A program made the translations under genes and the position numbers. From assembly GCA_903847405.1 (NCBI GenBank), contig CAINDP010000248.1, forward strand, positions 1-32,796: a stretch of 32,796 nucleotides of DNA. Reading direction: 5' to 3'. The DNA is from an uncultured Myxococcales bacterium (lineage in GTDB: Bacteria; Myxococcota_A; UBA9042; DTJE01). Shown here one piece after another: positions 1 through 32,796 of the stretch. Within the stretch, counting starts at the first letter, position 1. Each line of letters starts with the position of its first letter. The notes under the pieces are model-generated. The model ran no database searches. It saw only the letters and a list, made by a program, of their open reading frames with translations, and was not told the DNA's origin.

Positions 1-681
1 GTCGTCATGGCCGCGGGCAACCTGGAGGAGGACCACGCCATCGTGTCGCCGATGTCGTCGGCCCTGTTGAACCGCTTCGCGCACCTGTCGTTGCGGGCCG
101 ACGCCGACGCATGGGTGCGGTGGGCGAACAAGGCCGGCGTGCACGAGGCGGTGGTTGCCTTCATTGCCCGGGAGGGGGAATCGGCGTTGTACGAGGCGCC
201 GGGGGACGGGCCCTTCCCGACTCCGCGGTCGTGGGAAATGACCAGTCGGGCGCTGGCGACGGCCCGGCCCGAGGACCGGCGGCGCGTGGTGGCGGCGTGC
301 GTGGGGACGAAGGCGGCCGAGCGCTTCTTCGCGTTCCTGATGCTGTACGAGCGGGTCGATCCGCGGGGCATCGTCGAGCGCGGCGATCCGATGGACTTCA
401 CGTTGGAGGGTGCGACGGATCCGTCCTTCGCGCAGGCCTGTGTGCATACGGTGGCGTCGTGGGTCGCCCGGGGCGGCGAACTGGACGACGCCTTCCTGCC
501 GAACGTGGTGCGCTTCTTGCGCTCGCCGGGCCTGGACGTCGAGTTCGCGTTCCTGTTCCTGCGGCGCCTGAAGGGGCGGGGGAACCTGCTGGTGCGCCTG
601 CGGGCGTTGCCGGAGTTCCGCGAAATGGCGGCCGCGATCTGCGCCGTGCACGTGGGCCTGGAAGGCGCGGGGGTCGCATGA
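1..681 (+). CDS. MoxR-type AAA+ ATPase, C-terminal part (5' end outside window)
   Basis: The reading frame is open from the first base and the methionine at base 7 is internal, so this is the last ~226 residues of a longer protein. It opens with VVMAAGN, the beta-4/sensor-1 strand of a AAA+ fold with its Asn, followed by LLNRFAHL, where the Arg fits the arginine-finger position of MoxR-like ATPases. Walker A and B would lie upstream. The remaining ~150 residues are helical and fit the AAA+ lid and a family-specific C-terminus. MoxR ATPases usually act as chaperones for VWA-domain partners, and the next gene, overlapping by 4 bp (ATGA), encodes exactly such a protein. Substrate unknown; the subfamily call is made from the C-terminus only. 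Confidence 0.75.
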   Translation, partial: VVMAAGNLEEDHAIVSPMSSALLNRFAHLSLRADADAWVRWANKAGVHEAVVAFIAREGESALYEAPGDGPFPTPRSWEMTSRALATARPEDRRRVVAACVGTKAAERFFAFLMLYERVDPRGIVERGDPMDFTLEGATDPSFAQACVHTVASWVARGGELDDAFLPNVVRFLRSPGLDVEFAFLFLRRLKGRGNLLVRLRALPEFREMAAAICAVHVGLEGAGVA

Positions 682-1997
682 AGCGCGTCCGGGACGAACG
701 GAAGGACTTTGAACGCGAGCACCGGCGCATCGCGACGGTCCGGATGCAACTGCTGCAGCACCACCCCTTCTGGGGCTACCTGCTGCTGGATGCCGAGTTT
801 CGGCCCTCGCCCGACCTCCCGACCCTGGCGGCCACCGACGGCGTTCGGCGCATCTGGTACAACCCCCGCTATACCCGGTACCTGCCGTACCGCGAACTGG
901 GGTTCGTGCTGCTGCACGAGATTGGCCACGTGGTGATGGAAAGCCTGGCGCGCCGCCGCGACCGGGAGCACGGGCGCTGGAACCTGGCGACCGACTACGC
1001 GATCAACCGGATGGTGGCGTCGATCCTGGAACCGGGGCGTAGCATGCGGCCCATGTACCAGATTCCGCGGCGGCACATCCCGGGCCTTGGGGACCTGCGG
1101 CCGCCCCTGCACGATCGCTACGACGACATGACGGCGGAAACCATCTTCGAGTCCCTGGGCGAGGACGACATCGCCGACTGGCCCCGTGGCGAACTCGACC
1201 TGGAATACGGCGAGGACGGCAGCCTGGGCCTGCCACAGCCCCCGGCGCCCGATCGGCGGATGGGGCGCCTGGTGCGGGTGTCCGAGGACGTCGGTCGCCT
1301 GGACCTGCACGTACCGCCGGAGGCGCTGGAACCCGCGGACGGCGACGATATCGGGGATCGGGCGAAGGAACGGGTGCGTCGTGCCGCCGAGCACGCGACC
1401 TCCCTGGACCAGGCCGGCGACGTGCCGGGCGACGTGCGGCGGGCCTTGCAGCCGAAAGGCAACGAGGAAGTCCCCTGGTGGGAACTGCTGCGCGAGCACC
1501 TGGGCCGCTCGATCCAGCGGGACGACTTTTCCCGGGCCCGCCCCAACCGCCGGTGGATGGCCTACGACCTCGTGATGCCCTCGCTGCGATCCGACCGTCC
1601 CGGCGACGTGATCATCGCCCTGGACACCTCGGCCAGCATGCGGCTATCCGATCTGGCCGCGGTCGGCCGAGAGATCCGCCCCCTGCTGAAACTGGCCGAG
1701 GAAGCGATCCTGGTGGTCCACGACGCCGCGATCCAGGAAATCGTCCGCGGCTCCGCCGACATCCTCAAGTGGCTGGCCGCCGGCTACGCGAAGGGCGGCG
1801 GCAGCACCGACCACCGCCCGGTGTTTGAATGGCTGGCGCGCGAAGGGTTGGAGCCGGACGTGTTCGTGGGTTTGACGGACCTGGAATCGTGGTTTCCCGA
1901 CCGCGCCCCGCCGTGGCCCTGCATCTGGGTGGTGCCGCTACGGGCGTGGAAGCACAAGGTGCCCTGGGGCACGCGGGTGGACGTGATGCCGGTTTGA
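678..1997 (+). CDS. DUF2201-type metallopeptidase-like protein with C-terminal VWA-like domain
   Basis: Encodes 439 residues. The N-terminal part carries HEIGH at residues 80-84, a zinc-peptidase-like HExxH motif in a helix context (LLHEIGHVVM), as in the putative metallopeptidase domain of the DUF2201 family. A charged linker (about 170-260) leads to a VWA-like domain beginning DVIIALDTSASM; D316, S318 and S320 form a DxSxS metal-binding MIDAS motif. The ATG overlaps the stop of the upstream MoxR-type gene, so the two are translationally coupled. MoxR-VWA pairs are a recurring two-component chaperone or remodelling unit whose substrates are mostly unknown. Whether the HExxH is catalytic here cannot be told. 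The C-terminus ends in VDVMPV. Confidence 0.85.
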   Translation: MKRVRDERKDFEREHRRIATVRMQLLQHHPFWGYLLLDAEFRPSPDLPTLAATDGVRRIWYNPRYTRYLPYRELGFVLLHEIGHVVMESLARRRDREHGRWNLATDYAINRMVASILEPGRSMRPMYQIPRRHIPGLGDLRPPLHDRYDDMTAETIFESLGEDDIADWPRGELDLEYGEDGSLGLPQPPAPDRRMGRLVRVSEDVGRLDLHVPPEALEPADGDDIGDRAKERVRRAAEHATSLDQAGDVPGDVRRALQPKGNEEVPWWELLREHLGRSIQRDDFSRARPNRRWMAYDLVMPSLRSDRPGDVIIALDTSASMRLSDLAAVGREIRPLLKLAEEAILVVHDAAIQEIVRGSADILKWLAAGYAKGGGSTDHRPVFEWLAREGLEPDVFVGLTDLESWFPDRAPPWPCIWVVPLRAWKHKVPWGTRVDVMPV

Positions 1998-2038
1998 GGA
2001 GACGTCGTGGACACCTTTCATCCACGCAAATCGCACTG

Positions 2039-4543
2039 ATGCTCTACTATCCCTCGATGTCATCGACGGTAATTCCATCCAGCGTCGCTTCTCTCGGGGT
2101 GGCAATCCACGATCGCGGCTTTCCGGGCATGGCCAGTCAACAGACCTGCGCCCCGTTCCTGTTCGACGGGCATCTGGTCCTCGGAAAGGGACCCGCGAAC
2201 AGGCGGGTGCTGGCCCGGATCTCGCTGCAGGCGGTAAACGGGGTCGAGGCATACTCGAAGCCCGTGTCGAAGGAGCATAGACAAGGGCACGGTTGCATTG
2301 TGTCCGTGCTGAAAGCAGGCATCCTCGCTTCGGCCGGCCTGTACATGGGCGGGCCGGTCGGGTGTTTGATCGGCTTGTTCGTCGCGGTCGCCTGGTCGGT
2401 GGCAGGCAGCAGGAAGCCACTCCCGCCCAACTGGTTCATTCGCGTGTCATGGCTGGAAGGCGAAGTCACTCGAGCAGCCCACCTGAAGGTCATCAATCCA
2501 TACGGCGTAGAACGGCACGCGTACAAGGTCGTGAAGGCGATCTTGAAGGCGGCCCGGGAGACCCCGCGTGCAACAGGCGCGCCTGTGCCAGAGAACATCG
2601 CGATGGCACCGATGAAGATGCCAGCGCTCCCTGCCGAGAACAGTGGGAAGCGCGGAACGCGGTCGAAGGCCGTCGAGCGTCAGACCGAGGCCCGCCCCAA
2701 CGCCTCACCTCTCTACCGCAAGCAGTTCGCCCACCAGGTTCGCTGGAAGGAAGTGGTTGCGGGAGTCAAGGATCGCGGCAGCCACAACGGGGAGCCCCGG
2801 AGTTACCTGTTCCCGCCGGATCGCTGGGAAGAGAACCTCCTGCCGACCTACCGCCCGGACGTGCTGGCGCACCTGGCGAAGCACGGAATCCAACGGCACG
2901 ATTTCGCCCACCACGTCATGTCGTCGCAGGTCTTCGCGTTGAACCTCGCGGCACCATTCTTCCGCCGCCCGGAGTTGTTGACGCCCGTAATTGGCGACGC
3001 GGCCCTGGATGGCGTGATCCGGGTCGAGGCCGAGGTCATCGGCGACTGCAACTACCTGAACGAGCCCGGCGGCCGAGGTTCGATGCGGACCAGCGCAGAC
3101 CTCGGCATCTGGATCCGGATGAAGAACGGAGGGACCCACCTGACCCTGATCGAGGTGAAGTTCACGGAACGCGGGTTCGGAGAGTGCCGGAAGGGCGCGG
3201 TACGCGGAGGGCCCTGCAATTGTGACGGGGCCGCGATCGTCCGAAGCCGGGGCACACTCTGCCCTCTCTCGGCTCCCCCGCACAACCGACTCTACTGGAG
3301 GCTCATGTTCGAATTGGACGTGTTCAAGGAAACGGAACTCCTCAAGTCGCGGGCCTGTCCGTTCCGGCATGGGGGGTACCAGTTGATGCGCAACCAGGTC
3401 TTGGCGCGAGCCATCGAAGCCGATCCCGCCAGCGGGATCGACCGCGCCGACTTTGCGACCCTGTTGCACGATGACAACGAAGCGATCCAGGGATTCCTGC
3501 ACCCCATCGCAGGGTCCGACCGGCTTCAGGCGGGTTGGACGGGCGTCCTCAGGCAACCCAAGAAGTTCATGGTTCTAGACGCCAGGCGCTGGGTCACCGA
3601 CTTGGGCCGGAACCCAGAACTTGCCTCATGGGCGCGGACCATGAACGAGCGATACTTTCCATACCCATCCGCGGTGGACGACGCCGGGGATGAGGTGGAA
3701 GCCTCGTCACCGCCCAGGCGCGCCACCGTTTCGAGATCGAAAGAGCCGGTCGTTGCGGCGAAGTCCAAGGCGGCCCAACCGGTCCTGGTCGCGCCGATTG
3801 CTCCGTCCTTCGCCCTCCGTCCCGGGCACGTCAAGACCTTGGAGTGGCTGGCGTCGCCCGAATTCGCCGAGGTGAAGCGATTGCACGATCGCGTCATCGG
3901 ATTCGGAGGCGTCTATTTCCGGCCGACCGACAAGGGTGTCGTGGTGATCGTGCTGGACGGACGTGCGCCGGGGTACGTGGGCTTCCGGACGTCGCGCAAG
4001 GACAGCGGATACCTGCTGACGCCGGGAAGGGCGGGTGCCTTGGACGAACAGCATTTGCGCGACCGCTACCAGGCGTTCCAGGTGTGGCTTCAGACGGTGG
4101 GAGGCAGTTCGGTCGAAGAACAGGCGGTCATCCCTTGGCTCAGACGAGCCTTGCAGAACGAACTGGTCTTGTCCGGACTGCCCCGGTCGGGCGGCGACTG
4201 GGTGTTCCTGAACCAGGAATGGCGGTTCCAGCGAGGCGATGGCGTCGGCAAGAAGAGCGATGTCATCGCGGTCAACGCGAGAACCGGCCAGATCGGCATC
4301 ATCGAAGCCAAGAGCAGCGCTTCCAAACGTGCAGAAGCCGTGGCTCAGGTCTGCGAGTACGGTCGATACTGGAAGCGTGACGCCCAGGAACTGGCGCCGT
4401 TCTTCACCCGACTCCTGCGTGCCATGGGTTCCCTGTACGGAAACTCCTGGGCCTCCACGGGCACCGTGTCCGATTCGCGGGCCGCGCTCTTCTTCGCGTA
4501 CCCCGGGAGCTCGGGAAACATGAAGGTTGAGGAGGTTGGGTAG
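2039..4543 (+). CDS. Membrane-associated protein with two PD-(D/E)XK nuclease-like domains
   Basis: Encodes 834 residues from the first ATG after the VWA gene; ATGs at 2057 and 2129 are alternatives and none has a clear ribosome-binding site. Residues ~88-122 form a hydrophobic, Gly/Ala-rich membrane segment. The middle (about 260-570) resembles PGN_0703-type putative restriction endonucleases: SSQVFALNLAAPF, then D354 followed by IEVK (E372, K374), a Cys-containing stretch, and ACPFRHGGYQLMRN. A Lys/Ala/Ser linker near 590 leads to a second module with D741 and IIEAK (E756, K758), again a PD-(D/E)XK core. Family knowledge points to DNA cleavage, possibly defence. Two nuclease-like cores behind a membrane helix is unusual. 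It follows the MoxR-VWA pair by 41 bp and may share its transcript. Confidence 0.7.
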   Translation: MLYYPSMSSTVIPSSVASLGVAIHDRGFPGMASQQTCAPFLFDGHLVLGKGPANRRVLARISLQAVNGVEAYSKPVSKEHRQGHGCIVSVLKAGILASAGLYMGGPVGCLIGLFVAVAWSVAGSRKPLPPNWFIRVSWLEGEVTRAAHLKVINPYGVERHAYKVVKAILKAARETPRATGAPVPENIAMAPMKMPALPAENSGKRGTRSKAVERQTEARPNASPLYRKQFAHQVRWKEVVAGVKDRGSHNGEPRSYLFPPDRWEENLLPTYRPDVLAHLAKHGIQRHDFAHHVMSSQVFALNLAAPFFRRPELLTPVIGDAALDGVIRVEAEVIGDCNYLNEPGGRGSMRTSADLGIWIRMKNGGTHLTLIEVKFTERGFGECRKGAVRGGPCNCDGAAIVRSRGTLCPLSAPPHNRLYWRLMFELDVFKETELLKSRACPFRHGGYQLMRNQVLARAIEADPASGIDRADFATLLHDDNEAIQGFLHPIAGSDRLQAGWTGVLRQPKKFMVLDARRWVTDLGRNPELASWARTMNERYFPYPSAVDDAGDEVEASSPPRRATVSRSKEPVVAAKSKAAQPVLVAPIAPSFALRPGHVKTLEWLASPEFAEVKRLHDRVIGFGGVYFRPTDKGVVVIVLDGRAPGYVGFRTSRKDSGYLLTPGRAGALDEQHLRDRYQAFQVWLQTVGGSSVEEQAVIPWLRRALQNELVLSGLPRSGGDWVFLNQEWRFQRGDGVGKKSDVIAVNARTGQIGIIEAKSSASKRAEAVAQVCEYGRYWKRDAQELAPFFTRLLRAMGSLYGNSWASTGTVSDSRAALFFAYPGSSGNMKVEEVG

Positions 4544-4629
4544 CGGGAGTAGTTCACCTCGAGCGAAGACGCCTGGGGGCGGTTGCCTACAGGTTCCCCC
4601 TTGGACCGTGTTCGTCAACTGATCGCCAG

Positions 4630-4974
4630 CTAGCGGAGAACAATGACCGAACCGCGAACCCCGGCGGCTCGCAGACCTTGTTTCACCTGGTCTGCGACCG
4701 CCTGTTCCGCCTCCCCCGGCAAGATCGTGGCGAAGAAGCCTTTGACTCCACCAACGCCCGAAGCGTCCACGTTGTGGACCTCGATCACGCCACGCGAGGC
4801 GATGCGCACGGTCGCGCGGACTCCGCGCGATGCGAGGGTGGATGAGACTTGCTCTGCAACCTTCTTGTCCACCTTGGCGTGGACGTCCATTCCCAGAAAC
4901 GAAGCGATTCGGGAGCCAGTCGGGGACGACTCTTTCGCCAGGGTCAAGTGATTGTCGAACCTGATGCGAATCAT
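4630..4974 (-). CDS. Small hypothetical protein (114 aa), last gene of the GTPase cluster
   Basis: Encodes 114 residues beginning MIRIRFDNH. The start is chosen because GGAG lies about 10 bases upstream, whereas the longer frame back to 5034 would overlap the neighbouring gene. The sequence alternates short beta-like segments (VRATVRIASRGVIEVHNV) with amphipathic helices and has no signal peptide or membrane helix. I do not recognise a family. The repeated pattern of a helix rich in Val, Ala and Gln (KKVAEQVSSTLASRG, then AVADQVKQGLRAAG) followed by a strand suggests an internal duplication. It is transcribed in line with the two GTPase genes and is convergent with the nuclease-like gene ending at 4543. 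Confidence 0.65.
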   Translation of the reverse strand: MIRIRFDNHLTLAKESSPTGSRIASFLGMDVHAKVDKKVAEQVSSTLASRGVRATVRIASRGVIEVHNVDASGVGGVKGFFATILPGEAEQAVADQVKQGLRAAGVRGSVIVLR

Positions 4975-5023
4975 TCCAACTTCTCCAAATGAGAACCGGG
5001 ACGCTGTGCTCGGCGAAATTGTG

Positions 5024-5284
5024 CTACTTGCCATTGAACAAGCGATAGATGCCGTAGCCCGCTAGCCCGGCGAGTGCACCCACAGCTGCGCCGATCGGGC
5101 CCGCGGCCGCTCCGACTCCGGTTCCCGCACCGACCATGCCGGCAGCGGTCATGCCGGTCGCCGCGATTGCGCCGTAGCCAGCAGCTGCCCCGACCCCGGT
5201 GGCCCCCGCCGCTTTGGCTGCTTCCCATGTGCGATCATCCTTCCTCGCCACTTTCCACTCCTCGTCTTCAAGATCCACACGCAT
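5024..5284 (-). CDS. Small glycine-zipper membrane protein
   Basis: Encodes 86 residues (MRVDLEDEEW) from an ATG; a TTG two codons upstream (5290) is possible. After a charged 25-residue N-terminus (KVARKDDRTWEAAKAAG) nearly everything is Gly/Ala/Val with GxxxG spacing, ending in YGIYRLFNGK. This is the pattern of glycine-zipper proteins, whose hydrophobic helices pack or oligomerise in membranes. It lies between a 164-residue membrane protein and the 114-residue protein in the GTPase cluster, so it may be a membrane partner of the GTPases. That role is inferred from context only. Confidence 0.7.
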   Translation of the reverse strand: MRVDLEDEEWKVARKDDRTWEAAKAAGATGVGAAAGYGAIAATGMTAAGMVGAGTGVGAAAGPIGAAVGALAGLAGYGIYRLFNGK

Positions 5285-5320
5285 TCCCAAGAGCTGCCGA
5301 CACCAGAATTGAGCTCGTCA

Positions 5321-5815
5321 TCAGTCCAGGAACCTCCAGAGACCGATGAGAGTGCCGCCGGAAAGGACGAGCATCACTCCGGTCCAGACGATGACTCTCA
5401 AGGCGGTCTTCCCGCCCGTGTCGACGACCTTCTCCAGTGCTTGGCCGCCTTCCGCCACCACCCTTCCGAGCACTTGTCCGCTATCGGCAACCACTTCTCG
5501 CAGGGCCAGCTTCCCCTGATCTAGAACGGGGGCGACTTGGTCCTCCAGGAACCTCACTTTCCGGAAGTGGTGGTGCTGCCCCTTCGCTTGGAAAAAGACG
5601 AACGTGCTACTCCCGTAAGCTGTCTTCGGATACTCCGCGAGCTCTCTGCCGTGCAATGTGAATGCGCGTAGGTCGTACCAGACGTACTCGCAGGGCAGGT
5701 AGCCGATAGCTCCGGGTTCCACTTGATCCTCGGCGATCTTGATCCCTGCCCATCGCAAACGGGCCAGGATAGGAGTGCCGGTGTCGTTCCTGATAGTCAT
5801 GCACGTCGAGGCCAC
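5321..5815 (-). CDS. Hypothetical protein with beta-rich N-terminus and C-terminal membrane helix
   Basis: Encodes 164 residues from a GTG start with GAGG six bases upstream; an ATG five codons later (5800) is the alternative. The first ~90 residues look like a beta-sandwich (TIRNDTGTPILARLRWAGIK, DLRAFTLHG). Then comes an amphipathic stretch in which the pattern VVADSGQVLGRVVAEGGQAL repeats, and a single C-terminal transmembrane helix (VIVWTGVMLVLSGGTLIGLW) leaves only a few residues beyond. The layout suggests a tail-anchored protein exposing its N-terminal domain to the cytoplasm. Only 8 bp separate it from the GTPase gene upstream, so co-transcription is very likely. No family recognised. 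Confidence 0.75.
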   Translation of the reverse strand: MASTCMTIRNDTGTPILARLRWAGIKIAEDQVEPGAIGYLPCEYVWYDLRAFTLHGRELAEYPKTAYGSSTFVFFQAKGQHHHFRKVRFLEDQVAPVLDQGKLALREVVADSGQVLGRVVAEGGQALEKVVDTGGKTALRVIVWTGVMLVLSGGTLIGLWRFLD

Positions 5816-5823
5816 GTTACCCC

Positions 5824-6759
5824 TCAGTTCGTGGATTTCAGCGGCTGTTCATTCCGCGCCTGCGTGTACTCTTTCTTGAGTTCATCGACGTTCATCTTCA
5901 TGTCGCTCCGGCACCAAGCCTTCGCCGCCTTGCCGACCGCAAAGGTGATCGAGGAAGCGATGGCGATCTTCGCCCCCGGAATGAACGAAGCGAGCACCAG
6001 ACCGGCGAACGACGCGCCAATCGAGGCAATGAAACCCCTGACCATCGAGTCCGTCAGTTCAAGTCCGTAGTTCGATCCGAGTTGCTTCACCATATAGATT
6101 TCGTTCGCGATCAACGGGTATATGTCCGCAAGCGGAACAGGCACCACGGCAATCGCCGCAGCGCGACCCGTGGCCCATCGTACGATGGAATTGGCCTCCG
6201 TATCCATTCGCGCAGTGATCTCCGGAGTGCGCTCCGCAAGGAATCTGGCGAGACGGAGGTCATCTCCATTCCGCACGGTCAAATTGACCAGCAAGTTCGA
6301 AAGTAGATCCAAGCCTTCCCCGGTCCTCGTACTGGTTTCGATGCTGTGCGCTGACTTGAGCGATCCGCGCAGTTGACCGAAAACCTGGCGCGCCGATTCA
6401 CGATCCGCGTCAACCTTGTTGCAGACCAGAATCACGGGCCGCGTCGTCGCCGCCAACTGCTCGTGGCAGCCAGCAACGGACTTAGTCAATCCTTCGTTTG
6501 CATTTACGATGTGTACGAAGACGTCGCTTTCGCCGAGGAAGTCAAAGGTCTTCGCCGCGACAGCCGCCTCGACGTCTTCAAGTCCAGGTGTATCGGCGAT
6601 GAATACGTCGTTCCCGAGAGGGTATTTCTTGACCTCCTTTGTCCAGCCTGCAACTGGAGATACATCCGCCAACTTCTTCTTCAGCAGGCGATTGCACAGG
6701 GACGATTTTCCGGCATTCACTTTTCCGATCAGCGTCACAACGATGGGAGTAGCATCCAT
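5824..6759 (-). CDS. Era/Der-like GTPase with DUF697-like hydrophobic C-terminus (paralogue 1)
   Basis: Encodes 311 residues. The GTPase domain shows G1 GKVNAGKS (12-19), a candidate switch-I Thr in AGWTKEV, G3 DTPG (56-59), G4 NKVD (114-117) and a G5-like region ETSTRTGEG. The last ~110 residues are hydrophobic (AAAIAVVPVPLADIYPLIAN, then IASIGASFAGLVLASFIPGA) and resemble DUF697/YcjF-type membrane-associating domains found behind Era-like GTPases. The ATG overlaps the stop of the upstream GTPase by one base (TAATG), so the pair is translationally coupled. The two proteins share AGWTKEV and TPGLEDV and clearly arose by duplication. Probable role: GTP-dependent remodelling or signalling at the membrane; partner and effector unknown. 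Confidence 0.88.
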   Translation of the reverse strand: MDATPIVVTLIGKVNAGKSSLCNRLLKKKLADVSPVAGWTKEVKKYPLGNDVFIADTPGLEDVEAAVAAKTFDFLGESDVFVHIVNANEGLTKSVAGCHEQLAATTRPVILVCNKVDADRESARQVFGQLRGSLKSAHSIETSTRTGEGLDLLSNLLVNLTVRNGDDLRLARFLAERTPEITARMDTEANSIVRWATGRAAAIAVVPVPLADIYPLIANEIYMVKQLGSNYGLELTDSMVRGFIASIGASFAGLVLASFIPGAKIAIASSITFAVGKAAKAWCRSDMKMNVDELKKEYTQARNEQPLKSTN

Positions 6760-7889
6760 TAGTTCACCGACCGCTTGTTTTTGTTCTCGCGCATGAACTC
6801 TTCTGCAGCCTGCCGGAACACCTCCTGCAGGTCCTCCATGGAGGTCTTCATTCCAGTTTGGTAGTAGATTTTTGCCGCCTGCCCAAGCCCAAAGGTCATG
6901 CTTGCAGCGGTAAGTCCTGCGGTGCCAGCCGCGATGGCCTCGCCCCAAGGACCACCAACCCACCCGAAGAGTTTAAGCGCCGCGCGAAAGAGCATCTTCC
7001 CGACGCGTCCGGCGGCGATCTCTGTGATGAACGGGAGGATATCCCTACGCGTCGCTTCGACACCGTAGGCGTTTGCAATCCTTATAGCGAGTCCAACCTG
7101 CAGGGCCGTGAGCGGGATCGAATCCGAGAAGGGTAGAGGGATCACGCCAAGACCGAACGCGATTCCGGTCGCGCCCCAGATCCACTTGTCGATGATCGCG
7201 TCCTTGTCCCTGACGAGTTTGGCGAAAAGAAGATCTTTGCCGTTTTCGGCGAGGATTGTGGCGATGCCGGCATTCAACTGCGGGATGCCGTCGAGCGTTC
7301 TCGCGGAAACAGGGAACATCAGGTCGTCAGGGGTCAAGCCGAGCCGCTGCCGAGTGTCAGAAAGCTTGATACGCCGCCATTCCTCGGGCGTGTCGTCGTC
7401 TTGCTGTGTCGCCAAATCCATCTTGTTCAGAACGACGACGACCGGTCGTCCCGACGCCTTCATGTTAGCCAGTGTGTCCCGGTACGGACGGGTCGCGCCG
7501 ACATCGGCGTTCACGACGAGAAGTACGATATCAGCGTCCTTCTCGATGAACTTCTCCGTCCTGGCGGACACATCGGAGTTCACGTCCTCAAGCCCAGGGG
7601 TATCCGCGATCATGATGTTCGGCATATGGGGAATCGGGAAGAGTTGGACCTCTTTGGTCCAACCGGCGATCGGCTTCACATCAGCATATTTACAGCCGGT
7701 CATTGCGTTGATCAGCTTCGACTTTCCGGAGTTCACTGAACCAAGCAGGCTGATCACGAGACGCTGCTGAAGCGCGCTCTGCGCTTTCTTCGCCTCCTCG
7801 TCGAACAATTGCTCCGCATTCTCCTCTGCTCGTGAGAAGTCCACCTGATTCTCGAAAGTAGGATCTGTGCTGACGAAGTCAGTGGTCAT
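6759..7889 (-). CDS. Era/Der-like GTPase with DUF697-like hydrophobic C-terminus (paralogue 2)
   Basis: Encodes 376 residues. The ATG is preceded by GGGGAG seven bases upstream, which decides the start over the longer frame. A 45-residue acidic helical N-terminus precedes G1 GSVNSGKS (50-57); then AGWTKEV, DTPG (96-99), NKMD (155-158) and a G5-like VSART. The C-terminal ~150 residues are hydrophobic (GATGIAFGLGVIPLPFSDSI, then AIAAGTAGLTAASMTFGLG), DUF697-like, ending in a short amphipathic helix. It is longer than its neighbour at both ends. Its start overlaps the end of the small membrane protein gene upstream by 11 bp. Two adjacent, non-identical GTPases suggest a heterodimer, which is inference. 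Confidence 0.88.
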   Translation of the reverse strand: MTTDFVSTDPTFENQVDFSRAEENAEQLFDEEAKKAQSALQQRLVISLLGSVNSGKSKLINAMTGCKYADVKPIAGWTKEVQLFPIPHMPNIMIADTPGLEDVNSDVSARTEKFIEKDADIVLLVVNADVGATRPYRDTLANMKASGRPVVVVLNKMDLATQQDDDTPEEWRRIKLSDTRQRLGLTPDDLMFPVSARTLDGIPQLNAGIATILAENGKDLLFAKLVRDKDAIIDKWIWGATGIAFGLGVIPLPFSDSIPLTALQVGLAIRIANAYGVEATRRDILPFITEIAAGRVGKMLFRAALKLFGWVGGPWGEAIAAGTAGLTAASMTFGLGQAAKIYYQTGMKTSMEDLQEVFRQAAEEFMRENKNKRSVN

Positions 7890-8178
7890 TGATTCGCTCC
7901 CCAGTTTGCGAGTTTCGTGCAGGTATGGCAGGTCCACGGTCACCATGTCCGGAGCCCTCAGGTTTCGGGGTCGCAAGTTTGGCTTCGGCGACGGACAGTA
8001 GGGCATCGAGCCCCTTCAACCCTAACCGGAATCGGTCGAGCGCCTGCTGACGTGCGGATGCCGGTTGCGGGGCGCTCGCCCGGCGAATTACGTAGATTCC
8101 GATAAGGGTCAGTACGACAAGGTCGAACAAGACCAAGTTGGCGAGTGCCACCCAAACGAGGGCCTCTGTCCCGTCCAT
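7879..8178 (-). CDS. Small single-pass membrane protein, first gene of the GTPase cluster
   Basis: Encodes 99 residues from ATG at 8178; a TTG at 8238 would add 20 residues but would place the start inside the probable -35 box, so the ATG is preferred. Residues ~6-30 (LVWVALANLVLFDLVVLTLI) form one transmembrane helix, followed by an Arg-rich cytoplasmic region and a helix (QALDRFRLGLKGLDALLSVA). The end is disordered and overlaps the GTPase start by 11 bp. No family recognised. Its place at the head of the cluster suggests a membrane anchor or receptor for the GTPases. Confidence 0.65.
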   Translation of the reverse strand: MDGTEALVWVALANLVLFDLVVLTLIGIYVIRRASAPQPASARQQALDRFRLGLKGLDALLSVAEAKLATPKPEGSGHGDRGPAIPARNSQTGERINDH

Positions 8179-8209
8179 GTGCCGCCCGCAACCCACCGAG
8201 GTGATGCCG

Positions 8210-8238
8210 ACGCTACTGCCGTGAGTTGCCGATGTCAA
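8210..8238 (-). promoter_or_regulatory. Sigma-70-type promoter of the GTPase cluster
   Basis: On the minus strand a perfect TTGACA (8238-8233) is followed after exactly 17 bases by TAGCGT (8215-8210). Transcription would start near 8203, about 25 bases before the ATG at 8178. The -10 box matches only in part. It implies that the GTPase genes can be expressed independently of the carbamoyltransferase operon ending at 8245. Confidence 0.5.
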
Positions 8239-8244
8239 TGTGAT

Positions 8245-9897
8245 CTAAGTGACCAACCACAACGCGTCCAGCCCCAGTTCCCTTGCGACCCGCACAGCCT
8301 CCGAAATCCGATGCACAATGGGCATCCCCCGCGTGTTGAACGAGGTGTTGATGACACCCTGAACGCCGTATCGGTGGCGCAAGGTCCGAAGCACCTGATG
8401 GATGTGGTCCAGTTGGGGGGCATGTTCGTCCACGATCTGCGCCCTGACCGTCCCGTCGGCATGAACGCAACCTTCGAATGGCGCCAGCCAGCCGGGGGCC
8501 AGGGGCCACGCCCCCAGCATGAAACGTCCAAGGGCGCTTCCATCGACGTACCCCACCAACGCCTCTCGTGCGACTTCCGGCAGAAGCATGGGCGCCACGG
8601 GTCGATACCACTCCCGCTGCTTCATGTCCTCGCTCAACCGACGTCTCAGCGACACGGAATCCGGTCGGGCAAGCAGGCTGCGGTGCCCCAGGGCGCGGGG
8701 CCCGACCTCCGCGTCGCCCGCCCAGACGCCGATGATCTTGCCGTCCGCGATGGCCTTGGCTGCCTCGTCGGGGGTGCGCAGAATGGGCACGCCGGCCGCT
8801 GCGATCGCGGGCGATTCGATGGGCACCGTGTTCAGGAAGGGCGAGTGCGGCCGAACGTCGTGACCCGCACGCCACTCCAGGAACGCGGCCGCTCCCAGCG
8901 CCAGCCCCGCATCGCTGGGGGCCGGTGGGATGCTGACCGACTCGAAGCCCAACTCCTGTTCAATGCGGACGTTGGCGTGGATGTTCAGCGCCGCGCCGCC
9001 CGAGTAGTACAGGTGACGCGCCCCGGTGCTGGCCCGATGCGTTCGGATGTACGCGAGGACCTCCTCCTCGAAGTGCCGCTGCATGCACGCGGCCAGAACC
9101 TGGCTGCCACGATCGCGAGGCGAGAAGGCGACAAGGGGCAAGCCGGGAAGGCCACGTTGCAACGCGGCGCAGGCCTCATCCCTGAACAGCGAACCGTCCC
9201 GCATCCACGCGTGCCGCGTCAGCCATTCGGTGGTGGCCAGGTCCGGCCGGCCGAAACTCGCCAGGCCCATCAACTTGCCCGGCATGCTCAGGTGGTCCTT
9301 GGCATCCAGCCCGAGGATCCAGCGGGACAACGGACTGTCGTTGAAATTGTTCGCCGCACCTTTGAGGCCCGCATGCCACCCGTGATCCAGGCAGGTGACT
9401 TGCCGGCCATCCCAATACCAGGCGCTGGCGCAGGAGCGGGAGGCTCCCCCATCCACGTGGATCAGTAGGCTGTTGGAGGGGAAGGGTCCGAAAAAGGGCA
9501 GGCCGGTGGCCACGTGCGCCATCTCGTGGCAGATGGTGTAGAAGCGCGCGGGATGGGGCGTCCCCTGGATCTTCAGTCGTCCGCGGCACTCGGCCAGGAT
9601 CTCGGGGACCTCCAGGTCGCCGGCCCCGGTGATCTCGAGCATGCCGCGGGCAGAACGAAAATCGCAGCCCGTAAACGAGTTGACCAGGACGATCTGGACG
9701 GGCTCGCCGGGCCGAAGCAGGGACCCAACGAGATCCTCGAAATGCGCATCCAGGGCGCCGTCGTGCTTGCGGCCGGTGTGGCGCTCCAGCTCCTGGCAGT
9801 AGACCACGCGCCCGTTTTCCATGACGGCGACGCCGTGATCGTGGGACGTGCCGTCGGCATCCCGACCCGGGACCCCGTGAAGGCCAATCGTCAGCAT
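8245..9897 (-). CDS. NodU/TobZ-family O-carbamoyltransferase
   Basis: Encodes 550 residues, normal for the family. Known members make carbamoyl-adenylate from carbamoyl phosphate and ATP in a YrdC-like domain and transfer the carbamoyl group to a hydroxyl, often of a sugar or natural product, in a Kae1-like domain. Visible motifs: HEMAH (the HxxxH metal site), LLIHVDGGAS, LYYSGGAALNIHAN, PPAPSDAGLALGAA, and in the C-terminal domain GDAEVGPRALGHRSLLARP and VINTSFNTRGMPIV, all hallmarks of the family. Its start overlaps the end of the phosphatase gene by 7 bp, so it is the last gene of the four-gene unit. The acceptor is unknown; a sugar or peptide made by the upstream glycosyltransferase-radical SAM protein is the natural guess. 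Confidence 0.92.
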   Translation of the reverse strand: MLTIGLHGVPGRDADGTSHDHGVAVMENGRVVYCQELERHTGRKHDGALDAHFEDLVGSLLRPGEPVQIVLVNSFTGCDFRSARGMLEITGAGDLEVPEILAECRGRLKIQGTPHPARFYTICHEMAHVATGLPFFGPFPSNSLLIHVDGGASRSCASAWYWDGRQVTCLDHGWHAGLKGAANNFNDSPLSRWILGLDAKDHLSMPGKLMGLASFGRPDLATTEWLTRHAWMRDGSLFRDEACAALQRGLPGLPLVAFSPRDRGSQVLAACMQRHFEEEVLAYIRTHRASTGARHLYYSGGAALNIHANVRIEQELGFESVSIPPAPSDAGLALGAAAFLEWRAGHDVRPHSPFLNTVPIESPAIAAAGVPILRTPDEAAKAIADGKIIGVWAGDAEVGPRALGHRSLLARPDSVSLRRRLSEDMKQREWYRPVAPMLLPEVAREALVGYVDGSALGRFMLGAWPLAPGWLAPFEGCVHADGTVRAQIVDEHAPQLDHIHQVLRTLRHRYGVQGVINTSFNTRGMPIVHRISEAVRVARELGLDALWLVT

Positions 9898-11243
9898 CGG
9901 CCGCCCTCCCGGATACCCGCGAAACGGCGGAAGGCGGTCGTGGCCCCCGGGTTCTTCACCAGGCAGACGCCCTCCAGGTAGGTGCACCAGTCGCTTCGAT
10001 CCGGTGCCTTCAGGCCCAGGTAGCTCATCAGTGCGGCCGAGAAGAAGTCATGCGTGACGAACACCGTGCAGTCGGCTTCGGCCACTTGTTCGTCGAGGAA
10101 CGCCAGCAACTGTTCGGAGGCTTCGGGAATGGGCCGCATGCCGAGGGCCAGGCCGCTGTCCAGATAGCCGCCCGCGAACGCGTGGAAGTCGGTTCGCATC
10201 AGTTCCGAATGGACGCCCGAGCCGTCGAAGTAGATGCCGGGTTCCCCGAGGTGGGTATGGGTGCGGATTTCCGAGGCGCCCGACCCCGCCCCCCGCGCGA
10301 TCGCCTCGCCGGTCTGCCTGCAGCGATTGACCGGGCTGGACCAGATCCCGAACCGGACGGTTCCCGCAAGTTCCTGGCCGAGACGCGTCGCGTCGGCGAT
10401 TCCCCGTTCCGTCAGGAGGACGTCGTTCCCCCAGTTGGGGGTTTCGCGGGTGATGGGATCGCGCTCCGCGTGGCGCAGGAAGAGGCCGATCCTGGTCCCC
10501 TGGCCGAGGAGACTGCGGATCTCGGCGAGCGTGATGGGCTCGAGGCTCGCGGCGACGTGGGTCCAGGTGCCGTTGACGCGTAGTCGCAGAAACCCGCCGT
10601 CCCATCCCCGGCACAGGGCCACGCCGTTGTAGAACGGCTCCGCGGCCTGGAATCGCTGCGGGTGAATCGGCCTGCCCGTTCTGTCCACATGGTGGAACCC
10701 ATGCTCGTCGGCGACGACGGCGTGTCCCTTGTGGAACGGTTCCGCGTGGACGTATGTGGCCGTGTTCAGCGGTTCCCCATTCTTCCGTATGTGGAGGGCG
10801 CCGCCAGTCCCGTGGGCGACGGCCACGCCGTTGCGGAAGTCCCCCGCGTACCGGAACCGCAAGGAATAGGCGTCCGCACCCGAAGCATCGACGTGGAAGA
10901 ACCCGCGCTGGTCCTGCACGGTGCAGCGGCCATCCTGGAAATTGCCCGACCAGCGGAATCGCCGCTCGTGGATGGGGCTCCCGTCCACGCGGATGTGGAA
11001 CCATCCGCGCCCGTCCCGCACGGCCGCCACGCCTTCGTAGAACCCGCATGCCTCCAAGAAGCGGAACGTGTACCGCGGGTTCGCGTCGAGGTCCACGTGG
11101 TACGCGCCCGTTTCGTCCCGGACCGCGGCCAGGCCTTCCGGGGCATGGAAGCTCATGGCCGCCTGGAACACCTTCCCCTTCCAGGGATCGCCATCCAGCA
11201 GGAACCCCGTTCCGGACTCGTTCAGCGTCGGGTGGTCAGTCAT
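9891..11243 (-). CDS. WG-repeat protein fused to histidine phosphatase domain
   Basis: Encodes 450 residues. The start at 11243 is preferred over 11249 because GAGGAGG lies six bases before it. Residues ~15-235 are about five repeats of ~40 residues with the pattern F-x-G-x-A-x-V-x-D-x-x-G-x-x-H-I/V-x-x-x-G-x-P (for example GVAAVRDGRGWFHIRVDG), matching WG/KWG beta repeats. Residues ~250-450 are a histidine phosphatase (phosphoglycerate mutase superfamily) domain: LFLRHAER at 255-261 with the catalytic His, WSSPVNRCRQTGEAI, and VFVTHDFF with the second His. It probably removes a phosphate from a metabolite or modified product, the WG repeats serving as a binding scaffold. Translation is coupled to both neighbours by overlaps (8 bp and 7 bp). 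Confidence 0.85.
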   Translation of the reverse strand: MTDHPTLNESGTGFLLDGDPWKGKVFQAAMSFHAPEGLAAVRDETGAYHVDLDANPRYTFRFLEACGFYEGVAAVRDGRGWFHIRVDGSPIHERRFRWSGNFQDGRCTVQDQRGFFHVDASGADAYSLRFRYAGDFRNGVAVAHGTGGALHIRKNGEPLNTATYVHAEPFHKGHAVVADEHGFHHVDRTGRPIHPQRFQAAEPFYNGVALCRGWDGGFLRLRVNGTWTHVAASLEPITLAEIRSLLGQGTRIGLFLRHAERDPITRETPNWGNDVLLTERGIADATRLGQELAGTVRFGIWSSPVNRCRQTGEAIARGAGSGASEIRTHTHLGEPGIYFDGSGVHSELMRTDFHAFAGGYLDSGLALGMRPIPEASEQLLAFLDEQVAEADCTVFVTHDFFSAALMSYLGLKAPDRSDWCTYLEGVCLVKNPGATTAFRRFAGIREGGRC

Positions 11244-13494
11244 TGGCATCCTCCTCGACCGGGCGTCTCATGTTGCATTTCAGGCAGTTCGGGTGGCGGC
11301 CCCAGCCTTCCACGAAGTCCCGGTACCGGAGTGACGTCCACAGATCCATGAACGGTGCGTCGAGCACGCTGCCGAATTCGCCGAAGGCCTTTCGTTCGCC
11401 GCGGGGACAGCAGCAAACCTGGAATGTGCCGTCGGCCTCGATCCACGCTTCCCGTCCGAGGAACGGGCATCGGGTCGCGGTGCCGTCACGAGGCTCGCTG
11501 TCGAGCCGGATCGGCTCCACGTTTTCCAGCCGGATCCGCTTGCCGTTCGGCGCCGTTTCGTGCTCGGCGATTTCTCGGAGGACATCGACCATCCGGTTCC
11601 ACCTTGCGGCGGCCTCGTGGGATCGCCGCAGGGATTCCGCTTCCATCTGCGGCCAGGTCACCCAGAGCTGGTGCCCCTTGAAACGGTCGAGCCCGTTCGC
11701 GATGGCCCAGCGGAGCAGGCGGGGCAATTCCTCCAAGGTGCTTTCCATGAACGTCGCCTGGACAGTGGCGGTGCTGGTCTGGCCTGTCTCGGTTTCGCGC
11801 CGGCATTTCAGTTCGAGGTACCGCCGGATGTTCTGGAGTTGCAGCCGCGCGCCTGCTCCGGGCATGACCCGCTCGGCCACGGCCGGTTCGATCGCGTTGA
11901 CGCTGAACTTGACGTCGGACACGACGGGCAGGAGGGCGGCCGTCCACGCATCGACACCCCCGCGACCCGGGAACGTGCCGTTGGTGGTCAGGTTGACCTT
12001 GACCCCGGTGCGGGCCGCCAGTTCCAGCAGCCGCCGGAAGTCCGGATACAGCAACGGCTCCCCCATGGTCGAGGGCAGGATCTCCTGCAGGCCGCGCTGG
12101 GCCAGTTCCAGGACGACGCGTTCCACGACGTCGAAATCCAGGAGCGGCAACTCCTTCGGGTCGGCCGATGCATAGCGGCTGTGCGTGTCGCACATGGGGC
12201 AATGCAGGTTGCACAGGCCCGGGTTCGTGACGAAAGTGACGCGTCGAGGCGCCGGGCACATCGGGAGAGCGGGCGTGCGGCGGGTCCCGGCCAACCCCTG
12301 GTAGACAGCGACGCACGCCTCGGCGTCGTCCGCGATGGTCCTCACGCTGCCCCGGTCGGGCTTGAGGGCGCCCAGGCGACCCGGGTCGTCCATCACACGC
12401 TGCAACAGGCCGCGGAGCGCCCCCACATCGCCCAGCGGGAAGAGGAAGCCGTTCCTGCCGTCCTGTACCAGTTCGGCCATGCCGCCGGCGTCGGACGTGA
12501 TCACGGGCAACTCCGCCAGCAGGGCCTCCTGGATCACCAGCGGCGAGTTCTCCAACCAGAGGGAAGGCGCGACCAGGAGGTCCATGTCGTCCAGGGCTTC
12601 CTGGATCTGGCCATTGTGGTATCCCCCGCGAAAGGTTACCCGCGGGTCGTTGCCGCAGAGTGCGTCCAGCCATCGCCTGTCGGAACTCGCATCGCCCCAC
12701 ACGTCCAACGTGGCCCGACCTTGCGTCGCGTGGAAAGCCTCCAGGAGAACGTGGATTCCCTTGCACGGGATGACGCGCCCCAGGAAGCCGAAGCGCAAAG
12801 GCCCGGCGACCCGCGGTGTCTTTCGCGGCGTGATGCGGTTCACGTCGAACCCGTAGGGAGAAAAGATGACCTTCTGTTCCGGCACGCCCTGGTTCCGGAA
12901 GAACGTGGCCACGGTGCGCGACGGCGCGAGGCAGACGTCCAGGTGTTCGACGACGTCCCGAATGTGTCGCAGCCGGGCCTCCACCTGGCCTTGGTCGATC
13001 CACTCTTTGAAGAAGTGCCTGGAGCAATCCAGGCAGGCCGCGACGGAGGGCCCGTCGCAAAGTCCGCCGTCGGGCCGCACCAACTGTCCGCGGAAGCAGT
13101 ACATCCAGAAGTCGTGGATCGTCAGCACCGTCGGGATCCCGAATTCGGCCCGGGCGATTGCTGGCAACTGCGTGGACAGGTGGGACAGATGGCCGAAATG
13201 GACGACGTCCGGCTTCGTCTTCCGCAGCATGGCGCGGAAGGCCTCGTCGACGCGGTGGTCGAGGTACTTGTCGCGGAACGTGTAGTCGCGCCCGGGCTTG
13301 TTCAGCCGCCGCACGAACACGCCGTCCTCCAGCGAGTCGGTGGTCCGGTAGGGTGCGGCGTAGGGGTTCTCGATGCGCGTGAACACGGATACCTGATGGC
13401 TCCCGGTCAAATGCCGGGAGAGGTTCCAGGTGTAGACCTCCGAGCCGGCCATGTACTGTGGCGGGTAGCCGTGGATGACCTGCAGGATCTTCAT
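11236..13494 (-). CDS. Glycosyltransferase family 4 - radical SAM/SPASM fusion protein
   Basis: Encodes 752 residues. Residues 1-~405 are a GT-B, family 4 glycosyltransferase: MKILQVIHGYPPQYMAGSEV, FSPYGFDVNR, LRFGFLGRVIPCKGIHVLLE and the E-x7-E nucleotide-sugar motif (E315 to E323) followed by VITSDAGGMAELV. Residues ~415-752 are a radical SAM enzyme: C428, C432 and C435 in CNLHCPMCD bind the [4Fe-4S] cluster, and a Cys-rich C-terminus (CPFLG, CCCPRG, CLKC) fits a SPASM-type auxiliary cluster region. The start ATG overlaps the stop of the upstream gene (ATGA) and has GGAG upstream. One polypeptide would transfer a sugar and do radical chemistry on the same or a related substrate; SPASM proteins often modify peptides. 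No precursor peptide was identified nearby. Confidence 0.88.
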   Translation of the reverse strand: MKILQVIHGYPPQYMAGSEVYTWNLSRHLTGSHQVSVFTRIENPYAAPYRTTDSLEDGVFVRRLNKPGRDYTFRDKYLDHRVDEAFRAMLRKTKPDVVHFGHLSHLSTQLPAIARAEFGIPTVLTIHDFWMYCFRGQLVRPDGGLCDGPSVAACLDCSRHFFKEWIDQGQVEARLRHIRDVVEHLDVCLAPSRTVATFFRNQGVPEQKVIFSPYGFDVNRITPRKTPRVAGPLRFGFLGRVIPCKGIHVLLEAFHATQGRATLDVWGDASSDRRWLDALCGNDPRVTFRGGYHNGQIQEALDDMDLLVAPSLWLENSPLVIQEALLAELPVITSDAGGMAELVQDGRNGFLFPLGDVGALRGLLQRVMDDPGRLGALKPDRGSVRTIADDAEACVAVYQGLAGTRRTPALPMCPAPRRVTFVTNPGLCNLHCPMCDTHSRYASADPKELPLLDFDVVERVVLELAQRGLQEILPSTMGEPLLYPDFRRLLELAARTGVKVNLTTNGTFPGRGGVDAWTAALLPVVSDVKFSVNAIEPAVAERVMPGAGARLQLQNIRRYLELKCRRETETGQTSTATVQATFMESTLEELPRLLRWAIANGLDRFKGHQLWVTWPQMEAESLRRSHEAAARWNRMVDVLREIAEHETAPNGKRIRLENVEPIRLDSEPRDGTATRCPFLGREAWIEADGTFQVCCCPRGERKAFGEFGSVLDAPFMDLWTSLRYRDFVEGWGRHPNCLKCNMRRPVEEDAND

Positions 13495-13835
13495 TCCGCT
13501 TCTCCGCTTTCTTCCAGATTCATCCCGACGCCCGGGGCGACCCGCCGGACCCGCGCCTTCGATCGTGCGCGGTTGGTGGAGGTCCTGGGCCGGAACACCG
13601 TGACGAGGTGCTCGTCTTCCACCACGCATACGATCGGGACCGCCTTCGAAGCCCGCTGGTACTCATCGCGCCCCAGCAGGCCCTCGGCCCACAACGAGCG
13701 CAGATGCTGCCGCGTCAGCAGCACGCGGGCCGGATTGCGCTGCAGCGGAACTCCCTCCTCCAGGGCCAGGTGTACCAGGCCCGGGCGGATGCAACGCTGT
13801 CTCATCCTCTCTCTGGCATGGAAGGTCGTCTTCAT
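13491..13835 (-). CDS. DUF4258-like small basic protein, first gene of sigma-54 operon
   Basis: Encodes 114 residues from an ATG with GGGAG eight bases upstream. The N-terminus (FHARERMRQRCIRPGLVHLA) matches the His-x-x-x-R-M-x-x-R opening of DUF4258 proteins, some of which resemble RelE-type toxins or BrnT-like folds. A beta-rich middle follows (VPIVCVVEDEHLVTVFRPR), then a basic tail. It ends inside the start of the glycosyltransferase-radical SAM gene (4 bp overlap). Possible roles are a toxin-like RNase, a nucleic-acid-binding accessory, or a substrate of the downstream enzymes; the sequence does not decide between them. Confidence 0.75.
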   Translation of the reverse strand: MKTTFHARERMRQRCIRPGLVHLALEEGVPLQRNPARVLLTRQHLRSLWAEGLLGRDEYQRASKAVPIVCVVEDEHLVTVFRPRTSTNRARSKARVRRVAPGVGMNLEESGEAE

Positions 13836-13890
13836 CTGTCACTCCCTTCGAGTTGTCGTTCCGTCCCGGGCTGCACGGATCATTTCGTAT

Positions 13891-13906
13891 TGCAGCCGCC
13901 GTGCCA
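13891..13906 (-). promoter_or_regulatory. Sigma-54 (-24/-12) promoter of the carbamoyltransferase operon
   Basis: The minus strand reads TGGCACG (13906-13900), four bases, then CTGCA (13895-13891). This matches the RpoN consensus TGGCACG-N4-TTGCA with one mismatch, and the diagnostic GG and GC dinucleotides are exactly 10 bases apart. Transcription would begin near 13880, leaving a leader of about 45 bases before the ATG at 13835. A sigma-54-type AAA+ activator is encoded divergently 268 bases away, the usual arrangement for regulator and target. Confidence 0.8.
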
Positions 13907-13991
13907 GACGGCGAAGTCCGGCCGCCGCCCAGGCGGGATGCCTGGAACCCAACGGGGATTGGATGTTGCGTAAGGCCAGGAGTTACGGGTT

Positions 13992-14008
13992 ATTGGCGAG
14001 TTCGCAAT
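13992..14008. promoter_or_regulatory. Imperfect inverted repeat, candidate upstream activator site
   Basis: ATTGGCGA and TCGCAAT flank two bases; the GCGA/TCGC core is perfect and the outer arms pair if one G is bulged. It lies roughly 90-100 bases upstream of the -24 element, a typical distance for a sigma-54 activator site. A second short inverted repeat, CGTAA/TTACG, is at 13969-13987. Both are candidates only. Confidence 0.35.
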
Positions 14009-14096
14009 CGTGGTCGTTCCGAGGCGCTTGGGCGTGTTCCCTTGCTGAACGAGGCCCACTACGGTGCGGGATGTTGGGTGGATAAAGGTAATGCGG

Positions 14097-14125
14097 TTGC
14101 CTTGAGTGTTGCATGAGATTATCGT
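14097..14125 (+). promoter_or_regulatory. Possible sigma-70-type promoter of the activator gene
   Basis: TTGCCT (14097-14102) is followed after 17 bases by TATCGT (14120-14125); each box matches four of six consensus bases. Transcription would begin near 14132, about 42 bases before the GTG at 14174. Confidence 0.4.
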
Positions 14126-14173
14126 CAACGGTAATTGAACGGCGCAGGTCGTACCTCTGGATTGGAGCAAGGC

Positions 14174-16072
14174 GTGGGGCAATTGACGTTCGTGACGGGC
14201 TGGTTCAGGCGGCACGGCATCGCGTACCTGGACATGGTGCTTGGCGCGCTGGAGGACGCCGACATTCCCAACCGACTGAAACTCGATCCGGTGCCATCCG
14301 GCGCGCTGGTGAAAGGCAGTGATCAGTATGACCTGGCGCGCTCGCTGGGATACATGGGCGACCAGGGGGGGAAGCCCCTGAAGGCGCTGGATCGGGTGGT
14401 GATGCTTCTCCCGAAGAGTTTGAAAGGGCTGTCGGAGGCCAGGCCGGAGGACTTCCTATCGGATGCGAAGTGGGCGAGGTTGCGCGGGAGTCTGGCAAAG
14501 GAGGGGCGGGATGCGGAGCCTCTGCTCGAGGAACTCCGACGCACGATCGAACACGATCGGACTTTTCCGTCACTTGCCTGGTTCGAAAAGACGTGGCGTG
14601 GGCGCGAACGGCTTCTGTGGCACGTCATCAACGAGGCCCCGCTCCAGACCCAGATCGATTGGTATCGCAAGTACTCGCCCCTCTACCTGGCCAACAAGTC
14701 CCGGGTCCAGTTCGAGTACCTGGACATCCCCGACGTCGAGAATCCCGAGGCCGTTACCTCGGCGATGTACGATTGGCTGGAGCGGGACGGGCACGGAGAT
14801 CGACTCCTGGTGAACCTGTGGGGCACGGCCACGGCGGTGCAGTTCGGCTGGTACTACCTGGCGTGGCGCCGACCCGCTCTGGTCGACGCGGTCTTCCTGA
14901 AGTGCTGGGACGACAAGTCCGTCAAGCACGCACGCCTCGCGCCCATCACGATCGAGGTGGTCGACAAGGACCCGATTGGCCGCCTGAGCGTCCCCGTCCG
15001 GCGCGTCACTTGGGAATCGGACGCCCGGCTTAACGCCACGGGCTGGCTGCAGTTCTATCTCCGGCAAGACGACAACTTCTCCATCCTGCTCCTGGGCGAA
15101 CGGGGCACCGGCAAATCCGAGGCGGTGGGCAACGCGTGGAAGTCGACCGGGCGCGCGGGTGAAGTCGTCGTTGCAAACTGCGCCAACTTCAGTGATGCGA
15201 CGCAGGCGCGTAGCGAGTTGTTCGGTCACGAGAAGGGAGCGTTCACGGATGCCCACAAGGAACGGAAGGGACTTCTGGAGCAGGCCGATGGCGGGCTGTT
15301 GTTCCTGGACGAGGTCCATCATCTGGACCGGGAAACCCGGTCGATGCTCCTCACCGCTCTGCAGACCGACCGGGAAGGCAGGTACTCCTTCACAAGGCTC
15401 GGCGGACAAGGAAGCATCCATGTGCGATTCCAGCCGGTGTTCGCATCGAATTGCTCCCGGGAGACTCTGGCGAGGAAACTTGCGCCGGACTTCCTGGACC
15501 GCATCAGTCAAAGGATCCTGCACTGGCCCAGTATCGCGGTCGGTGAACTTGCAGGGGTCTGGACCGAAGTCTGGGACCGGATGAAATTCAAGGGCCCGGG
15601 GCCGAAGAACCCGATCGGCCTGGACTGGTTCGTACCCTGGCTGGAGAATCAGCGGCGGCCAGGGAACTTCCGCGACCTGCAGCGCATCGCCATCCTCGTT
15701 GCCGACTACCAGCGCGCCGTTATCGGCGCAGAGGCGGAAATGGCGCTGGTGCCTTCGGAATGGACGCTTCAGACATTCCTGGAGGAGAGGCTTCGGGAAC
15801 CGAGCGTGCCGGATGGAAGGAAGCAGTTTGGCGAGGTCGGGCAATCCCGCAAGGGCGAAGTGTCACCAGGAATCGTCGTTCCGATCGACCTCGGGGTCGC
15901 GGACGTGACCGAGAAGATCTATCTGGATGCTTGCCGGAGCGCGTTCGCCAAGGAAGTGAAGGTGCGTTTCAAGACACAGAAGGCTGCCGTAGAGGAACTG
16001 CGGCGACGGGGCAGCGGGATGACCGAGTCCACGCTCACCAAGTGGACGAAGAACTCTCGAATCCGGTCGTGA
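14174..16072 (+). CDS. RtcR-like sigma-54-dependent transcriptional activator with CARF-like sensor
   Basis: Encodes 632 residues from a GTG with GGAG six bases upstream; a TTG at 14135 is the alternative. Residues ~1-290 are a sensor region without receiver or PAS features; LLVNLWGTATAVQFGWYYLA resembles the nucleotide-binding core of CARF/RtcR N-terminal domains (VNxxxGT followed by a hydrophobic helix). The AAA+ domain has Walker A GERGTGKS (about 309-316), ELFGHEKGAFTDA with the sigma-54-contact loop as GAFTDA (355-360) instead of GAFTGA, Walker B LLFLDE (375-380), and FASNCSRETLARKLAPDFLD. The C-terminus (TQKAAVEELRRRG, then TESTLTKWTKN) could be a helix-turn-helix. It is divergent from an operon with a sigma-54 promoter, its probable target. 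RtcR senses RNA-derived signals; a similar ligand here is inference. Confidence 0.85.
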   Translation: MGQLTFVTGWFRRHGIAYLDMVLGALEDADIPNRLKLDPVPSGALVKGSDQYDLARSLGYMGDQGGKPLKALDRVVMLLPKSLKGLSEARPEDFLSDAKWARLRGSLAKEGRDAEPLLEELRRTIEHDRTFPSLAWFEKTWRGRERLLWHVINEAPLQTQIDWYRKYSPLYLANKSRVQFEYLDIPDVENPEAVTSAMYDWLERDGHGDRLLVNLWGTATAVQFGWYYLAWRRPALVDAVFLKCWDDKSVKHARLAPITIEVVDKDPIGRLSVPVRRVTWESDARLNATGWLQFYLRQDDNFSILLLGERGTGKSEAVGNAWKSTGRAGEVVVANCANFSDATQARSELFGHEKGAFTDAHKERKGLLEQADGGLLFLDEVHHLDRETRSMLLTALQTDREGRYSFTRLGGQGSIHVRFQPVFASNCSRETLARKLAPDFLDRISQRILHWPSIAVGELAGVWTEVWDRMKFKGPGPKNPIGLDWFVPWLENQRRPGNFRDLQRIAILVADYQRAVIGAEAEMALVPSEWTLQTFLEERLREPSVPDGRKQFGEVGQSRKGEVSPGIVVPIDLGVADVTEKIYLDACRSAFAKEVKVRFKTQKAAVEELRRRGSGMTESTLTKWTKNSRIRS

Positions 16073-16127
16073 TTGAAGGCTTCACCGCCCTCGCACCTGT
16101 GCCGCATTCGCCTCAGAGCCGTGCCCT

Positions 16128-17192
16128 TCACGAACCCGCAAGGTCCGCCGGGATTCCGACCGTGCCGTCCGGCCAGACGACCTTGGACCAGTCGCGCAGT
16201 TGCTCGTGGGGACGGCGACGCGGAACCGGGATGCGGGCGGCTCGGGCGCGACGTTCCAGCTCATGGTCCCGCTCGAACAGGGGTTGGTTGGCCAGGATGT
16301 GCCGCTGGACGCTCGCCATGAACTCCGCCACCCTCGCGCGGCCCGCCTCGAAGAACGGCTGCAGTTCGACGGCCCGCGCCTCCAGGGCAGCCGAGTCCAG
16401 GGACTCGCACCATGTGGCCCAGGCCGCCAGGCACTCCCGGAAACGTGCCGGGTCCAGCGTTGACGGAAAAACCCTGCACTCGAGGGTGGCGTGGTCGTTG
16501 ATGGAATAGAGGTTCAGCGCCTGGTTGCGCCCTCTGCCGAAGAGCCTTCGCCCCTTGCCCAGTTCGTCCTTGTCGTATCCCGCCATGGCCTCCGCATCGC
16601 CAGGCATCAACTGCTGCGCAAAGGCCAATCGGTCCGCGTCCCGGCCGCTGGTGCCGTGCGGGTAGGCCAGGTCGAAGAAGCGGTTCTGCACCGGCAGCCA
16701 GGCGTCGATGATGGCGACGGCAGCGAGGTAATCGTGCCGTTCGCGGATCTGGCGTTCGTCGTAGGTCCGCCGTTGGTGCTCCAGCGCCTCCCGCCAGTCC
16801 AGGTCGTCGCAGGAGTAGTGCTGGCAAGTGCGGCCGAACCGATCGGTGACCCCCGGCACCAGCGCGTGCAGATGCAGCCCGCAGGTGCGCTTGACCCGGG
16901 CGCCGCACGACGCCAGCACCTCGACGATGGCCGCGAAGCCCGTCACCGCGGAGTCCACGTCCGGGAAGGGCGGCGACTGGACCTCCAGGCTCCGCAACCG
17001 GGCACTGCCGATGGAGCGGTCCTCCGCGAACATCATCCCCTTGGCGTCCATGACGGCGCCCGGGATCTCGAAGCCGCCGCGGGGAAAGGGCCTGCGGGGG
17101 AAACGTGCCTCGGCGGCCTTCAGCGCCGCATGGCGATCGCACTCGACCTCCAGTTCAAAGCCGTACGTGATGCCGCGGGTGCTTTCTGCCAT
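16128..17192 (-). CDS. Putative amidoligase (ATP-grasp-like COOH-NH2 ligase, Amidoligase_2 type)
   Basis: Encodes 354 residues from an ATG with GGGAGG seven bases upstream. Signature pieces are YGFELEVE near the N-terminus, CGLHLHA in the middle, and NLYSINDHATLECRVFPSTL, together matching putative amidoligases (glutamine-synthetase-like COOH-NH2 ligases). Such enzymes form amide or isopeptide bonds, for example in peptide tagging or cell-wall chemistry. The gene follows the TPR gene by 3 bp and so shares its transcript. It is convergent with the activator gene ending at 16072. The substrate is unknown; the TPR protein may bring it. Confidence 0.8.
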   Translation of the reverse strand: MAESTRGITYGFELEVECDRHAALKAAEARFPRRPFPRGGFEIPGAVMDAKGMMFAEDRSIGSARLRSLEVQSPPFPDVDSAVTGFAAIVEVLASCGARVKRTCGLHLHALVPGVTDRFGRTCQHYSCDDLDWREALEHQRRTYDERQIRERHDYLAAVAIIDAWLPVQNRFFDLAYPHGTSGRDADRLAFAQQLMPGDAEAMAGYDKDELGKGRRLFGRGRNQALNLYSINDHATLECRVFPSTLDPARFRECLAAWATWCESLDSAALEARAVELQPFFEAGRARVAEFMASVQRHILANQPLFERDHELERRARAARIPVPRRRPHEQLRDWSKVVWPDGTVGIPADLAGS

Positions 17193-17195
17193 GCT

Positions 17196-19001
17196 TCACC
17201 TCCCGAATCCCAGCCGGTCGTCCTTGATGTCATCCCACAGGCCCGTGTACCCCGGGTCGAACTGCCGGAGCGTCTTCGCGGCATCCATGGCCCGAAGCCA
17301 GGCGGACCCGGCATCGCGGCCGGCGGCACGGAGGTGGCGAGCCGCGTCGTGCCAGCAGTGGGCCACCTGCAGGAGGTCGTCGATGCGGTGGGTCCGACCC
17401 TCCAGTTGGCCGTAACATTCGGCCGCCTGGACCGCCAGGTCGGCCGCGGGATCCCCTTCGCCTTTGGCGAGGGCCAGCCGGGCGCGGCGGTTCAGGATGT
17501 CGCCCCGGGCCCGGGCCACTTCGCGGCTGTCCTTCGGGTCGAGGGACGCGATCGCGTCCAGGCCATGGGCCGAGTACCGCTCGGCGCCCTCCAGGTCGTT
17601 CCGCTTCAGGCAGGCGTCGGTCAGCCGCGAGCACGCGCCGCAGATGGACGCCTGGCGCGACGCGGCGTCGGCCGAGTTTCCCGAAGGCATCGAAACCGCG
17701 CGGTCCAGGAAGGCTTCGTACCACTTCATCGCCCGGTCGAACTCGTGGTTCCGGAAGGCAGCATCTCCCAGGCGCTCATAGGTTCCGAGCAGGGCGTGCA
17801 CGCGCTCGCCGGTCTCGTCGTGGCGCACGACCTCCCGCAGGATCTTCAGGGCACGTCCGTAGAGCACGACGGCCTGGTCCCGGTCGCCCTCGCTCTGGAG
17901 CCCGTCGCCCAGGTTGATCAGCAGCGCACCGAGCCGGTCGATCCCGTCCGGGGCCTCGCTGGAGGCGACGTCCAGTTCCGCGTCGGGAAGGGCGTCCAGC
18001 AGGAGGGGCAGCGCCCGGGCCGTCTGTCCCGACTCCTGGGCCATCTGGCCCAGCGCCAGGAGGGCATTGACCCGCAGAGGCCGGGCCAGCGTGGCATTCC
18101 CGTCGAGGGCCGCCCAGCCGATGTGAACCAGGGATTCCCGCAGCCACCCGGTCGCCTCGCGGTCGTGGTTCCGGTCATTTTCCGCCCGGGCCATGACCTG
18201 CTCGCAGGAAGCCACGTGAAGCAACGCGATGCCACCGCCGGCGAGGTTCAGAAGGCGGTCGTGCACGGTTCGCAGACGCGGGAGGGCCTCCTCGGCGCGA
18301 CGCTGGTCCAGCAGGTCCTCGGCCGCAGGCAGTTCCACGCGCACCAGTGCCTCGGCTTCCTGGTCCAGCATTGCAGCCAGATGGGGCATCCGCTGGCGAA
18401 TGTACAGACCCCGCTCTTCCCCGGCCCGGAAGCCGCGCAGCACCGCGTCGGGAGCGGCCCCGGAGGCGGCACGGGACAGCGCGGAGGACGCATCCTCCAG
18501 CAACAGGAACTCGTCGCCCTGTTCGGCCAGAAGCACCGAGCCCCGGGCGTCGCCCAGCCTCCGCGCGGTGGGGTTCCGCCGGGCAGACTCCAGGTTTTCC
18601 GGCCGCGTGGAACTGGAGTTTCCTTCGGCGGCAAGTCGGGGCCACTCCGCGGGCCAATAGCCCACGTGCACCGAACTGTAGACGTTCGCACCCGTGCCGC
18701 AGTGGTAGAGGAAGTACTGCCAGGGGCTGGGTTCCCCCTTCTCGACCAGGTAGAAGCGCACGTTCCGGAGCACGGCCTCCCGGATCTCGGCGTACGTCGG
18801 GTCCTCGGGGTCCAGCAGGAACTCCAGGATCGCGCGGTCGGGCGCCGCCTTGGCCAGGCGAGCCACCAGGGGGAACGAGTCCCCGTTGGCGTCCCCGAAC
18901 GTGAAGGTGAAGTGCTCGCCCAGGCGATCCACCCATCCCTCCTCGATCCGAATCGGCTGCGGATCCCGGGTCCCGGACGTGGTCTTGGGAGATCGAGCCA
19001 T
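17196..19001 (-). CDS. TPR-repeat protein with novel N-terminal domain, partner of amidoligase
   Basis: Encodes 601 residues; AGGAGG lies six bases before the ATG. The first ~130 residues (FTFTFGDANGDSFPLVARLA, then FYLVEKGEPSPWQYFLYHCG) form a mixed alpha/beta domain I do not recognise. From ~220 onward the protein is helical, with tetratricopeptide-like repeats, for example LLINLGDGLQSEGDRDQAVV, ALLGTYERLGDAAFRNHEFD and ACSRLTDACLKRNDLEGAER. There is no signal peptide, so it should be cytoplasmic. TPR arrays bind peptides or proteins, which suits a substrate-presenting partner for the amidoligase encoded 3 bp downstream. Confidence 0.85.
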   Translation of the reverse strand: MARSPKTTSGTRDPQPIRIEEGWVDRLGEHFTFTFGDANGDSFPLVARLAKAAPDRAILEFLLDPEDPTYAEIREAVLRNVRFYLVEKGEPSPWQYFLYHCGTGANVYSSVHVGYWPAEWPRLAAEGNSSSTRPENLESARRNPTARRLGDARGSVLLAEQGDEFLLLEDASSALSRAASGAAPDAVLRGFRAGEERGLYIRQRMPHLAAMLDQEAEALVRVELPAAEDLLDQRRAEEALPRLRTVHDRLLNLAGGGIALLHVASCEQVMARAENDRNHDREATGWLRESLVHIGWAALDGNATLARPLRVNALLALGQMAQESGQTARALPLLLDALPDAELDVASSEAPDGIDRLGALLINLGDGLQSEGDRDQAVVLYGRALKILREVVRHDETGERVHALLGTYERLGDAAFRNHEFDRAMKWYEAFLDRAVSMPSGNSADAASRQASICGACSRLTDACLKRNDLEGAERYSAHGLDAIASLDPKDSREVARARGDILNRRARLALAKGEGDPAADLAVQAAECYGQLEGRTHRIDDLLQVAHCWHDAARHLRAAGRDAGSAWLRAMDAAKTLRQFDPGYTGLWDDIKDDRLGFGR

Positions 19002-19408
19002 GTTGCACCTCCTTGGCCGGCAGGGGAGCGGCCATCGCCGGGGGGAACATTGGAGCGGGTTGGGTGTGTCGCAAGGGGAGCGGGGGCTTGTTCGCGGCGA
19101 GCGGCACGTAGCGTGCCGCGGATTATCAAAATCTACCGGATTGCCCGTGCGGCCCTTGCGGAGTACCTGTGATGACGAAGGACGGTGACAGGGCGATCCT
19201 TCATGCCGCGCCCCCGCCATCATCCCGCCGTTCAAGCTCGACCAGGACGGTCGAACCGGAGGAGCGCCGGGAACCCAAGCTGATCGTGAACGTCAGACCG
19301 TTCTTGGGCGGGTTGCCGCCGACGTACACCATGTCACCCCCGAGATCACGGTCATCACGGTCGGGGACGACGAGGACCCCATCAGGTAACTGCGAGAGCG
19401 ACATTACC
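19002..19408 (+). other. Gap between TPR gene and integrase remnant
   Basis: No well-supported gene. It contains a perfect 8-bp palindrome (19101-19119) with a GATAAT box just upstream on the minus strand, and a low-confidence 71-codon frame on the minus strand. The plus-strand frame running into the integrase remnant is Ser/Arg/Pro-rich and looks like non-coding or scrambled sequence. Confidence 0.5.
19101..19119. promoter_or_regulatory. Perfect inverted repeat upstream of TPR-amidoligase operon
   Basis: GCGGCACG and CGTGCCGC are separated by TAG. No T-run follows on either strand, which argues against a classical terminator. It lies 100 bases upstream of the TPR start and next to a minus-strand GATAAT (19127-19122) that could be a -10 box, so an operator is the likelier reading. 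Confidence 0.4.
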
Positions 19409-19416
19409 CTGGACAT
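19201..19416 (-). CDS. Possible small protein (71 aa), uncertain
   Basis: A 71-codon frame starting ATG with GGGAG nine bases upstream. Its translation (GVLVVPDRDDRDLGGDMVYV, then LTFTISLGSRRSSGSTVLVE) has a more natural composition than the overlapping plus-strand frame. It overlaps the integrase remnant by 8 bp. No family recognised; it could be a leftover of a larger gene broken at the island boundary. Confidence 0.3.
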   Translation of the reverse strand: MSRVMSLSQLPDGVLVVPDRDDRDLGGDMVYVGGNPPKNGLTFTISLGSRRSSGSTVLVELERRDDGGGAA

Positions 19417-19594
19417 CTACGGGATCTCCCGCTTGCTGGGCCACGCCTCGGTCACGACGACGGAGAAAGCCTATGTGGGGATTGCGGATTCGACTCTGAC
19501 GGCGGCGTTCGACAAGGCGGATGGGTGGGTTGCCACAAACGCGGCAACCCACGCGGCAACCCAAGGGCGGAAGCCACGCGACTACGACGCATAA
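19409..19594 (+). pseudogene. C-terminal remnant of a tyrosine recombinase (phage-type integrase)
   Basis: The frame carries ISRLLGHASVTTTEKAYV, the LGH-x-S-x-x-T-T-x-x-Y motif at the catalytic C-terminus of tyrosine recombinases: the His of the LGH box is present, and the Tyr appears shifted by one residue as EKAYV. Nothing upstream in this frame resembles the remainder of an integrase (no core-binding domain, no first catalytic Arg), so about 80 percent is missing. It ends at TAA 16 bases from the 3' end of tRNA-Thr, where such integrases normally attach their element. A defunct fragment marking an old insertion. Confidence 0.7.
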
Positions 19595-19610
19595 GTATTG
19601 GAATTGACAG

Positions 19611-19683
19611 AGCCAACGCGGAGAATCGAACTCCGGACCCCCTGATTACGAATCAAGTGCTCTACCGACTGAGCTACGTTGGC
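19611..19683 (-). tRNA. tRNA-Thr(CGT)
   Basis: 73 bases folding into a full cloverleaf: acceptor arms GCCAACG and CGTTGGC with discriminator T, D-arm GCTCAGTCGGTAGAGC, anticodon arm CTTGATTCGTAATCAAG with CGT, T-arm TCCGGAGTTCGATTCTCCG. CCA is not encoded. The 3' end faces the integrase remnant. Confidence 0.95.
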
Positions 19684-19714
19684 ACCACTACGCAAAGAGC
19701 GCGAAAGCGGGCGA

Positions 19715-19743
19715 GTTTTAGAATATCGGCGAGGCGTTGTCAA
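19715..19743 (-). promoter_or_regulatory. Promoter of tRNA-Thr
   Basis: On the minus strand a perfect TTGACA (19743-19738), 17 bases, then TAAAAC (19720-19715, four of six matches). The start would be near 19708, about 25 bases before the tRNA. Confidence 0.6.
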
Positions 19744-19763
19744 GTCTGACGTGTCGGACGATG

Positions 19764-20399
19764 TCACGTCATGAGGGTCGACGCCAGCAGCATCTGGCCG
19801 GCGTAGTAGGCCGGGAGGCCCCAGGCGCGGTTGGCGAAACCGGGGGCGACGAAGCGGTTGCGGGCCACGGCAAGGTCGGACACGTAGAACAGCAGGGCGC
19901 CCAGCCAGAGGGCCAGGGGTCGGCCGGCGGGCAGGGTCGCGGCGAAGGCGCAGACCAGCATGGTGGTGATCGCCAGGACGTACAGGGGCACCGCCACGCG
20001 GAACTTGCCCGGGAGGCGAGGCCACAGGCGGCGCACGACGCCGACGCCCAGGGTCAGCAGGGGGATCGCGATCAGGAAGGTCGTAGGGTCCAGGACCCCG
20101 TGGATCAGGAAGGCCACGGTGTAGGCGACGTGCGCCAGGAGGAAGGCGGCCAGGCCCAGGAGGAAGGAGACGGTCGTCTTCTTGGGGATCAGGAGGACGT
20201 CGCCCGCGAAGGACAGCAGGAGGCCCGCGAACAGCCAGCACCCGTAGGGGGTGGCGAAGGGGTCCAGCGAGAACGCCGCCGCCACGAAGCCCCAGGACGC
20301 CAAGGGCTTGGCAATCCACTGCACGCCGTTCAGGCCGCGCCACTCGGCGGCCAGCACGACGGCAAGACCGGCGACCGTGATCAGGAGGTACGTCAACAT
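19764..20399 (-). CDS. YhhN family membrane protein (lysoplasmalogenase-like)
   Basis: Encodes 211 residues starting MLTYLLITVAG. It has about seven to eight transmembrane helices and the family features LLLSFAGDVLL and LLFYVSDLAVA, whose Asp residues are conserved in YhhN/TMEM86 proteins. Characterised members hydrolyse the vinyl-ether bond of lysoplasmalogens; for bacterial homologues the substrate is usually untested. No clear ribosome-binding site precedes the ATG. The gene is divergent from the Cys-rich lipoprotein gene and downstream of neither neighbour's promoter, so it is probably monocistronic. Confidence 0.85.
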   Translation of the reverse strand: MLTYLLITVAGLAVVLAAEWRGLNGVQWIAKPLASWGFVAAAFSLDPFATPYGCWLFAGLLLSFAGDVLLIPKKTTVSFLLGLAAFLLAHVAYTVAFLIHGVLDPTTFLIAIPLLTLGVGVVRRLWPRLPGKFRVAVPLYVLAITTMLVCAFAATLPAGRPLALWLGALLFYVSDLAVARNRFVAPGFANRAWGLPAYYAGQMLLASTLMT

Positions 20400-20506
20400 G
20401 GGGGGAGAATACCACCGCCAAGGTCCGGTCTGCCACCCATTGCGCGTCGTCGGGGCCGCGACCCGCAAGGCCGTCAATCGAGCGAAGCGTTCCCCAGCAA
20501 CGAATC

Positions 20507-20515
20507 TGCTAGAAT
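20507..20515 (+). promoter_or_regulatory. Extended -10 promoter of the Cys-rich lipoprotein gene
   Basis: TGC directly precedes TAGAAT (20510-20515, five of six matches), an extended -10 element. No good -35 box is seen. The start would be near 20522, about 22 bases before the ATG. Confidence 0.45.
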
Positions 20516-20543
20516 TCCTCCCCGGTTCCCCTGGGAGGCAGCC

Positions 20544-22637
20544 ATGTCGTCGAGTCGCATCCGATGGATCCCCGCAGCAAGCCCCGCCATCCTGGCCGCC
20601 CTGGCCTCGTTGGCCTTCGCATGCGGCGGTACGGAAAACCTCCCGTACGTCGATTTCGACGCGACGGACCTGGGGGCGGATTCAACGACGGCCGACACGC
20701 CGGCCGAGGACCCGGGGCAGGGCGTCGACACGGGCCGCGACCCCGGCACTCCGCCGGTCGATTCGCTGCAGGACCCGGGCACGCCGCCCGTCGATTCCAG
20801 CGAGGATCCGGGGACGCCCAACGATCCGGGCACGCCGAGTGACCCCGGCACCGACATCGCGCCCGAGTGCAAGGACTCGTCGGCGTGCGCGCTGGGCAAC
20901 ATCTGCTTCGAGGACAAGTGCGTGCCGGGCTGCGGCTCGGACCGGGACTGCGCCGGCGGGCGCCACTGCGTGCCCGAGTCGATCCCGCACGGCTTCTGCG
21001 CGCAGTGCATCACCAATGACCATTGCAGCGCCGCGGCCCACGAGAAGTGCGTCAGCGGCAGTTGCGTCACGACCTGCCAGACCAACAACGACTGCGCGGG
21101 CCAGACGAACGCCCCCTACTGCGACACCAACGCCGGGACGTGCGTCCAGTGCCTGTCCGACGGCGTGTGCCCGATCGGGACGCTGTGCATCACGAACAAG
21201 TGCCAGTCGGGATGCCGGTCCGACCGGGACTGCCCGGACTCGCTGAAGTGCGACCCGAAGTCCGGCGCCAACGGCGGCTGCTTCACCTGCGTCCAGAACG
21301 CCGACTGCAACGGGCGCATCTGCAAAGACCACCAGTGCGTGATCGACTGCTCGGTGGTGCAGTGCACCGTCGACCGGCCGGTGTGCGACCCGGCGACCGG
21401 CGGATGCGTGCAGTGCCTGGCCAAGGCGGACTGCCCCGCGGGCAACCTGTGCCTGGGCAGCCGGTGCATCGTGGGCTGCGAAACCGACAACGACTGCAGC
21501 GGCGGCCGGAAATGCGCCAGCGGCACGTGCGTCCAGTGCATCACCGACGAGCAGTGCCCGTTGAAGCAGAAGTGCCTGCAGAACCAGTGCCTGTCCACCG
21601 AGTGCGCGCGGGACACGGACTGCGGCGGCGGCAAGTACTGCCACCCGCTGCTGCAGTCGTGCGAGGTCCTGCCGTCCAAGTACTGCATTTCCGACGACGA
21701 CTGCCCCGCGGGCTATCCGCCGATCATCCCGGCCCAGATGTGTGACCCGCTGACCCGCGCGTGCATCCCGTCGTGCACCAGCGGCCTGGGCATCCCGCTG
21801 TGCATCGACCTGTTCGGAGGCGGAGGGTCGCAGACCGTTTGCGTGGACAACGGCTGCTACGAGTGCGGCACCGACAACGATTGCGCCGGGACGCGGTGCG
21901 ACCCGTACGACCGGCACTGCCTGGTCTGCAAGACCGACGCGGACTGCTCGGTGCCGACGTGGCACTGCGACCCGGCGACCAGCGGCTGCAAGGAGTGCCT
22001 GAACGACAGCCAGTGCACGTACCCGAAGGTGTGCGACGAGGCCGGCGGGTACAGTTGCGTCGAGTGCCTGAAGGACGTCGACTGCAAGAGCCCGGGCAAG
22101 CCCGTCTGCGGCAAGTCCAAGGTCTGCATCGCGCCGTGCAGCAACGAGTGCTCGAACGGGAACACCGTCTGCAATCCCGGCGACACCACCGAGCCGATCG
22201 GCCTGCTGACGTGCGGCGACTATGACGACGACCCGTGCCTGGAATACGGCGGCGCGTCCGAGTGCGGGATCGGGACGTCCTGCCGGACCCAGGCCGGCGG
22301 CCTGGGCAAGTGCATCTGCCAGAACGCGTGCACCAGCGGCCAGAAGCGCTGCCAGTCGGGCACGACGATGAACACCGAGATCTGCACCCAGAACAGCAAC
22401 GGCTGCTGGTACTGGAGCACGGGCTACTGCGGGTTCGAAGAGGTGTGCAGCGGCGGGACGTGCGTGTGCAACAACACGTGCGTGGAAGGCACGAAGGCCT
22501 GCGATGCGACCTACAGCGACCAGATCGACATCTGCGCCGTGGACCCCAACGGCTACACGGACTGCCTGCATTGGCAGGCCTACAGCTACTGCAACTCCGG
22601 CTACATCTGCAAGAACAAGGTCTGCTCGCTGCCGTAG
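20544..22637 (+). CDS. Large Cys-rich surface lipoprotein
   Basis: Encodes 697 residues from an ATG with GGGAGG upstream. The signal peptide (ILAALASLAFAC) ends in a lipobox-like AFAC with the Cys as the expected lipid site. A Pro/Asp/Thr linker follows with repeats of DPGTPPVDS-type units (~45-105). The rest holds well over 60 Cys in short units such as C-x-x-D-x-D-C and C-V-Q-C-x-x-D-x-x-C, resembling the Cys-rich repeats of myxobacterial secreted proteins. Such proteins are thought to be disulfide-stapled and exposed on the cell surface; function unknown. The last third (from ~530) has longer spacing and aromatic residues. A single-gene unit between YhhN and enolase. Confidence 0.88.
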   Translation: MSSSRIRWIPAASPAILAALASLAFACGGTENLPYVDFDATDLGADSTTADTPAEDPGQGVDTGRDPGTPPVDSLQDPGTPPVDSSEDPGTPNDPGTPSDPGTDIAPECKDSSACALGNICFEDKCVPGCGSDRDCAGGRHCVPESIPHGFCAQCITNDHCSAAAHEKCVSGSCVTTCQTNNDCAGQTNAPYCDTNAGTCVQCLSDGVCPIGTLCITNKCQSGCRSDRDCPDSLKCDPKSGANGGCFTCVQNADCNGRICKDHQCVIDCSVVQCTVDRPVCDPATGGCVQCLAKADCPAGNLCLGSRCIVGCETDNDCSGGRKCASGTCVQCITDEQCPLKQKCLQNQCLSTECARDTDCGGGKYCHPLLQSCEVLPSKYCISDDDCPAGYPPIIPAQMCDPLTRACIPSCTSGLGIPLCIDLFGGGGSQTVCVDNGCYECGTDNDCAGTRCDPYDRHCLVCKTDADCSVPTWHCDPATSGCKECLNDSQCTYPKVCDEAGGYSCVECLKDVDCKSPGKPVCGKSKVCIAPCSNECSNGNTVCNPGDTTEPIGLLTCGDYDDDPCLEYGGASECGIGTSCRTQAGGLGKCICQNACTSGQKRCQSGTTMNTEICTQNSNGCWYWSTGYCGFEEVCSGGTCVCNNTCVEGTKACDATYSDQIDICAVDPNGYTDCLHWQAYSYCNSGYICKNKVCSLP

Positions 22638-22639
22638 GG

Positions 22640-22660
22640 CGCGGGCGTTCGAACCCCGCG
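22640..22660 (+). terminator. Possible stem-loop after lipoprotein gene
   Basis: CGCGGG (22640-22645) and CCCGCG (22655-22660) flank nine bases, starting three bases after the stop codon. There is no T-run, so an intrinsic terminator is uncertain. Confidence 0.3.
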
Positions 22661-22670
22661 GGACGGGGCC

Positions 22671-22717
22671 CCTTCGGCGACATTCGGCGACATTCGGCGA
22701 CATTCGGCGAGATTCGG
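22671..22717. repeat. 10-bp tandem repeat array
   Basis: Three perfect copies of CATTCGGCGA (22681-22710), preceded by CCTTCGGCGA and followed by a decayed copy beginning GATTCGG. It sits in the convergent gap between the lipoprotein and enolase genes and is probably a slippage-prone simple repeat. Confidence 0.85.
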
Positions 22718-22775
22718 AAACGAAGGGTGGACCGCGGGGGTGGCGGACGTCTGGCGGTGGGGTGCGGTGCGGGTG

Positions 22776-24062
<1,287 letters not shown>

Positions 24063-24122
24063 TTACCTCTTGTTTTTCCGAGTCGAAATGCCGACCGGGC
24101 GGACCGGCCGACGGCTGGCGGG

Positions 24123-24151
24123 ATTCTAGCCGGGGTGCCCGTCAGGCGCAA
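24123..24151 (-). promoter_or_regulatory. Sigma-70-type promoter of eno
   Basis: On the minus strand TTGCGC (24151-24146), 17 bases, then TAGAAT (24128-24123). The start would be near 24116, 60 bases before the ATG. Confidence 0.6.
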
Positions 24152-24181
24152 GGAGGCGCCCGACCGCGGACCCCCAACCAC

Positions 24182-25420
24182 TCACTCGTCCACCTGGAAC
24201 ACCATGCCCGCGTCGCGCAGCCGCTGGACAAGATGCAGGCCCATGCAGGACGCCGGGGTCAGCAATCCGCCGCGGACCGGCAGGTCGTCCTGGGCCAGGC
24301 ACAGGGCGGATTCGGCCAGGTAGATCGACGTGGCGCCGTACCCGGGATCCTTGCGGGCCGAAACCGTCGCACGCACGCGATCGCCCGCCGTGGACACCCC
24401 GTGGAGGATCGCGACGAACCCGCCCGCCTCGCGCTGCTCGGGCCCCGGCCCCTCGCCGGGTTTCGGCGCCAGGCGCGCGAGGATCCGCCGGGTGGGGGCA
24501 AACGCCGCGGCCGCCAGCAGGCCTCCCATCGCGCCGGACATCGCCACGGCCCGTGCCAGGCCGGCAACGCCCGTGCCCATATCCACGGCCTCCTCGTACC
24601 GGAAGTCGCGCCCGTAGGCGAAGTCCATCAGCGCGTTCGAGCGCCGGACCACCCGCGTGTTGAACGGGCCCATCACGAAGGGGCCGGCCCAGTGCCCGCT
24701 GAAGGAGTCCTTGCGCGGACCCGACGCGTCGCCGCGATCCGGTCCCCGGGGCGCTCCGGAGGGGTTCAGGGCGTAGGGGTCGCCCAGGACGCGACGCACG
24801 GCGGGGTCGCCGATGCGCTCGGCCATCGTCAGCATGCTGGCCACGGTGCCGCCGCTGAAGCCGCCGCGCATCTTCGTGATGCGGAGGCGGACCTCGGCCA
24901 ACTGCAGGCCGCGCCGGGCCATGTGGTCGTGCAGCAGCAGCACGCCCAGATCCGAAGGGATCGAGTCGAAGCCGCAACTGGTGACGATCCGCGCCCCGGT
25001 GAAGGCGGCCCGGTCGTGGTGCGCGTCGATCATCGCCCGGACCCAGGGCGCCTCGCCGGTGAGGTCGCAGTAGTCGGTGCCGTGATCCGCGCAGGCAGCG
25101 ACCAGATCGCTGCCATACAGGGCGTAGGGTCCGACGGTCGAGCAGACGACGCGGGTGTTTTTCGCAATCGCGTCCAGGGACGGGCGATCGCGGCTGTCCG
25201 CCACGAGGATCGGCAGGCGCGCCAGGGCCGGGTCGATCGCGGCGAGGCCCTCGCGCACCCGGTTCAGGCGTTCCAGGCTGCGACCCGCGATGGCCCAGCG
25301 GATCCCGGGATGTTTCGCGGCCAGGACCTCGGCGACCAGGCGTCCTGTGAACCCGGTGGCCCCGAACAGAACCAGGTCGAAGTCCCGGGGATGGGGTTTG
25401 CGAACCGTGCGGCGACCCAT
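24182..25420 (-). CDS. Saccharopine dehydrogenase-like oxidoreductase
   Basis: Encodes 412 residues; GGGAGG lies six bases before the ATG. The N-terminus is a Rossmann fold (LVLFGATGFTGRLVAEVLAA) followed by VVCSTVGPYALYGSDLVAAC, GTDYCDLTGEAPWVRAMID and GARIVTSCGFDSIPSDLGV. This set is typical of the saccharopine-dehydrogenase-like family that includes the mycobacterial trans-acting enoyl reductases and eukaryotic SCCPDH. A hydrophobic helix lies near residues 300-320. The substrate is probably a lipid intermediate, by family analogy only. It is divergent from the GT-C membrane protein gene and has its own transcription unit. Confidence 0.85.
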   Translation of the reverse strand: MGRRTVRKPHPRDFDLVLFGATGFTGRLVAEVLAAKHPGIRWAIAGRSLERLNRVREGLAAIDPALARLPILVADSRDRPSLDAIAKNTRVVCSTVGPYALYGSDLVAACADHGTDYCDLTGEAPWVRAMIDAHHDRAAFTGARIVTSCGFDSIPSDLGVLLLHDHMARRGLQLAEVRLRITKMRGGFSGGTVASMLTMAERIGDPAVRRVLGDPYALNPSGAPRGPDRGDASGPRKDSFSGHWAGPFVMGPFNTRVVRRSNALMDFAYGRDFRYEEAVDMGTGVAGLARAVAMSGAMGGLLAAAAFAPTRRILARLAPKPGEGPGPEQREAGGFVAILHGVSTAGDRVRATVSARKDPGYGATSIYLAESALCLAQDDLPVRGGLLTPASCMGLHLVQRLRDAGMVFQVDE

Positions 25421-25564
25421 GGCGTCCTCCCGTGTGGCAGGAGGATACCAGCCATCGCGGAGGGGGGAAGGGGAAGGGGCCGCGCACGGCGGCGGGACGG
25501 GCATGCGGACGGTCGCCGCGGATGAGGCGTTCCCGCGGCCCCGCTCCGGTGGTATCGTCGCGGG

Positions 25565-27253
25565 GTGAAGCGCCTCGCACCCATCTTCGTGTCTCTTGCC
25601 GCCCTGCTGCTGTACCTGCCGTTCCTGCCCGAACGGATCACGGGGTGGGACCCGATCCAGTTCGCGCTGGGCGTGGGGCGGTTCGACCTGGCCCTGCACA
25701 CGCCGCACCCGCCGGGGTACCTGGGCCACGTGATGATCGCCCGGCTGATCGCGGCCCTGGGCGTGGACCCGGGACGTGCGGTGCTGCTGGCCGGCCTGGC
25801 CGCGGCGGCGGCGGGGGCGGGGGCGGTGTACGTCCTGGGGTCGCGGCTGTACGGAAAGGCGGCGGGCGCGGCGGCGGCGGCCCTGTTCGCGACCCATCCC
25901 CTGGTGTGGTCACAGGCCGTTTCGGGCGAGTCGTACCCGTTGGAGACCCTGGCGGCGACGCTGGTCGTGCTGGTCGGTCTGGGCGTGGGACCGGGGGCCT
26001 CGCGGCGGCGGTTGTGGGCGTTTTTCGTGCTGTTCGGCCTGTCGGGCGGGACGCGCCAGGGCGTGACCCTGTTCCTGCTGCCCTTCGCGATGTGGCGCCT
26101 GTGGGTGGCCCGGGGGCAGGGGGTGCGCGAGGGACTGATCCGCACGCTCGGCGCCGGGATCGCCGGGGCGGTGGGCGTCCTGGGCTGGTTCGCGCCGCTG
26201 GCCGCGCTGGTGGGCGGGGTGGGCGAACTGATCGGGGCGGCCGACCGGCAACTGTTCGACCTGTTCGGGCGGGCCTACTCGCCGCTGATGGGCGCCAGCC
26301 GGGCCGCGGTGATGAACAACCTGGACGGACTGTGGCGGTTCGTGGTCGTCGCGGTTTCGTTCGGCGGCGCAGCGGCGCTGGTCCTGTGGCCCCTGGCGCG
26401 GACGCGGACCGGTGGGGATCCGGTGCCGGCGCCCTCGACGCAACGGGCAATCCCCGCGTGGGAGCGCCGCGTGGCCTTCCTGCTGTGGGTGGTCCCGCCG
26501 TTCCTGTGGTTCATCCTGATGTTCGCCTACAAGGCCGCCTACCTGATGCTGCTGGTGCCCATGGTGGCCGTCGCGTCAGGCGCGGTGCTGGCCCGGACGG
26601 GACTGGTCGCCGCGACCTCGCCGGGGGCATCGCGAGTCGCGCGCCGGCCCTCCCCCGCCGCCATCCGGCGCTGGACCGCCGCCCTGGTCGCTGCGGTGTG
26701 CCTGGGTCAGGCCGCCCTGTTCCTGTCCCCGCCCGCGCCGCTGGTCCGGGCTTTTGGCGATACGGGCCTCCCGGCCGTCCTGCATGCCGATGCCGAAACC
26801 CGGGCCGTGGTCGGGGTCCTGGAAGGCCTGTCCAACGGCGATCCCGACGGCGTCCTGGTGGTCACCCGCGACGCGCGCTTCACGTTCCGACGAGCGATGT
26901 GGCACCTGCCCGGAATGCGCGTGCTGTGGCTGATCGACAGCGACAGCACGGGCGCGCCGATGCATGGCGTGGAGGTCTGCACCGCCCGCGACCGCACCGT
27001 CAGCTTCGCTTCCGGGGCCGAGGGCTTCTGGCGCTGGTCCGACCTTCCCGCCACGACCGAAATCCGCCTGGAGCCGACCACGCGCACGATCGCCTGGTTC
27101 GCGTCCCCGGCCGGGCCCTTCGCGACCGCGCTGCGCCGGGGCATCCCGCTGCGGGCGGTGCCGGCCGAACGCCCCTTCGAGGTGCTGGTCACGGACCTGC
27201 CCGCCGGTCCCGTCCGGCTGGAGGTCGGGCCGTACACCTTCGTGCGCGAGTAG
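25565..27253 (+). CDS. Multi-pass membrane glycosyltransferase-like protein (GT-C, PMT/ArnT superfamily)
   Basis: Encodes 562 residues from a GTG without a strong ribosome-binding site. There are about nine to eleven transmembrane helices in the first ~400 residues, then a soluble C-terminal region. The first outer loop has GWDPIQFALGVGRFDLALHT then PHPPGY, matching the acidic-residue loop and HPPGY motif of GT-C enzymes that use polyprenyl-phosphate sugars. This supports a role in transferring sugars to lipids or proteins at the periplasmic face; donor and acceptor are unknown. The base composition is extremely GC-rich, which creates long shadow frames. A single gene upstream of the tRNA cluster. 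Confidence 0.82.
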   Translation: MKRLAPIFVSLAALLLYLPFLPERITGWDPIQFALGVGRFDLALHTPHPPGYLGHVMIARLIAALGVDPGRAVLLAGLAAAAAGAGAVYVLGSRLYGKAAGAAAAALFATHPLVWSQAVSGESYPLETLAATLVVLVGLGVGPGASRRRLWAFFVLFGLSGGTRQGVTLFLLPFAMWRLWVARGQGVREGLIRTLGAGIAGAVGVLGWFAPLAALVGGVGELIGAADRQLFDLFGRAYSPLMGASRAAVMNNLDGLWRFVVVAVSFGGAAALVLWPLARTRTGGDPVPAPSTQRAIPAWERRVAFLLWVVPPFLWFILMFAYKAAYLMLLVPMVAVASGAVLARTGLVAATSPGASRVARRPSPAAIRRWTAALVAAVCLGQAALFLSPPAPLVRAFGDTGLPAVLHADAETRAVVGVLEGLSNGDPDGVLVVTRDARFTFRRAMWHLPGMRVLWLIDSDSTGAPMHGVEVCTARDRTVSFASGAEGFWRWSDLPATTEIRLEPTTRTIAWFASPAGPFATALRRGIPLRAVPAERPFEVLVTDLPAGPVRLEVGPYTFVRE

Positions 27254-27317
27254 GGTCGGATTCCGCGGGGTGGACGGGACCGCGCACCCGCCTGCGTGCT
27301 CGGGGTAGTGACAGGTC

Positions 27318-27346
27318 TTGACAGTCCCGGGGCGCTCCCGGATAAT
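27318..27346 (+). promoter_or_regulatory. Strong promoter of the tRNA cluster
   Basis: TTGACA (27318-27323), exactly 17 bases, then GATAAT (27341-27346): eleven of twelve consensus bases. The start would be near 27353, leaving a leader of about 59 bases before the first tRNA. Confidence 0.8.
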
Positions 27347-27411
27347 CCGTTCGCTTTTTCGTTCTTTGGACACGAGGTTGGTGATCGCCGGTTTGGCGGA
27401 ACGTTCTCTGC

Positions 27412-27486
27412 GCGCCTGTAGCTCAGCCAGGACAGAGCAGCGGACTTCTAATCCGCCGGTCGAAGGTTCAAATCCTTCCAGGCGTA
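27412..27486 (+). tRNA. tRNA-Arg(TCT)
   Basis: 75 bases; acceptor arms GCGCCTG and CAGGCGT (one G-T pair), discriminator A, anticodon arm CGGACTTCTAATCCG with TCT, T-arm GAAGGTTCAAATCCTTC. CCA is not encoded. First of three tRNAs behind one promoter. Confidence 0.95.
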
Positions 27487-27537
27487 CCCAGTTTCCGTCT
27501 TCCGCCTCGGCGGCGGGCGGGACGATCACCCTTCAAT

Positions 27538-27613
27538 GGTACCTGTAGCTCAGGGGTAGAGCGCCGGATTGTGGATCCGGTGGTCGTGGGTTCAAATCCC
27601 TCCAGGTACCCCA
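27538..27613 (+). tRNA. tRNA-His(GTG), CCA encoded
   Basis: Acceptor arms GTACCTG (27539-27545) and CAGGTAC (27603-27609), with the His-specific extra G at 27538 opposite C at 27610, followed by an encoded CCA (27611-27613). Anticodon arm CCGGATTGTGGATCCGG contains GTG. Confidence 0.95.
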
Positions 27614-27669
27614 TTGTTCCGGGACCCCGACGTCCCGGCGCACCTCCTCGCTGTCCGCACTTCGTCCCC

Positions 27670-27742
27670 GCGCCCGTGGCTCAATGGACAGAGCATCGGA
27701 CTTCGGATCCGACGGTTGGGGGTTCGAGTCCCTCCGGGCGCG
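27670..27742 (+). tRNA. tRNA-Arg(TCG)
   Basis: 73 bases; acceptor arms GCGCCCG and CGGGCGC, discriminator G, anticodon arm TCGGACTTCGGATCCGA with TCG, T-arm GGGGGTTCGAGTCCCTC. CCA is not encoded. Its last ~46 bases are repeated in broken form at 29490-29579. Confidence 0.95.
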
Positions 27743-27743
27743 C
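27698..27743. repeat. Direct repeat, left copy (attL-like, within tRNA-Arg)
   Basis: The anticodon arm to the 3' end of tRNA-Arg(TCG) recurs at 29490-29516 (27 identical bases) and 29561-29579 (19 identical bases), split by a 44-base insertion. The two copies flank the AbiE gene pair, as left and right attachment sites flank an element integrated at a tRNA 3' end. Confidence 0.75.
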
Positions 27744-27792
27744 CCTGCGTAATTCCACGATGTTGCCCGTCGAAGATCGCCTCTGGCTGCGC

Positions 27793-27839
27793 GTTGACTT
27801 TACGAATATCACATTTTTCGTTACTTTCATGAAGTCAAC
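27793..27839. promoter_or_regulatory. Nested inverted repeats upstream of abiEi, likely AbiEi operator
   Basis: Outer arms GTTGACTT (27793-27800) and AAGTCAAC (27832-27839) are perfect complements; inside lie ACGAA (27802-27806) and TTCGT (27817-27821). The left arm contains TTGACT, a likely -35 box, and the region is strikingly AT-rich for this genome. AbiEi antitoxins are known to repress their own operon by binding inverted repeats in the promoter, which fits this position 13 bases before the start codon. Confidence 0.6.
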
Positions 27840-27852
27840 ACGCAGGAACGCC

Positions 27853-28638
27853 ATGACCGGTCCCTCCTTTCTCCAGCAGATGGCCGCGAGCGGTCGCTAC
27901 CACTTCACGATGCAGGACGCGATGAAGGCGCTGGGGGCATCGGTTGTCGCCGTGCATGCGGTGCTGCGGAGGCTCAAGAAGCAGGGCCTTCTGGCAATGC
28001 CCGTGCGCGGCTTCTACGTGATCGTCCCGCCGGAGTATCGGTCCCTGGGATGCCTGCCGGCCGAGCAGTTCGTCCCGGCCTTGATGGACTTCCTGGACGT
28101 ACCCTACTACGTCGGCCTGCTCAGCGCGGCCGAACGGCACGGAGCCGCCCACCAGCGGCCCCAGGAGTTCCAGGTCGTGACCAGTCGCAACCGCGCGCCC
28201 CTGGTTAGCGGCAGTGTGCGGGTGGCCTTCGTGGCCCGCGGGAACGTCCGCGACGTGCCCACCGTCACCCTGAACAGCCCGCGAGGGTTCCTGAGGGTTT
28301 CGACTCCGGAGGCAACGGCGCTGGACCTGGTCACCTATCCCGAAAAGGCTGGGGGACTGGACACCGTCGCCACCGTCCTGGCCGAACTGGCCGAAACCCT
28401 CGATGCCCGGGCCCTCGCGGACGTTGCAGCCCGGGTGGGCGAGGTGCCCGCGGTCCAGCGCCTGGGGCATCTTCTGGACGCGGTGGGTGGCGGGTCCCAG
28501 ACCGCTTTCCTGGCCGACCTTGTCGCGAACCGGGCTCGCCGGGTCGTTCGCCTGGTTCCCGCTGCGCCGCTGTCAGGAGCGCCGCTTGACGCACGGTGGC
28601 GCGTCCGGGCCAATGCGACGATCGAGGTGGACGAATGA
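27853..28638 (+). CDS. abiEi: AbiEi-family antitoxin (type IV toxin-antitoxin)
   Basis: Encodes 261 residues. The start at 27853 has AGGA five bases upstream; an earlier in-frame ATG at 27829 lies inside the operator and is rejected. Residues 1-~65 form a winged helix-turn-helix (TMQDAMKALGASVVAVHAVL then RRLKKQGLLAMPVRGFYVIV). The central part (PYYVGLLSAAERHGAAHQRP, then FQVVTSR) and STPEATALDLVTYPEKAGG match the C-terminal antitoxin domain of AbiEi proteins. The family neutralises AbiEii without direct protein binding and autoregulates transcription. The stop overlaps the toxin start (ATGA). The module starts 110 bases after tRNA-Arg(TCG). Confidence 0.88.
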   Translation: MTGPSFLQQMAASGRYHFTMQDAMKALGASVVAVHAVLRRLKKQGLLAMPVRGFYVIVPPEYRSLGCLPAEQFVPALMDFLDVPYYVGLLSAAERHGAAHQRPQEFQVVTSRNRAPLVSGSVRVAFVARGNVRDVPTVTLNSPRGFLRVSTPEATALDLVTYPEKAGGLDTVATVLAELAETLDARALADVAARVGEVPAVQRLGHLLDAVGGGSQTAFLADLVANRARRVVRLVPAAPLSGAPLDARWRVRANATIEVDE

Positions 28639-29456
28639 TCCCGCAGGACTTCATCACCGAGTGGCGCGCCCATGCCCCCTGGACGCAGGACGTGCAGGTC
28701 GAGCAGGACCTGGTCATCAGCCGGGCCCTGATCGAAATCTACCGCGTGCCTGAACTGGCCGAAACGCTGTCCTTCCGGGGCGGGACGGCTCTGTACAAAC
28801 TGCACCTGCGCCCGCCGGCCCGGTACTCCGAAGACATCGACCTGGTCCAGGTGCGCCCCGAGCCCATCGGCCCGACCCTGGACCGGCTGAAGGCCGTATT
28901 GGACCCCTGGCTGGGCGTGCCGCGCCGGGACCAGAAGGAGGGCAGGGTCAACCTGGTGTGCCGGATGCAGGCCGAGGGGCCGTCCTCCCTGCCCATGCGC
29001 CTGAAGGTCGAGATCAACACCCGGGAGCACTTCTCCGCGGTGGGCCACATCCTGACGACCTTCGTGGTCGACGGTCGTTGGTTCACCGGCCAGGCGGACA
29101 TCCTGACGTTCCCCTTGGACGAGTTGCTGGCCACCAAGTTGCGGGCCCTCTACCAACGGAAGAAGGGGCGGGACCTGTTCGACCTGTGGCATGCGCTGGG
29201 GTCCGGCCACGTGGACCCAGCCCGGGTCGTCACGATCTTCGGCCAGTACATGGACCGCGAGGGCCATTCCGTTTCTCGGGCCGAGTTCGAGGAGAACCTG
29301 GTCGCCAAGGAGAACGACCCGATCTTCCGGGCGGACATCCAACCACTGCTGGCGCCGCGCATGACCTGGGACTTCGACGCGGCGCTGATGGCCGTGCGGA
29401 CCCGACTGGTGGAGATGATGCCCGGCGCCCCCTGGAAAGGACGGGCGAGCCGTTGA
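28635..29456 (+). CDS. abiEii: AbiEii-family nucleotidyltransferase toxin
   Basis: Encodes 273 residues, start coupled to the antitoxin by a 4-bp overlap. The nucleotidyltransferase core is clear: LSFRGGTALYKLHL with the GG-T motif and, about 15 residues on, RYSEDIDLV with the two catalytic acids. PLDELLATKLRALYQRKKGR followed by DLFDLWHAL is the conserved helix pair with Lys and Asp seen across AbiEii/DUF1814 proteins. Family members are GTP-dependent or related nucleotidyltransferases (some modify tRNA acceptor ends) that halt growth and cause abortive infection. Its location beside tRNA genes is an insertion-site effect, not evidence for the target. All motifs look intact, so it is probably active. 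Confidence 0.88.
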   Translation: MIPQDFITEWRAHAPWTQDVQVEQDLVISRALIEIYRVPELAETLSFRGGTALYKLHLRPPARYSEDIDLVQVRPEPIGPTLDRLKAVLDPWLGVPRRDQKEGRVNLVCRMQAEGPSSLPMRLKVEINTREHFSAVGHILTTFVVDGRWFTGQADILTFPLDELLATKLRALYQRKKGRDLFDLWHALGSGHVDPARVVTIFGQYMDREGHSVSRAEFEENLVAKENDPIFRADIQPLLAPRMTWDFDAALMAVRTRLVEMMPGAPWKGRASR

Positions 29457-29480
29457 AGGGAATCTGTCGATGAAACGGAT

Positions 29481-29579
29481 GCGCCCCCGGGACTTCGGAT
29501 CCGACGGTTGGGGGTTGCGGACTCGCCTGCGGCGAGTTGCAGACTCGCCTGCCGCGAGTTCGAGTCCCTCCGGGCGCGC
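29481..29579 (+). pseudogene. Broken copy of tRNA-Arg(TCG) (attR-like)
   Basis: It begins GCGCCC like the real gene, then lacks about 22 bases covering the D-arm. It resumes with 27 bases identical to the anticodon and variable-loop region (29490-29516), is interrupted in the T-loop by 44 foreign bases, and ends with 19 bases identical to the T-arm and acceptor end (29561-29579). It cannot fold as a tRNA. It is best read as the displaced original 3' part left at the far end when the AbiE segment inserted at the intact copy. Confidence 0.75.
29517..29560. repeat. Tandem 22-bp hairpin repeat inside the tRNA remnant
   Basis: Two adjacent 22-base units (29517-29538 and 29539-29560) differ at two positions. 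Unit one contains ACTCGCC-TGC-GGCGAGT, a perfect 7-bp hairpin; unit two has the same hairpin shortened by one pair. Each unit ends in GTT, matching the T-loop bases at the break. Confidence 0.85.
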
Positions 29580-29658
29580 TCTACGCGACTCCATTTCACA
29601 CGTGCAACACCCACGCGCGCCGGTCGATAGACCCGTAGGCCGCTTGCGGGGACCTTCC

Positions 29659-30207
29659 ATGAATCCCACCGATCCAACGACCTCGTCCATCCTGCTCGTC
29701 CGATCCAGCATCCTGGAACTGCGAGGCCAGAAAGCCTTGATCGACTCGGATCTCGCGCGATTCTATGGGGTGACGACCAGCCGCCTGAACGAGCAGGTGA
29801 AACGGAACCCCAACCGCTTTCCCAAGGATTTCATGTTCCAGTTGACCGCAGAGGAGCGACGGGAGGTGATCGCAAATTGCGATCACCTGTCTCGCAAGAT
29901 GCTGTTTTCCAACAGATTACCCTTCGCCTTCACCGAGCACGGCGCCATCATGGCCGCCAGCGTCCTGAACACGCCCCAGGCGGTCCAGATGAGCGTGTAC
30001 GTCGTCCGGGCATTCGTCGCGATGAGGCAGGCGCCCTCGGGACCGCCTGATTGGGCCGCATGGCTTCGCGAGATCGGCGCCCGCCTGGACGACCACGACG
30101 ACTCGATCCGGCTGGTTGCCCAGGCGCTCGAGGAACTGCTGAGTCCGATCGATGCCCCGGCACCCCGGCCGCTCGGGTTCCGACCCGACCCTGACGCACC
30201 TACGTAA
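29659..30207 (+). CDS. ORF6N-domain DNA-binding protein
   Basis: Encodes 182 residues. The N-terminal ORF6N domain is well marked: LVRSSILELRGQKALIDSDL, FYGVTTSRLNEQVKRNPNRF, PKDFMFQLTAEERREV and LPFAFTEHGAIMAASVLNTP. A helical segment (MSVYVVRAFVAMRQ, then LRDI-like EIGARLDDHDDSIRLVAQAL) and a Pro-rich tail follow. ORF6N proteins occur in phages, plasmids and chromosomal islands and are thought to bind DNA; the exact role is unclear. It lies just outside the tRNA-Arg remnant, so either it belonged to a larger element or the remnant is internal to an island. Confidence 0.88.
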   Translation: MNPTDPTTSSILLVRSSILELRGQKALIDSDLARFYGVTTSRLNEQVKRNPNRFPKDFMFQLTAEERREVIANCDHLSRKMLFSNRLPFAFTEHGAIMAASVLNTPQAVQMSVYVVRAFVAMRQAPSGPPDWAAWLREIGARLDDHDDSIRLVAQALEELLSPIDAPAPRPLGFRPDPDAPT

Positions 30208-30334
30208 TTGGAAACCCGCCGCAAATCAGGGCCGATGCAGCCCGACCCAACCGGGGCACAGCCGCCGGCGGAATCGTACGGCCCGCAACGGAGCACCCGA
30301 TGACCCCGATGCCCGCCGTCGCCTCCCCACCCGA

Positions 30335-32796
30335 TCAGGGCGCCTGAATCAACCCGCGCTGGATGTAGTTGGTCTGCCCCGTTTGACTGTTGGAGCCGCC
30401 GAACAGGTACACCGCCTTGCTGGTCAGCAGGGCGCAGCCATCCTCGACGCCCACCTCGAGGACGGTGGTGGCGGTCGAGAACGGTCCCAGTTCGTTGTCC
30501 GTGATGTCCGCGACTTCCACCTCGGTCAGGAAGCCCTGGTTCCAGCCGCCAAAGACATAGACCGTGTCGGCCAGGGCCACCACGCTGAGGCGATTGCGGC
30601 CGGTCGGCAGTTCGAACGCCAGTTTCTCGAAGTTCCCGAGGGTCCCGTCCGGGTTGATGACGGTTCGTTCGATGGTGCTGAGGCCCTCGCCGCCCAGGAC
30701 GTACCAATAGTTTCCCAGGCGCAGGGCGCCGTGAGTCCAGCGGGCATCCACCATCCCGTTCGCCACGACGGTGTCGCTGATGGGCGTCCGTTCCAGCATC
30801 GTGAACGAACCGCTCAGCGCCCCCACGGCATCGACGGTGGCGACCTCGATGGTATCGGACTGGGGCCAGTTGCCGCCGACGACGTAGACATGGCCGGCGG
30901 TGACCAGGGTCTGGAAGTTCCAGCGGGACTCCACCAGTGTAAGCGGCAGGTTCTGGAAGGCACTGGCGATGCCGTTGGCGTCGAGCACCGCGCGCTCGAT
31001 GCTCGTCGTCGGCCCCATGTCCGTCGAACCGCCGAAGACGTACAGGTATCGGCCGATCACCTCCGCCCGGGCGCTGGAGCGCGCCGTTGCCAGCGCGTAC
31101 GTCGGATTCAACGCGAAGGATGACACCAGCCCGTCCTCCCCGACCGTGGCTTCGTAGATGGCCGAAGAGAGCATGCCATCGACGTTTCCGCCAAGTACGT
31201 AGAGCTTGGTGCCGAAATTGATGGAAGCGGAAGCCGTGATGGTGGCCGGAAGGTCGACCGTGACGCTGTCGCCATCCATGAAGCGGCCAATATCATTGAG
31301 GGTCCCCAGGGGCCTGGGGGGGGCGCTTCCGACGGGGGTCACGCACACGCCGCTCGGGCAGAGGCCCGAGGCACAATCTGTCGGCAGCGTACAGGCTTCT
31401 CCCACACAGGCGCCACACCCGCCGCCGCAGTCGATGTCGGTTTCCGCGCCGTTTCGCAGGCCGTCCTGGCAGGTGGAGCAGGCGACGCAGACGCCGCCGC
31501 AGTCGACGGCCGTTTCGTCCTGGTCCTGCATCCCGTCCTCGCAAAGCGTCGCCACGCAGAGGTTCGTCATGCCGTTGCAGATGGCTGACGTGCAGTCCGT
31601 AGCCAGGAAGCAACCGCTGCCCACCGCGCATGTCGTGGCGCAACTGCCGCCACAGTCCACGTCGCCCTCCGCACCATCCTGAACCCCGTCCTCGCACTGC
31701 GTGGCCACGCAGAGGTGTGTCGTGACGTTGCAGAACGCCGAGGCGCAGTCCAGGTCCAGGGCGCAACCGCTGCCCACCGCGCACTGCGTGGCGCAGGAAC
31801 CGCCACAGTCGACGGCCGTCTCGTCCTGGCCCTGCATGCCGTCCTCGCATTGCGAGGCCACGCAGAGGAATGTCGTGCCGTTGCAGATCGCCGAGGTGCA
31901 GTCCAGGTCCAGGGCGCAGCCGCTGCCCACCGCGCACTTCGTGGCGCAGGAACCGCCACAATCCACGTCCGTTTCGTCCTGATCCTGTGCGCCGTCCTCG
32001 CAGCGCGTCGCCACGCAGAGGTGCGTCGTGATGTTGCAGACGATGGACGCGCAGTCCGCGTCCAGGCCGCAACCACTGTTCACCGCGCACTTCGCGGCGC
32101 AGGAACCGCCGCAGTCCACGTCCGCCTCGGTGCCGTTCTTGACGCCGTCCTCGCACTGCGAGGCCACGCACAGGTGGGTCGTGCCGTTGCAGAACGACGA
32201 GGCGCAGTCGAACCCCACACCGCATGCCAGGCCAACCTCGCACTTTGTCGCACAGACGCCGCCGCAATCCACGTCCGCCTCGGTACCGTTCTTGATGCCG
32301 TCGTCGCACTGCGAGGCCACGCACAGGTGCGTCGTACCGTTGCAGAACGACGAGGCGCAGTCGAACCCCACACCGCACGCCAGGCCGACCTCGCACTTGG
32401 TGACGCAGACGCCACCGCAGTCCACGTCCGCCTCGGTACCGTTCTTGATGCCATCGTCGCACTGCGAGGCCACGCACAGGTGCGTCGTGACGTTGCAGAT
32501 CGTCGAGGCACAGTCGGCCCCGACACCGCACGCCAGGCCCACCGCGCATTTGGCGGCGCAGGATCCACCGCAGTCCACGTCCGCCTCGGTACCGTTCTTG
32601 ATGCCGTCGTCGCACTCCGAGGCCACGCACAGGTGCGTCGTGATGTTGCAGATCGCCGAGGCGCAGTCAGCCCCGACACCGCACGCCAGGCCCACCGCGC
32701 ACTTGGCCGCGCAGGAACCGCCGCAGTCCACGTCCGCCTCGGTACCGTTCTTGATGCCGTCGTCGCACTGCGAGGCCACGCACAGGTGCGTCGTGA
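30335..32796 (-). CDS. Large Cys-repeat surface protein with C-terminal kelch-like propeller (5' end outside window)
   Basis: The frame is open to the window edge, so this is the last ~820 residues. From the edge to ~31556 run eight near-identical 51-residue units, each with about nine Cys and the core [19 protein letters not shown], followed by a decayed ninth unit. The last ~320 residues are beta-propeller repeats of the kelch type ([60 protein letters not shown]), about six blades ending [20 protein letters not shown]. Proteins of this build are common in myxobacteria and are presumed secreted or surface-bound; function unknown. It is convergent with the ORF6N gene. Confidence 0.88.
31556..32796. 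repeat. Tandem array of 153-bp coding repeats
   Basis: Eight in-frame 153-base units plus a partial one at the window edge. Units nearest the edge (the protein's N-terminal side in view) are almost identical in DNA, while those toward 31556 differ more, so recent expansion or gene conversion is localised to the distal part. The array continues beyond the window. Confidence 0.9.

Follow-up and report, generated by a model that had tools for sequence, protein, structure and literature searches.

The window, meaning the whole stretch of 32,796 nucleotides analysed here from an uncultured Myxococcales bacterium, opens with a MoxR ATPase gene and a gene with DUF2201_N and DUF2201 regions (hereafter the VWA gene). 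Both lie directly upstream of a gene for a protein with two putative PD-(D/E)XK nuclease cores, which is on the same strand and is located 41 bases from the VWA stop (Table 1).

Table 1. Positions in the window of the nuclease gene, its domains and predicted catalytic residues, and the two genes upstream.
Feature	Position	Strand	Basis
MoxR ATPase, truncated by the contig start to its C-terminal part	1..681	+	context, outside the system
DUF2201_N (putative metallopeptidase) and DUF2201 (VWA-like) gene	678..1997	+	Pfam; context, outside the system
Possible 10-codon leader ORF	2007..2039	+	GTG start, GAGGAG about 5 bases upstream, read from sequence
Putative double PD-(D/E)XK nuclease, 834 aa	2039..4543	+	translation, third-position GC, Pfam
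Hydrophobic stretch, residues 85-121, possible membrane hairpin	2291..2401	+	hydropathy only
Middle nuclease domain, residues 232-540, REase-ARP PF22558 / PDDEXK_13 PF20796	2732..3658	+	Pfam; nuclease core in a low-confidence model
Catalytic D354 ... E372-x-K374 of the middle core	3098..3160	+	invariant in 54/54 aligned relatives
C-terminal nuclease domain, residues 576-834, NucS/Shedu-like fold	3764..4540	+	profile searches, predicted structure
Catalytic D741 ... E756-x-K758 of the C-terminal core, then Q770/Y774	4259..4312	+	invariant in 10/10 aligned relatives

The frame from 2039 to 4543 is open, and the six residues attributed to the two cores in the preliminary description (D354, E372, K374, D741, E756 and K758) are present at the positions claimed. 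Third-position GC favours this frame over about 2040-4560 (0.73-0.86 as against 0.42-0.71 in the other two frames) and, since it does so from about 2040, the N-terminal part of the protein is coding as well. The start itself is uncertain and may lie anywhere from 2039 to about 2129. A start downstream of the hydrophobic stretch had been named as an objection to the membrane segment; all of these candidates lie upstream of the stretch, throughout which the frame is coding. The TGA of the leader ORF overlaps the nuclease ATG at 2039 (TGATG), and this ORF may represent a reinitiation leader or the sign of a frameshift at the nuclease start. A loose PD-(D/E)XK motif pattern occurs twice in the protein and never more than once in any other of the 25 gene calls of the window. 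However, two occurrences were reached in 1.6% of 2000 shuffles, making the pattern weak by itself, so that the case for two cores is carried by the conservation of residues. The pattern also matched unrelated neighbouring genes and was thus distrusted as a sole test of them.

The middle domain matches REase-ARP (E 1.2e-30, 107.6 bits) and PDDEXK_13 (E 8.3e-11, 42.2 bits), the curated Pfam cut-off being 27 for each; these are the models found for the region that the preliminary description had likened to PGN_0703-type nucleases. Among its relatives, D354, E372, K374, N302 and Q448 are identical in all 54 aligned rows, which represent loci of one phylum, uncorrected for relatedness; three of the 57 genes, in which the match spanned less than about 150 residues, were left out of the alignment. 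The model of the N-terminal and middle regions, built from only three sequences, is of poor quality on average (pLDDT 37.9), its core blocks reaching about 62-85. The best structural matches of this low-confidence middle-domain model were Nt.BspD6I (5liq, Z 7.2), PaqCI (7.1) and FokI (6.4), as against Z 3.4-5 for unrelated folds, and the predicted core thus resembles the cleavage domains of these enzymes. PDDEXK_13 matches are found in 73 of 377 myxococcal genomes, mostly once per genome. Searches with the window's middle domain gave no relatives among plasmids, and none were found for the middle domain among phages, while a plasmid search with the middle domain of G239 gave six records. No biochemical description of PDDEXK_13 or REase-ARP nucleases was found in the literature searched. 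At one other locus (L035:2466-4760, minus strand), a 764-residue REase-ARP protein carries a long C-terminal extension that may be PH/GRAM-like, and 42 bases upstream lies a gene whose product has a hydrophobic stretch at its N-terminus.

Neither Pfam, PHROGs, NCBIfam nor PADLOC gave a significant match to the C-terminal domain (from about residue 576). Its profile matches 23 of the 377 genomes of the phylum, mostly by short matches over the catalytic motif, with full or near-full matches in 11: to the family proper (C) in the window's own genome (G000), G067, G030, G094, G239, G044, G204, G177 and G354, and to a related family, C2, in G136 and G364 (97.1% in hhalign with C, 148 columns). A further family, C3 (G182, G246), aligns with C from the catalytic half onward (hhalign 94.4% over 102 columns) and was counted apart. 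The C domain also occurs in a metagenome-assembled genome named Ardenticatenales (L098), where the contig stops at the gene; no relative was found among viral contigs, nor among plasmids for the C domains of the window, G067 or L098. Y626, R628, P629, E693, R729, D741, E756, K758, Q770, Y774 and P787-F788-F789 are invariant in all ten aligned rows. The structural model, built from four sequences, has a mean pLDDT of 79.2, with most of the core at 88-95. In VIA-align it matched the anti-phage nuclease SduA (8ps4, Z 8.7, rmsd 3.2 over 121 residues) and the repair nuclease EndoMS (5gke, Z 8.7, rmsd 2.4 over 92 residues; 2vld, Z 8.5), values near 8 being only modest by that program's own note, and other nucleases fill most of the list. 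Foldseek gave no match below E 1e-3 (best Can2, E 7.8e-3), and a search of PDB sequences gave nothing significant for the whole protein, the best match of the C profile being NucS at E 0.12. The window's C domain had no match to the NucS_C profile at E 1, and its relatives matched NucS profiles weakly (best 17.4 bits against a cut-off of 24). On this modelling, the C-terminal core is predicted to adopt a nuclease fold resembling EndoMS/NucS and Shedu SduA. A nuclease core is thus present in the predicted fold of the C-terminal domain and, with less certainty, in that of the middle domain.

The two cores recur together. In six of the 11 myxococcal genomes with a full or near-full match, a REase-ARP domain is fused or adjacent to C or C2: the middle domain precedes C in the fusions of the window, G067 and G094, the order is reversed in the fusion of G030, and separate neighbouring genes are found in G239 (C then middle) and G136 (C2 then middle, with an ATGA overlap). 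A seventh pair, in G356 (middle then C2, the genes overlapping by several bases), was found through the PDDEXK_13 search and stands outside this count. Four genomes (G044, G204, G177 and G354) have the C domain but lack PDDEXK_13 matches altogether, which suggests that this domain can act alone; in G364, the C2 and PDDEXK_13 matches lie on different contigs, and near most middle-domain genes no second nuclease was recognised. Since PDDEXK_13 is present in fewer than a fifth of the genomes and mostly as one copy, chance adjacency would be very rare (estimated at about 1 in 10,000 per gene, with assumed gene numbers). Since the domains are joined in both orders among relatives, or encoded side by side, the two cores probably act together. 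The two PD-(D/E)XK cores first proposed from the letters of the sequence are thus borne out by profile matches, by fold, by the invariance of the catalytic residues and by the repeated fusion or adjacency of the domains.

Other proteins occupy a comparable position. In G182, the gene after REase-ARP encodes a C3 protein, while on a Pimelobacter plasmid a relative of C3 is convergent to REase-ARP. In six loci (G346, G255, G086, G029, G130 and G104), the REase-ARP gene is directly followed by a member of a family designated cl9, which comprises unannotated proteins with a D-x-W...ELK motif and no Pfam match (L039:7041-7922, L044:7457-8425 and L045:7100-7912). This family and a neighbouring protein at L187 were considered as relatives of C and set aside: both have a PD-(D/E)XK-like motif, yet their hhalign values against C were no higher than 8.3% and 30.2%, respectively.

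With about even confidence, the protein is read as a paired DNA endonuclease that combines both cores in one chain and belongs to a defence system. Since both active sites are kept, one chain could cut twice; most likely, the two cores would cut one strand each of the same DNA molecule, so that the chain, as a pseudo-heterodimer, would make double-strand breaks with no need of a second identical subunit. One core per strand would be the simplest reading, as in the heterodimeric R.BspD6I but within one chain. As the active sites are kept in all rows while the domain order is free, it is probably contact between the partners, and not their linear layout, that brings them together. The substrate would be DNA, and the use anti-phage or anti-plasmid. 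Alternatively, labour may be divided, with one core cutting and the other sensing DNA ends or structures or controlling activation. NucS and Shedu read DNA structure, and such a division would suit a C domain that is nearest to EndoMS/NucS and SduA in fold and is also found alone; it is nevertheless unlikely, as a pure sensor would be expected to lose some of its catalytic residues, whereas all aligned rows, fusions included, keep those of both cores unchanged.

The N-terminal region sets the window's protein apart from the other fusions, which have helix-turn-helix-like N-termini in its place (as read from sequence). No relative of residues 1-214 was found in the 51 other genomes of the class, and the region was modelled at pLDDT of about 21-36. 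The preliminary description had taken the protein to be membrane-tethered. The hydrophobic stretch exists, with a Kyte-Doolittle 19-residue mean of up to 1.83 at about residues 85-121, and this peak is the only sign of anchoring; it is weak evidence when taken alone, since 9 of 67 proteins of both families reach 1.6, mostly inside the nuclease domain. The fusions in G067, G094 and G030 all fall below that threshold. A membrane location, as far as hydropathy can suggest it, is thus possible but doubtful. The same stretch, together with the orphan character of the region, could be expected of a nuclease toxin that is delivered to other cells or acts on them and uses its N-terminal part for trafficking. 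This reading is very improbable, since Pfam and NCBIfam scans gave no secretion-linked domain, no immunity gene was recognised, the next three genes lie on the other strand, and the N-termini of the other fusions are of the helix-turn-helix-like type.

A further suggestion, that MoxR, VWA protein and nuclease form a triad, is not supported. The VWA gene is found in 19 of 52 genomes of the class, sometimes in several copies, and the nuclease stands beside it in none of 20 other MoxR-VWA loci (two of these contigs end inside the VWA gene). The genes that recur around these loci encode MoxR, a small protein, a WYL regulator and a WHD-AAA-AAA protein, the last of these being the recurrent partner of the MoxR-VWA pair. 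Furthermore, nucleotide homology between the window and two sister copies in G030 ends at 1999-2010, at the VWA stop, and other genes follow the VWA gene there. It is accordingly very unlikely that the nuclease is anchored in the membrane, is switched by MoxR and the VWA protein and serves to destroy DNA entering the cell, an idea suggested by the strand and closeness of the nuclease gene and by the hydropathy peak. In G049 and G152, a REase-ARP gene does lie some 4 kb from a MoxR-VWA pair; however, these genomes belong to one genus, the gene is convergent with the pair and lies behind the WHD-AAA-AAA gene, and no other double-nuclease fusion adjoins MoxR-VWA. The middle-domain gene of G152 also adjoins a Fic gene. 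Separately, the small protein, MoxR, DUF2201 metallopeptidase-VWA and WHD-AAA-AAA protein, in several cases with a WYL regulator, form a patchy and sometimes multi-copy set (L078, L081, L083, L084, L086, L088 and L093), which looks like an uncharacterised conflict-type system.

Since the homology to the sister loci stops at 1999-2010, the nuclease gene is best seen as an insertion at this site. In line with this, G+C drops from 0.70 to 0.57-0.65 over positions 2001-8000 of the window, and third-position GC is also lower. The gene thus appears to have been acquired horizontally and inserted behind an unrelated MoxR-VWA pair. The same stretch of lower G+C holds two tandem GTPases (5824-8006, minus strand) with MMR_HSR1 and DUF697 regions, which show a PADLOC resemblance to LeoA/LeoBC over the GTPase part.

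Defence genes accompany several relatives of the middle domain. WYL regulators stand beside it in G094 (Pfam), G118 (PADLOC), and G245 and G196 (read from sequence), restriction genes lie near it at L046 (by size and motif only) and L197 (by annotation), and ADP-ribosylglycohydrolase genes occur near relatives on a Roseomonas and a Pimelobacter plasmid. The region of a relative on a Nocardioides plasmid contains the DISARM gene drmC, while relatives on Polaromonas and Bacteroides plasmids have no such defence neighbour among the listed features. PADLOC has no model for the whole nuclease protein. Section 3.8 of one study (PMC9503650) proposes a REase domain as effector in ARG-centred systems, and the Pfam name REase-ARP presumably derives from the association with ADP-ribosylglycohydrolases in that study. 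The reversed fusion of G030, a member of the window's genus, overlaps the end of a gene for a 1349-residue protein (L032:7739-13773, minus strand) with a Walker A (P-loop) motif and a helix-turn-helix-like start; this protein, which has no match in PADLOC or PDB sequences, looks like a sensor ATPase. The candidacy for a defence against DNA entry put forward in the preliminary description is thus supported indirectly, by the neighbours of relatives. The same neighbours, together with the patchy spread (C profile matches in 23 of 377 genomes, weak short ones included) and the lower G+C, make it highly improbable that the protein is a NucS-like chromosomal DNA-repair nuclease with a restriction-type domain and no role in defence, to which the NucS-like fold of the C domain and the weak NucS matches of its relatives could otherwise point.

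Extended to the other loci, the paired reading suggests, as a tentative proposal held with rather less than even confidence, a general two-core bacterial defence module. In such a module, a REase-ARP core would be combined with one of several second cores (C, C2, C3 or cl9), fused or neighbouring and often overlapping; each core would take one strand, and cleavage would need both. The sensors would vary, being WYL, the STAND-like P-loop protein of G030, ADP-ribosylglycohydrolase operons and, perhaps, the membrane anchor in the present case. In the literature searched, largely at listing level, no description of a paired nuclease module was found.

Elsewhere in the window, an AbiEii toxin-type nucleotidyltransferase (PF08843, E 1.3e-36; 28635-29456) is overlapped by an upstream gene for a 292-residue protein, and tRNA genes flank the region (27412-27745 and 29504-29579), so that positions 27760-29456 are likely to represent an AbiE toxin-antitoxin pair at a tRNA hotspot. 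An ORF6N-domain protein (PF10543), of a kind often linked to phages, is encoded at 29659-30207. On the minus strand, genes for a carbamoyltransferase, a WG-repeat histidine phosphatase and a fusion of glycosyltransferase and radical SAM-SPASM (8245-13494) form a possible modification cluster.

Each core has a counterpart among known nucleases, from which the whole protein differs. With REase-ARP/PDDEXK_13 proteins it shares a middle domain scoring above both curated cut-offs and the same invariant D...E-x-K and Q; it differs by the second nuclease domain and the orphan N-terminal region, and no ADP-ribosylglycohydrolase is found among the 16 of 25 window proteins scanned. The C-terminal core is like Shedu SduA in fold (modestly, as noted) and in being a D...E-x-K nuclease; however, Shedu has one nuclease domain per chain, the window's protein has no PADLOC SduA match at E 1, and its C domain has no Pfam match (DUF4263). 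To EndoMS/NucS the core is likewise modestly similar in fold, with weak profile resemblance in relatives, but the window's C domain falls below the NucS_C cut-off, has a family-specific N-terminal half with a Y-x-R-P motif and is paired with a second nuclease. R.BspD6I is reported to be a heterodimeric restriction enzyme whose two subunits differ and whose large subunit nicks by itself (PMC8533099, PMC6261011). The modelled middle core resembles both its large and its small subunit; in contrast to R.BspD6I, the window's protein has both cores in one chain and from different nuclease branches, and no sequence-specific recognition domain was found in it. The domain architecture appears to be new, including a nuclease family absent from Pfam, and the function assigned to it is putative.

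The MoxR-VWA association proposed at first can be dropped, and the analysis points to a nuclease family for which Pfam, PHROGs, NCBIfam and PADLOC gave nothing significant. If the paired reading is true, assays of a single middle-type protein could fail for want of the second core, and the PDDEXK_13 nuclease family, present in 73 of 377 myxococcal genomes, would gain an identifiable partner and an activity that can be tested.

Follow-up and report, generated by a model that had tools for sequence, protein, structure and literature searches.

A likely CARF-domain sigma-54 activator recurrently linked to a predicted sugar-tailoring operon in distant bacteria

The window analysed here (i.e., the whole stretch of 32,796 nucleotides) carries a gene for a sigma-54 activator of 632 amino acids with a likely CARF - AAA+ - HTH architecture (positions 14174..16072, + strand; assigned by Pfam, PADLOC, a profile comparison with E. 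coli RtcR, and an AF2 model searched with Foldseek). As the original prediction had stated, this regulator is divergent from four overlapping genes, all on the minus strand, with overlaps of 4-14 nt between neighbours. The open reading frame itself spans 14135-16072 (+), and the start at 14174 agrees with the homologues, which have the same conserved strand at their N-terminus. Within the protein, the likely CARF part occupies about residues 1-265 and the AAA+ sigma-54 interaction domain about residues 300-520, followed by the HTH.

Searches with the regulator matched Sigma54_activat in Pfam (PF00158, E=5e-30) and, as the top PADLOC family, RtcR_PspF1 CARF_AAA_HTH (PDLC01994; E=1e-54, 184 bits). 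The PADLOC match of the window regulator comprised the AAA+ and HTH parts (positions 182-466 of 468), and that of its Bacteroidales orthologues ran from about position 63 to 466, meaning that much of the CARF part was covered too. A profile of the regulator family aligned with E. coli RtcR from the middle of the CARF domain (i.e., its C-terminal half) through the AAA+ domain. When N-termini were searched alone, that of an orthologue matched Pfam RtcR (PF06956) with E=0.0011, which is under the curated cut-off, and that of the window regulator had no Pfam match. An AF2 model of the latter (pLDDT 78, pTM 0.80) gave no Foldseek match at E<=0.001 (best E 0.016), while many of the better matches were CARF proteins (Cdn1 with probability 0.93, Csm6', Card1, Csm6, Can2 and Sso2081), which bind, or are related to binders of, cyclic oligoadenylates. 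The proposed CARF fold thus has the prominence of CARF proteins on its side and lacks a match under the threshold, and we consider it likely, though not proven, that the N-terminal domain is CARF. The sigma-54 contact motif reads GAFTDA, not GAFTGA, a variant common to two regulators of GT4-linked loci; most relatives have GAFTGA, GAFTDA, GAFTSA, GSFTGA or GAYTGA.

The first gene of the divergent operon (13491..13835, -) encodes a small DUF4258-like protein, assigned from a PF14076 match under the curated cut-off (E=7.5e-4; 20.2 vs 25 bits). It has counterparts in the same place in five other loci (L038, L043, L046, L138 and L146); comparison with the PDB returned nothing meaningful, and a RelE/BrnT fold was not shown. 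The second gene (11236..13494, -) encodes a 752-residue fusion of a GT4 glycosyltransferase, similar to EPS/LPS glycosyltransferases, with a radical SAM/SPASM part (GT4-rSAM; Pfam GT4, Radical_SAM and SPASM). Its motifs are intact (EX7E at E315/E323 and CX3CX2C at C428/C432/C435) and invariant across nine aligned homologues. Then come a WG-repeat domain fused to a histidine phosphatase with an RHAE motif (9891..11243, upper limit 11243/9, -; Pfam PF14903 and PF00300, His_Phos_1) and a 550-residue O-carbamoyltransferase (CarbT; 8245..9897, -), which has both Carbam_trans domains of TobZ and NodU (N and C; PF02543/PF16861) and matched TobZ in the PDB with E=1e-34. Against the NodU equivalog it scored 106 vs a cut-off of 1000. 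No exporter or resistance gene was recognised in the operon. The core enzymes appear cytosolic.

A predicted sigma-54 -24/-12 promoter (TGGCACGGCGGCTGCA; 13906-13891, -) is supported by its sequence, its shuffle score and its recurrence in regulator loci. It reads TGGCACG GCGG CTGCA with GG-N10-GC spacing, i.e., one mismatch to TGGCACG-N4-TTGCW, and lies 56-71 nt upstream of the ATG at 13835 of the first operon gene, at the distance and with the spacing first proposed. Its score was equalled in 1/300 shuffles of the 300-bp upstream region. Within 300 bp upstream of the regulator, YGGCAC stood on the operon-directed strand in 10 of 15 regulator loci and on the opposite strand in 1; after shuffling, the mean was 1.1 loci and the maximum 4. 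In the window and in L038, a locus of a Sandaracinaceae MAG, GC is retained at -12; the Bacteroidales loci have TTGAA or TTGAC instead. The expected conservation of the -24/-12 element thus held for its -24 part but, in Bacteroidales, not for its -12 GC. RpoN was present in 15/16 regulator-bearing genomes. A search of the window's intergenic sequence for shared enhancer palindromes gave only weak repeats.

To determine how often regulator and operon occur together, we scanned a GT4-rSAM alignment against GTDB species genomes and kept 80 loci from 322 related stretches. The regulator stood beside the operon in four of them: L038, which has all five genes in conserved order; the Bacteroidales loci L043 and L046, which combine regulator, DUF4258, GT4-rSAM, phosphatase, CarbT and WG; and L048, also from Bacteroidales, in which the regulator is frameshifted. 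Searching 393 Bacteroidales genomes with the regulator N-terminus alone gave 13 matches, 11 of them new, and eight of the new loci had enough sequence around the regulator to be judged. GT4-rSAM adjoined the regulator in seven of these eight (L138, L139, L141, L143, L144, L145 and L146). It lies at the contig edge in L141 and L146, GT and rSAM are split in L145, and in L143 regulator and operon are not divergently arranged. In L140 the regulator was present with no GT4-rSAM within about 10 kb. CARF-less AAA proteins beside some operons were put aside as a different type of regulator.

The expectation that homologues of the regulator would neighbour these enzymes was therefore borne out, and across two phyla. 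In a 50-row tree of GT4-rSAM the regulator-linked rows fell within two deep clades, meaning that the link is either old or was made repeatedly. Across 137 genomes related to that of the window, an N-terminal search found no regulator, a peptide-pattern scan of GTDB genomes found no regulator relative except the window regulator, and in 378 genomes drawn from the phylum of L038 it occurred only in the L038 genome. A scan of viral contigs found none, and none was found on plasmids. We consider it highly probable that regulator and operon are coupled in regulation, a conclusion that, like the rest of the analysis, rests on computation alone, without wet-lab data. The majority of GT4-rSAM operons have no such regulator, which indicates that the enzymes are useful without it.

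Judging from sequence similarity, the enzyme core (GT4-rSAM and WG) is widespread. A WG/phosphatase match accompanies GT4-rSAM in 79/80 loci, and depending on lineage the WG-repeat protein is fused to O-methyltransferase, kinase-like or histidine phosphatase domains. The genes around this pair vary and include an SDR (of the GalE/RmlB type in many relatives), a separate phosphatase, a carbamoyltransferase, a class II aldolase and a further rSAM; the DUF4258 gene is missing from many operons, and the homologous core elsewhere has threonine aldolase, dioxygenase and O-methyltransferase as neighbours. The GT4-rSAM core also occurs on Arsenophonus plasmids and in Wolbachia phage WO, where UC3 of the Undecim cluster (WD0611-WD0621; PMC9203015) is a GT4-rSAM fusion like that of the window and a full-length homologue of it (36% identical over 99% of its length), followed by a gene with a WG domain. 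The Undecim cluster differs in having no CARF/sigma-54 regulator, with neither carbamoyltransferase nor DUF4258 seen, and in its SDR, WG-methyltransferase and threonine aldolases. The window operon, by contrast, lacks the eleven-gene Undecim set (SDR, methyltransferase, aldolases, transport) and consists only of DUF4258, GT4-rSAM, WG-phosphatase and CarbT.

The surroundings of the regulator loci are rich in defence families. Specifically, the flanks of 13 regulator loci (110 non-operon ORFs) matched 69 PADLOC families at E<=1e-12, compared with 4 families for the surroundings of rpoN (104 ORFs in 13 regulator-bearing genomes, mostly the same genomes as those of the scanned loci), which served as a conserved housekeeping control. 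The figure of 69 is not a gene count, because several PADLOC families match the same protein. The families include Hma, Drm/Brx, AbiE, SoFic, viperin and candidate systems, and by this measure the regulator loci sit in defence islands; the window itself has only LeoA-like and REase-ARP as defence neighbours. In one locus (L147) the divergent partner of a regulator family member is not the GT4-rSAM operon but a prokaryotic viperin (E about 1e-33 to a PDB viperin, and above the NCBIfam cut-off), preceded by TGGCAT-N5-CTGAC as its version of the promoter element. No regulator accompanied six further viperin loci from the same order (one being truncated where its contig ends), so this pairing is a single case. 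In the window, a tRNA-Thr gene (19610..19683, -; ARAGORN, Rfam) borders the accessory region on the right and is a possible integration site. Next to its 3' end is a fragment of a recombinase-like ORF (about 19410-19591; identified by eye, without Pfam support), and the two together hint at an integrated island. Searching the window for a second copy of the tRNA-Thr 3' terminus, a potential att site, returned only the gene itself.

Regarding the signal, RtcA was found in 1/16 and Cas10 in 3/16 regulator-bearing genomes, and neither in the window genome, which leaves the set unexplained by either rtc control or type III CRISPR signalling. Type III CRISPR was accordingly rejected as the signal source for most genomes. 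As had been noted from the outset, no rtcBA genes are present in the window operon. The window regulator was also ruled out as an RtcR orthologue (109 vs a cut-off of 650 bits for the NCBIfam RtcR equivalog): it shares with E. coli RtcR, the regulator of rtcBA, the CARF-AAA+-HTH architecture (likely as regards CARF), divergent placement and a predicted sigma-54 promoter, yet RtcR controls another operon. RtcR-like proteins outside Rtc systems have been described and tied to restriction-modification (Makarova et al. 2014, PMC4012209). In RtcR-associated CoCoNuTs (PMC11090510), an RtcR-like CARF activator is likewise tied to a defence operon with a small RelE/BrnT-like gene nearby, but their effectors are McrBC-type GTPases and nucleases, whereas the window has biosynthetic enzymes. 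In the literature searched, we found no link of RtcR_PspF1-type proteins to a GT4-rSAM operon. The original prediction that no described system has this gene set needs narrowing, because the regulator belongs to a catalogued family and part of the Undecim cluster is homologous to the enzyme core.

We thus propose, with confidence that is about evenly balanced, that the locus is a horizontally mobile, inducible sugar-tailoring cassette under CARF/sigma-54 control, probably defensive. What was observed are the genes present, their intact catalytic motifs, the repeated linkage of regulator and operon, the conservation of the -24 element and the defence-rich neighbourhoods; the ligand, activation step, product and protection are inferences. 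The CARF-domain activator would sense a nucleotide- or RNA-derived signal, oligomerise, and switch on the divergent operon from the -24/-12 promoter. GT4 would then transfer a sugar, which the SPASM rSAM may alter by radical chemistry; the histidine phosphatase would remove a phosphate, the carbamoyltransferase would add an O-carbamoyl group, and the WG-repeat domain perhaps holds the substrate. The presumed outcome is a modified sugar-containing molecule, and its likely purpose would be protection during infection or RNA damage. The defence-island context and the viperin-linked relative lend support to the stress- or infection-gating suggested earlier, although the signal itself is only inferred. 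Against the proposal weigh the missing exporter and resistance gene, the GAFTDA motif, the Bacteroidales -12 elements without GC, and L140 with its regulator but no GT4-rSAM nearby. As regulator and operon also occur together near antiviral genes in distantly related bacteria, they may form an inducible chemical defence not described so far; that defence acts through a product is a tentative claim, made with less than even confidence.

The main rival reading is stress-gated tailoring of a surface glycan, in which an O-antigen or exopolysaccharide is modified under a CARF switch, possibly masking phage receptors, with no soluble defensive product. We regard this as possible but rather unlikely. 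The resemblance of the GT4 to EPS/LPS glycosyltransferases, the GalE/RmlB-type SDR of many relatives and the exopolysaccharide/LPS roles inferred by the Undecim authors (PMC9203015) all speak for it. However, no membrane, flippase, polymerase or lipid-carrier gene was recognised in the enzyme core, the enzymes of which appear cytosolic, and O-antigen would be an unusual target for gating by this CARF family, whose other ties are to restriction systems and RNA repair. The target may instead be a peptide or protein (RiPP-like or protein glycosylation), with the WG or DUF4258 protein as substrate or carrier of GT4-rSAM and the carbamoyltransferase. SPASM rSAMs often act on peptides, and weak matches to TIGR04157 (GT paired with rSAM in CFB bacteria) and TIGR04317 point the same way; this is nonetheless improbable, as no conserved precursor-peptide gene was seen, many operons have no DUF4258 gene, and TobZ-type enzymes carbamoylate small molecules.

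Kinship of the regulator with RtcR, for which damaged tRNA is reportedly the signal (PMC7790460), raises the option that the enzymes modify or repair toxin-damaged RNA, tRNA or ribosomes in parallel to RtcR/RtcBA, and the BrnT/RelE-like gene upstream of RtcR-associated CoCoNuTs (PMC11090510) recalls the DUF4258 gene. As no RNA-binding domain was found and the core's partners elsewhere (threonine aldolase, dioxygenase, O-methyltransferase) are of a small-molecule style, we consider this quite improbable. It is very hard to sustain, finally, that regulator and operon are chance neighbours and the operon is expressed independently: although the regulator is missing from most GT4-rSAM operons, the two are repeatedly linked, across two GT4-rSAM clades and two phyla, and the -24 element points towards the operon.

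In the boldest reading, the sugar-tailoring cassette would be a CARF-triggered chemical immune system, in which a nucleotide or RNA-fragment alarm leads through sigma-54 transcription to a modified-sugar product that blocks phage; we put this forward as speculative. If true, small-molecule synthesis would join nucleases and RNA repair as the third kind of CARF output. Viperin, for comparison, makes modified nucleotides. More generally, our results suggest that a CARF signal might drive biosynthesis and not nucleases or RNA repair alone, and they provide catalogued CARF-sigma-54 regulators without an assigned target with a recurrent, testable target operon. For the phage WO Undecim cluster, they show its GT4-rSAM protein to be one member of a far larger family, which spans hundreds of genomes and several phyla and can be studied in free-living bacteria.

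The core of the Undecim cluster (a Wolbachia phage WO gene set), which consists of a GT4 glycosyltransferase-radical SAM/SPASM fusion (GT4-rSAM) and a WG-repeat protein, was found in Wolbachia phage WO (L118), on an Arsenophonus plasmid (L119) and in many Rickettsiales loci. Because this core is also widespread in free-living bacteria, work on the functions of Undecim need not be confined to endosymbionts. Virulent Brachyspira hyodysenteriae strains have been reported to be associated with a plasmid block in which a radical SAM protein is encoded together with a glycosyl transferase (PMC4267127). The block is no more than a possible relative of the GT4-rSAM/WG core, and it was not among the matches of our plasmid searches.

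At some loci the regulator's place beside the GT4-rSAM operon is occupied by a CARF-less AAA+ protein (L049 8021-8983, L050 692-1702, L054 1600-2580 and L121 6569-7474). The GAFTGA loop was absent from those of this group that were read, so these proteins are probably not sigma-54 activators. The enzymes encoded at L121 are nearly identical to those of the Bacteroidales regulator locus L145, but the two loci differ in their regulators. Upstream of the regulator in L145 and in the Bacteroidales loci L043, L046 and L140, TGGCAC is retained and the -12 element is TTGAA or TTGAC, not TTGCA. A relative of the window regulator is divergent from a viperin gene, truncated by the contig end, in L147 (8679-11274), with a TGGCAT-N5-CTGAC element between the two.

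In the window itself, the regulator is adjoined by convergent genes for an Amidoligase_2-like protein and a TPR protein (16128-19235, minus strand). The sequence left of the tRNA-Thr may be an integrated island, with no second tRNA end found within the window; at the tRNA-Thr 3' end lies an ORF fragment similar to a tyrosine-recombinase C-terminus, the tRNA gene and the fragment together spanning 19410-19683. Genes for a DUF2201 metallopeptidase/VWA protein and then a REase-ARP (PD-(D/E)XK) protein (111-4543, plus strand) form a pair resembling NTP-dependent conflict systems. Downstream of the operon, and in the same orientation, lies a tandem pair of dynamin-like/DUF697 GTPases with LeoA/LeoBC-type PADLOC matches (5824-8006, minus strand).

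Follow-up and report, generated by a model that had tools for sequence, protein, structure and literature searches.

The segment at positions 27746 to 29579 of the window (the whole stretch of 32,796 nucleotides analyzed here, which is contig C248 of a 5.65-Mb metagenome bin) is probably a minimal integrated element without an integrase, of the cis-mobilizable (CIME) kind. An AbiE toxin-antitoxin operon lies there between an intact tRNA-Arg(TCG) gene and a broken copy of its 3' half. The bracket is, judged from its sequence, the pair of att cores left by a tRNA-specific integration. We favor a CIME-like segment over a trans-mobilized cassette or a pure relic. Comparable pairs bracketed by tRNA sequence are found again in a congener and in green sulfur bacteria, so the segment resembles a tiny passenger island more than an isolated case.

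The tRNA bracket and the AbiE operon

The features of the segment and its flanks are the following.

27412..27613, + strand: tRNA-Arg(TCT) and tRNA-His(GTG) (ARAGORN), conserved upstream neighbors in the same array order in most relatives
27669..27745, + strand: intact tRNA-Arg(TCG) (ARAGORN), host/element junction on the attL side
27793..27839, + strand: inverted repeat GTTGACTT-N31-AAGTCAAC before abiEi, putative AbiEi operator
27853..28638, + strand: abiEi antitoxin gene (Pfam AbiEi_1, 9e-44; AbiEi_4, 5.8e-6; PADLOC PDLC02282, 2.8e-90)
28635..29456, + strand: abiEii toxin gene, a nucleotidyltransferase (Pfam PF08843, 1.5e-36; PADLOC PDLC02294, 3e-105)
29490..29579, + strand: 3' remnant of tRNA-Arg(TCG), attR core, copy of 27698-27743
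29517..29560, + strand: 44-bp insert in the T-loop of the remnant, two 22-bp imperfect palindromic units
29659..30207, + strand: ORF6N-domain gene immediately past the remnant and not part of the bracket (Pfam ORF6N, 1.7e-26; PADLOC candidate PDC-S05)

The copied stretch begins in the anticodon stem, runs to the end of the tRNA, and comprises 46 bases (27698-27743); the copy is broken by 44 bp. Bases 27698-27724 recur exactly at 29490-29516, and bases 27722-27743 recur exactly at 29558-29579. A first-pass annotation of the window had reported 46 tRNA bases in two exact downstream blocks, and both these coordinates and shuffled sequences bear it out: the longest exact match between the tRNA and the remnant is 27 bases, compared with at most 12 bases in 300 shuffles. 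A better fit of the remnant to another tRNA, which the same annotation had named as evidence against its reading, was not found in the bin. The best match in the 5.65-Mb genome was tRNA-Arg(TCG) itself (27669-27745), and derivation from another tRNA was rejected, as no other tRNA gene of this genome matched equally well. The 16-bp core of the anticodon arm is undamaged in both copies. A "tRNA-Cys" called by ARAGORN at 29504-29579 is spurious and consists of the remnant plus the insert. A search of the genome at up to 2 mismatches found the 44-bp insert (29517-29560) only here, and this single occurrence led us to reject a dispersed repeat.

Between the two tRNA copies, Pfam and PADLOC show just AbiEi and AbiEii, in agreement with the earlier statement that the pair is the sole content and that no recombinase is present. 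Both genes are intact, abiEii overlaps abiEi by ATGA (the start codon of abiEi was assigned from relatives), and the noncoding DNA at the two ends of the segment measures 107 and 33 bp. Adjacent AbiEi and AbiEii proteins of the right families identify an AbiE type IV toxin-antitoxin system. The toxin motifs (GG...DhD, KLxA, and RDxxD) are complete in AbiEii (FRGGTAL...YSEDIDL, TKLRALYQR, and GRDLFDL), and nearly all of the motif residues are invariant across six aligned relatives. The toxin is under purifying selection (dN of ~0.16 and dS of ~0.69 against the G009 orthologue, at 76% identity). No tRNA was seen at that same-family locus of G009, whose contig stops ~150 bp past AbiEii. Upstream of abiEi, the inverted repeat is a probable AbiEi operator, with a geometry like that of the 11-bp N27 repeat bound by Streptococcus agalactiae AbiEi (PMC3985639). 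Only 7 relatives of the window AbiEii were found in viral contigs.

The tRNA-Arg(TCG) site in relatives and the mobility of the segment

At ten loci in relatives of the same family (one each in G001, G002, G003, G004, G005, G007, G009, and G011 and two in G010, all of them metagenome bins), the DNA homology with the window stops -2 to +3 bases from the 3' end of tRNA-Arg(TCG). The array of tRNA-Arg(TCT), tRNA-His, and tRNA-Arg(TCG) is kept in most relatives, and the DNA downstream of it differs in each, so that the outer boundary of the segment is defined by the remnant alone. Relatives without such cargo carry a single tRNA-Arg(TCG) and no broken copy at the site. Together with the break of homology at the tRNA end, this lends good support to the first-pass reading of the locus as attL, cargo, and attR; a broken tRNA persisting in relatives without AbiE, which had been set out as counterevidence, was not seen there. 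The proposed comparison with empty sites was borne out in part: cargo-free relatives have the single tRNA, but none of the relatives, in which the downstream flank is not conserved, showed an empty site with its two flanks.

Parts of the downstream flank occur elsewhere. The ORF6N gene has a copy with 77% DNA identity in G001:C159; ORF6N and kelch-region fragments of the flank were found elsewhere in G001, with no match in G002 or G009. An ORF6N homologue lies directly past the intact tRNA-Arg in G007. Directly downstream of the same tRNA-Arg, and without a remnant, are an opposite-strand AbiEii gene in G004 (L055) and a DUF4143-type ATPase (assigned by eye) in G002 (L050). In another part of the window, a degenerate fragment resembling a tyrosine recombinase (19112-19591, + strand) abuts tRNA-Thr(CGT) (19610-19683, - strand), and integrase fragments are also found near tRNA-Thr(CGT) in G004 (L110) and G012 (L111).

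At this tRNA, the order in the congener G001 is a 7.4-kb element, a tRNA remnant adjoined by the tyrosine integrase of that element, an AbiEi/AbiEii pair, and a second remnant of exactly the same 46 bases. The earlier proposal to look for other cargo between the same repeats thus yielded an integrase element and a different AbiE pair. This pair has no detectable BLASTP similarity to that of the window and belongs to other PADLOC subfamilies; its AbiEii is the sole PF08843 match in the G001 genome, and its segment has noncoding ends of ~120 and ~50 bp. At the same tRNA, G011 has an integrase element whose integrase is 86% identical to that of G001 and whose end is a 19-bp copy of the anticodon arm. 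A 71% relative is located at tRNA-Lys in G005, with a full remnant. An excisionase-like HTH protein is also encoded by members of the element family, and those in G005 and G009 encode DUF3631/DUF3854 proteins, which we take to be replication proteins. When AbiEii loci of the window's own family were scanned for tRNA 3' copies, only those of the window and G001 were positive, so the association is common but not universal. Two further AbiEii genes (L112 in G007:C137 and L124 in G050:C101) lie directly beside tyrosine integrases.

The cutoff at the tRNA 3' half was observed twice in G001 (one of the two copies has a single mismatch and matches for a few bases more), and tRNA-Lys in G005 shows a cutoff like it. 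With this recurrence, a window copy limited to the 3' half from the anticodon arm onward, and shuffles that reach 12 bases at most, it is very improbable that the bracket is something other than an integration scar, such as a tandem duplication of the tRNA locus, a chance match, or an assembly artifact, even though ~9 of the 14 bases just past the tRNA end also match between the two copies.

The integrase elements bear clusters of a GGGTAGCA repeat at both ends, which are likely to be arm sites of their integrase. No such clusters were found in the AbiE segments of the window or G001. In the genome of the window itself, four matches to PF00589 (tyrosine recombinase) were detected. The one compared closely (in C125, adjoining tRNA-Glu) shares ~30% identity with the G001 and G011 integrases along part of its length. 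On this comparison, a helper integrase in this genome was rejected as a candidate, no close relative of those integrases having been seen. The first-pass suggestions that an integrase moves the cassette in trans and that a cognate integrase might be found elsewhere in the genome accordingly gained no support here. With arm clusters missing and no close integrase, nothing that was seen would be able to move the segment by itself. Both copies have a whole anticodon-arm core, so a composite could in principle leave via the outer cores if an integrase element were to land alongside.

These observations bear on two other origins for the segment. It seems unlikely to be a trans-mobilized cassette, that is, a nonautonomous unit with ends recognized by an integrase encoded elsewhere, delivering AbiE into tRNA sites in an integron-like manner. 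Such delivery would fit the presence, at one and the same tRNA of two species, of AbiE pairs that BLASTP does not relate to each other and whose compact spacing is nearly equal, and it is also favored by the Chlorobiaceae cassettes described below. Against it are the lack of arm-repeat clusters in both AbiE segments and the fact that no close integrase relative was seen in the genome. As for integrons proper, neither an attC-type folding site nor an IntI-type integrase was found; the repeat at the site is the tRNA 3' half, and the elements there carry phage-type integrases. A pure relic, meaning an ordinary island stripped to AbiE, immobile, and retained for the addiction or benefit conferred by its toxin-antitoxin pair, is possible although doubtful. 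The insert in the remnant, the lack of both arms and an integrase, the purifying selection on AbiE, and the stabilization of plasmids by AbiE (PMC3985639) all agree with it. On the other hand, compact, clean ends are seen twice, with different AbiE pairs, and the 16-bp core is whole on both sides.

The preferred CIME-like reading fits a segment that is bounded by attL and attR and has no integration or transfer genes between the repeats. No remnant of a parent element was found in the segment; integrase elements are present at the same tRNA in G001 and G011, and an accretion-like arrangement was seen in G001 only. Under this reading, a tyrosine-recombinase element would have entered tRNA-Arg(TCG) at the core in the anticodon arm, the element's own 3' half restoring the tRNA while the old 3' half was displaced to 29490. 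One AbiE type IV operon would remain between the two att cores, the integrase having presumably been lost or never carried. AbiEi would repress its own promoter and neutralize AbiEii, which may stop growth upon phage attack, probably by altering tRNAs, and addiction to AbiEii could hold the segment in place. Movement would be expected only if an integrase element landed alongside, as in G001, with both units excising between the outer cores.

AbiE loci and tRNA remnants beyond the discovery pair

We scanned 99 other AbiE loci for a T-arm motif, leaving out the discovery pair and taking the expectation from the rest of the loci. Motifs of tRNA 3' halves were found 9 times within 0 to 400 bp past AbiEii, compared with 0.97 expected (Poisson P of ~9e-7), and 8 of the 9 were on the toxin strand. 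None were found in the next 1.1 kb beyond 400 bp at these 99 loci. Seven of the matches are remnants, assigned by eye to tRNA-Gly (two), Asn, Arg, Leu, and the tRNA-Val type (two). Of the remaining two, one is an intact tRNA-Leu and the other is truncated where its contig stops. The peak past AbiEii may reflect a general property of cargo located near attR. At one locus (L160:63-5537), three tRNA-Leu 3' copies bound two small segments, the first with an NTP_transf_8 nucleotidyltransferase and a VapBC-type pair (PIN toxin by Pfam) and the second with a UppP-like gene and AbiE.

A locus of Chlorobium ferrooxidans (L204) led to a second array, at a tRNA-Val adjoining clpX. In G064, a third kind of pair (DUF6088/AbiEi-AbiEii) and then a tRNA-Val remnant come after this tRNA-Val, all within 2.0 kb, and no integrase was detected in this cassette. 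G074 has one AbiE pair directly before the remnant and a second past it, and G053 carries Fic and AbiE cargo. Among the other payloads in Chlorobiaceae are Septu PtuAB, a PrimPol/helicase protein, and a CLC channel together with a HigBA-like pair (assigned by eye). Tandem tRNA-Val/clpX cassettes were observed at L204, L288, L290, L291, L294, L296, L299, L304, and L307, with near-identical P-side ends, and AbiE of three kinds is among the swapped cargo; some of the pieces are on separate contigs, which limits how the arrays can be read. The 250 to 300 bp past the tRNA end are 87 to 100% identical among several cassettes with differing cargo. The junctions bear two types of arm-like repeat (TTACGC/TTATACG and TGCGACG), usually with one type at both ends of a cassette. 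A partial recombinase match overlapping one att site in L299 is the sole integrase-type signal in these cassettes.

From their sequences, the Chlorobiaceae units look like true nonautonomous cassettes, and their matched arm repeats at both ends, shared ends, and differing cargo make trans mobilization plausible there. These cassettes, with no detected integrase, one repeat type at both ends, and swapped cargo, and the G064 pair standing alone in 2.0 kb, are the points from outside the genus in favor of a trans-mobilized origin of the window segment. In addition, an AbiE operon elsewhere (L301, in G086:C11) is 93% identical to that of L204:7164-8901, and the homology is cut near the operon ends, with no tRNA in the flanks read. 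The confinement of this likeness to the operon suggests that the operon may also move without a tRNA tag.

The tRNA remnants just past AbiEii across phyla suggest that toxin-antitoxin pairs mark, and may hold, attR ends. A broader proposal, which we regard as speculative, is that AbiE-type and other toxin-antitoxin pairs might be the standard cargo of a widespread class of very small cassettes that lack an integrase and bear a tRNA 3' end as a tag. Such cassettes would insert in tandem at tRNA genes via integrases borrowed from other elements, exchange the payload that lies between their conserved ends, and be held by a toxin-antitoxin pair beside attR; the window would then contain a worn, arm-less member. 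Toxins of the AbiEii superfamily act on tRNA acceptor ends (PMC10435456), as has been proposed for AbiE (PMC7725324), and the placement at tRNA genes consequently invites a functional test.

Comparison with known systems

Integrase-less segments bounded by att sites are already known in the form of CIMEs and of the Dehalococcoides ssrA islands that lack an integration module; what is new is an unusually small variant that contains a single AbiE operon and nothing else. With a promoter, two genes, and two tRNA cores, it would count as one of the smallest candidate passenger units, and it offers concrete sites for testing mobilization in cis or in trans.

CIME and accretion are established concepts (PMC5704250, PMC3146451). 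CIMEs are bounded by attL and attR, lack integration and transfer genes, and occur next to integrase elements that occupy the same site (PMC5704250). The window segment resembles the ICESt1-related CIMEs of streptococci in being att bounded and free of integration and transfer genes, but it differs from them in its size (1.8 kb), its single toxin-antitoxin operon, and the absence of a trace of a parent element. The Dehalococcoides ssrA islands are tandem segments bounded by copies of an RNA gene 3' end, 15 of them without an integrase (PMC3146451); they differ in their tmRNA target, serine recombinase, and reductive dehalogenase cargo. The 3' tDNA fragment, the anticodon-centered crossover, and the tyrosine integrases (in the elements of relatives) are like those of Islander-type tRNA islands. 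Islander needs an integrase gene in the island, and the island sizes peak at 13.6 and 39.9 kb (PMC4383910). Because of this requirement it would miss the window segment, which is invisible to any island finder that demands an integrase.

The operon itself is like the AbiE systems of S. agalactiae and Serratia in its bicistronic AbiEi/AbiEii organization, its inverted-repeat operator (putative here), and its conserved toxin motifs (PMC3985639, PMC7725324). The AbiE examples cited in those two papers are on ICEs, plasmids, islands, or chromosomes, and none stands alone in a tRNA bracket. Defense genes are often located in islands without visible means of moving (PMC10121019). In the defense hotspots of Escherichia coli, AbiEii is found at certain island hotspots only, and many of the islands have no known mode of transfer (PMC10121019).
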